64,000 bases of DNA from NCBI GenBank assembly GCA_037447655.1, contig JBBHKE010002683.1, positions 556,075-620,074 of the forward strand. The letters are read 5' to 3'. The translations under genes and the position numbers were made by a program. Positions within the stretch are counted from its first letter, which is position 1. Each line of letters starts with the position of its first letter. The stretch comes from Zygnema cylindricum. Taxonomy: Eukaryota; Streptophyta; Zygnematophyceae; Zygnematales; Zygnemataceae. This document shows, in pieces, positions 1 through 64,000 of the stretch. The notes below the pieces were generated by a model. The model was not told where the DNA came from. It was given only the letters and a program-made list of their open reading frames with translations, and searched no databases.

Positions 1-235
1 ATTAAATTAAATTAACATATAAATAACTAAATTTGTAAATATATTAATAAATAAGTAGAAATAAAAATGAACCAAAACAAAAAATTAAGTAAATAAATCA
101 AACGATATGAATAAATAAATAAATGAATGAATAAGTAGACAAATAAAATAATAAATGGATATAAATTAATAAATAAACGAGTTAACAAATTAACGGACAG
201 AGGGGGAGGAGAAGGTGAAGGAGAGAAAGTGAGAA

Positions 236-316
<81 letters not shown>

Positions 317-411
317 GAGGAAAAAGAGAGGGAGTGAAAAACCAACTACAAGAAAAATTCAAAAAGAAGACAAAAACAAAAACAAAAAAAAAAATGGAAT
401 GCAAATCTTAC
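1..411. other. Presumed intron with (GA)n microsatellite
   Basis: Bases 1-230 are AT-rich with AAAT and AATA repeats. Bases 229-312 are a (GA)n tract. Nothing coding is recognised. By position it is the intron after exon 7 of the NIDO gene. Confidence 0.5.
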
Positions 412-680
412 CCTGAACATTTGGGGGAATAGGGGGGGAGGGGCGAGGTGGGGAGGGAGAAGGACGTTTTGGAGGCGGTGGAGATGGGGAGGGAGGTGGA
501 GATCGTGGGGGTGGACGGGGAGGGGAGGGTGGAGGAAAAGGAGGAGGAGAGGGAGGACGGGAGGGAGGTGGAGATCGTGGGGGTGGACGGGGAGGGGAGG
601 GTGGAGGAAAAGGAGGAGGAGAGGGAGGACGGGAGGGAGGAGGTGAAGGTGGAGGTGGACGGGGGGGGGGGGGGGGGGGG

Positions 681-745
<65 letters not shown>

Positions 746-775
746 GGGGGGGGGGGGGGGGGGGTGGCGATAGTG
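412..775 (-). repeat. Polyproline exon with long C homopolymer and a 72-bp tandem duplication
   Basis: On the coding (minus) strand this exon gives A-L-S followed by a proline run, then SPPPSRPPSPPPFPPPSPP-type sequence. Bases 661-764 are almost pure G on the plus strand. Bases 487-630 hold two near-identical 72-bp units (24 codons, in frame). The acceptor is at 776/777 and the donor GTAAGA starts at 411. The frame entering from exon 6 is not the frame of the SPPP repeats near the donor, so the homopolymer length is probably wrong in the assembly or has slipped. Confidence 0.7.
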
Positions 776-3700
776 CTGGAGGAAAAAAAAGTAACGCATG
801 GTTAATTAGTGTCAACTTTTACAACTATTCATACATTTAAAATATAATATTTGGTAGCATCATATGCTTGAATTTGTGGATTTTAATCACAAAGCTTAGA
901 TTTGAGTATTCAAGCCTTTATTCTATTTGGAGTTCATTAACTTCTAAAAATTTACAACTAGTTTTAGTTCGAATGTAACGAACATCAAAAAACTTGAGTT
1001 TTACTTCACAAACTCTTACTTACACAACTGATTAGTTTGTAAGAAATTCTTTTCATCTTACCAGGTAGGAATGCCAAAATTACAATCATGAGTACAGTTA
1101 CTAAGGGAAACATACATACGGAGTTTTGAATAATGAGGAGTTGCGGTTCATAAACAATACTAACAATAAGCTTCTATAACAATATTATGGTCACAAACTC
1201 TGATGCACAACTTTAGTTCTTTTAATTTCTTGGACTTCTCTACGATATTCATTTCAAGAAATATACAAAGTGAATGTCTGATAAAATTGAAAAAAAAAAT
1301 GGTTTTCAGATTTGCTCACCAGCGGGAATTGTGCAAAAAGTTGACGATGCAGCATTGTCACTTGATTGTATCTCTTCTTGATTGTAGCGAGAAAAATCAA
1401 TTAATAGAGCGGTTGACACTTGAACTCCCCTACTATTTGATTGAGGTGGCGACGGTCGGACTGGAAAAGCTACACCGAAGCGAAATGAACGAATCGCATT
1501 GGGAGCCAAAGGGCCTCGGAAGTATTCCTCACACTGGATCGCTGTGGAATTGATTGAGAAACAAGAAGAGCCTCCACTTAAGGATACCACACTAGTTATG
1601 ACACTTCTTACAGTTACACCGTAAGCATTTGAGGGCCCTTTATTCCTCACTTTGACCAGAATATTTTGAGAATATGAACTAGAATTGGCCAAGAGTCCGA
1701 GTGTGAGGCATGAACCACTAAACGGTTCAACATTATTGGTGATATTAAGGTCTATTCTCTTAAGGACAATCAATTGGGTTGTTGCGAGTGTATATGGCCC
1801 ACAACTATCATTTGCTCTCAAAGCAACTGTCCTCAAAACATTATTTCTCAAAGTAAGAAGCTCTCCGTCCAGAGTCTCCTTAGAAACATCGATGGTTGGA
1901 GCTAATCCGTTTGCTCCAGGAGTTGGCACGAAAATAGATCCGTCATAATTTAAATCCCACTGTACTGTTATACTTCCACAATCGTCATATCCACGACTAG
2001 CGCTTCCATTGAGAACAACCCTTTGCGTAACTTTTTCTACGACAGTGTATGGCCCATTCGCATATGCAACACCTGAAAACAATTCCAAAAACGAATTCAT
2101 AAAAGTGACCTCCTATTTTCTTAGATGTTTACAATACAACTTTGCAATTAAACCCAAAATAAATTTAAAAAAACTGCTTTTGAACTCTTGACCGACAAGA
2201 TATTTAATATAACCTTTGCCTCGTGCTCGTGACCTCAATCTCCAAAGATTTACAAGCTGTCTACAAGTGTTGTACTATTTTAAGTGCAAAAAAAAAATCG
2301 TGATATTCCGCAAAACTATAACTTTCTTTATGAACCGTTTGATCTGACTACAAGCAAAGAGGCTCTCACAAGCAGCCAATAAAGGAGTCTACATTTGGAA
2401 AATTTTACAAGTAGAGGCTTGTGACTGACTTTCTAGATGAAAATTCTATGTTATCTTCCGATGTACATTACAAACTTATAAGATGAGATCTTCTCTATTA
2501 GCAATAACAAACCCTGTATCAAACTTGAAATTCCTCGATTCCTCGAACCTCAATCCTATGAAAATTCTAGAAGGATACATAAACACTAAGTGATCATATT
2601 CTTCAAAATGTCATCATCAGAGGTGCCCAATCAAAAACTCACCTGGAGGAATAATAATATTGCTAGAAGAAATTCGGAAGCACCATTTTCCCGGAATGTT
2701 CACATTAGATGTTAAGGGTAAATCAGACATGCTCACAGTCCCAGATCCTGGAAGGTTATAATAATTGGTTCCATCTCCGGCGTCGAATCCACATTGACCA
2801 AAAGTATTACCTGCATGAAAAATATTATATACCATAATTTAGTCTTCCGCAGGCTTCTTTTGTCAAATAATTATCGGGTGTTGTACGACAAACAACCTTA
2901 CAAGTCTTTAGCCTTTATGTTTTAGAAAATGAAATTCCCAGCCAAATTCCAGTAAAACTTATTTAGAGAAATCTATAATCAAAACGGTCTAAGTAAGTTA
3001 TTTTGGAGAATTTTATAGACCCACTTTAATTAAGTGCCTTATAAATCATGATTGTTTTTATCTCTCAAATATTTGATATAGTTGGCTGAGTTTGACCCAC
3101 AAACGTATGACGCGGTGGGTTTTTGCAAGAAACCTTAAAAATTTTAAAGTGTTGATTAAAAATCTTCATAAAAAAATTATATCCAATAGTTTGGAATTTT
3201 CCGGAAAAAGTCGTGAATGACAACCATTGAAAGGAGCGTGGGAAAACTATTGAGAAATCCTTTATTAGAAAGATTAGAGGAAGAAAAAACACACATGAGC
3301 AAGCAAAGGCATAAGCTACGAGAAAAAATTTAAGAGCCTTATGTCTAATATTTGTGGAATCATCTTGAAATTAACCTTTTTCCTTTTAAGAAATTGATTG
3401 CTTAGACCGTTTATGTGGAAAATTGTCCACTTTGAGAATTTGAAAAAAAAAGGTACCCGAACTAGCGTTCAATACGCTAATAACGATTCACGGTGTAGTG
3501 CACCAATTTAAGTTGTATGTGTTAGAGCTAATGTACAGCTAACACTACACCGTGTATCGCTATTTGTGTGAATATCTTTTTCGCCACTTAAAACATATTT
3601 TTTACGTACACACTTGTCCGATTTTGAAATGGAGACCGCCAATCGCAAGGTGATAATTTTACCTTTCAATCGCAACCGCCAGATCCTAAATCCGACAAGT

Positions 3701-6700
3701 GTGTACGGAGAAAAGATGTTTTAAGTGGCAAAAAAAACATTAACCCTAATAGCGATACACGGTGTAGGTGACGGGATAGATCCGAAAGTTAAAGCTTTAG
3801 CGCCCATGCGATACGTTGAATATCGACGAATCGCTAAACTTTCTCGCGCAATCAAGAATTAAAAAATACGCACTACATAGGAATAATAACGGTCATGTAA
3901 TCAATTATCATATTCCCTTAAAAAAACAAAAAATCAAACGTTATCTGACAAAGGTATACGGAGTAATACAAAATAAATGACGAATATTATGTTAAGTCTA
4001 AAAATTCGGTAACGGCCCTTAATCGACGACCCCCTTTGATGTCATTGTTGTTTTTTGAAGGTTTAGTTTCGTGCGCACGCTTGTTTTCATGCGTACGTAA
4101 TCACCAAAGTGTGGAGACTCGAATGGATTCACGTAAATCGCGGGAGAAAACATACGGTGTATTTGTTCGTACATGTACGAAAAAGATTCGCTCGACGAAT
4201 GTTTACGTAATTTGTCACGTACAATTTTTGGAGGATCGCTTTGGACGGACATGGACATGTGGCGCATTTTAATCGAGGAGTATCACGCAATTAATTTTGC
4301 GCCAGTAACGAACAAACATTTATTAGCAAGTGGACAAATAAGTAACGGCGACAATTATGATCAAGGATCCCACCGCCGACACAAAAATAATTGGAGGATA
4401 GCTTTTCAAAAAGCGATCCGATCACACACTGGAACTGTGGAAACAATAAAGTGGCGTAGGAGTATCGCGCCAAATTGACCGTACGCGTACTTTCAAATGA
4501 GTACCATACAATGAAGAAAACGTATCAACAGCACCGACGGATTTACATGGAGACGACGGTGAAGTTTAATTTACAGACGCAAAATTCATTTAGTACCAGA
4601 TGAGCCTCAATATTGAACTGACACGCAAACCGTCGGATGGACATAAATTGACAACTGCGATGCACGTACGCACGGATTCAAAAATGTATATAAAAATATG
4701 ATCTTTGTTAGTAAAATTATCAATAAATTATGAAAAAGTAGGGACCTAAGATGTAGTGCTTTAGAGTTTTCGAGTGTGTGCGAGGTGCTTAAGTGGGAGA
4801 CGTAGTCATTATAACCCTTGTTATTTTAAATAAAAGTGTGAGGTTAGACTAAAAGTGTTGTGTCGTGGTTACATGTTGGTTATACTTGCTTCTTATGTTA
4901 AGTATTGTTTATGCATGCTTTAGAGTTTCATTTGAAATGAAACTTTGTAAAGCATTTTGCGTGACACTCTAGGAGTTGTTTGCACATGTTGGATTCTACA
5001 CACTAGTCTACTCTAATTGTTGTACAATACGTACAATACAATACCGTTGTATGATACTAGTAGTCAAAGATTTTTCTAATTGCACGAAGCTTGTGGGAAA
5101 CGTTGAGAAATTGTTAGTTTGAGTGGGTAAGGGATTGTTGTAAGGAAAAAAAGCTTTGGTTATGTTGGGATTTGTGTGTATTCTAAGAGTAAGAGTTTTT
5201 AAACGACCCTATCACATCGTAATCTCGATAATGATTTTAAATCCTTAATATGAATATCGTAAAAAACCTAAAAGTATACACTTGATTATACTTTCATTTC
5301 TTAATACCTCACGCAAAATTGCATTTATTTATTCCATTTTATCATTTTGTTCGTATGAAAGAAGCGTGAAATGAAAAAAAAAAACCGCACATACGCTTTC
5401 ACACAAGTTTATCAACTCCCATTCTTTTTATATTAATACTATTATCATTATTATAATAATTATTATTATTACAATAACAAGTTTCCTTATGCATCCGTCT
5501 ACTTACTTCGTGGATAAAGCCATTGCAAGCCATCCTCCGGGTACAAAGTACACGAATAGGAAACAGGAGAAGGACCAACGGAACTCCAAACTAACCATGT
5601 TTGAAAAGTATTCACCTTATCGGTTCCATAACTGCAAAAAAAAAAGGTAATACAAGGTTGATGAAAACTATGGACGAAATCCTGCGAAGCATGTATGGCC
5701 ATGGAAAAACAAGTAAATGGTTTAAATCCACATTTTAGCTATGGTTTCCCCTAAGAAACCCAATAATACGTATTTAGAGTGGGTGATGTTGCAACTTTTT
5801 CTTTGCTCATTTGATTTTTGTTACAAACACTACCTCATGATTTTGGGTCAGAAGGGTGAGCATATTAGTATAATGGTAATGAATCAACTACATCACAATA
5901 ACAACAACCATAATAATAATATGTATATAACATTTTTTTTAAATGGGAATAACTTCAAATTTGTATTTAAATTACCCTAACATGAGATGCAGAATGGGAG
6001 ATTAGAGAAGTCCGCAATTTTATTGAGGCAGACAAATAACGCCCTATGAGTAAAAAAAGTTATCTACTAAAGAATTGGTGGAGAGTGAATCCAAGTTGGC
6101 CAATTTTTTTGACCAACTTGTGCTAGAATTTTTGCTTATAATGTTCTATCCAAATCAAATAAAAATCAAACTTATCAATTTATTTATTTACTTTCTGGGA
6201 CAATTATCATCAGCATCACCAGTACCATTTGTAAACTATTCCTGTTTAAGACAATTTATGGATGACTTAAAGACATCTGAGTACAAAGGAAAATTTTTAA
6301 CATTGGTGTTGATTAGAATTGTCAAGTAAATTTCAACTTGATAGCATTAACTACACTAAATGTGGTTAATAGCATCTCCAAACACCAAATTCTCAAAAAT
6401 GTCCAGCCATTAGTTTGAAGCATTCAAAAAAAATAATCATTTTCAAGCAATCAGTGCCCAGACTTTAACTTTACACATACAAAGCAGAAACAATCAATAT
6501 CCGACATTTACTGTTGAATAAAAATGCTTTATCAAGAAAAAAAAAACATTCCTAGCATCCAATGTCCACAGTCCAAGGTCCAACTATCAGCTCAACCTCA
6601 AATGAGTATAATATAGAGTTTTCAATATCCACAACTTTCAAAATTAACTACTTAGAACTCAATGATCAACATTAAATGCCACCTTGGTGCTATTTAATTC

Positions 6701-9494
6701 AATGCCACCAGTATTAGTTGACCAACATGTCCATATTTCAATGTAAGATATATATTCTCCAACAATCATCGCAAGACGCCCTACGATGAAAATTCCACAA
6801 AGGATATCAAATGCTCAAAGTCCTATTTATTTAAAGTGTAAGAAACTTCTAACATTTAGTGTTCACATCTCTAGAATGTTACATTCAATGTCAAATCAAT
6901 AGAGTGTCTAACAATCATTACCCGGTATTTGGATTAAAGATACAAGTCCTTACACTCAATTTCCCATAATCAATTCCAAGAATTCAATGTCCAACATTCA
7001 AAACCCACAATTCAATTTTTAGTCTTCACTATCTATCATTTAGTCCCTCATGTTCCCTGTATATTTCTATTACCCAATGCAAATGACCGTAGATTCAATG
7101 AATAATAGATAAACCCTTCGACCAAAACAATTCCCAAAAGGTACAAAATCGTCGTCTTACACACCACAATTGTCCTCAAATATGCGAAAAATGTCAAAAA
7201 AATATGAATACATACAAATGTCTAGTAATCAAATTAAAAAGTCGGCAAAATGTCCATATATTCATGTAAATTTCACACATACCTGTAGTACCCAACATCG
7301 ATCCACGAGGCCACAAAGCCTCCATCTGGGACGAAAAATTTCGCCTCCGGAAAAACTTGTTTTATTTCAACAGCCATTTGAGCCAAATCTTGTGGCCTTA
7401 GGCTGTTGTTTACAGTCCTAAAATAGACAAATCCTCCATCAGAAGGCCTTGTATCTAGGAAAAAAAAAAACACACACACAAAAGAACACAAAAAAAGAAG
7501 ACATTCCCCATCCAGCTTCTTTATCAGTCAGAACCTTAGGATAAACTTCATTATAGCCTTGGCTATGCCATGATAAATGACAAGTCTTTTATTTTATTTA
7601 TTTTGTTTTTTTATTTTTCTTTGGTTTTGACTATAGTAAAAAAGATGTCAACTTTGGTTAATAAGAGGAGAAGGCTGGTGCTTTTGGATTGAGGGAAGGT
7701 GAAAGGTAAGAGGATGTAAGAGCTACAGGGAGAGAGGGAGAGATAAGGTGGGGGCAAAGGGAGAAGGAGAGAGAAGGGGAAGGGGAACAGAGAGATAGGA
7801 GAATATATAGGAGAGGTACCAGGATTTAGTTTGACTAAGGCAAGTTTGATGTATTTCTTAAGTTTGATAGGAATGATAAGCTTTATTTGAAACCAAAATT
7901 ACAACTTGTTACTCAAACAAAGCAATTCCTTTTTAGAAAAAATGTTAGTACTATTCATAATATAGAGGACTTGTGAAAATAAGCTCTATAATGTATATAT
8001 ATAATGGAAAACTAGGTAGTGCCTTTGTTGGTCACACCATTCTCTATTAGTACAACCTCTCTCACTAAAAAAATTGTTGTTTTTGTAACACTTAGACCTA
8101 TTTATCTTGTCATCCAATGACCCATTTTTTAATCGCAAGATCGTATTTAGTTTTTTTATTTGAGGTAAGACTCCTGGTTGTGACAATTGGTGACCTCAAA
8201 AAAGACAAATCCAAAAGTTGTATACGGAAACAAACGACAAAAAGGGCCCAAAAAATCATTTTTTTTCTAATGCAATGGAAGTTGTAGTGAACCAACCTAA
8301 GAGCGATTTATATCTTCATTTAAAAAAAAAAAAAAGTAAACATTGTACTATTTATTTTTTATATAAAATGTGACACACACTAAATCATAAGCCAACAAAA
8401 AAACCATTTGCCTAGAAACATTGTTGTCCACTCGATTTATAAAGAATGAGGCATTGTTCTATTTTGAACCTTTTTGAAAAAAAGAAAAAAAAAGGAGATT
8501 AATTTCTCACCAATGTCAGACCAAAATGGGGCAATAATTCGGATTCCACTAGAGAGAGGAAAAGGCGACGGAACATAGGCGGAAAGTTGTCTAAAACAAC
8601 AACAAAAAAAACGAAAAAAACAGAAAAAAACGGGGAAATTCGTTTTAAAGGGTCATATTCGTTGACATTTAGAGAAAAAAGTGGAGAAACAAATGGAATA
8701 CATTATATGTGTTTTTTCTATGAAATAAATGGATCAAAAAAACGACGAATGCTGACATTAGGAGAAAAGTGGAGAAATAAATGCAGGGAAAAAACAAAGA
8801 ATATACATATATAAAAGAATATATGTATATATGTAATAGTCTTATTAAGCACAACAACATATTGACAATGGTAGATATGATGTTCTTGATAAGAAAAAAC
8901 TTAAAATAGAATGGATAAGAGGGAGGACAAAGTGAATGAGAGAAGGAAGAGGGAATAAGAAAACTAAGAAGCAGATGGGGAGAGGGAAGGAGAGAGAGAA
9001 AGAGGGAGAAAGAGGAATAACACAATAAAATTGATAGGATGTGAATGCGGGAGAAATAATGAGAGTGATATAGAGAAAAAAAAAAAAAAGTAAATTTGGT
9101 AGTTAGAAGGAGAATATGAATATACATACATACATATATATACACATACACACATACACACATACATACATATATATATACACTTTTATTTCTCTATTTA
9201 TGAGTTTCAATATGTACTCCATATAGGTTTTCCTTATACTCACTGGTCAAACGTGAGATCCCCGTTGTTGTTTACGAAGACACGTGTCGCCGTGTAATTA
9301 TAGTACGACATTGGCGTCGGCAGCAGTACTTCGTCGCTGTAGGAGTCGTCATTCCTAGCGAGCGTGTCGTCGCCGTACAAAGAACCGTACGGAACGAAGC
9401 TAGACCGATTGAGAGACAACACCGGGGGTAAGAGGGAGAGGGAGAGAAGACAGCTCCAAAGGAGGAGGAGAGAATAAAAGGAAGGGAACGACAT
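412..9494 (-). CDS. Secreted NIDO / PKD-like / DUF11-like / polyproline protein (multi-exon, 3' end outside window)
   Basis: Exons, high to low: 9494-9244, 8590-8511, 7454-7283, 5631-5507, 2810-2643, 2072-1320, 775-412. All introns are GT-AG and the first six exons join in one frame (516 residues). Start at 9494: MSFPSFYSLL opens a hydrophobic signal peptide of about 27 residues. Exons 1-5 (about residues 30-265) read as one NIDO domain: RVFVNNNGDLTFDQ, then PSPFPLSSGIRIIAPFWSDI, then DTRPSDGGFVYFRTV, then NTFQTWLVW and EDGLQWLY, ending FDAGDGTNYYNLPGSG. Exon 6 opens with a PKD-like module (VVLNGSASRGYDDCGSITVQ) followed by a DUF11/CARDB-like module (ILVKVRNKGPSNAYGVTV). Exon 7 is polyproline. 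In known families NIDO occurs in extracellular matrix proteins and SPPP repeats in hydroxyproline-rich algal walls, so I infer an extracellular or cell-wall protein. The last exon has a frame problem in a homopolymer, and further exons should lie left of base 1. Confidence 0.85.
776..1319. other. Intron 6 of the NIDO gene
   Basis: The stretch is AT-rich with no recognisable element. It is bounded by donor GTGAGC (from 1319) and a pyrimidine-rich acceptor at 776. Confidence 0.6.
2811..5506. other. Intron 4 of the NIDO gene, with transposon insertions
   Basis: A 2.7-kb intron. It carries a TACACCG-family end at about 3440-3496, a complete foldback MITE at 3546-3766 and, from about 4045, sequence resembling the start of the solo LTR at 38852 (TTTTTTGAA, then GTTT, then GTGCG.ACGC). 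Small reading frames at 4019-4478 lie in that LTR-like stretch and show no known domain. Confidence 0.55.
3546..3766. mobile_element. Foldback MITE, TACACCG family, short subtype (copy 1)
   Basis: It begins TACACCGTGTATCGCTATT and ends with the inverse, AATAGCGATACACGGTGTA. Inside are sub-terminal inverted CGCCACTTAAAACAT and ATGTTTTAAGTGGC. The flanking TA at each end fits a TA target duplication as in Tc1/mariner-type elements. Near-identical interiors occur at 13850-14073 and 62725-62935. No coding capacity. Confidence 0.8.
5632..7282. other. Intron 3 of the NIDO gene, with degenerate CAATGTCCA-like phrases
   Basis: No element ends or genes are recognised. From about 6360 to 7130 short phrases such as CAATGTCCA, CCAACATT and TTCAATGTCC recur irregularly, which looks like an old decayed satellite or simple-sequence drift. 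Confidence 0.4.
7455..9243. other. Introns 1 and 2 of the NIDO gene (split by exon 2 at 8511-8590)
   Basis: Intron 2 (7455-8510) is AT-rich with purine-rich stretches at 7670-7800. Intron 1 (8591-9243) holds A-rich runs, purine-rich blocks (8930-9060) and a CATA/TA microsatellite near 9119-9183. No coding content is recognised outside exon 2. Confidence 0.5.
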
Positions 9495-9738
9495 TTGGGA
9501 AGATGATAAGGAGAAATTAAGGAATAGAAGGCATTGGAAGAAAGAGAGAGAGAGGGAGGGAGGGAGGATGGGAGAGAGGTAGGTATGTGAGAGGGCAGTG
9601 GTAGAGAGGGGAGGAGAGTGAGAGAGAGAGAGAGATAAGCGGGAGAGTGGGCTGGAAGGGAGAGCGAGGAGGGAAAAGAGGGATGAAGAGAGTTAGGAGG
9701 TTTTAGGGTAGCGGGTGTGCTGTGCAAAAGCTACAGTA
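9451..9738 (-). promoter_or_regulatory. 5' region of the NIDO gene (upstream/5'UTR plus first codons), duplicated at 10.7 kb
   Basis: The sequence from codon 15 of the NIDO gene upstream to 9738 is pyrimidine-rich on the coding strand, as plant core promoters and leaders often are. An almost identical direct copy lies at 10700-10997. No convincing TATA box was identified. Confidence 0.45.
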
Positions 9739-9794
9739 CAGACTAAATTTTGGCAGGCGGTGTGGTTCGTGTGGACATAAGGACACAGTACTGT

Positions 9795-10199
9795 ACTGTA
9801 CTGTAGTTTTTCGTTGTTTTTCTTACGAGTACAGTACAGTACAGTACTGAACCTTGCTATTTTCGCGCTAACGACAACGTGTGGGAGTTTTACTCTCGAC
9901 GTCCACACTCGTTTCGTTTTACGACGCGCCGCGCCGCGCGGACGTCCCGCGTATAAATATGTTTAGGGTTTTTTTCTCATTCGTGTTTTTATTTACCTAA
10001 AATCGCAAGGTACCCGGGCAGTACTTTGCGAAGTGTGGGAATAGCTCGTTTTTTGAACCTGTGGACATATGTCCACGCGGTCCACGCCGCCTGCCAAAAT
10101 GTAAGAAACCTAGTCTGTAGTTTTTCGTTGTTTTTCTTACGAGTACAGTACAGTACTGTACTGTAGTTTTTCGTTGTTTTTCTTACGAGTACAGTACAC
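9795..10199. repeat. Repeated GTACTGTA / TTTTTCGTTGTTTTTC units
   Basis: The phrase GTAGTTTTTCGTTGTTTTTC followed by TTACGAGTACAGTACAG occurs at about 9800, 10120 and 10163, with a partial copy at 10429. Each is bordered by TACAGTAC/GTACTGTA palindromic runs. No gene lies in 9741-10194. Confidence 0.6.
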
Positions 10200-10415
10200 C
10201 GCCAATCGTTATTAGCGTTGTGTACGCTAATTCCGTCCCGATTTTTTTTTTTTTATTCTCAAATAGAGTTATCCACACTATTTAAAAAAAAACCCTAATT
10301 CCTAATTAGAATAGACGATTTCTTCGAAAATTTCCAAATTCCCAATTAGCACAAACCACGCTAATTATTCGTATACGCTAAAAAAACTTACACGCTAATA
10401 ACGATTGGCGGTGTA
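10195..10415. mobile_element. TACACCG-family MITE
   Basis: It starts TACACCGCCAATCGTTATTA and ends with the inverse AATAACGATTGGCGGTGTA. It is inserted in a TACAGTAC repeat with TA at both borders. It is AT-rich with no coding. Confidence 0.8.
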
Positions 10416-10699
10416 CAGTACTGTACTGTAGTTTTTCGTTGGTCTAGAGGCCGGGTACGCACTGTACGGTTATGTACGGTTCGGCACTGTTCTATGCTGT
10501 ACTGTACTGTACTGTTAAGTGACGCGTGACAAAAAATTAAGTATCATTCCGTACGGGTAGGGTATACAGGTTAAGGTCTTAATTATTGTACGGACATATT
10601 TAATTCCCGTCCTGCTCACAAACTTTAAAAAAAAAAGAGCGGCAAACTGGGAAAGGTACAGTACACCGTCAATCGCTATTAGAGTATATAACGCCAATT

Positions 10700-10997
10700 C
10701 AGCTCCAAAGGAGGAGGAGAGAATAAAAGGAAGGGAACGACATTTGGGAAGATGATAAGGAGGAATTAAGGAATAGAAGGCATTGGAAGAGAGAGAGAGA
10801 GAGGGAGGGAGGGAGGATGGGAGAGAGGTAGGTATGTGAGAGGGCAGTGGTAGAGGGGGGAGGAGAGTGAGAGAGTGAGAGTGAGAGAGAGAGAGAGAGA
10901 TAAGCGGGCTGGAAGGGAGAGCGAGGAGGGGGGAAAAGGGATGAAGAGAGTTAGGAGGTTTTAGGGTAGCGGGTGTGCTGTGCAAAAGCTACAGTAC
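10700..10997 (-). pseudogene. Duplicate of the NIDO gene start and leader
   Basis: This direct copy of 9451-9738 has small length differences in GA repeats. It keeps the ATG (at 10743) and the first 14 codons, then the duplication ends inside codon 15. The new neighbouring bases make TGA, leaving a 14-residue reading frame. A 38-bp start of a TACACCG element (10662-10699) and a full TACACCG element (from 10995) flank it, so transposon-associated duplication is likely. Confidence 0.75.
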
Positions 10998-11516
10998 ACC
11001 GTGAATCGCTATTAGCGTAATGAAATAGATAGCGTAATGAAACAATTAGCGTTATTTACGCTAATTGGGAATGTCGTTTTTTTTCGAAATAATTTTTATT
11101 CTAATTTTTTGTACATTCTAATTTGTAAACTGCTTTGTAAAAATTTTCGGTGCAGATTATCTCAACACTACAATATGTGCTTGTATGAAATTGTTCAAAT
11201 CGTACGCCGTCGCGTTTTTTTGACATCCGTGAATGCCGGAAAATATTTACGCAATTACATGTTAGCGCGACTACGGGACAGCGTGAATATCTTTTTTGTA
11301 CTTTTCTACTTAAAAAAGTACAAAAAAGTACTTCTCTGACATACCGTACACCACACTATTTATAATAGCACTTTATTGGAGTCATGAATCCTATTTAATG
11401 GGCTACCTCAAATAACATGTAGAAACATTTAGAATGTTTAATTCTATTTGAGAATTTGCCTAAAAAAACAGGGTACCTCAATTAGCGTCCAACACGCTAA
11501 TAGCGATTCACGGTGT
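10995..11516. mobile_element. TACACCG-family MITE, long subtype
   Basis: It starts TACACCGTGAATCGCTATTA and ends TAGCGATTCACGGTGTA. At 522 bp it is about the size of copies at 44732-45256, 51689-52229 and 56407-56912. The only open frame (11037-11339) has no similarity to a known domain. Confidence 0.75.
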
Positions 11517-12958
11517 AGTGTGAACGCCCCTTCTTAATGGAGCGGGACCTATTGTACAATTATGGTCCATGCATTCGTACGGCAAATCTCTCCTGCCCAG
11601 TCTTTTTGTCGTTGCCTGCTGACCTACAGATTTGGACTGAGACCGCACAAACCTCCGTGCTTGCCTCCATGCATGTCAAAAAGCAAGCGAGCCACGTGAC
11701 AGCATCTTATTAAATTAGTCATGCTTGTCAGAGAAGTACGGACAGAATCTATAATTCGTCGGTTCTTAACAGACGGTGGATTGAAAGGGTTTCAAATTTT
11801 TAATGCGCCAAGAGCGTGCAGATTACACATCGAGACCGTTGGATGCTGTATCCAAAAAAAGGAACTTGGGGCGGAGATCCAGGGACTACACTATATACTG
11901 ACAGGCTGACCTACGAGATTAGGGTTTGCGATATATGCTGCAAAATCTTGGGAACGGTTTTAGGGTTGAGAACCATCTCGACAAAACAGCGCCGACAAAA
12001 TTATACTACAGTAGCGGTGGAAAATCGTCCTGAGCCAATGAAAGAATTTTGTTTGGACCGCGCCCGCTCAAAAAAAGAAAAAAGAAATTGACAACCTTTG
12101 CTTAACGAAAAAATATAAATTTAAACTTCTAGGTGGACCAATGTGGTACGACTGTACGTTTAACCTCTGGAAATTATTTTTGCCATAGAGAACAACAATC
12201 TCTGGCGTCAGAAAATATTTTGGCCAGCCGGGGAAGCCACCACGCGTCGTGTTTTTAGTGGCAAGGGACGGTACGACCGGATCTTGCATAGGGCCGTTGT
12301 GCTTAGATTCCGTACGCTTCCTAATAATTGTAATCTGATAATTTGGCAGCATGGAGTTGACCTGACATTTTCAATATTGACAAATGACGTAAGCTTAAGC
12401 ACAGTTCAAATGTGCAGGACTTTCGAAGTTCGAACTATTAAAAATTTAAAATAAGCAGGAACAAATGTACTAAACGAATGGATGTCGCTGCGCCGTACCA
12501 TTAGTTGTTTGACTATCTAAATTTTCAACATTATTAATAGGGATCGTCGTCCTTGGGCAGGATAATTGTTACGTTTCCCTCCGGCTCACAATCAAGCGGC
12601 CGTGACAGATTTCTCTAGTCGTTATGACGACCGTCAGGTTTTCTGGACCGAGCGATTGCGCTGTCCGTCAGTCGCCGGCGTGGATGCCTCAGCTGGCTTG
12701 AGTGCCTTCTGCGAGACTTCGGACGTCCATATATAGTTGAGTCATTGATGGACTGTACTGTACTGTAGTTACGTCTCAAGCTGCATTTTTATGTACGGAA
12801 AAAACAAGAAATGTTGTCAAATGGTCAACTGGATTTCGATCATCAGCAATCATTCCTTTTTACACGACATACATGTTACATTTTGACTTTTTATCCAGTG
12901 GCTCCGTTGTAGTCATCCAATCGCCAATTGGACACATATGGTTATTGTGTCCCATTCG
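11517..12958. other. Intergenic stretch, no gene recognised
   Basis: Only short open frames without domain features are present. No terminal repeats were paired. It is rich in GTACGG-type words, like other intergenic parts of this window. Confidence 0.4.
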
Positions 12959-13249
12959 CTAAGGGCGTGTCCCCATGTGTTCAAGTAAGGGTTTTTTTCC
13001 GTCGTTTACACAGAAAATGGGACTTCCTACTTGAAAATATTACGCCGTACGAAAAATGGGCAAAAACTCAAATACATTTTGCGTCATCTTGGAACTTGAA
13101 AGGTACAAAAAAAGTACGGAATTTGACTAAAAGATAAGTTGCACTTCGTAGTACTTTCTGTCCGGTAAACTGAACAGAAATTTAACGGGAAACGTACGTA
13201 ATTGTACCAAAATTGTACGGACTATGACGAAAAGAGACGGGAACTGTAC

Positions 13250-13420
13250 GAAAAGTGTACAAACTGCGGGATATGTAAAATTTATTTTTGTTTGTATGTA
13301 CGAAATAGTACGGACGAAAATTCATTAACGATTTTTCCGATTTTTTCAAAAGGTTCAATGCGTATTTTACGTATAGTTCGTCGCGATTAGATCGTTCGCA
13401 CTAAACGCCGTGAACAACTA
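13250..13420. mobile_element. hAT 3'-terminal fragment
   Basis: It matches the 3' ends at 41700-41859 and 50815-50999: a shared ACAAACTGCGG phrase, then ATTCATTAACGATTTTT, TTCAATGCGT, and the terminus TGAACAACTA. The partner 5' end was not found upstream. Confidence 0.55.
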
Positions 13421-13549
13421 TGGTTCAAACTTCAAAAGCTTCAAAAAAAATAAGAGCAGCAAACCGTTAAAGGTGACGAGAATCCAAAAGGAGCGGGAAA
13501 AGATTATCTTTACGCAATATTTTTTTTTGGATTTTAGAGGATTCGCGCG

Positions 13550-13750
13550 CACCCCGTCAAAAGGTTAGCGTTGAGAAATTATTAGTGTAAAGAAAAAATT
13601 AGCGTCATTTATTCTAACTTAGTACCGAGAGACGTGGCAGATTATGGTCCACGTCTTTAAATAGTGTAGTTTATTCTATTTAAGGTATTAATGTCAATAT
13701 TTTGGGGCGCCGATATAGAGCTGATAACGCTAATAACGATTCGCGGTGTA
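13550..13750. mobile_element. TACACCG-family MITE, second short subtype
   Basis: The right end is TAACGATTCGCGGTGTA; the left end is degraded (CACCCCGTC, then AGGTTAGCG). The interior (AAGAAAAAATTAGCGTCATT, GACGTGGCA.ATTATGG) is shared with the intact copy at 57008-57210. Confidence 0.65.
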
Positions 13751-13849
13751 CTGTACTGTACCATGCGGACAAACTTTAATGATTTTCCATCGTGGAAGTT
13801 ATCTATACCACGTGTAGCGATTTTACACGGCTTGTAGACTACAGCACAG

Positions 13850-14073
13850 TACACCGTGTATCGCTACAGTATTAGTGCTGATAATTTTTCGCCACTTAAA
13901 ACATTTATTCTCCGTATACACATGTCGGATTTTCAATTTGAGACGCCAATCGGGAGCTGAGAATCTTACCTCTCAATCGCAGCCGTCGGATCTACAATCC
14001 GACAAGTGTGTACGGGGAAAATATGTTTTAAGTGGTGAAAAAAACATTGACGCTAATAGCGCTTCATGGTGTA
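13850..14073. mobile_element. Foldback MITE, TACACCG family, short subtype (copy 2)
   Basis: It starts TACACCGTGTATCGCTA and ends TAGCGCTTCATGGTGTA. The interior has the same CGCCACTTAAAACAT / ATGTTTTAAGTGG inverted pair as 3546-3766. Confidence 0.8.
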
Positions 14074-14268
14074 ACGGTCCTGTAGCGTCCTCGGCGTGAG
14101 CAGTTGATAACGTCATCCACCAACGGGGCCGAATGGAGAGGATCCAAAAGAAATCGAACGGCCAATGTTTGCGCTCGGTTCAAAACATAGTCTCGATGGA
14201 ATCTTAAATAAAATATTTTTGTTGATTGGCGTCGAAACGTGGATACGTGCGGCACACTTTATCCTTTG

Positions 14269-14962
14269 GGGTGGACTTCCATTAGGCGTCCCAGTAATTG
14301 TACGGAAGATTTTACTGAAGGGCATGCCTTCCATTAGGTCGTGTCTGTTAACCTGCGTGGCTCATTCTGGTTGGTAGCACGTAGGCTAATATTCGATGCC
14401 TAAAATCTTGAAAGAATCTTCGAATGCAATGTCAGAACGCAATATTTGTACGGACGGAGGTAATATCTGTACCACGGAGATAATATCTGTACCAGCGGAG
14501 GTAATTAATGACTCGTACAGAGGGCATTAAATGTACTACCCAAAATTTCAAAACGCAACGACAAAAAGGCGGCAGCAAACTTTGATGGTGGGAGCGTGAC
14601 GGGATAATTTCGGCGGATTCGATGCCATCCTGGCGGAAGGCACATGGCTCTTGCGACGTGTACGCACATACGCGCGCGCCCATCCTGGATTATTTGACCT
14701 TTTCCACGCGGCTTATTTTAACACGTTCTGTATTCGAGAATTGTCCTCACTCTGCACGATCTTAAAAAACAGTAGGGTTGATGACGTGGCGTCACGGATA
14801 AAAAGTGCAATTGAATCCGACGGTCTTAATTTACGCCTACAACCTTGGACAATTTTCTGTAATGTTGTTTTCGTTGAAAAAAATAAAATCTGTACGAATC
14901 TATACGAAACGGTACGGCTTTCGGTAAAAAACCCCACTTTTTCGCTAATGGAAGTCTACCCT
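14269..14962. mobile_element. Non-autonomous element with GGGTRGACTTCCATTAG ends (copy 1)
   Basis: The left end GGGTGGACTTCCATTAGGCG and the inverse of the right end GGGTAGACTTCCATTAGCG pair. The interior resembles 42146-42911 (CGGAGGTAATTAATGA and a region near the right end). No coding domain, and the target duplication is not resolved. Confidence 0.6.
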
Positions 14963-15375
14963 TAAAAGAAAAAAAAAAAAGGGAAAGAAATAGCGCGAAG
15001 CTATTCTCACATACTCCAACATCAAACGTCGACTATGTGATGTTGTGAACAGTTGAACACACTTTGTGAGGGATACAATACCGCAAATAGGGTAGGTTGT
15101 AAAGTAACTTTAATATTTTGATGGCGTTAATCTATTTGGACTCTAAATAGAATTTATAACTTAATTTGTTTGCTTACACCAAAAATTCTATACAATAATA
15201 GTATCCACGGTGTACGCACTTTCTCGCGCACAGAAACTCACTCTCATAGCCTATTCCCAACAAAGCATTTCCCATTCCGATGATTTTCCGAATTATGATA
15301 ATAATATGAAACATTTAAAATTCTTTGTACGTGCGAAACTTTCTTTCTATTTGTCGAACAGCGATCCTTTCATTC
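14963..15375. other. Intergenic stretch before a tandem repeat
   Basis: No gene recognised. The last part (from about 15225) already shows phrases of the following repeat (CATAGC.TATTCCCA). Confidence 0.4.
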
Positions 15376-16065
15376 ATAGCATATTCCCACCGAAATAAAA
15401 TTCACTTCCGCAACAGACGGATGTTGGGATAATGTACAGCTTTCTATGAAAACCGTACAACGAACTTCCTCAAAATATTGTCGGATATTAAAGTCGGGTA
15501 AAAGTCGTGTACTTCGCCAAAAGCTGACGTGGCCAAACAACATCCAAAGGCTATTTCATTGATTCATTGTACTCGCGCGAAACAACTGCATGACTTTGAA
15601 CCACCATCGTCGTCCTTCGAATATTCAACACTGCAAGTTTGTTTTTGCGCCTATGTTTGATGACGTCGAAGCGTGTACGTTTTCCGACGAGTTCTCGGAA
15701 AATCAAATGCTCCGGTGGGAATAGGTTTTCATAGCCTATTCCCACCGGAAAAAAATTCACTTCCGCAACAGACGGGCGTTCGAATGATGTACGAATTTTC
15801 GAGCACCACCTTTTTTGTTTTCGGAAATTTTCGGAAAACCGTACAAAGTAAGTTCCTCAATATATTGGGGGATATTGAAGTCAGGTTAAAGTAGCGTATT
15901 TCTATGCAGACCAACGGTAACCCGAAAAGCTGACTAAGCAAAAACAACATCTGAACGGCTATTTCGTTGTTCCCGCGCGAAAAAACTTTCCAACCTAAAC
16001 CCTACAAGTTTGAAAATCTGCGGGTTAGGTTTCGCGCCTATGTTTTACGACGTCGAAGCGTGTAA
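15376..16065. repeat. Tandem repeat of about 355 bp, two copies
   Basis: Both copies begin CATAGC.TATTCCCACCG, contain AATTCACTTCCGCAACAGAC early on, and end CCTATGTTT.A.GACGTCGAAG. Divergence is considerable. No coding domain. Confidence 0.6.
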
Positions 16066-16095
16066 TGTGTCATAGGACACCTTTAATTGGAGCGT

Positions 16096-16405
16096 AGTTC
16101 AAAAGTAGGTGAAAGTAGGCCCATACAATATGCCTATAGTATGTAAAACATACAATATGACCTTAAGACCCATATTGTATTGGTCGAAAAATGAATAAAA
16201 ATGTATCAGGGTCTAGTCGCACATCAATCGATAGAGAATTAAACGTTATGTCTAAATTTTGAAAAACATTCGGACAAAAAAAAATTATGTGAGTTTGAGG
16301 TATTTTATATTTAAACCGTCAGATTTGGACGATCGGACGGTCGCTGATCAAAGTAGCGATCTAAGAAGATCACATGAAAAGCCCATAACATATCTTACGA
16401 TTGGA
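16096..16405. mobile_element. GTTCAAAAGTAGG element, right end lost
   Basis: The left end GTTCAAAAGTAGGTGAAAG and interior (CCATACAATATGCCTAT, AAAGTAGCGATCTAAGAAG) match the intact copy at 51002-51269. Confidence 0.6.
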
Positions 16406-16576
16406 CTATCTATCATATTATCGTCTGCAATTTTGAACGTCCGCGTGTTTTAGTTCGCTAAAAAAAATTGTCCGTCGGCGTGCGCTGTACTATGATAATA
16501 CGTCAGATTCGTACGTTTGTACAAGAGTGTGCACAACGCACACACATACACTATGCCTACTCTACGCGAATTTAGT

Positions 16577-16660
16577 GCCAAGCATAGTTGTTCAAAACGT
16601 ATTCTAGGCACGTTTCGAACGCGCGTAAAATACGTAGAAATTGGATAGACGCCGCGATCG
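16577..16660. mobile_element. Inverted hAT 3'-terminal fragment
   Basis: It starts TAGTTGTTCAAAACGTATTC, the inverse of the hAT 3' terminus at 41859, and is then followed by unrelated sequence. Confidence 0.5.
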
Positions 16661-16724
16661 CGAGATATGTACTTTTGGCGGTTTGCGGTCATCGCCACAT
16701 AGGATGACACATGGCACGTCAACA

Positions 16725-17320
16725 TTGGATTGCGGCGACACCGGAGATTACGGGAACAAATAGATATATGACATGTGTTGACATTTCAACCATATCGTAC
16801 AATTGTCGTACAGAAAGTACACCGACACCTGTACTTATCAGTACGGTACAGTGAAATGATTGGTGCCGTACGTCAGTAAATAGGGTCTTAGAGTGAGAAT
16901 AGGACTTAGAATATTTTGAGTAGGTAGTCGCCTCTCCCAGAGAGCATCTAGTATAAATGGCTAACTTTGAGCAGCCATAATTATCAATTTACTTGACCAT
17001 TTTCAGTGATTCTTTTTGCTGCGGACTCACGGAAGTCTAAGCTACATAGGAAAGTAGTCGGTCAGAATTTTTGTCTGCCAAGGTGGCTGCATTTTAAAGG
17101 GAATTTCAAAGTGGGTGAATGTGTCCAAATCTCATTTTCTATTTTTGCATTCTGTGGTGGAACTAACCACACAGAAAGTCTTATTTCACATGGGTGATTC
17201 TATATTTGGGTTCTGATTGTCAAGGGGTCAATCATTTGGGTTTTATCAAGTTAGAAGTCGGCACTATCTAGATTAGCTTCTTTGGATCTGCTTACTCTAA
17301 GGGCCAATGGAGGTCTCAGA
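16725..17320 (+). repeat. Partial LTR related to the Copia-1 LTR
   Basis: It shares with the Copia-1 LTR the words TTTTCAGTGATTCTTTTTGC, the CGGACTCA..GGAAGTC-like phrase and the end GGCCAATGGAGG (Copia-1: GGTCCAATGGAGG). It abuts the end of the methyltransferase fragment (minus strand) at about 17320. Confidence 0.55.
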
Positions 17321-18090
17321 GTTTCACGAGGGACCAACTCATGTGACTCGGAACCAAAAAATCATAAATAGTGTGCGTTATGTCAGACTTAGCTGAGGAA
17401 GGGAAAAGAGAGAGCTGAAAAGTTGTACCCCGGAGACAAGGTGAGGACTTAGATGTTGTGTGTTTAAATGGTGTATGCCCCCCTCTAGCCGATTGAGACA
17501 GATTGTTCTGTGCGTATCGACCAGCTGCAATTCCATGCCCAAGACAAATAAAAGTGAGTGAGGATCCATGACTTGACCAAGTAAGGTGCAGCGCTGCCGC
17601 TCGGTGAGTCTCGGGGAGGCAGTAGTGTCTAGAATGAAATGTAACAGATGTTCTCGTTCTGTGGTAGTAGGTTCTTCTAAGTTGTCTGTATGCGTATTGT
17701 GAAGCATGCCCGGTCCATTGTGAGAGTATGCTTGAGAAAGTGGATATGCAACGAGTGTAGGCAGTGCACGTAGTGGCTAACTGGGATGTTAAGACCAAAT
17801 GCAGGTGGATAGTCTGTCTGTATACATGTCGGGACCTTATGAAAAGGAAGAAGTGCATCGAAAATGAAGAGGTTAGGTGGTCGGACAGCGAGGTTCGCTT
17901 CTCGGAGCTGACCCATGTCCACCAGGTTAGTCCACTTCGTACAAACCCGGTGGGCCAACGAACCATGGCGTGCGGTATCGATGATTAACGGTGGTCCAAT
18001 CAATGATTCAATGCGCTTGTAATATGCGAGCGCCGTGGGTCGTGGATCATTAGAAGCTGCGATATTTTCTAGGATGTATCCGAAAGGACG
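17321..18090 (-). pseudogene. Truncated C5 DNA methyltransferase (motifs VI-X), joined to a Copia frame
   Basis: The minus strand reads RPFGYILENIA (motif VI), then IIDTARHGSLAHRVCTKWTN (motif VIII), a target-recognition region, then EPTTTEREHLLHF (motif IX-like) and TERQRCTLLGQVMDPHSLLF (motif X-like), ending IYDFLVPSHMSWSL. It is clearly homologous to 30680-31420 of the gypsy element at protein and DNA level. Motifs I-IV (cofactor site and catalytic Cys) are missing. A frameshift lies near 17700. The reading frame runs without a break from Copia-2 protease and pre-integrase into motif VI-VIII across the junction near 18090. A functional fusion is unlikely, because the catalytic half is absent. 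Confidence 0.8.
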
Positions 18091-19542
18091 ATCCAATTTC
18101 CTCAAACTATTATAATTGATATGGCCTAATCTTTTATGCCACAACTCATGTGAGTGCAAAACACCAGAGTACAGAACATCATTCTCCTTGGTATTAGCCA
18201 TATCCATGCGATACATCTTGCTACTATCTCTAGTACTTGTAACCGCAACTGTGCCATTTTTGCTAACAACCTGCCGACCATTTTTCAAATCAACCTCAAA
18301 GCCTTTACTCTCTACCAACGACGTAGAAAACAATTTTTTCTTAAAGTCAGGCACAAATAAGACATTGTGAAGAGTCCTTTCAATTGCTTTTCCTTCTACG
18401 TCAACTAGCAAGGACACATCACCCATAGCACGACTTTGGACACTCATTCCACAGGCATAATAAATATTTTTCTCCGGCGTAGCTTTCAGATTTTTGAAGA
18501 TGGCCTTGTTCCAACACATGTGGGCTGACGCTCCTGTATCCATTATCCATCCAAGGTCCTTCGCGTCCTCCATTGCTGCCGCCATAACGAATAGATCCGT
18601 GTTGTCCCCCTCAAAAAATGTCAGAGTCTCGTCCTGGAGTGATAAAGAGGCAGAAAACAGTGAATTTCCACGAGGTGTAGGCCTCGTGAAGCTTTTGTAA
18701 AACTGACTTTGTTGCCATCCCGGCCTGTATAAACCTGTATTGTTAGCTTGTTTAATTTTAGGACAGAATTTGTATCCGTGACCTCTCTCACTACAATAAT
18801 AACATGCATTGTTTGATTGTCTATTTCCACCTTGATTAAACTGTCTGAACTGGTTAAACTGATTACGTTGCTGATTAAATTGACCTTTCCTCCCAAAGTT
18901 TGAATTAAAAGCCTCTACTTGCTCAACATAGGGAATATTAGATGTAGCTTCCTCTTCTAGTAAAATATTGATGGTATATGGTAAAGTTCAGCTAGCTTTA
19001 TCTTTCTGTTTGAGCATGTCAGATGCTCCTTTCATACTACGAGGGAGACCCCTCATGAGCAATGCTGCCTGTTGAAATGGAGGAAACACCCCACCTGCAC
19101 AAGAATGTGCATCTACAACGATACGAAATTTTTTAGAATATTCAGCCATTGTACCGCCAGTGTTCTTATAGTCCCAAATTTTTCCAGCTAATAGAAGCTC
19201 TTCCTAGACATTAGCATTTTCATAATCACTTTTAAGGAAATTCCAGATATCAATTGTTTTTTTCATTTTTATCCGAGACATAGCTAAGTTTTCAGATATA
19301 CAAAATTTTAGAATAGAACGAGCTTGAGTATTTTTCTCAGACCATGACGGATCAGATTCATCCAGGGAACCATCCAATTTATCCAAAAGATTGACATTCT
19401 CAAAATGTGCCTCAACCATATCCGCCCAGTAAACATACTTATCCCCGGAAAAGATAGGAATTCTTGATGACAGGCCCATAACCTGTTTTTCTACAAACAC
19501 CGGTGCATGTGGAGGAGCAGCAGTAGTAGTAGAAGTAGACAT
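18091..19542 (-). pseudogene. Copia-2 gag-protease-preintegrase (truncated)
   Basis: It starts MSTSTTTAAPP at 19542. The gag part includes QVMGLSSRIPIFSGDKYVYW, a form also seen in Copia-1 (QVMGPPSRVPTFNGSGFIYW). A CCHC zinc knuckle (CYYCSERGHGYKFC) lies at about 18800, the aspartic protease motif MDTGASAHMC at about 18530, and the GAG-preintegrase motif LWHKRLGHINYNSL at about 18125. The gag part is broken by stops near 19203 and 19000. Integrase, reverse transcriptase and RNase H are missing: the element stops at the junction with the methyltransferase fragment. Confidence 0.85.
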
Positions 19543-19544
19543 GA

Positions 19545-20209
19545 TACACTCTTAGAAGCTATCAAGAATCCTACCAAACAGCTGTTCTTAAGTGCTCACC
19601 AATTCTTATAAAAGCATCCAAACCTCACAAAACTCTATCAGAATATAGAGTAGCATAAACACTGACAACTCCTAATGTTTCAGCACAATTGACCTGACAA
19701 CACTCAAGATATAATACTCTGAAGTTTCCCGAAAACTTTCTGCAGTTTTACTGCTTGGAAGTCTAGATACATAATATGTTCTGAGTCCTAAGTCTTATAC
19801 TTGTGTTGAACTGACAATACCAGTGTACTTGAGTGGTACGTCAAACTAGGAAGCTGCCACTAATCTGAGCTACCACTGAGCTATCACTAAGCTACCACTG
19901 AGCTATAACTAAGCTACCACTGAGTTTACCCACTAAGTTACCACTGAGTTACCCACTAAGTTGACTAGAATCGTATCTATCGTAGTTGCTCTATTCTGTA
20001 CAGAATCACATTAAAAATATCAGACCCTGCGTTGTCCGTACGGACCATATCAAATATAATCGTGGTTGCGTTGTCTTGTCTGTGTTGCAGCTTCGCTGCT
20101 CTTTTATTCTGCTGCTGTGCTCCTCTATGTGTATAGCAGTTGCGGTGCTCTGTCTATATAGCAGCTGCGCTGCTGTGCTGCTCTAAGAGTGAAAGATTTC
20201 CAAAAGACA
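19545..20209 (-). repeat. Probable 5' LTR/leader of Copia-2
   Basis: The minus strand begins TGTCTTTTGGAAATC at 20209 and runs to just upstream of the gag start. It shares GCAGCTGCG and TGATATG.TCCGTACGG phrases with the solo LTR at 38852-39960. It contains a short tandem array of AGCTACCACTGAGCTA-type units at 19866-19965. The matching 3' LTR is absent. Confidence 0.55.
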
Positions 20210-20218
20210 ACTATAATG

Positions 20219-20624
20219 ACGTCTTCTGTGATTTTTCGCGTTCAACTGTTTAAGTAATAATGGCGGCTTCTTTTCGAAATGTGAAGAAGATGCCCGTACA
20301 CAATTTAAACTCACGGCGCTCAAATAGTGTGATGGCGCAATGTCTCTTTTTGGAAATATTTGTAGATGTGACGATATTTTTTCGTACATTCCATGTACAT
20401 TCTCTTCGGTTTACTGAACACAATGTACGGATACGTGCATTGAATCTTTTTGTAAACCGCCATTAAGTTTCCGTTAAAAATCTAACAATTACAATATTTT
20501 TTTATTAGTTTCCGTAAAATGTCAATATCAGTTTACAGTAGACGTTTTTTTGCGTATTTTTGAAAAGTCACGTACAATACGTAGAAATTGGAAAAAAGGA
20601 AAAAGACGCGTGTATTGAATAACT
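20219..20624 (-). mobile_element. Inverted hAT 5'-terminal fragment (left arm of a foldback)
   Basis: Read on the minus strand from 20624 (TAGTTATTCAATAC) it parallels 20698-21109, the 5' terminal region of the hAT element. The two lie head to head, 73 bp apart, forming an 890-bp imperfect inverted repeat. Confidence 0.7.
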
Positions 20625-20650
20625 AGGGTCCCAAGTTTTGAGCGCCTTCC

Positions 20651-20684
20651 AAAGGCCTACCATAAAAACGCCTACTTTTGAACT
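20651..20684. mobile_element. Right-end fragment of a GTTCAAAAGTAGG element
   Basis: GGCCTACCATAAAAACGCC followed by TACTTTTGAAC is identical to the right end of 51002-51269. It sits in the loop between the two head-to-head hAT ends. Confidence 0.6.
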
Positions 20685-21188
20685 ATGAATCGGAGCCTAG
20701 TTGTTCAATACGTGCGTTTTTTTCCTTTTTTTCATTTACTACGTATTATACGTGACTTTTCAAAAAAACGCAAAAAAACGTCTATTGTAAACTAAAATTG
20801 ACATTTTACGGAAACTAATAAAAAAAATACTGTAAATGTTAGATTTTTTACAGAAACTGTACAGTAATTTACAAAAAGATTTGATGCACGTATCCGTACA
20901 TTCTCTTCAGTAAACCGAACAGAATGTACATGGAATGTACGGGATAATATCATTACGACTACAAATATTTCCAAAAAAAAGACGTTGCGGCGTCACACTA
21001 TTTGAGCGCTGTTAGTTCAAATTGTTTACGGGCGTCTTCTTTATGTTTCGAAAAGAAGACGCAATTATTACTTCAACAGTTGAACGCGAAAAATCACCAA
21101 AGACGCCATTAACGACGCCATGACAACAGTTAGTAAACTGCAGTTGAAGCCGTTGACGAAGAAGTAACGAACCTCCAAAAAAGCAGCC

Positions 21189-22353
21189 ATGCCTAGAGTT
21201 CGAGGAGAGGAGTGGGACCTTGTGAAGCCTCCAAAAGGTGGGATCCTAGTAGCCAACAGATTATGTGTTTGTATTTACTGTAATTTTTATTTTATCGCCC
21301 AAGCAACTAGGATCAAAAATTATCTCACTGGAAATGTCAAGTGTGGAGGGATTAGAGCTTGCACAATGTGTCCAATCGAGGTGAAGGAGGAGTTTATCGT
21401 AGGTGACAACGAAAAATCAGCCAATTCCTCTAAGAAACCTGTGCTCAGTGACCTAGATGAACTCACGTGTATTTTTCCACTGACTCCAAGGACGAAAGCA
21501 AGAGTTGTTCAGACGAAAATACAATATGCATTCAGCATGCAAAACAAGAAGGAGGTAGATTTAGCTTAGGCCACGACTTTTTATACCAATATATTGCCGT
21601 TCAGACTTTTAGATGACCCGTATTTCAAGGTTGCGGTGAAGAAGACTGGTAATGATTACAAGTTACCAATCGGAGAAATCTTCTCCTATTGGAGACCAAG
21701 GCGAATGTGAAGAAGAATTTGTCAAGTTATGTGAAGAACATTGAAGTCACCGGTGCCACAATCACATCAGATGGGTGGACAGCAGTAGATGCTAGTCCTT
21801 TGCTAAATATTTTAGCTGTCACCCCGAAAGGTGACATGTTCTTGACGGTAGAGGACACTAGTGGACAAACGAAGGACGCCAACTACATTTGTGCGGTGTT
21901 GGAAAAGGGAATACTTGCGGTAGGGGTGGAGAATGTGGTGCAGGTAGTTACGGATTATGCCCTAGTGAACAAGGGTGCAACTTTGTTGCTCGTGGCAAAG
22001 CACCTTTCTATCACGTGGACGCCATGCGCTGCACATGTACTGGACTTGATGTTAGAAGATTGGAGTAGGTTGACCTTTAACTCCAAACTTGTCCGAGAGG
22101 CAAAAGAAATTTTGAGATTCATCACTAATCATAGCATGAGTGTAGCCATGTTTAATAAAATTTCAAAACTTTGGCTTCTCAAACCTGGAGAGACTAGGTT
22201 TGGTACTAATTTTATTATGCTCTAGGTGATATTAGATGTGCAAGAGAGTTTGGAGCGGTTGATGTTTGATGACAAATTCAAGGAATGGGTGGGCAAGCCA
22301 ATGTAGAAGATAGAGGGGCTAAAATTAGGTACTACATTCCGAGCACGGAGATT
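21189..22353 (+). pseudogene. hAT transposase, N-terminal part (BED finger and DUF659)
   Basis: It starts MPRVRGEEWDLVKPP at 21189. The BED-type zinc finger has C.YC at the VCIYCNF block and lacks perfect spacing afterwards. From about 21690, ATITSDGWTAVDASPLLNIL, KDANYICAVLEKGI, NVVQVVTDYA and WTPCAAHVLDLMLEDW are typical of DUF659 in plant hAT transposases. Stops at 21568, 21708 and 22224 and frame changes show it is dead. It ends at the Copia-1 insertion at 22353. Confidence 0.85.
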
Positions 22354-23386
22354 TGTTGAAATTAATAGATTTCTCGAGTATTTTCTAGGTTTAAATATGT
22401 TAGTATAAAAGGAAAAGAAAAGGACGGACAGCCTGCCTCCACCTCCTCTCTCTAGCCCCCATACTTGTTGTATTCACTGAAGGATAGAGAGGGTGGTTGA
22501 TCCATGGCTGCGTTACTTCAACAAGCAGTAACTTTTAGTAGGTTACTAAAAATATACCTGACGGACTCGTGATTTGATCCCGATACCTGCCGTTCGTCAA
22601 GTTGGTTGACATCGGTCAGCTTTATCCTATTAGACTAGGACCAATGCTAAATGTTATAGTATGTGATAGATATATATTTATTAAGGAGGGAACAAATTCA
22701 TTTTAACTGAAACTCTATATGGCATGCATAGATACAGTTTTATAAAGTACGAAGTACGATACTACTTTGAAACGGATACCGCGCATTTTGTTTTGACAAC
22801 GAAACAAATATCGCGCAAGGATTTATAACGGTTGAGATTACATTACGAGTCAAATCCAACGGCGCACATCATTGCCTAAATCCCGGAATAGTCACTTTTG
22901 CATTTAGTGACATGGCATAACCTGGAGCCACGTGGAGGGATAACATTTGGTCACGGGAATTTCGAGGAAAGTACATACGAGTGGAAAATGGACAAGCGTC
23001 CGCTTAATGGCCTTGTCGTACAAAGGTCGTACAAAAAGTACATTGGCAGTAGTACTTTTATGTACTGTACAATATTTTGATTGGTTCGTACAGTTAGTAG
23101 ATAGGGGTTGTGAGAGGGAGCTAGGACTTAGAAAAAATCTGGTCTTCTCTCTCTTTGACAGGTTGTATAAAATTGGCATTTTTGTCGGCTTATAACTTAT
23201 CAGCTAGTTGGCCGTTTTCAGTGATTCTTTTTGCTACGAACTCAAGGGAGTTGAAGCTGCACATAGGTGCATCCAAACTGTCATTTTGCCTTCCTAAACA
23301 GCAATGGTTGTGGCTTGAAGTGGGTTAGTTAAATACTATCTAGAGGCTTCCTGTATTTTGTGGTCCAATGGAGGCACAGAATTACA
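22354..23386 (+). repeat. Copia-1 5' LTR
   Basis: It is 1033 bp, TG...CA. It is collinear with 38128-40525 once the two insertions there are removed, with visible divergence. It contains an antisense polymerase III-like A/B box pair at about 22570-22637. Confidence 0.85.
22570..22637 (-). promoter_or_regulatory. tRNA-like A and B boxes within the Copia-1 5' LTR
   Basis: Minus strand: A-box-like TAGTCTAATAGG, then about 46 bp, then B-box-like GATCAAATCA. The same pair is in the 3' LTR, with a better B box (GATCAAATCC fits GWTCRANNCC). It may be a SINE-derived segment fixed in the LTR. Confidence 0.4.
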
Positions 23387-25217
23387 GGTTATGGGCCCAC
23401 CCTCTAGGGTGCCTACCTTCAATGGATCTGGGTTCATCTATTGGGAATCCATGATGATGGGAGCTTTGTGCGAAAAACTATACTGGGGTATCGTCAGTGG
23501 ACAAGTGAAACGTCCACCTTCGGGAACTCCACTAGGATTTGGAGGAGTAAGATTTCCTACAGCAACGGCTGCCTCAGTAGATGAGGCAGATGATAGGGAC
23601 AGCAATGTGTCCGAAAAGGGGAAAAGGAAGGAGACACTACTCATTCCTATAGCCAGAATACCGGGAGCGGCGACCGTGAAGACTGCGGAGAACGATACTC
23701 AAATGTGGGAGGATGTAAACATGGCTGCCAATAACTTCATCCTGAGGCACCTCACTCAAGCTTTCGCCACCCATCATCTTCACATTTACAAGGCCGAGGA
23801 GTTGTGGGTGAGTTTGGTGGAGATTTATAGAGCTGGAACAATCAGGAGCTCCAATTGGCTGAGCAAAAGCTAGTGAGTTACACTTACAAAGGAGGAAAGA
23901 TGTTAGATTATTGTAATGACCTTTATTGTTTCTATATCGAGATGGAAAGTGTCGGGTGGACAGGAACAATGAAAATGAAAGTTAACACCCATATCATGAA
24001 GTTACCAGATGAGTTCGAGAACATAGTCTACCGAGTACAGGAAATGTGTGATAGTTCATGGAAATGGAACACAGTGGTCAGGGTGATACTTGTGCAGGAA
24101 AACACAATGGAGATTAGGAGAGGAGGAAAGAGCATTCAAGCTTTAGCAACAGGAGGGGACCAATGGGGGAAGGACCGAAAGAAACCTTACAAAGGGGAAA
24201 GAGATCATTCTGGGGGACCGAGGCCCCCCAAGGGTCTTTGTCATTTTTGCAAAAAGCCGGGACACTTCATCGCAGATTGTGTCAAGTTGTCGGAGCTGAG
24301 GCTCAAAGAGAACTGTGGAGAGGGTTCTTCCGGAGGGAAAAAAAGGCACTTGTGGTTACAAAAGTGACAGGAGTAACCGAGGATGAGTCCTGTGAGGAGG
24401 ATGGGGAGCTTCTTTTTGACAAGAGTCTGGGGGAGAAGGAGATCCCTCGGAGACAGAAGTGTGCCCTTGGAGCAATTCGGGAAGCTCCACAGGAAGGATG
24501 GATTATCGACTCAGGTGCATCCATGCATATGTGTCGTGATAAAGAACTCTTCACTAAGCTAAGAAAGATCCCTACTGTAGAGAAAGAGTATGGGGATGGG
24601 AGAGTGGTTACTACAGATCTAGTGGGATCTGTAGATCTGAAAGTCTTAGTGGAGGGTAAGACTTCTATACTTACATTCTCAGATGTACTCTACATTCCTC
24701 AGCTGAGTAAAAATATTGTCTCTACGTCTGTGTTAGATGACAAGGAGTTTGATACCTTCACTAGGAAGGGAGTCTTTACAGGTAAATATGGGGATGAAGT
24801 TTACTTCACGGCAGATAAGGATAGCCAAGGAATGTTTAGGCTTAACCTGAGTAATGAAAAGAAAAATGCTTACTATGTTGGTGTTCCTTAGTTGATGATT
24901 TGGCATAAGCGGTTGGGGCATGTGCATTTTAATAGGTTGAGGGAAATGAAAAAGCTTTAGGTAGTAGAGAGCATTCAGTTTGGGAATAATGAAATGATGG
25001 ATGTTTATAGTGGTTGTGCTCAAGATAAGGCTCACAGACTTCCCTTTCCCAAAGCCGCCACATATAGAGGTGAGAAAATGTTAGATTTGGTCCACATAGA
25101 TATTTGGGGACCTGCAAAAGTACCTTCGGTTGGAGAAAAGAGGTTTGTGATGACAATAACCGATGACTAGTCTAGATAATCTAGAGTCTACTTTCTGAAA
25201 ACAAATTCTGAAGCATC
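23387..25217 (+). pseudogene. Copia-1 gag, protease and start of integrase
   Basis: The gag starts with a segment reading QVMGPPSRVPTFNGSGFIYW. Its ATG probably lies in the LTR end (ATGGAGGACACAGAATTGCA in the 3' LTR; one base is lost in the 5' LTR). The CCHC knuckle CHFCKKPGHFIADC is at about 24240, the protease motif IIDSGASMHMC at about 24503, the preintegrase motif WHKRLGHVHFNRL at about 24900, and the integrase start LDLVHIDIWGPAKVPSVGEK at about 25080. Frameshifts near 23860 and 24340 and stops at 24889, 24958, 25168 and 25177 break it. It is cut at 25217 by the gypsy element, after the codons for S-E-A. Confidence 0.85.
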
Positions 25218-26290
25218 TGTCATGCGGCATCTCATCCGCAATTCTAATTGTATATATTTAGGTGTTAGGACGGGAAACCGCCACACTACTTTATATTTGG
25301 GTGTATATGGGTTTTGCAGGGTCGTACATACTTATGTTGGCCGTAATTTCCGCCGACGACGAGTTCGACCTTACGACATACATCTCCCGTGATTTCCGTT
25401 GACGTTGGATTTCGTCATTTCACGTCGTCCGTATAATATATATTTTTGCGCAATTTTCGCCGACGGTGGATTTGATTATTTCGCGTCGACCGTACGACTT
25501 ACGTTGACCGAAATTCTCGCGGCCACAAATTGGACCGTACTTGCGTTCCTGCCGTACCTGCTTTTATCTCCCGCATTTTCCGTCGTCGACTCATATTTGA
25601 ATTCACGTCGGTGCAAATAATATTTTCGTACCACATCTATCTTTCGCGATTTCTGCTGACGGCTACTTGGTGATTTCACGTAAACCGTACGACTTACATT
25701 TTTTGGAATTTCCGCGACTACGAGTTGGACTGTACCCGCGATCCTACTGTACCTACTGTCATTTTCCGAAATCCCGGCCGACGAAAAATTTGAATCATTT
25801 CGCGTGAGAGGGCATCTCGACCGTCGACGCAACGTATACAATTTTTGTAATATCTCATCTGGACCGTTGATGCGAGTGACAGACAAATCGGCTTTCAGTT
25901 TTGACAAAGTGATATGATTGGACTATTTTATGTCGTGGACCATTTGGAGGTTCACGTTTTCACATGTAGATAGGAAGGGTTTTAATCCGTAGGTTATAGA
26001 TTTTGTAACGTAGGGCATAGGATTTCGGCCTCCTATTGGCTGAATCTAAACTAAACGCAAATACTTACATAGCACGCTGTAGTCTTATTGGCCTGTTTTC
26101 GCTAGGCGTATTTTTGGTTACTTAGTTCATTTTATATCATTTCGTGTACACAATTTTCAAGTGCAGGAATTATTCATTTTATTTATTTTCTGTATTGAGG
26201 ATTTTTTGCAGCCATCTTTTTATTTGTAAAATTGTCCGGACACCTTAGAGGCAATTTTCTGCCTTTGCGTGAAGCGTCTAGTTTTCCATT
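25218..26290 (+). repeat. Gypsy 5' LTR (about 1.07 kb visible)
   Basis: It starts TGTCATGCGGCATCTC and is collinear with 34479-35549 to the shared phrase GCGTCTAGTTTTCCATT. The last 63 bp of the 3' LTR are missing here, and no primer-binding site complementary to an initiator tRNA is recognisable after it. Confidence 0.8.
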
Positions 26291-27647
26291 ACATTATCAA
26301 TATCTTGTAAAGCCTTACAAATTAATTTATACGGCTTCGGCCAAGACCTACACTGTTTCCCTTAACTTTTCTCGTCCTTTTGAGTGGATTTCGAATGCGT
26401 TCTCACGACACAAACTTCTTTTCCCGGCTGTGGCTCAGCTTTTATTAGTGTGGAAGTTGCATGTTGGGATTATTGATTTATTGTTTTTATTTCTTGTGAT
26501 TTTGTATTTATTTCCATTTGCTTATGCGCATCTTTTGAGTTTGGCTATCTCAAACATCAAAAGTGTCGGGCATATTGTCATTTTCAGTTTGTTGTTTGTC
26601 TTTCTCGGTTGTTTATGCTTTGATTTGTTTTATTTCAGTATAAATTCAGATTATCCTTGATAAGATAACTCCTGCAAGGAATATAAATAGACCGTGGGGC
26701 CTAGTGGTCATCCATGGCTTAGTATTCCTGCACTTGAAAATTGTCGTATTTTCTTTTCTCGCTTGTTTGTTTTTATTTCAATTTCGGTTTTATTTTTATC
26801 TAAGAAAAAAAAATATTTAAAAAAAATAATCAAAAATATATCTTTATAGATAAATTTCTACAATAATCTATAACTAGCTTTTCATATATAATTACCATTT
26901 GCTTGTTGGTTGACATTTTATCTTATTGGCCAATTTTCGGCCAACGATATACTACGCTAACTTAAGTATTTGGTTTTTGTTTTTCCCATTTTCTTTGTTA
27001 TATATAGTGGGCATCGTTTGCTCATATTAAGACATACTTCACTAAGGAGTGGAGTTAGTGGAGCGGATCCGTTCTTGGGAGCTCTGCAAAACTTCGGTTG
27101 TAGCGAACAACCGGAGTTCACCTTTGGCAATCACCATATTGCTAAGAGTGTTATGTAAGTATCACGATGCCTTGCGGGTACAGACGCGTGCTAAGGTAGT
27201 CGGTTGATCGTATAAAGGGATCTTGTTTTGAGTGGATTATTGTTAATCCACTTGTATTGAGCATTGCATTTGTCCAACTTTCCCTGCTTGCTATCTGGCC
27301 CTGAGTGGCCTTGGCTGAGTTTGCTTTGCCTGGTGTGGGATTTCTTCCATAGATCTTGATGTTGGAGGAAGTGGTTAGCTCTTTTGTGGATTGTGCCGCT
27401 TTAGATCTGCACTTGGGAGTGCTTGGATAGAAAATTATTTGCCTTTATAGATCTAGCCGTTCATCCTTGTCCCCTTGTTTGCAGGGTAGAAGGTTTTGGT
27501 AATACGCCTTCTTGATAGATCTGGCCACCGAGGCCTTGTTAGAGGTTGTTTGCCTGCTTGGACAAGAGAGTGGTGTGGCTTGGCATTTGAAGCATATCGG
27601 ATAGATCGATTTTGTTATCTGGTCATCATTTGGTGTAATCATTTTTT
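26291..27647 (+). other. Gypsy leader region
   Basis: A T-rich 1.36-kb stretch between LTR and gag. An open frame (26232-26660) starts inside the LTR and has no domain. No primer-binding site recognised. Confidence 0.45.
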
Positions 27648-29093
27648 ATGCCCACCAATTGGGATAATCTCGATTATCTTGTCGGAACCACCCGATCATC
27701 GGCCTCGTTTAGGCCCACGGAATCCGGACCATCAGATTTATCTAGTCTTTTGGACCATCCTGTCCTAAATATCTCAGGTCAAATTTCCCCTTCGGTTCGA
27801 TCTACTCTCACCTCAGTATCTTCCTTATCATCAGTCTCTTCCACATTTTTCGAAGAGGAATTTGACCACGATTCCCTTAACGGGTCGGATTCCGATTCAT
27901 TATCTTTTTGGTTTCCACAAATTACAAATCCATTTTTATCCCCAAGCATTCCATTATTGGAAATGGCTTCCACATCCGAGGGAGGGGGGCGCCTTCATTT
28001 CTGTTTTTCAGGAATGAATGACACCATGACTTTATCGCATTTCCGAATGCTATTCGATACCGAAATGCGTGAACTTGCATTTCGGTACCAAGATCGGTTC
28101 GACCTACGGGTTGCTTTCTCTCCTTTAGGCCGTTGCCTCCGCGGTTCAGCCCTTACTCTATATTCCCGCAAGTATGATTACGTACTTGCGATGACGAAGT
28201 TTTCTCCAGCGTTTGCTGGGAGTCCTGCTATTATAAGACAACCAAAAATTCCCTATCAACCGGCTATCGCGGAAGTCCTTGATCTCAACGGCGATGTTAT
28301 TACAGCAACAATTGCAAAAATACCGCAACAATTTGCTATAGCCGCACGTGCTGGAATTCCAGCACGACCTGCGATGACAATCCCTATATTGGATCCGTTC
28401 TCTATCATGTTTGAAATGTTGCAAGCGGAATACTGTATGCAAAACCCTGACCAAGTTCGTGAGTTCATGAACTTCGAACGGAAGACAGCAGAGACCGCCC
28501 TTGCCATGCGTGCTCGCATGGAAGCTCTTCGTGAAGCATTGCCGGACTTTATGTCGGATGCTAAAGCTGTCCAGAAATTTGTAGGACAGTTTCCGAGTCA
28601 GTCTAAGAAATTTATCCAAAGTCACCTGATTGAAACGTACGGTTTGAATTTCACTTTCGACCAAGCCGCCCAGCATGCCGTGGAATACGAAATGCAAAAT
28701 TGTTGGTGGGAAGCCCATGACTGTCCTAAAGCGGTCCTGAAAGAACCGATTATTCCACCATGGAACAATCCTCGGCCTAATAACCGGCCTCCTAAAGTTC
28801 TAGCCATGGGATCCACACCTGTTGCTCCCGGAAACCGATTATGTTTCCGATGTGGGAAGACGGGGCAGGATGCCTGAATGTGTCCAGACAAAACTGCTAC
28901 CTGTACACATTGCAAGCAAACCGGACATTATGTCTATCGTTGTCATATAAAAAATCCAAAATATTCCTATCAGAACCAAATTAAGAGTGGTGGCATTCCA
29001 GCTCGATTTGCAAGACCGGTTCAACCGGTTAAAGAACCGGAGAAGGACACCACTCCACCTAAGGTATCTCAAAGAGAGAGAGAGAGCGTTTAG
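27648..29093 (+). pseudogene. Gypsy gag with double zinc knuckle
   Basis: The frame opens MPTNWDNLDYLV at 27648; MASTSEGGGRLHF at 27963 is an alternative start. The capsid-like part includes FERKTAETALAMRARMEALR and KFVGQFPSQSKKFIQSHLIE. Two CCHC knuckles follow. In the first (CFRCGKTGQDA) the His is Gln, and a TGA at 28875 replaces the next codon (probably Trp) before MC. The second is intact (CTHCKQTGHYVYRC). Only this TGA interrupts the frame up to 29093, where a frameshift falls in an AG microsatellite (29072-29086). Confidence 0.8.
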
Positions 29094-29107
29094 AAATACA
29101 AGAGCAA

Positions 29108-30130
29108 ATGGTGGCTATGATGAAAGAACAATTCGCAACCTTCATGACTCAAATGAAGCCACAATTTACAAGCATGGCTCGCACTGTTGTACACATGCCC
29201 ACGTTGGCAGGCCGAATCTTACGAGATTCCACCATCCAACAACGAGAGGCTACCTTCGACAAAGGTTCGACCGATCACAGCCGTGACGTTAAAACTCCTA
29301 ACACCCGCATTCCTTCGTCATTCACTAAAGAACCTTCTCCTCCCTTTCCCGAAACCGCTTCAGCCATCGTGGCTGAAGCTCTCAACATAGTGGATAAAAC
29401 TATAAATTAGGCACACCGCGTGAAGGAACGCTTGTGCATTCTATCCACTATGACTTCCGACTCACCGAAAATCTCCCCTATCTCCTTACCCTCCGATAGC
29501 TCAGCTGCAGCTGCTGCGTTACAAGCACTTCAGCTACACATAAATCTTGCTGCTATTCAGCCTATTTCCATAGAGGAGCGAAAGTTCCTCGATCCTCACA
29601 TCAGTTTATTGGATAACGGGAAGGGTGCATTGTTGATCAGTGGTATAGCCCCTTCCCTGCCTCTCATGGATACGGGTGCAAAGCCGGTGATATTGGGCTC
29701 TAGCTTTGCACTCAAGCTTGGTCTTACTCTGGACAAGCTTCAGTCCACTTCTACTCGGTTGTTAAAATCAGCGGGTACAACCGAGCCAATCCTAGGAATC
29801 ACTAGGGAACCTCTTGTTTTCAAGTTCCAAAACGGAACGGCCACAAACTTTGCTTAAATCTCGGTTCACGCTCTAGTCACTAAATGTAGTGACTACGAAT
29901 GCCTACTGGGACAGGACCTTATGTTTCGTGTAGGGGGTGGTGTTGACATGCATGATCAAACATTTTCTTATAGGCCCACTAACTTCTCGGAACGCAAAAT
30001 CTGCATTCCGCTAATTTCCCCTAGGAAGCCCATACCTATTATGGCGAATTCGGCCACATCCATACTTGCATTTTCAGGGAATTCGGTGGGGGCCGAAATA
30101 TATCATTTATTGTCAGCAGAAGAAATATGA
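29108..30130 (+). pseudogene. Gypsy spacer and aspartic protease
   Basis: After a coiled-coil-like QMVAMMKEQFATFMTQMKP segment, retropepsin-type LPLMDTGAKPVILGSSFALK is at about 29665, and the closing part CLLGQDLMFRVGGGVDMHD at about 29900. One frame is kept from 29108 to 30127 except for TAG at 29408 and TAA at 29855, both one C-to-T change from Gln codons. A frameshift lies between this and the methyltransferase. Confidence 0.8.
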
Positions 30131-30283
30131 CTCGGGTTTTCTTATAGATACGAAGGAATTTCACCGAATCTATAACCAAACCTTATCAATTCCACTTTCT
30201 CGGGTCTCTCCTACAATCTCAATCCCTACAGATTCTTCTGGGTTTCTTCCCATTAATTGGAATCCGGTCCAATTGAAATCTCA

Positions 30284-31430
30284 TCCCAACGGATTGGTGA
30301 TTTTGGACCTCTTCGCTCGAATAGGCACTTCCCTCTTGACATGTTTGCGGAATGGATTATTAATCTGATTTTATTATTCGGTTGAGATTGATCCATTAGC
30401 ACGGAAAGCACAATTACATCATTGTAATCTGTTGCATACCCAATACCCGCATTTGTAACCAAAATCTGCATACGAGCATATGCATACTGCTCTCTCACAA
30501 GACATCCGGATTGTGGGCAACCATCATTTACAGGATATTGGTCCAATCGATCTAGTTTTTGAGGGATGGGAGTGCCAGGGAATGTTTGGGGCCGGGAAAA
30601 GCCTCGGATTAGCCGATTCTTGCACCAAATTATTTTTTGAATTAGTTCGAATCCTGCATTTTCTACAAACTTTATATCATCCTATGGGGTATATCTTGGA
30701 AAATATCGCAACCTATAATGATGCAAGACCTACAGTCTTGAGTGATTATCAACGGATCGAACAATTAATTGGTCCGCCTCTTATTATTGACGCGGCTCGC
30801 CATGGTTCACTAGCACACCGGGTTTGCTCCAAATGGACGAACCTGATCGATATTAGTAGACTCCGTGAGGCCAACTTGTTAGTTCGTCCTCCTCCTATAG
30901 ACATTCAGGCTGCCCTTATTCCTTTTCATAAGGTGCAGCCTTGCATTCAAAAGAACTGTCCCCCTAATTTCAGTGTCAATGTCTTGCTTCCTACCTTAGT
31001 TTCTCACCCACATTCACATGCATTCTCTAATGACGGTCCTGGCATGCTCCGAAACATTCATACCCGTGAGCTTGAAGAGCCTACCTCTACGGAACGAGAA
31101 CACCTCATGCGTTTCTTTCCTGGCACTACGGGCGCTCTTGGTCTTACTGAACGTCAAAGATGCACTTTATTAGGTCCTGTCATGGACCCTCAGTCTCTGT
31201 CTTTTGTTTTAGGTCTTGGGTTTGCAGCTGATCGCCACTCTGAGGCACATCCGTCTCAACCACTTGGGGGGGGGGATGCATCACTAAGAAAATCTTTCCG
31301 TCCCACTCTCCAAGGGACCACATTTCAATTTTTCCTCTTTCCTTCTCCAATTCCACCAGTTCCGAAGATCTCTATCTACGATTTCCTCAATCCTGGCCAT
31401 ATGTCTTGGTCTATTCCTGCATACACGGCT
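30284..31430 (+). pseudogene. Retrotransposon-encoded C5 cytosine DNA methyltransferase (DNMT3/DRM-like)
   Basis: Motifs in order on one frame: I, GLVILDLFARIGTSLL (30291; the usual Gly is Arg here); II, YYSVEIDPLARKA; III, QDIRIVG..HLQDIGPIDLV; IV, GWECQGMFGAGKSLGLAD with the catalytic Cys codon at 30573-30575 (Glu where PCQ has Pro); VI, GYILENIA (30690); VIII, IIDAARHGSLAHRVCSKWTN (30783); IX-like, EPTSTEREHLMRF; X-like, LTERQRCTLLGPVMDPQSLS. The enzyme family transfers methyl from S-adenosylmethionine to C5 of cytosine in nuclear DNA. It lies between protease and reverse transcriptase. Stops at 30366 (TGA) and 30457 (TAA) break it. The motif set supports the family strongly; DNMT3/DRM subtype is inferred from the short motif IX/X arrangement. 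Confidence 0.9.
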
Positions 31431-33062
31431 GTCCAGTCTACAAGTCCCATGCATATTCCACCCACTCTTTATTGGAGTGTTGCTTTTCCAACACACAGTT
31501 GGAATCTTTCGGTTAATTGCCTTAAACAGACACCTGTATTTTACGAGTTAGGTCAAACGCTTATCGCAAATGAGCAGTTGGCCTTTGCACAAGCTATGGA
31601 AGCTATGACAACCGAAAATTTTGATGCTCTTAAATGGAAATTCGGCACCAACCTAACAAAGGCCGAACAAGAGTTACTGAATGACGTAGTTTTACAAAAT
31701 GTCAATGCCTTTGCCTTTTCTATGAATGATTTGGGTCGTCACACCGCTTATAAGATGTCAATAGATCTCGAAGATGACCGCCCGATATTTAAACCGAAAC
31801 ATCGTTTGTTAGAAAATTGAATGGGAAATGGTAGACAAGCGATGTGCTAAACTAGAGGAAGCTGGCCCAATCTATCGGTCAGACTCCACATTTGCAGTTC
31901 CCACTATCATGCCTCGGAAAAAGGATTCCGAGGGTAATTTTACTGAACGTCGAATGTGTGGTGACTATCGTGAACTAAATGCTAGAACGGTTCATGATCA
32001 TCATCCCATGCCTCTTGCTGAAGAAATATTTGATCATGTAGGCGGAGGAAAGTATTTTAGTATCATTGACCTCCGTCAAGGATTCAATCAAATTGAGATA
32101 GAGGAAAAAGACCGGCATAAAACTGCCTTTTGGGGTAGCGACGACCGATGGGAATGGGCCGTAATGCCATTCGGACTGAAAATTGCTCCAACAATATTTC
32201 AAAGAGTCATGGACTCCGTTCTTGGAGGTTGTAAGTTTGCTAGATGTTACATTGATGACCTCATCATTGCCTCGGCTACTATCGAAGAGCACGCTGCTCA
32301 CATCGAATGGGTATTGACTGAATTAAAAAAGGTCGGATTAAAATGTCATCCAGCGAAATGCCCTTTGGAGCCAGGGGAGTGCCTTACCTCGGCCATTTTA
32401 TCTCGGCTGAGGTGATCACTCCTCTCGAAGCAAAGGTAAAGGCAATCAGTAAATTGCGTGCTCCCACGGACCTCACAAGTATGTGAGCCTTTCTCGGACT
32501 TGCTAATTATTATCGTAGGTTTGTATCTAATTTTAGCACCATCGCATCTCCGTTAAACGACCTTCTCAAAAAGGAAGTGGCGTTTATATGGGGTCCCGAT
32601 CAGATTTCCGCATTTCAAAAATTTAAAACCGCTTTATCGAGTGCTCCAATTCTTCGTCCTCCCAATCACAAACTCCCTTTTTGTCTCCAAACAGATAATG
32701 GGAAACGCGGAATCGCTGCCATTTTGACACGAAGAGAGTTGAGCGGAGAGGAATACGTAGTTGCTTACGCGAGTAGAAGCAATAACCGGGCTGAATCAAA
32801 TTATAGTAGCTACGAAGGAGAGTGTCTAGCCGCGGTTTGGGGAGTCGTTCACTTCCGCCATTATTTGTACGGAAAACCTTTCACACTCCTAACTGACCAT
32901 CAGCCCTTACATTCGCTAATGACAAACGATAAGCTTTCCAAGAAGCTAGCCCGATGGGCTTTAATCTTACAAGAATATGACGTTGAAATAATTCACCGAC
33001 CAGGTCTACTTAGTCTAAACGCAGACGGCATTTCCCGAAATCCTTGCCCGAACAACAGATAA
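31431..33062 (+). pseudogene. Gypsy reverse transcriptase and RNase H
   Basis: The linker ends DRPIFKPKHRLLEN at 31820. After a one-base frameshift the reverse transcriptase runs from about 31805 (VDKRCAKLEEAGPIYRSDS, RMCGDYRELNARTVHDHHPM, FSIIDLRQGFNQIEI, MPFGLKIAPTIFQRVMD) to the catalytic CYIDDLIIAS at about 32245. A frameshift near 32390 leads to YLGHFISAEVITPLEAK and a TGA at 32485 (in place of Arg), then AFLGLANYYRRFVS. RNase H is at 32577-33062 (FCLQTDNGKRGIAAILTRR, YASRSNNRAESNYSSYEGEC, LTDHQPLHSLM). Confidence 0.9.
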
Positions 33063-34270
33063 CGGAGTTCGACAGGATTTCGATGACGACGATGTTCCCG
33101 TCATGTCAATGGGTTGTTATCTTACTTAGTGTCTGGCGTCTATTCCGAACCCCCGTCCCGCCACAGATCTTTGGCGTGACAGGCCTCTCATTCTTTTCCT
33201 ATCCTCCCAGACCTTTTCCCATCTCACGTAGAGGGAAACAATATATCATGATTATGATCGAAAATTTCAGTAAGTGGGTAGAGGTCGTAGCCTTGCCTCA
33301 CAAGACAGCTAAGTTAACCACCGCAGCTTTTAAGGAATATGTCCTTATGAGATACGGTGCCCCAGCCGAGGTCCTTACGGATCAAGGTACATAATTTCGG
33401 GGAGAGTTTCAAGAGATGCTTGATGAGGCTCTCATCGATCATCGTCGTATTAGTCGGGATCACCCCTAGGCCGATGGCCTGGCTGAACGGGCAGTCCAGA
33501 CATTTAAGCGTGCCTTGCGTAAGCATTGCTTAGAGAAACACATTTCAGTTTGGGATGAGTCCTTTGGTTACATTACCATGGGATATCGAATGTTAGTTCA
33601 CGCTAGTCTGACTAATTTCAGCCCGTATTATGTTTTATTTGGGCGACAACTGTTGCTCGGTTGCAATATTCATAAAGCTGCAAGCTTTCCACTTCCGCTA
33701 ATGTCTGACACTATCTTTTTGGAAGAACTAATTTGTCGTGCTTTGTTTTTTGCCCGTGAAATGCCCATGGCTTTTGATAACATGCAGATTGCCTAGCAAC
33801 GGGACACACTTCGGTTTGCCACCACTCGAAGCGGCAGTTACAGGCCGCGACACAAGCCCTATCGGGTGGGAGAATATGTTTATCTTCGCAGGCAATCTTT
33901 TGACACTTTGGACACTGATGTTTCTGCACACATCCTACGGATCATCGAGGTGGATCCGAATGGAATGTTAGGATAACAAGGAGCGGACACACGGACTTTT
34001 CGAGAGCACTCCAAGAATTGTGCTCCAGGTTATTTACCAGATTTGTCGCAAGATATGGAACCTATGCGGATGCTGATTCCGGAGGCGACGGCATGTACCT
34101 TTGGTCATCGATCAGACGGGGAAACTACCATGTTACTTTGTGATCTTTCTAATCAAGGGTTTCACTTGGAGTGTTTGGAGCCACCATTGTTGGCAGTTCC
34201 GGATGGTCACTGGTTTTGCCACGGATGTCGGGAGCTACCGGTCGTGTTGGCTAGCTCCTCTGCCAGCTAA
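33063..34270 (+). pseudogene. Gypsy integrase with C-terminal PHD finger
   Basis: The zinc-binding N-terminus of the integrase is missing: sequence jumps from RNase H to PFPISRRGKQYIMIMIENFS (33210). The core follows: SKWVEVVALPHKTAKLTTAA, RYGAPAEVLTDQGT, DHRRISRDHP, ADGLAERAVQTFKRAL, then YVLFGRQLLLGCNI. The C-terminal part VGEYVYLRRQSFDTLDTDV follows, then the PHD finger at 34094-34228. Stops at 33392, 33467, 33794 and 33976 are mostly TAA/TAG in place of Gln. The frame ends TAA at 34268-34270. Confidence 0.88.
34094..34228 (+). other. PHD finger at the integrase C-terminus
   Basis: The frame reads CTFGHRSDGETTMLLCD, then LSNQGFHLECLEPPLLAVP, then DGHWFCHGC. This is the PHD Cys4-His-Cys3 layout with two ligands replaced (Gly in CTFG, Ser in CDLS), each explainable by one base change from TGT. 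PHD fingers usually read histone H3 tails. The position equals that of the chromodomain in chromoviruses, suggesting a targeting module. Confidence 0.82.
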
Positions 34271-34413
34271 AGAGCTGGGGGGGGGGGATAAACCGACATA
34301 ATCATAACCAGCTAAGTCGTTGACCTTTCATTTTCTACCTTGCCTATTGTTATATTTATTCATTTTTCTTTCTCATGTCTTAATTCATTCACAAAATATT
34401 TTTATCATTTGGG

Positions 34414-34476
34414 TTTAAGTGGATCGCCCCTGATGATATCGCATGCATCTTCACGTTATTTGACACATGCACGACA
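34414..34476 (+). repeat. 63-bp segment repeated at the end of the gypsy 3' LTR
   Basis: TTTAAGTGGATC to CACATGCACGACA here is repeated with few differences at 35550-35612. It looks like an LTR 3' end joined directly to an LTR start (TATCATGCCGC at 34479). Confidence 0.7.
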
Positions 34477-34478
34477 GC

Positions 34479-35612
34479 TATCATGCCGCATCTCGTCGGC
34501 AATTCTAATTGTTTATATTTAGATGTTAGGACGGGCAGCCGCCACACTAATTTATATTTGGGTGTATATGGGTTTTTCAGTGCCCTACATACTAACGTCG
34601 GCCGTAATTTCCGCCGAAAGCGAGTTCGACCCTACAACATACATCTCCCGTGATTTCCGTTGACGGAGGATTTCGTCATTTCACGTCGTCCATACAATAT
34701 ATATTTTGCGCGATTTTTGCTGACGATGGATTTGATTATTTAGCGTCGACCGTACCACTTACGTTGACCGAAATTCTCGCGGCCACAAATTGGACCGTAC
34801 CTGCGGTCCTGCCTTACCTGCTTTTATCTCCCGGATTTTCCGCCGACGACTCATATTTGAATTCACGTCGGTGCAAATAATCTTTTCGTACCACATCTAT
34901 CTTTCGCGATTTCCGCCGACGGCTACTTTGGTGATTTCACGTAAACCGTACGACTTACATTTTTTGGAATTTCCGCGACTACGAGTTGGACTGTACCCGC
35001 GGTCCTACCGTACCTACTGTCATTTTCCAAAATCCCGGCCGACGAAAAATTTGAATCATTTCGCGTGAGGGGGCATCTCGACCGTCGACGCAACGTATAC
35101 AATTTTTGTAATATCTCATCTGGACCGTTGATGCGAGTGACAGACAAATCGGCTTTCAGTTTTGACAAAGTGACATGATTGGACTATTTTAAGTCGTGGA
35201 CCATTTGGAGGTTCACGCATTCACATGTAGATAGGAATGGTTTTAATCCGTAGGTTATAGATTTTGTAACGTAGGGCAAAGGATTTCGGCCTCCTATTGG
35301 CTGAATCCAAACTAGACGCAAATACTTACATAGCACACTGTACTCTGATTGGCCTGTTTTCGCTAGGCGTAGTTTTGGTTACTTAGTTCATTTTAGATCA
35401 TTTCCTGTACACAATTTTCAAGTGCAGGAATTATTCATTTTATTTATTTTCAGTATTGAGGATTTTTTGCAGCCATCTTTTTATTTGTAAAATTGTCCGG
35501 ACAGCTTAAAGGCAATTTTCTGCCTTTGCGTGAAGCGTCTAGTTTTCCATTTAAGTGGATCACAACTGATGATATCACATGCATCTTCACGTTATTTGAC
35601 ACATGCACGACA
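34479..35612 (+). repeat. Gypsy 3' LTR
   Basis: It starts TATCATGCCGCATCTC (5' LTR: TGTCATGCGG) and ends GCACGACA, then runs into the restored Copia-1 integrase frame. Confidence 0.8.
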
Positions 35613-38115
35613 GATCAACTTACTTCAAAGAATATAAAGCATGGAGTGAGAAGTTGCATGAAACCCCCATTAAGAGGATAAGGAGTGATAATGCGAGGGA
35701 ATATACCTCTAACCAGTTTGAGGAAAATATGAGAGATAAAGGAGTGCAACACCAGAACATTTTACCATATAACCCTGAACAAAATGGGGTAGCTGAGAGG
35801 TTGAATCGAACACTAGGAGACAGTGCATGCAGTATGTTGGCAGACAAGAAAATAAGAAAGAGATTTTGGGCAGAAGCAATGAAGTGTGCCAACTACATTA
35901 AGAATAGAGTCCTTACCTCAGCTGTAAAGGGAATGACACCTTATGAGAGATGGGTTGGAACGAAACCAAATATCTCACACCTTAAAGTATTCGGTAGCCA
36001 AGTTTACAGTCTTGACACGGATAGGAAAAACTGGAAACTAGATGCTAAAGGAAAACCTGGATACTTTGTGGGATTTGATGAGGATGTTAAGGGATATAGA
36101 GTCTATGACTTAGCAAAGAAAGATATCATTCTGTCAAACACTTAGTTGTCATGGATGAAGGGAAGTCATTTGACCACTTCAAATATACAAAGAAGATAAG
36201 AATCATATTTGAGTCCGAAAGTGAGTAGAACTCGGTCGTTCCCGAAAGCGACATGAGTGAAACCGTGATTGTACATTCAGGGGAGATCCAAGATACAGGA
36301 GACTCACCAGAAACCTCACATACTCCTATGGACTTCGAGGAGATAGGAGAAGCGGGAAAAGAACCTACTTCTATGGACACGGGAGCCGATGAGACAATGA
36401 GAAGAAATCCAAGACTTCCATCCATTCCAGCTTCGGAGTTTGAGGGAGGAAAGAGGAGCAGCAAAAGAATACAGGAAAAACAAGCTGCTCATAAGGTAAC
36501 TAAGCTATCTCACCCAGATGAGACTCAATCTTACTCGGAGGCAGTGAATAGTCCAGAGAAAAAAAGATGGATTAGAGCCATAAATGATGAGATGGCTTCT
36601 ATCATGGAAGCAAATACTTGGGAACTAGCAGATTGTCCTCTAGACAGAAAACCTATTGGGTGTCAATGGGTATTTAAACTAAAACTGAACCTAGATAACA
36701 CCATTGAGAGATATCAAGCTCGATTGGTAGCGAAGGGTTTCACCCAAAAGGAGGGGATTGACTTTGAGGAGACCTTTGCTCCAGTTGTTCAGTTCCCATC
36801 AGTAAGGATTCTCCTCAGTCTAGCAGCAGCGGAAGACATGGAAATACACCAGATGGACATTAAGACTGCTTTTCTTAATGGTGAGTTAGAGGAAGAAATT
36901 TTCATAAGACAACCCGAGGGGTTCGTGGAAGAAGGAGAAGAGATCAAAGTATGCAGGCTCATAAAGTCCTTATATGGAATGAAGCAGGCTCATCGACAGT
37001 GAAATAAAAAACTAGATGAGTTTCTTACCGGTCTCGCATATATCCGTATCAGCTTTGACCATTCTATCTATATGTTTGAAGATGAGAATGGTGTCATTTT
37101 TATTGCAATTTATGTGGATGATCTGCTTGTGTTGAGTAAACCTTTGGAAAATATCAATAAGTTAAAGAGAGATCTTAGAAGCAAATTTGATATGAAGAAT
37201 TTTGGGGAGGCAAGATATATTTTGAGGATTCAAATGGAGAGAGATAGGGGGAAGAAGATTATCAGACTTACTCAAAAAGAAGCAATAGGTAATATGTTTG
37301 AGAAATTCCAGATGGAAAATGCTAACAGTTGTACCACTCCCATGGACTTGAATAAAGTAAGTAAAGGGAGTGTAGAAGAAGGAGTGATGATCTTAGATGA
37401 TCAGATGAGTCCACAGGAGAGAGAGTTTATGAAGTCTATCCCTTATAGACAGGTCGTAGGAAGTTTAATCTATTTTATGAACTGTACCAGGTCAGACATA
37501 GCGGCAGCAGTTGGAGTACTCAGTAGGAGTCTTAATGATCCTAGAAAGAGAGATTGGGAGGCAGCCAAGAGAGTCATGAGATATCTGGTGGGAACTAGAG
37601 AGTTATGGTTGCATTTGGGAGGGGAGCACACTGACATCACTACTTGGAGTGATGCCAATTATGGGAACGCACCTATGAGAAGATGCACTTTTGGGTATGT
37701 GTTGTATGTTGGGGATGATGCATGCTGTTGGAGCAGTAAGCAACAAAAGGTGGCTGCTCAGTCTACTATGGAGGTTGAGTACATGGCCTCTTGTTCTGCT
37801 GTGAAAGAGTTGATGTGGGTCAAATCCTTGCTGCAAGAACTGAAATATATATGAAGGAGGGAGTGCATGAAGTGTTTTGTGATAATTAAGCTGCCATTGC
37901 AATTGTAGCTAATCCAAAACATCATTTTAAAGCTAAGCATATGGACATAAGATTGAGTTTTGTGAGGGAAAAAGTTGAGAACAAGATTGTGAGTCTTGTG
38001 TATAGATCTGATGAGGAAATGGTGGCTGATATGATGACAAAACCAGTGCCCTCTCCAAAATTGAAATATTGTAGAGAAAAATGTGGACTAAAACTGAAGG
38101 TAAAATTAGACTAGA
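35613..38115 (+). pseudogene. Copia-1 integrase end, reverse transcriptase and RNase H
   Basis: The frame resumes STYFKEYKAWSEKLHETPIK, then the integrase core (IRSDNAREYTS, PYNPEQNGVAERLNRTL). The reverse transcriptase runs from about 36500 (WVFKLKLN, YQARLVAKGFTQKEGIDF, TAFLNGELEEEIFIRQPEGF, SLYGMKQA) with the catalytic YVDD in FIAIYVDDLLVLS at about 37110. RNase H follows (GYVLYVGDDACCWSSKQQKV, then ADMMTKPVP near 38030). Stops at 36145, 36226, 37000 (TGA for the Trp after RQ), 37852 and 37888. A purine-rich tract just before 38128 is the likely polypurine primer. Confidence 0.88.
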
Positions 38116-38344
38116 AAATAAGAGGAGTGTTAAAATTAATAGATTTCTACAGTATTTTATAGGTTTAAATATGTTAGGATAAAAGGAAAAGAAAAGGACG
38201 GACAACTTGCCTCCACCTCCTCTCTCTTGCCCCCAAACTTGTTGTAGTCACTGAACGATAGAGAGGGTGGTTGATCCATGGCTGCCTTAGTTCAGAAAGC
38301 AGTTATTTTAAGTAGGTTACTAAAAATATACCCTGACGGACCCA

Positions 38345-38412
38345 GGATTTGATCTCGGTACCTACCGTTCGTCAAGTTGGCCAATAGCGGTCAGCTTTAT
38401 CCCATTAGACTA
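38345..38412 (-). promoter_or_regulatory. tRNA-like A and B boxes within the Copia-1 3' LTR
   Basis: Minus strand TAGTCTAATGGG (A-box-like) and GATCAAATCC (exact fit to GWTCRANNCC) lie about 46 bp apart, at the same LTR position as 22570-22637. Confidence 0.45.
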
Positions 38413-38432
38413 GGACCAATGCAAAATGATAT

Positions 38433-38678
38433 TGTTAGAATTGGCGATTTTCAACTTATCGCAAAGGCGCCAAAGTGTTAACTTTGGAAAATGGCCAAGC
38501 CGGGGTTCAAACCCGGGACCTGTGTGAACCGTACACTAGCTCTACCAACCGAGCTACCCAACCAATGTGTACGCAAGCGCCTAATACCGAATTTATACGG
38601 CGATTTAGCGGCGCACTGGCGAACCTGCTTACAGCGTGATACACACATGTGGAGTCCAAGGTGGACAGTTCTCCAACA
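38433..38678 (-). mobile_element. 246-bp TG...CA insertion carrying a tRNA-like sequence
   Basis: It begins TGTTAGAATTGG and ends CTCCAACA. GATAT flanks it on both sides (38428-38432 and 38679-38683), and the undisturbed 5' LTR confirms the empty site. Short inverted TG/CA ends and a 5-bp duplication are what an integrase-inserted solo LTR or tiny LTR element leaves. A tRNA-derived SINE is the alternative, but the TG/CA ends and fixed 5-bp duplication fit less well. Strand is given by the tRNA-like part. Confidence 0.7.
38492..38563 (-). tRNA. tRNA-Thr(GGT)-like cloverleaf inside the 246-bp insertion
   Basis: The 72 nt fold fully: acceptor GGTTGGG with CTTGGCC (7 pairs counting G-T), TA, D arm GCTC-GGTTGGTA-GAGC, anticodon arm AGTGT-ACGGTTC-ACACA (4 of 5 pairs, anticodon GGT), 4-nt variable loop, T arm CCGGG-TTTGAAC-CCCGG, discriminator A. 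Loop position 33 is C rather than T and position 37 is T, both unusual, so a working decoding tRNA is doubtful. A box TAGCTCGGTTGG and a B-box-like GGTTTGAACCC are present. It lies in a mobile insertion, not a host locus. Confidence 0.6.
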
Positions 38679-38851
38679 GATATGGTATGTGATAGATATA
38701 TATTTTTTAAGGAGGGAACAAATTCATTTAACTGAAACTCTATACGGCATGCATAGATAACGTTTTATAAAGTACGAAGTACGATACTACTTTGAAACGG
38801 ATATCGCGCATTTTGTTTCGACAGCGAAACAAATATCGCGCAAGTATTTAT

Positions 38852-39960
38852 TGTTTTTTTGAAAAGTTTGTTTTGTGCGTACGCGATAGTTTGTGCGCCA
38901 TGGAATTCAATGTGGAGGTTCGAATGGATTCATGGATTGGGGGAGCGAACAAACGGATATAATTTAAGTGATGAAACAGACTCATTGAGTGGCGTGTACA
39001 AGCATTGACAAAAGGACACCGGATCGCGAAGCGATCCGATGTGGAATAAACGAAATGTTGAAACACGCACCGCCGTTACGGCGCAGTTGCAATGCAGACA
39101 GGACAACGGAGCTATGGTAATTTTGGATGAATATGCGCCGCCGATACAGAGCAACTGCGACACAGACAAGTCAACGCAGCTGCGGTTACCTTGATATGAT
39201 CCGTACGGAAAAAGCAGCTGACGCAGCTGCGAATAATATAACTAGTATAGATTGTGAGTAATGATATGTGTTTAGTGGTTACTTAGTGGTAGCTTGGTTT
39301 TTGACGTACGAAGATTGTGGAGATGTCGGTGTAAATATTATGTACAACACAGGTTTGTCTTTTTGCTAGTTTGTTTATCAATGTAGATCTGTTCAGTCTA
39401 ACATACCTCGAACTATTCGGGTATACTTACAATAGTTTAGGTAGATGGTAGATAGCGTACGGCTTGTATGCCTCTGTACATTCAGTAGTGAACACTCTGA
39501 GTATAGCTTGTAGGACTTATAATATTTGGAGTATCACATTCATATTTATCAAAGTTATGGCAAACTGTTTTCTGCATCTTTGACCTGTTGGTGTGATCAC
39601 TCCGTTTATTGTTTTCATGTGATACTTTTTGAAGCTATTCTATGGTATAGAATCTGTATGTGTGCGAAGTTTCAGTCTATTTTGTTATGTGTGTAAGATT
39701 CTTTGAGAAGTCAAAGTGGTTAGTTTGTAAAGCTGTCAGCTGTTTTTGGGAAACTCTGAAGCTTATATCTTCCAAGTTCCTTGGTAGATTTGGCTCTCAC
39801 TTTGGGAGTTTATAGTGTCTATAGCATACTGCATATTGGAGCAGTTCGAGGGGATTTTGTTTATTGTGGAGCAATCTGTGCTGTCTGAAACACAGCTGTT
39901 TGAGGGTAGTCTGTGGTGCTTCCGAGAGTAGTCCATGGCTGAAATAGGCTATGGACAACA
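38852..39960 (+). mobile_element. Solo LTR inserted in the Copia-1 3' LTR
   Basis: It begins TGTTTTTTTGAAAAG and ends ATGGACAACA. TTTAT is duplicated at 38847-38851 and 39961-39965, and the 5' LTR shows the uninterrupted site. The interior resembles the Copia-2 leader at 19545-20209 in phrases (GCAGCTGCG, GATATGATCCGTACGG). No internal coding. Confidence 0.8.
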
Positions 39961-40530
39961 TTTATAATGGCTGAGATTGCATTACGAGTCAAATCCAACG
40001 GCCCACATCACTGCCAAAATCCCGGAATAGTCACTTTGGCATTTAGTGACGTGGCATAATCTGGCGCCAAGTTGCGAGATAACATTCGGTCACGGAAATT
40101 TCGAGGATCGTACGGACGAGTGGAAAATAAACACGCCTCCGCTTAATGGCCTTGTCGTACAAAGGTCATACAAAAAGTACATCGGCAGTAGTACTTTTAT
40201 GTAATGTACAGTATTCTGATTGGTTCGTACAGTTAGTAGATAGGGGTTGTGAGAGGGAGCTAGGACTTAGAAAAAATATGGTCTTCTCTCTCTTTGAGAG
40301 GTTGTATAAAATTGGCATTTTTGCCGGCTTATAACTTATCGGCTCGTTGGCCGTTTTCAGTGATTCTTTTAGCTACGGACTCAAAGGAGTCCAGGCTGCA
40401 CAAGAGTGCGGTCAAACTGTCATTTTGCCTTCCTTAACAGCAGTGGTTGTGGCTTGAGTGGGTTAGTTAAATACTTTCAAGAGGCTTCCTGTATTCTGTG
40501 GTCCAATGGAGGACACAGAATTGCAAGATT

Positions 40531-41200
40531 TGGGTTAGAGTGATAAAGGTCGTGTCAATTTCGAAACTTGTATTGCGGTTGATGAGGGAATGCGACAAAG
40601 GTGGCCCGAATGTGGGGAAGGTTTATTACGGTTTTTAGGCCATTGGAGAGTTTTTGGATAATTTAGCTTGCGCACGAGGAGATAATATTCACGAGGGCAT
40701 GCAGATTTTGGAAGAGATCAAGGCATCATAGTTGGGGAGGTGGAAGATGGCGTATAGCCCTATTTATGCGGTTGGCTTTGTACTCGATCCGGAGTATCAA
40801 AGTCAGGAATATGGGGCAACGTGCCAACGCGACTGATATGGAAGGTTTCCACACAATGATGGAGAGGTGCTTCCAAATATGGAGGAGCAACAAGATGCCC
40901 GCATAGAGTTGTCAAAATAAAGAGAGTTTGAGGGGGTTTTTGGTAGGGAACTGACAATATCTTGTGCAAAGAAGATGCCAGCATAGAAGTGGTGGGAAGA
41001 GTTTGGATGTGCCACTCCTATTTTGCAGAAGGTAGCACTAAAAATACTTGCACAGTGCTCAGTTGTCAACAGCTCCTGTGAGCGGAATTCGTCAACATAT
41101 GACCATATTCACTCAAAGAAAAGAAATAGGTTAACGGCTAAAGGGGCTAGTGATCTAGTATGTGTCTTAACTAATCTCGGAATTTTAAAGAAAGACTAGG
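40531..41200 (+). pseudogene. hAT transposase, C-terminal part (dimerisation domain)
   Basis: The reading frame contains RLMRECDKGGPNVGKVYYG, WKMAYSPIYAVGFVLDPEYQ and the hAT dimerisation signature WWEEFGCATPILQKVALKIL, then ERNSSTYDHIHSKKRNRL and DLVCVLTNLGIL. Several stops interrupt it (for example near 40637, 40834, 40918 and 40984). It continues 21189-22353, from which it is separated by Copia-1. Confidence 0.85.
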
Positions 41201-42145
41201 GGTGTCAGCTATCAAGAGAATTTGATATAATGGGAAGAAGAGGAAGGGGAGGTTAGGGAAGAAGATTCAGATGAAGACATGATCTAATTCGATGTAGGGG
41301 AAGAAGATTTAGAGTAATATTAGTTGAAGGACAAATATGTATTTTTGTTTTGTTCTAATGTGATTGTTTTTGATTTTTTTTATCAATGTGTACGCCGTGC
41401 AATGTTGAATGATGAAAAATGGAATCTGCATATGGCCTGAACTTTGTTTTTTTGAAGTTGCATGCTCTCAGAGAGGTAGAGAGAGAAGGCCATGGCTGCA
41501 TGTCTGTGAAGGACAGACAATTTTATTGTGACAAAAATGAAGTATTTCGCAGGATTTGATAATGGCACCTGTATATGGCGCCAAGCACACCTGAACTCTT
41601 ATCCTTAACCAGTTGATGTAAATGTTCCGATATCTATAAAAGGTGTGATATTTATTTATATATATATTATATTTCACTACTCATTTAACAGAAAGCATAC
41701 AAACTGCGGTTTATGTTCAATTCATTTTTTTTAACATGTACGGATTTGTACGGAAAAAAAATCATTAGCGTTTTTTACGATTTTTTCAAATCGACCTCTC
41801 GAGTTTCTACGTATTCTATGCGCGTTCTAATCGTGCGTAGAATATGTTTTGAACAACTATGAATTGGAGTTACGTGCCAAAAATTTTGGTGTGAACAAGA
41901 CCCGTTTTCCGATGACTTCTGGGAAAATCATCGGAATGGGCAAAAAGTTACAAATGCTCCGGGCATAGGCTATCAGTTTCTTACTAGTGGGCATCCAAGC
42001 TTAGTATAAAAGTTTTTTCTAGTTATTGTACGAATTTTGTTCAAATGGTGTACGGTTATTGTACAAAATAGGACAGGAAAACAATAGAATGTTTCTCCAT
42101 TTGTTGATTTGCTTGACAAAAAGTTGTCAGTCGGTACGACAATAA

Positions 42146-42911
42146 GAGTAGAATTCCATTAGGCGGTCCCAGTAAATGTACACAAAATTCTACTGGCGGC
42201 GTTTACTAGAAGACTATTCCAATTTGTCGGGCCAGTAACAAACATTCTTCAATTATGATTGGCATCACATAGGTTAGAGTCCAGAATCAAAAAATCTTCA
42301 AAAAATCTACAAACGGAAAGTCAGAAAGAAATATCTGTACGACCGGAGGTAATTAATGATGCGTACGTAAAGTTTGCGGCGAGATTTTGATTTTGAAAAT
42401 AGAAATCAAAATTTCGAAAAAGAATGGCAAAAAAACGCGACACACTTTGAAGGTCGCGACATACTTTGAATGTCGGTGGATGTCAGACGGAGTGTGCGAA
42501 GATATTTTCACTTCACCTACATCCAGCGTGGCAGGTGGCACATGGCCTGTAGGACATAGGCACATGGTTTGTAAGACGTGTAGGCCTGTGATCGCTTGTT
42601 CAAAGTGGATATTTTTTTGCTTTTTAACGTGTACCAATGGTACACGACCTTACCATGACCAATATCGTACAACTCTCCTCGCGAGGAGAGTATCGTGACA
42701 CTGAACGATGTGCGCGATTGCGTCGCGGATCTGAAAAAGTAGAATTTCCAACGGCCAAGAATTACGCCTACATCTTTGGAGCCTCCTGACAGCTTTCCAG
42801 TAACGATGTTTTGGCTGACAAAAAAAAATTAAGGTACGAGTTGTATGGCGCTCTACAAAAACGTACGGCGTCCGTAACGAACCCCACTTTTCGTCTAATG
42901 GAATTCCACCC
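42146..42911. mobile_element. Non-autonomous element with GGGTRGAATTCCATTAG ends (copy 2)
   Basis: The left end GAGTAGAATTCCATTAGGCG and the inverse of the right end GGGTGGAATTCCATTAGACG pair. It is related to 14269-14962. No coding domain. Confidence 0.6.
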
Positions 42912-44731
42912 TAAGTGTTCTTTGGCATTTTCCTCCTTTTCGGACTACGCCCTGTCAACAATGCAAAACTGTAAAGTACGATGATGTACGAATTTCAAAA
43001 ATGCAAAATCATTAGGGAAAGACTGCGGACACGAGACAGACAATACAGACGCGAATCGAACAAAAGATATTTGCGTCGATACGCAAAAAATAATAGCTGG
43101 GGAAAGTCAACGTCTAAACGGTTTAGTGTATAGCTATCTAGTGTACAGGTAGGAAGGTCGTTTTAAAAATGTTTAAACGAGCCTTTTTCGTAATATTTCA
43201 TTACCAAATTTAGCATACGAGAAAACAGAAAAATGTTAATAACAAATTATATGCATGGGTGAAGTTCAGTTAGCGAGAAAAAGGGGTTATTTATTAAATG
43301 CCGTACTGTTTCGTTTAGTGCCGTACCATAAATTTTTTTTGTCCGTTAAACATTTTTACTGAAGGACTCATTTGATTCTCCAAGGTTATGAGCGTAAACC
43401 ATGACCGTCGTTTGTTCTGCTATACATAACCCGATACGCCATTCGTCGAACCATTTAGTTTTTGGCAAGTGACTTGAAGGAGGACACTACTCATAGACTC
43501 GACGATTAGAGTTTTGACACGTGCAAAGATCCACAATGAACGCGCTATTAGGGTGCCTACACGTCGTATAGGCCATGTGCCTTGCGCCAGGGTGGATGCG
43601 AGTCAACCAAAAGTCGCGAGAAACTGGCGGAAGTTATTATTTGACTCTCTTTTTGCCATCTTCTGACCATTCTTACATTTGCGTACGGTTCTCAAAATCT
43701 TAAGTTTAGTTCGCCCTTACATATTTTTAGGGTACGGCCTCATGTGGCTTAGGGTACTTTCGCATGTGCTAAAGTTACAGCTATTTTTTGCCGTTTTCCT
43801 TCAATATTTCAAAAAAAAGACATAATTCGCAGCTTAACCAAAAAATTGAAATTACTACTGTAGAAGTTGCGTTACCTTGAAACTTTATATGTATTGCAGT
43901 TTGTCGTCTAGCGCGATGCAATTTGTCCTCTTGCGCATTTCGACCATGTTCAAACTTTACATAAAATCACCTCGCGAGGTGATTTTTAAAAAGTTATATT
44001 GGGAGATAATGTTGCAGTGTCAGGATTTTTTGACATTTTTTGTGCGCGGAGTACCAAAATAAAAAACCCACTGCACATTTCTAGCCTATGCGTACTGTTT
44101 TCCGTGTGCTGATTTCCGTACAGGGGCGGTGGATGGGTCTCGACCAACGGACGTCATTTCGCAAAAGCGAAGTCCGTGGAAGCGCCTCTCTCTCTCCCTC
44201 TCCCATTACCGCTTCTATCTCACAATTCTTGCAATGAAAAACGTCAATTATGGTATCAAATGAAAGTTTTCTAATAATGATTTAAGTTTACTATCTTCGC
44301 GCGTATTTTGATGGGAAGTAGAGTGAGAAAAGAATAAAAAACAAAATCAGGAAACCATGGCATAAAGTTTTAGAATTTGTGACGTCGATGCTGTCATAAT
44401 TTGAGCGTGACGTCAAAATGTCACAAACCCTAAACATCTACAATGTCACAAGTAGCTAGACTTCCACAACCGTTGCTATTTTGTAAACATCATCAATTGT
44501 CACGAGTTTTGTAGTTGTCTACAACCGTCTCAAATTACACCCACATCTACATCTATCACAATCTAAAGTAATGAATTCATTTCTTTACATACGAATGGTC
44601 CGAAATCATTATGGAAAATCTTCACAAAAAGTAAAGTTACAAGACTAACGTTTCCGTTACATGCGAAAGTTTCCTTCCTAAAGGCATTTTTCTAGCGTTT
44701 TTATCAAAAACTTAGGGGATTACAATATTGC
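42912..44731. other. Intergenic stretch
   Basis: No gene recognised. About 43520-43750 resembles, inverted, parts of 14440-14700 (the GTGCCTTGCGCCAGGGTGGAT region), so it is probably a fragment of the 14269-type element. Confidence 0.4.
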
Positions 44732-45256
44732 TACATCGTGAATCGGTATTAGCATTAAGAATGTGTAAAAAAACTATTGGTGTTATTAATTATAATCAAG
44801 GTTCAAGGCTTTTCGCCAAAAAAAAAATATTACTCTATTTTATTCACAACTCTAATTTGAGTACATTTTCCCCATAGTGTAGCCGTCGTAGCATGTGTTC
44901 ACATAGACGACTGTTAAACATGTGAGAATAGGTTCGCGTGATTTTCCCACGTCTTTATCAAATGGAATCAAATCGGAGTGCACTTTTTTGTGTCGATGCA
45001 CTCGCTTTAACTTGTCATATTTGACACACTTTTTGTACGATAGTACGACATAACGAGCAAACTTAGTACGGACTGTCGCATTTCATACACTACACTGTTT
45101 AAAAAACTGTTGAAATCATAGTTGTTAACGTTTATTTAACACTACATATTTTTACGTAAAAGAACAATTAAAGTAATTAATTTATTTAAGGTTCGAGGGT
45201 CAAAATTTGGGGGCATCGAATAAGCGTTATTAACGCTAATATCGATTAACGGTATA
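44732..45256. mobile_element. TACACCG-family MITE, long subtype (degraded)
   Basis: It starts TACATCGTGAATCGGTATTA and ends AATATCGATTAACGGTATA. Size and AT-rich interior match 10995-11516. Confidence 0.65.
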
Positions 45257-46971
45257 GAGTAACAACTAAACAACGCAATCGCAAGAATGAAGAGTACACC
45301 TTGTGTCAACATCGAACTTAAAATGTACCACATGTTATTTTTTTTTGGTTATGGACCCACATGTTTAAATACAATTAAAGCATTCTACACTACTTGTTGT
45401 TCCCTACACTACTTTTAGAGTTCTATTTGCTACGCTATAAGTCTAGTACTTCGGTTTAGCATTTTGTACTTTATTTAGTGGAATGTACATACCTTGATTA
45501 GAATTGATGATTCTTGCGTAGGAATCTCTTTAGTCTTAGATTCCTTTTACCCTAACTAGATGTACCTTCCTCAGTTACGCTCTAGGCTAGATGTATCTTT
45601 TTAGAGTCTTTTTGCGGCTACTCTTTACCTCGTCTTACTATAAGACTCTCTTGTGTCGTTGTAAATTATTAATCAAAAATCAAAGACACTTGAACGACAA
45701 ACCTCTCACTTGTTTCTTTGTTTGTCGTTACTCTCTTCCTTGTCTTGTTTATCTTAGTGTTTTTCCTTGTTTTTGGCTTTTCTTGATATTTTGACATATT
45801 AATCTTTTCAGCCTTTCATGGCATCACATGCAATATTGAGTATGTTTAATCAGTATTACTACAATAATTAGTCTCTATAAAGAGTGTAAATATAGTTATT
45901 AGTCAGTATAATTAGAAAAGTTATTATTATGTATAACTAGTGCAGGCACAATTATTAGTATGTACAACTGATCTCTGTACCAGTACAGATCTTTGTGTGT
46001 ATTATTAGTATTGATACCATTATTAGTCACTATAATTAGTGCTGATACAGTTATTAATAGTGTTTGATTAGTATTAACACGGTTATTACTTTGCATAATT
46101 AGTCTTAGTGTTTTTACAGCTATTTGTCAGTATAATTTAAAGGTGTGAAAACTCATTCCTTTTTTAGTGTGTCATTTTTTCTTTCTCTTCTTATCACGTC
46201 TAATTGATGAAAAAAAAACAAAACCACAGTAATACTATTTGTTATGTAAGCTTTACTAAGCTTTACCTGCGAACCCAGATAGACGAGACCACCAGGACTT
46301 AGAGAAATAATGGAAAAATTGAGTTTAACTACTGACCACGAATAGTATGGAAAAGGAAGATTCCTTTAGGGAATCGAAAGTACAAATTAGAATATAAGTA
46401 AAAACCGGGATCCAAAAAAGATTTGCTTTGCAGTAAAGGAAGGGAGTAAGCGAGGAGCAGTACCAGCAGGGAGTGGGAAAAAGGTAACCTTTTTTTTTCC
46501 ATCCGTGTTTTTTTTTTTTTCTTGACATTGCGTGTTCTCTTATCTGATTGGTCCCCTAGTTTGTTCATAAGTTTGCGACGGAATGAATTCTTGTACGGTT
46601 CACGTCTGTGCGCTTCGTTTTTTAAATCCTTCAAAAACGAAAAAGTGCATTCCGAACATGATGTCCGACGGCGGACGGCAGTTCCAGTCTGTTTTTCGCA
46701 GCTGTCGAGTTTTGACGCATAAAACTGCATTTTTTGTCCACCGCTACGCTCCAAAACAGTCGAAACCAACCGCCCTAACCGTCACCGCCACGTTTTTTGT
46801 CATTTTATGAAAATTGGCGTACGGATCCCAAAATTTATGACATTGTTTTCCCATTTTTCCAAGTGTGAACAACGCAGATATTTGGTGATTTTAAATTACT
46901 ATCTCACATCCACCGTGGATCGTACATGACCTTTCCACGTGTACAAACTTCACACGTCCAGTGTGTAGCTA
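45257..46971. other. Intergenic stretch, AT-rich
   Basis: No gene recognised. Bases 45840-46100 contain repeated ATTAGT.T.TAATTAG-like words. The open frames near 46325-46810 have no domain features. Confidence 0.4.
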
Positions 46972-47086
46972 CACCGTGAATCGCTATTAGCGTTTAGAAA
47001 TAGATAGCGTTATGAAACAAATAACGTTATTAATGTTATTTGGTAGTGTTGGGTATCGGGTAAATAACGTTATTAATGTTATTTGG
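46972..47086. mobile_element. TACACCG-family left end plus 44-bp tandem duplication
   Basis: TACACCGTGAATCGCTATTA at 46973 starts a copy that is interrupted. A 44-bp unit (TAACGTTATTAATG to GGGTATCGGGTAAA) is present twice from 47021, the second copy including the start of the hAT-like element at 47087. Confidence 0.65.
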
Positions 47087-47899
47087 TAGTGTTGGGTATC
47101 GGGTAAATTCATATCGCGATAATTTTGATATTCGATTTATCAAATATCGATCGAGCATAATCCTCGATATATCGTACCGGGACCAACAAAAACTATCGCG
47201 ATATATATCGCGACTTATAGAATTTTTTAAAATTTAAATTTTTTTATTTTTGTATAATATGTAATTTTACCGAAAAAAACAAATTGTCTGATACGCCACG
47301 TACGTTGTGATTTTCGTTTCTTGACTTTTTAAGGTAGACGCCGCAAAATGTAACCGACAAAAAAATATTAATTATGTAATTCATACAATTACAGATTTAT
47401 GGTATGGTTACATCATGAGGTCTTTGTAATGGTACGGACAACAAAATTTATGTATTTCAAAGGCCTCGGTTACATCGCGTATCGTCTGTAGACAAGTTTT
47501 AACATGCATGTTCTGATTTGAGTGGTTCCTTGTAAGTTGACGATAAAATCTTTAAAATCGTCAAAGATTTGAAAACCGACCATTGTCGTATGGAAATCCG
47601 TACTTGCGTATTATGTACGTGTACTTCGCAAGTGTACCGCGTCAATGTACCTCAGATATCTACTTCACTCTGCTGACTTTCAGGAAAAAACCTTATTTCT
47701 TTTGGGCAAAGCTTTTATAGTCACCTTGTCCGAAGGCAGGTGACTTTGGAGACCAGTGAAAAATTTCATTTTTTTTTAATGCCTCGATATATTGGCGATA
47801 CAATATATCGCGATATTTTAATTTTCAATATATCGATTATCGAGTACCTAAATACGATATATATCGAATATCGGAAAAGGTCCTCGATACCCAACACTA
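47087..47899. mobile_element. hAT-like non-autonomous element (TAGTGTTGGGTATCG ends)
   Basis: It starts TAGTGTTGGGTATCGGG and ends CGATACCCAACACTA. The flanks TTATTTGG (47079-47086) and CTATTTGG (47900-47907) form an 8-bp target duplication with one change, as expected of hAT. The interior is rich in TATCGCGATA words. No transposase. Confidence 0.8.
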
Positions 47900-48160
47900 C
47901 TATTTGGGAATTTGGGGGTTTTGAAGGAAATCATTTACTCTAATTTGTTTTTTAAAGGGTTTTATTAATTATATTTGAGATTTTGGGTAAGAAACGGTAC
48001 CCAATTAGAGTCATTGACGCATAGCATTCATTTGTAGTCTCCTCCTTGAAAACAAGGGAGGAGACTAACCAAATACTAGATATAATGAGCGCTTGCTTCG
48101 AAAACACATAATCGGACGGTCGACGTTGTCGCCTAGAAGTTAGGAGAATCTTGCCAAATC

Positions 48161-48162
<2 letters not shown>

Positions 48163-48250
<88 letters not shown>
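48163..48250. repeat. (TA)n microsatellite
   Basis: An uninterrupted AT dinucleotide run of about 85 bp. Confidence 0.95.
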
Positions 48251-48255
<5 letters not shown>

Positions 48256-50042
48256 ACGACCTTGTACGAAAATGCACTTTTTCAGTAAAAAAACTCACTT
48301 TTCGCCTTGATAGGGGTTCACCCTTGAGCCTACTTTCTTTTGAGTTTTGACTCATGTAGCCTTTCGATTGGTGTTGTGTACCAGACTATCAGGTAATCTC
48401 ATATCGCGATGATTGCAATATCGATATATGAGAATATCGAGGGTGAGAAGGCCCGATAAATTGCTTGTGGAGCAGTAAAATCATCGCGATATATTTGGTG
48501 GGATGTGGGAGTATTGTTGTACAAAACTACGGAAAAGTAGAGAGAAATCTCCCCGGGGGGGTGGGGTTGGGGCCGTTGGGTGCTTTTTTTTTTTTTTACA
48601 AATCAACGCACGGAAGTATCACGATAATTATCGACCCGATAACTCATTGCGATATATTGTAACATAATTTGAGCCTTGTTGATTCAGTGATACAATATAT
48701 AGGTTCTTGGTAGGTAAAAAATACATTTCGAATATCTGCAAGAGGCTCGCGATAACACTGTTTTAAATGATTTTCATGGTTTTACCCCCTTCCGTACCTA
48801 GATGGTCTTTCCATCGCACGTTTTGCAACAGATATGATCTTTGTTTGGACGGGACCGAACTAAACGGGTTTTATAATTTCGGCTCTGTAGTTTTTCGGTT
48901 TGATTTGTTACGCCGAATTAAAATAACCGTTTGGTTCGGGTCGATCAAGCCGAACCCGGTTTAAGCCTATGTACCAGCGTACGGATACAGTACAGAAAAT
49001 TGCAATAGTACTTAAGGTACGTGTAAATAAGTTACAGCGAGATACTGGACAGTGCAGGACTGTAGCGTACAAATGTAAGAACGATGCATAAAACACTAAA
49101 ATTTATGTTCAGTTTGACGAAGGAACATTTAGGGTTTCTTGGCATTTTATTGCGTATCTCGTAGATTTTTACCGGTTTTAACGGTTCAACGATTTGAGAT
49201 GATCGATTTGGCAAAATGACAAAATCCGACGATTTGACCCAGTTCATTCCGTACATCGTGCCTACGACCCGACTTTGCGAAAAAAAAAAAAAAGTGCCCT
49301 GATTGAGCTGAGCCCTAAACCTCCTTTCAATGCTTTTCCACCTACTCCTAGAGTCCTGCTGTCGTGGTACTTCAAAGTTTTAAGCCCAAACGACAAAATC
49401 GACATAAGTATTTGGCAGGACTTTCACATGTGTCCGTACAAGTAATAATCCGAAGCGTGTCGGACGACTCGGATGATTCCTCGAAAATTGGAGCCAGAAT
49501 TATAGCATCTCGTTGCCAAAAAACGCCAAAAATGACGAACGAAAACCGGCGCCACGAATGTGGTCCGTATTAATTTGGCTGTTTGCTGTCAGCAGAGCAT
49601 AATCGTGCAAGTCAAATAGACCTCCGCTCTATCAGGAGCCAAAAATGGTCCCTTCAAGGCAGCTTTTAATGATCGGGCAAATTTCTGACCGTCGTGATCA
49701 GAATCCGTTCAAAACCACCCAATCATTGAAAAAAAGGCCCTTGAAATGAACACTTTTGGCCCCTGGCGAAGCGGAGATTGCGAGACTTTGCGAAGACTGA
49801 GGAAATCGCTGTAGTGTCGTCCCTAATTTTTGGAATCGCAGGGCGGTATGCACAGAGTCCCTATTGGACGCTCATCTGTTGATACGAAAAACTCTCATAT
49901 GGCGAATTTGAAACTGTGGCGACAATAACATCGGATCGAATCGTATAAACTGGCAGACGATATGGTGACGAATCTTTCAGCTTCAAGACTGCAGGCTAAA
50001 TTTGATTATTTATAGCGGACGGTTATGAACCACTTCAAATCA
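48251..50042. other. Intergenic stretch with decayed element pieces
   Basis: Bases 48390-48700 contain ATATCGCGAT words like the hAT-like family, without paired ends. The rest shows no recognisable gene or repeat. Confidence 0.4.
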
Positions 50043-50054
50043 TAGTTCAAAACA

Positions 50055-50999
50055 TAGTTGTTCAAATCGCGCGATTTTTTCCTTTTTTCCGATTGAAACG
50101 TATAATTCGTGACTTTTGAAAAAATCGTAAAAAAACGTGTACTGTAAACTGAAACTGAATATTTACGGAAACTTGTAAACAAATGACTGTAACTGTACAT
50201 TTTTTTACGGATGTGTACTGAATAAAACGGGAAATTTGCGGCGTACATATTGGTACTTTCTGTTCAGTGAATTGACCAAAAATACCACGGAAGTTGTACG
50301 TTATATAATCGAAAATGTACGGACATTTTCGAAAAGAGACGTTGAACGTCACAATAATTTCGCGCGTTCAGTTTGAAATTTGTACGGACGTCTTCTTCAA
50401 TTTTTTTTGAAAGAAGACGCCATGGAACATTGAAAACGAAACCGCGAGGAAGCCGCTTCCCCATATCCTACCCTCCTCCCTCCCAAGCTTTTTACTATCC
50501 TCGCCTCTAGACTTCGACAAAAGCAATCATGCCCATAAATCAATCGAGGAGAGGAGTGGGAGCACGTGAAGGCTGCAGACGGTGGGATTCTTCTGGCCAA
50601 CCGATATGCATCTGTATTTATTGCAACTTCGAATACAACGCCCAAGCGACGAGGATTAGACGAAATTTCATATAATTTTACCTTCGTGGCATTCGAACCC
50701 GGGTACGTCAAGTGCGTAGCTTACCCTAAGGTGAACGACTGGTTTACCAGTTGGTGAAGAAGTTTCGATACCAGCAAATAGTGTGATAAAAATTTAAAGA
50801 GTTTATTGTTTTACAGCTCATTTAACGGGAAAAACTTGCAAACTGCGTTATATGTAAATGTTTTTTGTATTTTATATACGGAATGGTACGGAAGGAAATT
50901 CATTAACGATTTTTTGCGATTTGATCAAAAGGTTCAATGCGTTTGTTACGTATAATTCGTCGCGTACGGTACGTTCGCACTAATCGCCGTGAACAACTA
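50055..50999 (+). mobile_element. Internally deleted hAT copy with a BED-region remnant
   Basis: It starts TAGTTGTTCAAATCGCG and ends GTGAACAACTA. Bases 50055-50530 follow 20698-21188 and 50815-50999 follow 41700-41859. Bases 50530-50757 match the BED exon region (ATCGAGGAGAGGAGTGGGAG, CAACCGATATGC). It is inserted in the end of a GTTCAAAAGTAGG element, whose start is repeated on both sides (about 50043-50054 and 51000-51011). Confidence 0.75.
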
Positions 51000-51001
51000 T
51001 G

Positions 51002-51269
51002 GTTCAAAAGTAGGTGAAAGTAGGCCCATACAATATGCCTATTGTATGCAAAACATACAATATGACCTTAAGACCCATATTGTATTCGGACCTATTCGGA
51101 CCAATAAAAATATTCGGACCATAAAAAAATATTTACACCGTCAGATTCGGACGATCGGACGGTCGCTGATCAAAGTAGCGATCTAAGAAGATCACATGAA
51201 AAGCCCATAACGCAACTTACGAGAAAGGCGCCGACCAAAGGCCTACCATAAAAACGCCTACTTTTGAAC
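51002..51269. mobile_element. GTTCAAAAGTAGG element (intact ends)
   Basis: It starts GTTCAAAAGTAGGTG and ends GCCTACTTTTGAAC, flanked by TA on the right. An interior foldback lies around ACAATATG/CATATTGTA. Copies: 16096-16405 (partial) and 20651-20684 (end only). Confidence 0.7.
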
Positions 51270-51377
51270 TATGCTTCAAATCCACCTGAAAATTTGTCAT
51301 TTAGTGAAACTGTAGGTGAAGTGTACATAGTCGTACACTAAAATAGACAACCAAGTTTGATTCAAAGTCTAAAATAC

Positions 51378-53037
51378 TAGTGTTGTGTATCGTTAAAAAA
51401 CTTATCGCGATAACACCGATACCGATAGCTATCGGTTATCGAACATCAGAGATCCTGATAAATCGGTCGGAGACCAACAAATTCCATGTCGGCGATAACT
51501 TAAAAAAAATATAGTACGCATATTATATTACTTCATAATATACTATTTTACATTTTTTACATTATATAGCGTGGAGTGCCACGTATATCAATCTATTCCG
51601 TATCTATTTAACTGATAACTATTACTGCCAACGCAACACGTAAACATAAACAATTTTAAAATAATACTGTATAGTTCTAAAACTATACTACACCGCGAAT
51701 CGTTATTAATGTCAAAGTCACTAATTTGGGTTCTTAAATTTTTGTTTTTTTTCCTCAAATAGGATACATGATTTTACTTTTCCCTTGACGTTAATTAAGG
51801 TACTGTACAAAATAACGTAAAAAACGAAAGTACAATAAGATCTAAATAGTGTGGTGTACGGTCGATGTTAGACCGTACACAAATGTACCTTTTCAAGTGA
51901 AAACATTACAAAAACCTAAATTAAATCAGACGCGCACACATATGAACGTGCGCTAAAAAATCGGGATTAGTCTGACACTTAAATTAGTCTGATATGTACG
52001 GATATTTAAACTTCACGACGGCGTACGATTTCTAATATTTTGTTCGTATACATATATTAATGTATATAATCGTACGACGAATATTCCATTTTTGCTGTTC
52101 CCAAATTAATATAATACCGGAATTAAAATACACATTTAAAAAAAAAAACAAATTCTTAATTAGCATCAATTACGGTAAATTTTCTTCAATGCTATTTCAA
52201 CTTTGACACTAAAAACGATTCGTCGTGTACCGAAACAAACAAAATAAAATACATTGTAAATTTTTTGAGAATCGATTTTTTTTAAAAAGAAAACGAACAA
52301 ACGAACTGAGCAAACTGAACCGTCGATGTCCAATTCGTAGGGTTTTACCTTTTTTACGAAAACTACGTAGTATTCGTCTTTTTCACACTTTTCGTAAAAT
52401 TTGTGTAAATATCTCTGTACGGCCATGTACAAAAACGTACGAAAAGCGTAAACTTATAAAATCCTTAGCAATCTTAAATGGTACGAAAGTTTATCATAAG
52501 TGTACGAAATTGTATGAGAGTGTACCCTAAAAAACCTAATAGTACGAAATGTCTACGATAGCCGTACTTACATATAAAGGAACGTATGGCAATGTACCTT
52601 GGAAACCCTAAAAATACCATAAAATAGCCCTAATCGACTGTATAGACACTAAGACGGACACTGTACGTAATTGTAAAAATATTGTACGGGTACAAAGTAA
52701 GGTACGCATCTTATTTACTTTTCAACGTCGTTTGATGTGTATCGTACATAGTATTTGTTAGTTTTTACCGTCTATAACATGCGCACGGGACATCTATGGA
52801 CTGAACACATTTATGAGACTGCCGCCATTTACAACCACCATATTTATCCGTACGGTCCGAACAATTATCGCCGATAGTTATTGATATCGGTATTATCGCC
52901 AATAATAACCGATAAATATTGGTTATTTATCGGCAACAACACCAATGGCGATATATCATACCAATTTATCGATTATCGGATACTCGAAAAAAGGTTCATA
53001 CTGGTTATTGACGAATCCTTACCGATACACATCATTA
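51378..53037. mobile_element. hAT-like non-autonomous element (TAGTGTTGTGTATCG ends)
   Basis: It starts TAGTGTTGTGTATCG and ends CGATACACATCATTA. The flanks TAAAATAC (51370-51377) and CAAAATAC (53038-53045) are an 8-bp duplication with one change. It contains a TACACCG MITE at 51689-52229. The sub-terminal CGATA-rich inverted sequences resemble 47087-47899. Confidence 0.75.
51689..52229. mobile_element. TACACCG-family MITE, long subtype, nested
   Basis: It starts TACACCGCGAATCGTTATTA and ends AACGATTCGTCGTGTA, inside the hAT-like element. Confidence 0.75.
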
Positions 53038-53083
53038 CAAAATACACACTGAATGTAATATCAGCATCCACGACACTATCTAA

Positions 53084-53811
53084 GGGTGCGTCTCTGTGTG
53101 ACAAAGTAAGGTTTTTTTTTTTGTCGTTTTCTTGTAAAACTTAGAGTCGTACAGCGTAAGTTTCACCCGGACAAAAAAAAAGAAAAAAAAGAAGTACATT
53201 TTGCGTCGTCGTCGAATTTAAGATGTACTACATGTTGTCGTTTTGTGTTCTTCGACCCACGACCATGCCAAAAAACGTCATCTTCAAACTTTAATTTAAA
53301 ATGCAGGGCGGCGTGTTTTATAACAAAGTATTATTCAGAAACAAATAGGAACACGTATTCGCACATGTAAATTTTTGTACAAAAAATTAAAACGAATTCA
53401 AGCGACGCCGAAAGGTACACTATTCGTTATGTTTTATCCGTTTGTGTCCATCAAAGTACACAATTTGTTGTGTTTTGCCGCGTTTCGTTCGGTATGGACT
53501 TTTCCATTCCACGGGTCGATGCCATTTGACGAAATCGTGAGAAATTTGTGAGGGCGCCCCATCAAGTCGCACGCACCGCCTCTCTCATGCAGCCTCGCAT
53601 TCTCGCGACGTCCAAGGCAATTTTTTACAATTTGGTGCGTCATCACAGATTGTACACTGTCGATAGCTGTCACGGGCATTGTCGACGTATACAATCGTCA
53701 TGCCCTTTAGCGACAACTTTACACATAGGGACACCCGAAATCCGGTTCCGCCAGATCTGCGCTAAAAACCAAAAAGAAAACTCTAAGTTTGAAGTACATA
53801 GAGACGCACCC
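53084..53811. mobile_element. PIF/Harbinger-like MITE
   Basis: It starts GGGTGCGTCTCTGTG and ends with the inverse CATAGAGACGCACCC. TAA flanks both sides (53081-53083 and 53812-53814), the usual Harbinger target duplication. No transposase frame. A similar end (TAAGGGCGTGTCCCCATGTG) at 12959 has no partner found. Confidence 0.65.
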
Positions 53812-53814
53812 TAA

Positions 53815-54626
53815 GCGCTTGACGTTTTCATGATAAAATTAGCCCCATTTGGAGCTTTAGATGTAACATAATCTATTTATGCCAATAACCAGTCATCGTG
53901 TGCATACACCTCATAACATTTTGAATGATTGTACGAGCATAGTGAAAGGTTTTTTTTTCGCTACATGATAAATCTTAACTAACATTCTTGAAATTGTTAA
54001 CAAATTAATAAACGTGACTTGCAACTCGCGCTTTGTGGTGAAATCTTTTTTTTTGTTTGGACAGATCCCCTTATGACGCCATCATCAACCACGAAGGAAA
54101 TGACTGAAGACCTCTGTGCCCTTCAACCCTCGTCAATCTATGGTGTTTTGCCTTTTATTTAATCTTTTATTATCCTCTTGAAATAGGAATTTTTTTGATT
54201 GAGATTTTCGCGAAAGCTTTTAGTTAAATCCCCTCATCTATAGTCGGGGGACCCTCAAGAGTGATTCGTGAAACTTTACGCGTTGTTTCTCTTTTAAAGT
54301 GACATTGCAAGGTAGTTTTTTGATGCATAAGGTTGCTTCTGAAAATCGATTATTGATGAATTCGTTATATTTCCTTGATGTTGTTTACTTTAATAGCGGC
54401 CACGTTATTACATCGTGGAAATTTATATTCCGCGGTGTCAATGTTTACCTTTTTATATTTTTGTTAACAAATTTTATAATATTTGACCATTTATGACATG
54501 GTGAAAGGAACAATATGAAAAATAGATGATTACAAAATCATTAAGGTACTCTTAATATGATAAGTATATGTAGTTGTGAGTCATACTGGAAAAAACTTTA
54601 TCCTCAACGCCACCTCGAAAAAATTA
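53815..54626. other. Intergenic stretch, AT-rich
   Basis: No gene or paired repeat recognised. Confidence 0.4.
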
Positions 54627-56561
54627 AGCTTTCCAAATTAGAGTACTTAAAAAAATTAGAGTAAACTTCATAGTTGAAAAAACTCTATCACATAAATCAG
54701 CGTTAATTACTCTAATTGATTTTTAAAGTTTTTGTACTCCAATACTATCGTTACTCTAATTACGATTCGCGGTGTAGTATGTTTTATAAGTATCTGATCT
54801 ACATATTGATTACAATTTTCATTATGCAACAAAAAAAAAAATGCATTTTGCATAAAAATACATTTTATATTCGGCAATAATCATAAATCTATCATACGAT
54901 CGCATAGATGATCTAACACCAGCACTTAACATTGTACATTAAAAAACATTCAAGATACTTGGTAGTTATCATCATATTCAAGGAATTCAACATATACTTT
55001 CAAACCATCTTATAGGATCCCCCTTATCATAATCTAATATTAAAAACTTGAAAGTTAAAACAACTTCAAGAAACTCGACATTAGTTTTTAACCTTGTTTA
55101 AAAAAAAAAAAACACCAATCACAAATTTTGGTTAAAAGCATAATACTCGTCGTTCTTTTACCGTTGGGCACGATGTAATAACATTATAGAAATAATTAAA
55201 TGTTCGTATAGCATTGGTCAATTTCCTTTCACATCATGTTTTTTTTTCTTTGTTGGTTATGGTCAATCTATCAACACAAAATGTTAATTAAACTATGACA
55301 TTTATTAATCACTAACACTCATAATAGCAGTATAATTAATTTCAAATCGTACGTGAATCTTATTTTTTCGAAAATTTATCGTGTCAAAATTTTATGTCAC
55401 TTTTATTTTGTACACAACTATTTCCTTCAATGAATATGAAAATGGAGTTAACAAAACCACCCTCACGCTGTAGTTATAGCCACTACAATTCTGCCTACAA
55501 GTTTTTTTTTATAGGTCGCTGACATAATCATCCACCATAAAACTGTCGACCAATCTTCTCTTTCCATAAACACTAGTTACATACTAAACAGTAGTATGTG
55601 TCCACCTTAAAAAAAATATTATATAAGATTGGTTGACAGTTTTATGGTGGATGATTATGTCAGCGACCTAAAAAAAAAAGCTTGTAGGCAGGATTGTAGT
55701 GGCTATAAATACACCGTGAGGGTGGTTTTGTTAACTCTATTTTCATGTTCATTGAAGGAAATAGCTGTGTACAAAATTAAAGTGACATAAAAATTCGACA
55801 TGATAAATTTTCGAAAAAATAAGATTCACGTACGATTTGAAATTAATTATACTGATATTATGGGTGTTAGTGATTAATAAATGTCATAGTTTGATTAACA
55901 TTTTGTGTTGATAGTTTGACCATAACCAACAAAGAAAAAAAAACATGACGTGAAAGGAAATTGACTAATGCTATACGAACATTTAATTATTTATATAATG
56001 TTATTACATCGTGCCCAACGGTAAAAGAACGACGAGTATTATGCTTTTAACCAAAATTTGTGATTGGTGTTTTTTTTTTTTTAAACAAGGTTAAAAACTA
56101 ATGTCGAGTTTCTTGAAGTTGTTTTAACTTTCAAGTTTTTAATATTAGATTATGATAAGGGGGATCCTATAAGATGGTTTGAAAGTATATGTTGAATTCC
56201 TTGAATATGACGATAACTACCAAATATCTTGAATGTTTTTGAATGTACAATGTTTAGTGATGGTGTTAGATCATCTCTGCGATCGTATGATAGATTTATG
56301 ATTATTGTCGAATATAGAATGTATTTATATGCAAAATGCATTTTATTTTTTTGTTGCAGAATGAAAATCGTAATCAATATGTAGATCAGATACTTATAAA
56401 ACATACTACACCGCGAATCGTAATTAGAGTAACGATAGTATTGGAGTACAAAAACTTAAAAAAATAAATTAGAGTAATTAACGCTAATTTATGTGATAGA
56501 GTTTTTTCAACTACGAAGTTTACTCTAATTTATTTAAGTACTCTAATTTGGAAAGCTAATA
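54627..56561. repeat. Large inverted repeat (two arms of about 930 bp, 70-bp spacer)
   Basis: The left arm (54627-55556) reads in inverse on the right arm (55625-56561) with scattered substitutions. Examples: GGTCGCTGACATAATCATCC against GGATGATTATGTCAGCGACC, and CTTATAGGATCCCCCTTATC against GATAAGGGGGATCCTATAAG. Each arm also contains 150 bp of a TACACCG element end. Confidence 0.9.
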
Positions 56562-56912
56562 TCCTCTACTGTAAATAAGGTACTCGTACGGAATTCGGCA
56601 AAATGTACAGTTTTTCGTCACTATGACGTTTGCACTACGCAGTTTGTTAAAACGCAGTTACATGATAACGGTCTGTATTGAATCATTATTTGTACTTTTT
56701 TACCTAATAAAGTACAATTTTGCACGGTCTGCCACCGTTCGTACTCCACACTATTTAAAATGAACCCATATTAGAATAAAAAACGCTAATTAAACTATAC
56801 CTTAAATAGAATAATGAAAAAAATAGAATCATTCACTCTATTTCATGTGATAGAGTCGAAATTTCGAGCGACCGAATTAGAGTAATTTACTCTAATTACG
56901 ATTCGCGGTGTA
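56407..56912. mobile_element. TACACCG-family MITE, long subtype, overlapping the inverted repeat
   Basis: It starts TACACCGCGAATCGTAATTA and ends TAATTACGATTCGCGGTGTA. Its first 150 bp are in the right arm of the large inverted repeat. Its mirror copy at the outer end of the left arm is partial (54627-54776). Confidence 0.75.
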
Positions 56913-57007
56913 ATGACCAACGTCTATTTCTAGGGAATGTTGAATGTACGATGTTTGATTATTCAATGACAGTAACAGTAATAGGGGAATACTACGACTT
57001 TAAAGGG

Positions 57008-57210
57008 TACACCTTGAATCGTTATTAGCGTATAGAAGTTATTAGTGTAAAGAAAAAATTAGCGTCATTCCTTCTAATTTAGTGCCAGGAGACGTGGCAT
57101 ATTATGGCCCACGTCCTTAAATAGTGCAGTTTATTATATTTAATATATCAATGTCAAAATTTTGGTGTGCCGATATAGCGTACATAATGCTAATAACGAT
57201 TCACGGTGTA
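57008..57210. mobile_element. TACACCG-family MITE, second short subtype
   Basis: It starts TACACCTTGAATCGTTATTA and ends AATAACGATTCACGGTGTA. The interior matches 13550-13750. Confidence 0.8.
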
Positions 57211-59460
57211 CTGGAAAGGCTGTACGGAGTTTCATCCCTAAATAAACAACTGGAAATCTGGAAAGAATTATTCATACACGAGCGAAATGATGTGTATATT
57301 ATTCAGATAAAATCGTATTCAACAGAAAATGTCAGCGGCCGCGGCGTACCGAAGTCTCTGCTTCAACACGCGGCCACGTCAGAAGCTTCACTTTGGAATC
57401 CGGCTCTTTTCGATGGCTACAGTGACGCTCCGTAGACCAGTTTTGTTTTCGCAAGTATGTTCCTTGGGACGACAGGTCGATAGAACCAACGTCCAATAAA
57501 TAGAAATTAGAATCTCAACAGCGATTCAGAACTCTCCACTTGCACTGAAACAAATTATGTATGTCATCGGAGCTATCCGTACGTATGGTCGAACTCTTAC
57601 ATCATGACCATTTCCATCGCCCGAAATAACAGGATAACGGACAAACCATTCGCGCGTCACCTTTCCGGTTTCCACATTACACACGTATCGATTATGAACG
57701 AAATATCGGTATATCGTCATGTGGAGCGTAACCATTTGAAGACAACAATGTACGAAAACAAAGCAATTAAGCAATTATTTGCCTTGTCGTTTTCTAGCAT
57801 TTTCGTGCTAATGGCATTTAAGTGATTATTTCTAATTAAAACGGACACAGGTGACGTGTGATTTTTGATTAGTTTATGCTTAACTTTTAGGGTTTTTAGG
57901 GTTTTTTTTTTTTAAGGCTCAATACCGTTGTAGACCGTTTTATCGAAGTGATTAAACGCCTAAACAAAGCGCACTCGCCTGATTTTACTGTACGTAGCGT
58001 CACAAATTGTCTAAAATTTTAAATTTGACGCCGTTAGAGCGCTCGTGGCATGTTTTGGTTGGCTGGATCCTGGCTTTCTCGATTTTCTGCTTGAAGAAAG
58101 GAAATTGGTCGAAGTATTTAAAAAATATGTTCCGTACTTCCGTTGCACGAACATAAATCCTGGTGCAGTGCTCCTGGCCAAGTTTTTAGCCACTGGAATT
58201 GTACAGCACGTGTGTGTTCTGGTTCCACTCGCGTTGACGAAGACTAGGAGGGAATGACGCAGTAAATACGTAAACATCCTGGGAACCTCTCTCGTTACTG
58301 GTTGTGAGTTCATCCGTACGACGAATATCGACGGATGTCCTACGTCAGACACGGACGGGGGAGCCAATGAACGGCGAAGATTCAGCCAGCCTATATAAAA
58401 AAAGATTCAGTTTTGATTTTTTTTTTGCGAATTTGAGAATTATCGAGAAATCGTACGAATGCATACGCAACAGTTTCTTCGAATTGAATTCCGCCCCTAT
58501 GGACCCTTAGGTTTTTACTGACATTTTTTCATGGGGAAGTCCGTACGCCGACCTTCACGTAACCGTAAACTTGGAAAATGATCGTCAGCTTTCCAGTCGC
58601 TTGCGTCATCGAATCTCTACCGCCTGTTATTCCTCGAAGGAATTTGTGGATTTTCCACGCTGTCCTTTGCCGAATAATATGGGTAGAATCTTCCGCATTT
58701 ATTCTTGTGTACGACTCTGAATTCCAGAAGCACGGAGATCTCAGGGAAGACTTTTTAAAATGTACGGTCTCATCCTAACGTACATGTGGACTTTATACAA
58801 TGTACGGATTAAAATCGGCCGGCATGCACTTTTCCCTCGAATTCTCCTTTCCTCTCGAATTCTCGAGTGCCTGCCAGATTCTTGCGTATCTTCGCACGCG
58901 CCAGACACTTCCATCCGTACAATGTTATCCTCTCAGTGGTACCAATAGAATCCCGCAGAACCCTCTCCGCATGCCATGTTTGATTCTTTTTTATTTCCAC
59001 CTCTACCGCGCCTTATCATCGGAGGACCGTACTTCGAGCTCTCGGGAAACGCCACGACAGATGCGACAACTGTACGACATGTGTCGCATGCGAGCCCTCG
59101 GCGAACCCACGTCTCCTCTTCCCCCCCCGCCTGTCGTCACCTGCCGACACATACTATCCCCCAGCTCGTCTCGTTCAAGCGCGCGAGTCCGAATCTGGCG
59201 AAAGTCGGGCCACGAGGTATATTCCGAACCTGCTTCGCACATGTCGCACGTGCGATGCCGCAGCCGACGGTCGACGGCTGTCCTTGTCGCGGACCGCCCG
59301 GCGGCGCGCTCAGCCGCCCGATGTCGTCATCTTACCGGCCGGAAGATCGGACGGCTCCGCGTTTTCGGGACGCGGAAGTCGCGGAGTCCATCGGTTTTTG
59401 TCGCTCCCTTTACCGTGTGACCGCACGCGACAGCCGCAGTCAGGGGCCGAACCAGAGGTA
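57211..59460. other. Intergenic stretch upstream of the cyclin-fold gene
   Basis: No gene with recognisable domains. GC content rises from about 58900. The open frames at 58800-59461 overlap each other and lack domain features, so they are probably promoter/leader sequence. Confidence 0.4.
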
Positions 59461-59643
59461 GACACTGGGGCTCAGCTCTCTCCATCTCTCTCTCTCTCTC
59501 CTTCCCTCTCCCCCTCTCCTTCTCTCTCCCTCCCCTCCGCCTCTCCCTCTCCTTTGACTCCGTCTACCCTCTCCCTGCGTTTTTCCCGCGCATACCGACA
59601 AATTAGAGGCTTTCTTCCAGCGGATCTGCCACGTGTCCATCGG
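59461..59643 (+). promoter_or_regulatory. Pyrimidine-rich leader of the cyclin-fold gene, with G-box
   Basis: A CT-rich tract at 59475-59575 followed by CACGTG at 59630-59635, 9 bp before the start codon. Such Y patches are common near plant transcription starts. Confidence 0.4.
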
Positions 59644-61919
59644 ATGGCGGGCCACGAGGGCATGGCGGACAGCCTGGACGCCAGCTGTGCCACGTGTCCT
59701 CTGCTGGAGCTCTTGCCCCCCTCTCCCACGGCGGACGACGCGTGTGACGTCACAAGTGGTCCCAAGAGGCCTCGTGCGCCGACACCTGTACGGATGCCAG
59801 CTGGCAAGACGAGGAGAGTGACGTCAGCAGGGGGGATAAGTCTGGTCGGTGACGGAGGCGGAGAATCTCGATTTTGTCTTATTCGGAGAGGGAGAGTGAT
59901 GGGACATAATGTGCTCCTGGGAGGACACGTGGCAGCGAGAGGAGGAGCTGGAGGGTTGGGGGTAGAGAGAGGGGTGGAGGGAGGGGTGGAGGGAGAGGAG
60001 GAGAGAGAGAGGCGAATGTTGCTGGCGGATATGGCGGATGTGAGTACAATTAATTTTGCACCTTTCTTTTCTCCCACCCTCTTTCTCTCTCTCCCTGTCT
60101 CTCTCTCTCATCTCCCTGTCTCTCTCTCTCCCTGTCTCACTCTCTATCTCTCTTTCTCTCTCTCTCTCACACATTTCTCCTATCCCTCTCGTCTCTCCCC
60201 TCTCTTTGTCCCTCTTTCCCTCTCTCCTCTCTCGCTCTCTCCCCCTCTCTCCTCGTCCTCCCGCCTTTACATCTCCTTCCCTCTCCCCCTCCCCCTCCCT
60301 TCCCCTCTCCCTTCACAACCTTTCATCCTCCTCCTCTCCCTCTAAAACCTCTCCTCCTCTGTCCCTCTCTCTCCCCCTCCCTCCCCCCCCCCAGGCCGCC
60401 TTGAAACTCGACTACCCCCCCCCCACCCTCTACCTCGCCCTCTCTTTGGTTGACACGTGGCGCGCCGGCGGCCGCCGTCTGGATGCCGTACAGAGAGCCG
60501 TACTGGGGCTGACGTGTCTCCACGTGGCAGGCTGCCGTCTTCCCTCCGCCCCGGGGATCCGGAGGAGTCCCGAGGAGCTCTGCCACGTGGCAGGCGTGAG
60601 AGAGGGCACGGTGAAGGGGTGCATGATAGCGCGACAGGTGGCGGCGGTGGAGGGACTCATGGGGGGGGGGGGAGGAGGAGCGAGGAGTTTGTGGTGAGTG
60701 GAGGGGGGAGGGAGAGGGTAAGGGGGAGGGGGAGGGGGAGGGAAAGGGGGTGGGGGAGGGGAAGGGGGAGGGGGGTAGTTTGAGATGATAGGGTTTTTTT
60801 TAGGGAGAGGAGACAGGGTTGAGAGAATAAGAGGCAGAAGGGTGACAGGGAGGGGGAGAGAGGGGTAGAGATGGAGGGAAGATGGTGGAATTTGGGATGG
60901 CAAGGTGACAGATCGAATGAAAGGAAAACAAATCATTTTAGATCCCAAGCTTTTTGTCTAGCTTTCATTTGTCTCATTCCTATAATCGATCTCTTTCTCT
61001 CTCTATCCCTCTCTCTGTCTCTCCCTCTCCCTCGCCCTCTCCCTCTCCCTCTCCCTCTCCCTGGGTTCTTAGCTGAGTTACCTTATCTGTCATTTCTTTT
61101 TTGTCATTCATTGTCTTAATTCTGTCCCTTTTTTTTTGCTTTGTCCTTGTCTTTTTCTGTTTTGTCTTCTTCTGCAGGTCGAGGCTGCGGGTGGCCTGGG
61201 AGGGGTCGGAGGCGGAGTACATGGGGAGGTTCGTGGCGCAGGTGGGGGCCACAGAGTACGGAAAACTGTACTTCTCGGACAAGGTCAGGAGGGCGGCGGT
61301 ACGGTGCTGCGGATTCTCGTTGTCCTCTTCTGCAACAGACCAGGCGGCCGCGCAGGTGGGATGTTCTAGGGTCTCCCCCTCTCTCTCTCTCTCTCTCTCC
61401 CCCCCCCCCCCCCCCCTCTCTTTCCCTCTCTTTCTCTCCCCCTCCCTCCCTCTCTCCCTCTCTCCCTCTCCCTCTCCCTCTCTCCCCCTCTCCCTCTCTC
61501 TCCCTCTCTCTCTTCCTCTCTCTCTCTGTCTCTCTCTCTGTCTCTCTCTCTCTCATTCTGTGTCTGTCTTTCTTTCCCTCACTCCTGTCTCTCTCCTGTG
61601 CCGATCTGTCTCTCTCCTCTCTCTCTCTCCCTTCTCTCTCTTCCTGTCTTCGATTCTTTAGTGGAACTTCTCCCCATTTTTTTATTCAAGGGATCAAACT
61701 GACGGGAAAGCTTTTTTCTTGTCCTTTCTGCAGATGCTGACAGAATTTCTCTGTCAGGATTCGGCCGCATGTGCTGACAGAGTGCCACGTGTCACTGAGA
61801 CATGCCAGCTGGCAGTGGGCAGCTGCTTCCCCATACGGAAGGCATTGCCGGTTGAATCGAGAAAAATCGAGCAGGATAATCGCACTCGGGGTCGGCAGCT
61901 AAAAATCGCCGCGTCATAA
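59644..61919 (+). CDS. Putative cyclin-fold (TFIIB- or cyclin-box-like) protein, four exons
   Basis: Exons 59644-60039, 60395-60693, 61178-61355 and 61734-61919, all GT-AG with GTGAGT or GTGGG donors and CT-rich acceptors, joining in frame to 352 residues with TAA at the end. Start MAGHEGMADSLDA. Exon 2 encodes a helical segment (PPTLYLALSLVDTWRAGGRR, AVQRAVLGLTCLHVAGCRLP, SPEELCHVAGVREGTVKGCM). Its last part resembles the second cyclin repeat of TFIIB (pattern E-I/L-x-x-V-x-G-V-x-E-G-T); its first part also resembles a cyclin box. Exon 3 (RLRVAWEGSEAEYMGRFVAQ) could be the rest of the fold. No zinc ribbon is seen. The gene model rests on splice sites and frame; the function is only suggested. 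Confidence 0.6.
60695..61177. other. Intron 2 of the cyclin-fold gene
   Basis: It begins with a (GGGGGA)n-like purine tract and ends in a T-rich acceptor (TTCTTCTGCAG). CT repeats at 60990-61065. Confidence 0.5.
61356..61733. repeat. CT-rich intron 3 of the cyclin-fold gene
   Basis: Nearly pure (CT/CCCT)n from 61375 to 61650. Open frames in it are simple-sequence artefacts. Confidence 0.7.
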
Positions 61920-62724
61920 AAGAAACAGAAAATCGGCGGTAAAAGAAAAGAAAATCCAACCATCTGAAGGAAATAAAATTGCCGGATTAAAAAGCGGAAA
62001 AAAATTATAAATGAAATAATATTGTTCCACATAATTAAAAAAAAGGATCTCGTAAATATATCTATGAATCCTTCAGTTCTGTTTTTATTGTAACCATTTC
62101 ATCATTTTCAAGGATCTCATTAAGCTGGGTCTTCATGAAATGGGTAATAACAATGGATTGTTTGGAGAAATTGAATTCTTTTTGGGACTTTGCTTTGAAT
62201 GAAAGCACAAAAAAAAAAGAAGTTCAGAAGTAGATATTTGTGGATATTTGTCAGGTAGGAGAAGGAGAGAAGAAAATTGGAGTAGGAGGAGATTTGCGAA
62301 GACATGGCGTTGGTTTTTAGGGAAGAAGACAAAATCTCGATGCCAAAGTGTACAAAGCCAGGCTGGCACCGACAGGTGGCGTCTGTGCAGAGGCAGAGGG
62401 TTTTGACAGTTCAGATGTTTTTTTTTAGGGTTTTTCTCAGATACCTTTTAGGGTTTTTTCCAGTCGTTTTTAGGGTTATTCGTTTTGTATTTTGTAAATA
62501 TGTAACTCGATTCTGTTTTTTTTATTCGGTATGTTTTTGTACTCAATGTTGTCTGGTTTTTTTTTTGCAACTTTTTTGATTTTCGTATGTTTTATCTGCC
62601 AGAATATGGCCCAAAGCTGTCAGGGAACATTAGGGTTTGTGGAAAATAGTGTGGATTTGTTGCTGGATTTCGGTTGGGTGGTAAATAATGTGGATCTCCT
62701 GTTTTGGAGTTGGATAATACAATG
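61920..62724. other. 3' flank of the cyclin-fold gene
   Basis: Candidate polyadenylation signal AATAAA near 61972. After that no gene recognised. AGGGTTTTT phrases at 62397-62477 are not a regular array. Confidence 0.4.
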
Positions 62725-62935
62725 TGTAACGCTATTAGTGTAGAGGTTTTTTTGGCCATTTAAGTCATCTTCTCTCTGTGCACACTTGTCCTATTTTCTA
62801 TTGGAGACCTCTAATCGGGAGGTGAAAATCTCGCCTTTCAATCGCAAAAGCCGGATTAACAATCCGTTAAGTGTTCACAAAGAAAATATGTTTTGAGTGG
62901 CGAAAACATCGACACTAAGAGCGGCACACGGTGTA
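62725..62935. mobile_element. Foldback MITE, TACACCG family, short subtype (copy 3, degraded)
   Basis: The right end is GCGGCACACGGTGTA; the left end is degraded (TGTAACGCTATTAGTG). The interior CACACTTGTCC, GGAGACC, CAATCGCAA and ATATGTTTTGAGTGGCG match 3546-3766. Confidence 0.7.
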
Positions 62936-64000
62936 ATGACGGGGGGATCATTATGATGGTGGCTCTTTTCCTCGCCTGGTGGTGGTTTTTTTTCTTGGGT
63001 TTATTTAGGTTATTGCGAGTATTTGACTGTATTGCCAGTCATGTTAAATTTGGTGGTTATAATTCTACAGGGAGGCTGAGAGAAAGGAACAAATGACAAG
63101 TACATGTGGACCTAATCGGCATCACCTACCACTAGTAGCGATTTTTTTATTTTTTTTGGCGCTAGGTTGTTTTTCTTTGTAAAATTGGAGTAAACCGCAA
63201 GTTTTTTACCTTTCATGGTGGTATCCTACTTTTGCCTAATGAATCTTTGGGAATTGATCTGCGCGGCGTCACACTAGCTACAATTTAAGGAAAGATTATA
63301 TAATGTTTGTGTAATTTTCCGATTTTCAGTCCATTTGTACTGAATATCAGGGAATATTGGGAAAAATTACACAAACATTATATAAACATTGTATTAAACA
63401 TCATATGAACAATTTTAACTTGTTGCCGGTGTTGAAGCCGATGCGATGGACCTTGTGAAGTCATCGGCTAATTGATTATTTTTGAAAAAAACTTTAGTAA
63501 GAAAGCACAATGGTAAACCACTTAATTACACGAGAACAAAAAAGAAAGGCAAAAACAGCACTAATAAACTGTAAGGAGAGAGGCAAGCAAACCAAAAGAA
63601 AAAGCAGTGTGAAAAAGTGAACAAAAGGTATCGAAAGGAACAAAAAACACAAAAGCAACAACAAAATGGAGTACTCGAAACAAAATCAACAAAACCTTAT
63701 TAAAGAAAAAAAAAGTGCTGACTTCATTAAAAAGCGCGATGGAAAACCATCTGAGTCCATGGGAACAAAAGGAAGTAGCACGGCAAAAATTGAAAAACTA
63801 CATGTCGAGGGGAGAAACAAAAATGATAAGCAAGGCAAAAGCAACGAAAACACGAAAAGATGGCAAGTAGACGGAAACACCCAAAAAAGCAAAAAACATC
63901 AAACGAAACAACAAAGGAAAGTGCTAACACCTAACAACAAAACCCCATCATAACTAAAAATCTACACAAAGCAACCACGTAAGTCCCCGAACCCCGGAGG
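62936..64000. other. Intergenic stretch with one strong hairpin
   Basis: No gene recognised. The reading frame at 63666-63953 is lysine/asparagine-rich without domain features. A 26-bp-stem hairpin lies at 63297-63385. Confidence 0.4.
63297..63385. repeat. Hairpin with about 26-bp stem
   Basis: TTATATAATGTTTGTGTAAT pairs with ATTACACAAACATTATATAA. The stem extends through TTTTCC/GGGAAAAA, and the loop is partly paired (TTTTCAGT/ACTGAATA). It could be a small foldback element or a hairpin RNA precursor. Confidence 0.6.

Follow-up and report, generated by a model that had tools for sequence, protein, structure and literature searches.

Cytosine methylation is a standard weapon of hosts against retrotransposons. 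Retroelements that themselves carry a C5 cytosine methyltransferase (MTase) have been described by de Mendoza et al. (2018). The closest described system is KnitGypsy-Dnmt3 of Klebsormidium nitens, which combines Gypsy domains with an unrearranged Dnmt3 within Pol (PMC5890265). Its repeats are named DIRS-like in the legend of Fig. 4 of that paper, and purifying selection is reported for its MTase. A yeast test of KnitGypsy-Dnmt3 gave no methylation, a result which the authors call inconclusive, and silent copies in Klebsormidium carry CHH and CHG methylation (PMC5890265). The same paper describes two retroelements with a C5 MTase from Symbiodinium, SymbioDIRS-Dnmt3 and SymbioLINE-Dnmt, the former with split repeats in the order A-coding-B-A-B. 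Such elements are also cited in an opinion paper from 2019 (PMC6338049) and a survey from 2025 (PMC12344493). Gypsy elements of Phalaenopsis with an m6A demethylase are likewise Ty3/gypsy elements with an acquired enzyme of nucleic-acid methylation, but this enzyme strips methyl groups from RNA and is encoded in a separate ORF (PMC9289625).

The element described here lies in a window of 64,000 nucleotides (the whole stretch of DNA analysed) from Zygnema cylindricum. The original prediction had pointed to retrotransposon-borne MTases in charophytes, and KnitGypsy-Dnmt3 provides this precedent; a gypsy element with a Dnmt3 in Pol and DIRS-like repeats is therefore already known (PMC5890265). 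In the literature searched, we found no account of the wide group of Gypsy-MTase relatives presented below, of a PHD finger on such elements, of an MTase ahead of the reverse transcriptase (RT), or of 4-bp duplications combined with split repeats. On balance, we favour the reading that the window copy is a dead member of a Ty3/gypsy-pol family that was active until recently and whose DNMT3-like MTase methylates the element's own cDNA.

Anatomy of the window element

The features are as follows, each with the evidence in brackets.

17328-18105, -: second MTase fragment, motifs VI-X (profile match; its initial part continues a Copia gag/protease ORF in frame)
25214..25217, +: left target-site duplication CATC (sequence; right copy GATC at 35613-35616, 3/4 match)
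25218..35612, +: whole element, Ty3/gypsy pol with MTase, decayed, inside a Copia element (terminal TGTCATGC...GCACGACA, repeats, domains)
25218..26283, +: repeat A1, at least to this end (94% identity to A2; K2P 0.059)
27648..29090, +: gag with two CCHC-like knuckles and one internal stop (matches the GAG part of other copies)
29411..29854, +: aspartic protease, LPLMDTGAK (weak Pfam match, E 0.0028)
30300..31240, +: C5 cytosine MTase domain, DNMT3-like, two internal stop codons (motifs; Pfam, PDB and family-HMM matches)
30303-30329, +: MTase motif I, LDLFARIGT (sequence, one frame)
30381-30407, +: MTase motif II, VEIDPLARK (sequence, one frame)
30564-30584, +: catalytic motif IV, GWECQGM, Glu for Pro (sequence)
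30690-30710, +: MTase motif VI, YILENIA (sequence, one frame)
30813-30842, +: MTase motif VIII, AHRVCSKWTN (sequence, one frame)
31092-31118 and 31167-31187, +: MTase motifs IX/X, EREHLMRFF and LLGPVMD (sequence)
31241..31820, +: MTase-RT linker in the MTase frame, which is lost at the linker end
31828..32412, +: RT (RVT_1 2e-28)
32487..33062, +: RNase H (RT_RNaseH 1.7e-34)
33200..33973, +: integrase core (rve), fragmented (rve 5.4e-7)
34094..34228, +: PHD finger, C-terminal end of the polyprotein (PF00628 6.7e-9)
34271..34287, +: polypurine-tract-like AGAGCTGGGGG run (sequence)
34414..34476, +: repeat B1, the portion repeated here (94% to B2; followed by GC, then A2)
34479..35550, +: repeat A2 (repeat of A1)
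35551..35612, +: repeat B2, shortened here (repeat of B1)

The claimed Ty3/gypsy identity is supported by the order RT-RNase H-integrase and by a Ty3-like RT, as a search with RT-RNase H from an open copy hit a chain named Ty3-G Gag-Pol at 7e-80. Pfam gave no H2C2 match in the scanned pieces of the window integrase. The reading frame of the window copy shifts at the protease/MTase and MTase/RT boundaries, and stops are also found in gag, RT-RNase H, and integrase. This copy is dead. Copia domains on both sides, together with repeats at 22354-23374 and 38128-40512, indicate that the gypsy element is nested in a Copia element.

The methyltransferase domain

All C5 MTase motifs named in the original prediction are found in order in the frame of 30080-31820. 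Motif VIII is likewise present where predicted, but reads HRVC here, whereas Arg is usual at that position elsewhere. The suggested check of the translated segment returned significant C5 MTase matches, so the outcome that would have refuted the prediction, a lack of such matches, did not arise. For the ORF 30480-31820, Pfam DNA_methylase (PF00145) gave an E-value of 1.8e-4 and 21.5 bits, 0.5 bit short of the cut-off of 22. DNMT3A was the top match in a PDB search with the window MTase (5.6e-7), and an HMM built from the MTases of 38 relatives recovered the window ORF at 5.4e-62 among the 2053 six-frame ORFs of the window. In the family, motifs I, IV (Cys), VI (Glu), VIII, IX, and X follow each other as in PF00145. 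The top matches are DNMT3A/B, and the motifs run linearly, unlike the permuted order of DRM. Judged by its sequence, the domain is a member of the C5 cytosine MTase family, DNMT3-like and of the unrearranged type. In the window copy, the frame is broken by two stop codons, both between motifs I and IV, so this copy cannot produce the MTase.

The Glu in place of Pro in the PCQ motif, flagged as deserving attention, precedes the catalytic Cys in 30/30 loci of the own genome; by this comparison, it is a fixed trait of the family and no damage. These loci are not all independent, since the motif rows show L015/L016 and L025/L026 to be nearly identical within each pair. The fixed Glu lends some weight to an alternative that we regard as unlikely, in which catalysis is altered by this residue and the MTase has RNA as its substrate (genomic RNA or primer) or serves only in DNA/RNA binding or as a structural part. 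RNA methylation was raised by de Mendoza et al. for the LINE type (PMC5890265), and the weak CpG trace reported below would also fit. This alternative is opposed by the catalytic Cys, retained in 28/30 loci, and by the open copies, which keep motif VI as ENI/ENV and motif VIII as HRVR. Furthermore, Pro precedes the catalytic Cys in 50/71 readable relatives, by which the wider family looks catalytic, and the nearest match of the fold is DNA-bound DNMT3. At the variable position of motif VIII, the 29 other loci have Arg (25), Cys (2; L020 and L037), Pro (1), and Gly (1). Arg also occupies it in all 63 relatives (of 89) that yielded the motif pattern. The Cys in the window, present in the second window MTase fragment too, is therefore damage or a minor variant.

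The family in its own genome

The genome (352.8 Mb, 2689 contigs) was searched with the window MTase ORF. This yielded at least 99 match rows at at least 95 places (95 scored of 1897 first-look candidates), which include the window itself and some matches to only part of the ORF. KnitGypsy-Dnmt3 is described as less numerous in K. nitens than the elements of Symbiodinium (PMC5890265). Thirty loci, the window included, were analysed in detail. The MTase precedes RT in 30/30, which together with the window domains bears out the predicted order gag-protease-methyltransferase-RT, and protease is additionally seen ahead of the MTase in 26/30.

The proposed search for intact copies was successful. 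Younger copies with open reading frames are present elsewhere in the genome. One copy, C1344, has 2395 open codons, read as three separate stretches of 501 codons (461 if counted from its first Met), 1452, and 442. It encodes CCHC, protease (weak), DNA_methylase (1e-11), RVT_1, RNase H, H2C2, rve, and PHD. The family polyprotein, as translated, is a single chain of gag, protease, DNMT3-like MTase, RT, RNase H, integrase, and PHD finger. It is highly improbable that the window shows nothing but a nested insertion, in which a host DNMT3 or the MTase of another element landed in a gypsy element and is decaying. Stops and frameshifts in the window copy and the second MTase fragment fused to a Copia ORF would suit such an event, but the same position in all 30 loci, the open frame of C1344, and the purifying selection described below speak against it. 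For the Copia-fused fragment at 17328-18105 (-) itself, a nested insertion may apply.

Repeats and target sites

In the window element, A1 stands at the start and B1, A2, and B2 at the end, with no two equal LTRs. The layout A-coding-B-A-B was found in 5/5 copies, namely the window and four of the 29 other loci, so the two equal terminal LTRs of an ordinary LTR retrotransposon are lacking in all five. The element is therefore classed by its pol alone and not as an ordinary LTR element. B measures 186-243 bp in the other copies, in contrast to the shortened B of the window. The B1/A2 junction reads GCACGACA-GC-T(G/A)TCATGC in 5/5 copies, and in the four other copies a purine run lies directly 5' of B1. 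An ordinary primer-binding site was not seen, as the first 40 bases downstream of A1 contain no TGG in either of two copies checked.

The A1/A2 distances of the five copies are 0.000, 0.008, 0.059 (window), 0.065, and 0.141. The target-site duplications agree at 4/4 bases in the two youngest copies and at 3/4 in the other three, the window among them. These sequences establish that the family inserted recently and with 4-bp duplications. The split direct repeats are those of DIRS elements, but DIRS retrotransposons are not known to have target-site duplications, which the five copies carry with the matches just given. A tyrosine recombinase was not found by Pfam over three scanned stretches of the open copy, where H2C2, rve, and PHD were matched instead. 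The elements of Symbiodinium differ in using tyrosine recombinase or LINE machinery, whereas the Zygnema element has an rve integrase, H2C2, and 4-bp duplications (PMC5890265). KnitGypsy-Dnmt3, likened here by description only, shares the Gypsy domains, the unrearranged Dnmt3 in the Pol frame, the DIRS-like repeats, and an MTase under purifying selection; the published description consulted mentions no PHD, protease, or target site, all of which are present in the Zygnema element (PMC5890265).

It is also conceivable, if rather improbable, that the MTase provides self-restraint or a service to the host, in that new copies are silenced faster and selection works through host fitness. De Mendoza et al. 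list this as one possibility, and the CHH/CHG methylation of silent KnitGypsy-Dnmt3 copies in Klebsormidium is in line with it (PMC5890265). The number of places occupied in Zygnema and the recent insertions are unlike strong restraint.

Selection on the methyltransferase

Nine of the 30 loci were used for dN/dS. Synonymous sites have reached saturation (or dS >3.6) in comparisons between subfamilies, with dN values of 0.11-0.19 for the MTase and 0.03-0.05 for RT. The pair L010/L011 has an MTase dN/dS of 0.39. In the young group L027/L029/L034/L036, MTase dN/dS is 0.5-1.2, based on few changes, with zero synonymous changes between L034 and L036. The sequence comparison demonstrates that the MTase is kept under purifying selection in the family. 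As MTase dN exceeds RT dN about fourfold, and the ratios in the young group and in L010/L011 are as given, the constraint is weaker than that on RT or lapses in young copies.

Relatives and phylogeny

A search with the window ORF yielded one relative, and a search with a two-row alignment 89, that one included. Of these, 85 are Gypsy-MTase proteins, mostly metagenomic, and P0086-P0089 are distant MTases; Cymbomonas tetramitiformis and Scenedesmus sp. are the only named sources. The Gypsy-MTase relatives share a homologous MTase (28-44% identity, 82 matched) as well as RT, RNase H, and integrase. A PHD match was obtained in 22 (among P0003-P0050), behind the integrase as in the window. The MTase follows RNase H in 19/19 and RT in 6/6 relatives with both domains visible, whereas it precedes RT in the Zygnema element; it lies ahead of the integrase in all 37 showing both. 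Comparison with the C1344 protein placed RT before the MTase in seven relatives, with P0084 ambiguous. From this distribution, the PHD finger seems to be a shared trait older than the change in MTase position. IMG/VR contained no relative of the window MTase ORF, and the family alignments gave short MTase matches in one viral and six bacterial contigs.

The tree was built from 38 relatives out of 89, namely those covering most of the domain, together with P0081, P0086-P0089, DNMT3A, and five of the nine open own copies. The own-genome MTases group together (100/98) next to the 38 relatives, with P0081 (93/88); DNMT3A, the sole row of its kind, sits on a long branch, DRM, DNMT1, and CMT have no rows, and long branches make deeper placements unsure. 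The element and its MTase were probably inherited together, with the MTase changing its place in pol, though two captures from related DNMT3s may account for the same pattern.

CpG traces

CpG observed/expected (o/e) is 0.84-0.93 in six loci, with no clear depletion; in the window element it is 0.87 inside and 1.71 in A1. Among A1/A2 differences, CpG transitions have 1.6x the odds of other C/G sites (64/672 vs 79/1282, p 0.008). This excess comes from one copy, C449 (33/147 vs 23/288), and the trend is reversed in C1811 (14/186 CpG vs 39/398 other C/G). CpG depletion was thus tried as a sign of self-methylation and found weak. Resident copies give little sign of heavy CpG methylation, as far as CpG content and A1/A2 differences can tell.

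Proposed mechanism

Under the favoured self-methylation, the protease would free the MTase in the particle or leave it joined to RT. The MTase would then methylate cytosines of the fresh cDNA, by analogy at CpG, before or at integration. A new copy would thus arrive in the genome pre-marked, its cDNA hidden from host attack on bare DNA, and the PHD finger on the integrase may read a histone tail at the target. The purine run before B1 is the would-be start of plus-strand synthesis. LTR-type reverse transcription would give B-A ends, whereas inserted copies start with A and end with B, so a step via joined ends seems needed. The internal B1-GC-A2 junction could store such joined ends and act as template for restoring ends lost from the RNA. 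Self-methylation has points against it: CpG is not clearly depleted, the Glu departs from PCQ, MTase constraint is weaker, and KnitGypsy-Dnmt3 did not methylate in yeast (PMC5890265).

A broader proposal is put forward more tentatively, and we would stop short of calling it probable. It would place the family in an ancient DNMT3-gypsy lineage in green algae and streptophytes (not a one-off capture in Klebsormidium), in which the MTase changed its place in pol one or more times. Copying would be hybrid, with DIRS-like end restoration from the B-GC-A junction, rve insertion with 4-bp duplications, and self-methylation of the cDNA before insertion.

With a family that has its own de novo type enzyme, is selected, and has recently been jumping, the purpose of self-methylation becomes testable. 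The combination of split repeats and integrase-type duplications blurs the boundary that separates LTR elements from DIRS elements. Where such elements carry PHD fingers, the number of transcription regulators counted in an algal genome may also come out too high. In Zygnema cf. cylindricum (SAG 698-1a), PHD proteins are reported to outnumber those of the other strains at least 9-fold (PMC9915684), and PHD-bearing retroelements of this type could be a source of that count.

Surroundings of the element

The first part of the second MTase fragment is fused in frame with a Copia gag/protease/gag_pre-integrase ORF at 17680-18987 (-), and 17328-18987 (-) is either a chimeric element or a captured piece. 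Compared with the window MTase, the fragment shows pS 0.76 and pN 0.25 over 250 codons. The interrupted Copia element comprises 22354-25217 and 35617-40512. Its 3' side contains extra DNA at ~38436-38680 and ~38852-39959. On visual inspection, the former holds a tRNA-like stretch; ARAGORN listed no tRNA. A search for named relatives of a Copia piece returned two weak hits, and tRNA, Rfam, and Pfam scans did not point to a host. A Pfam scan of 55 other window ORFs revealed DUF659 (2.9e-34) in an ORF at 21656-22222 (+), a domain also known from hAT-type transposases. CpG is in excess at 41000-58000 (o/e 1.42 at 36% G+C), compared with 0.3-0.4 in Copia coding parts. At 58000-62000, G+C rises to 54-56% vs 40% for the window, in CT-/GA-rich low-complexity sequence.
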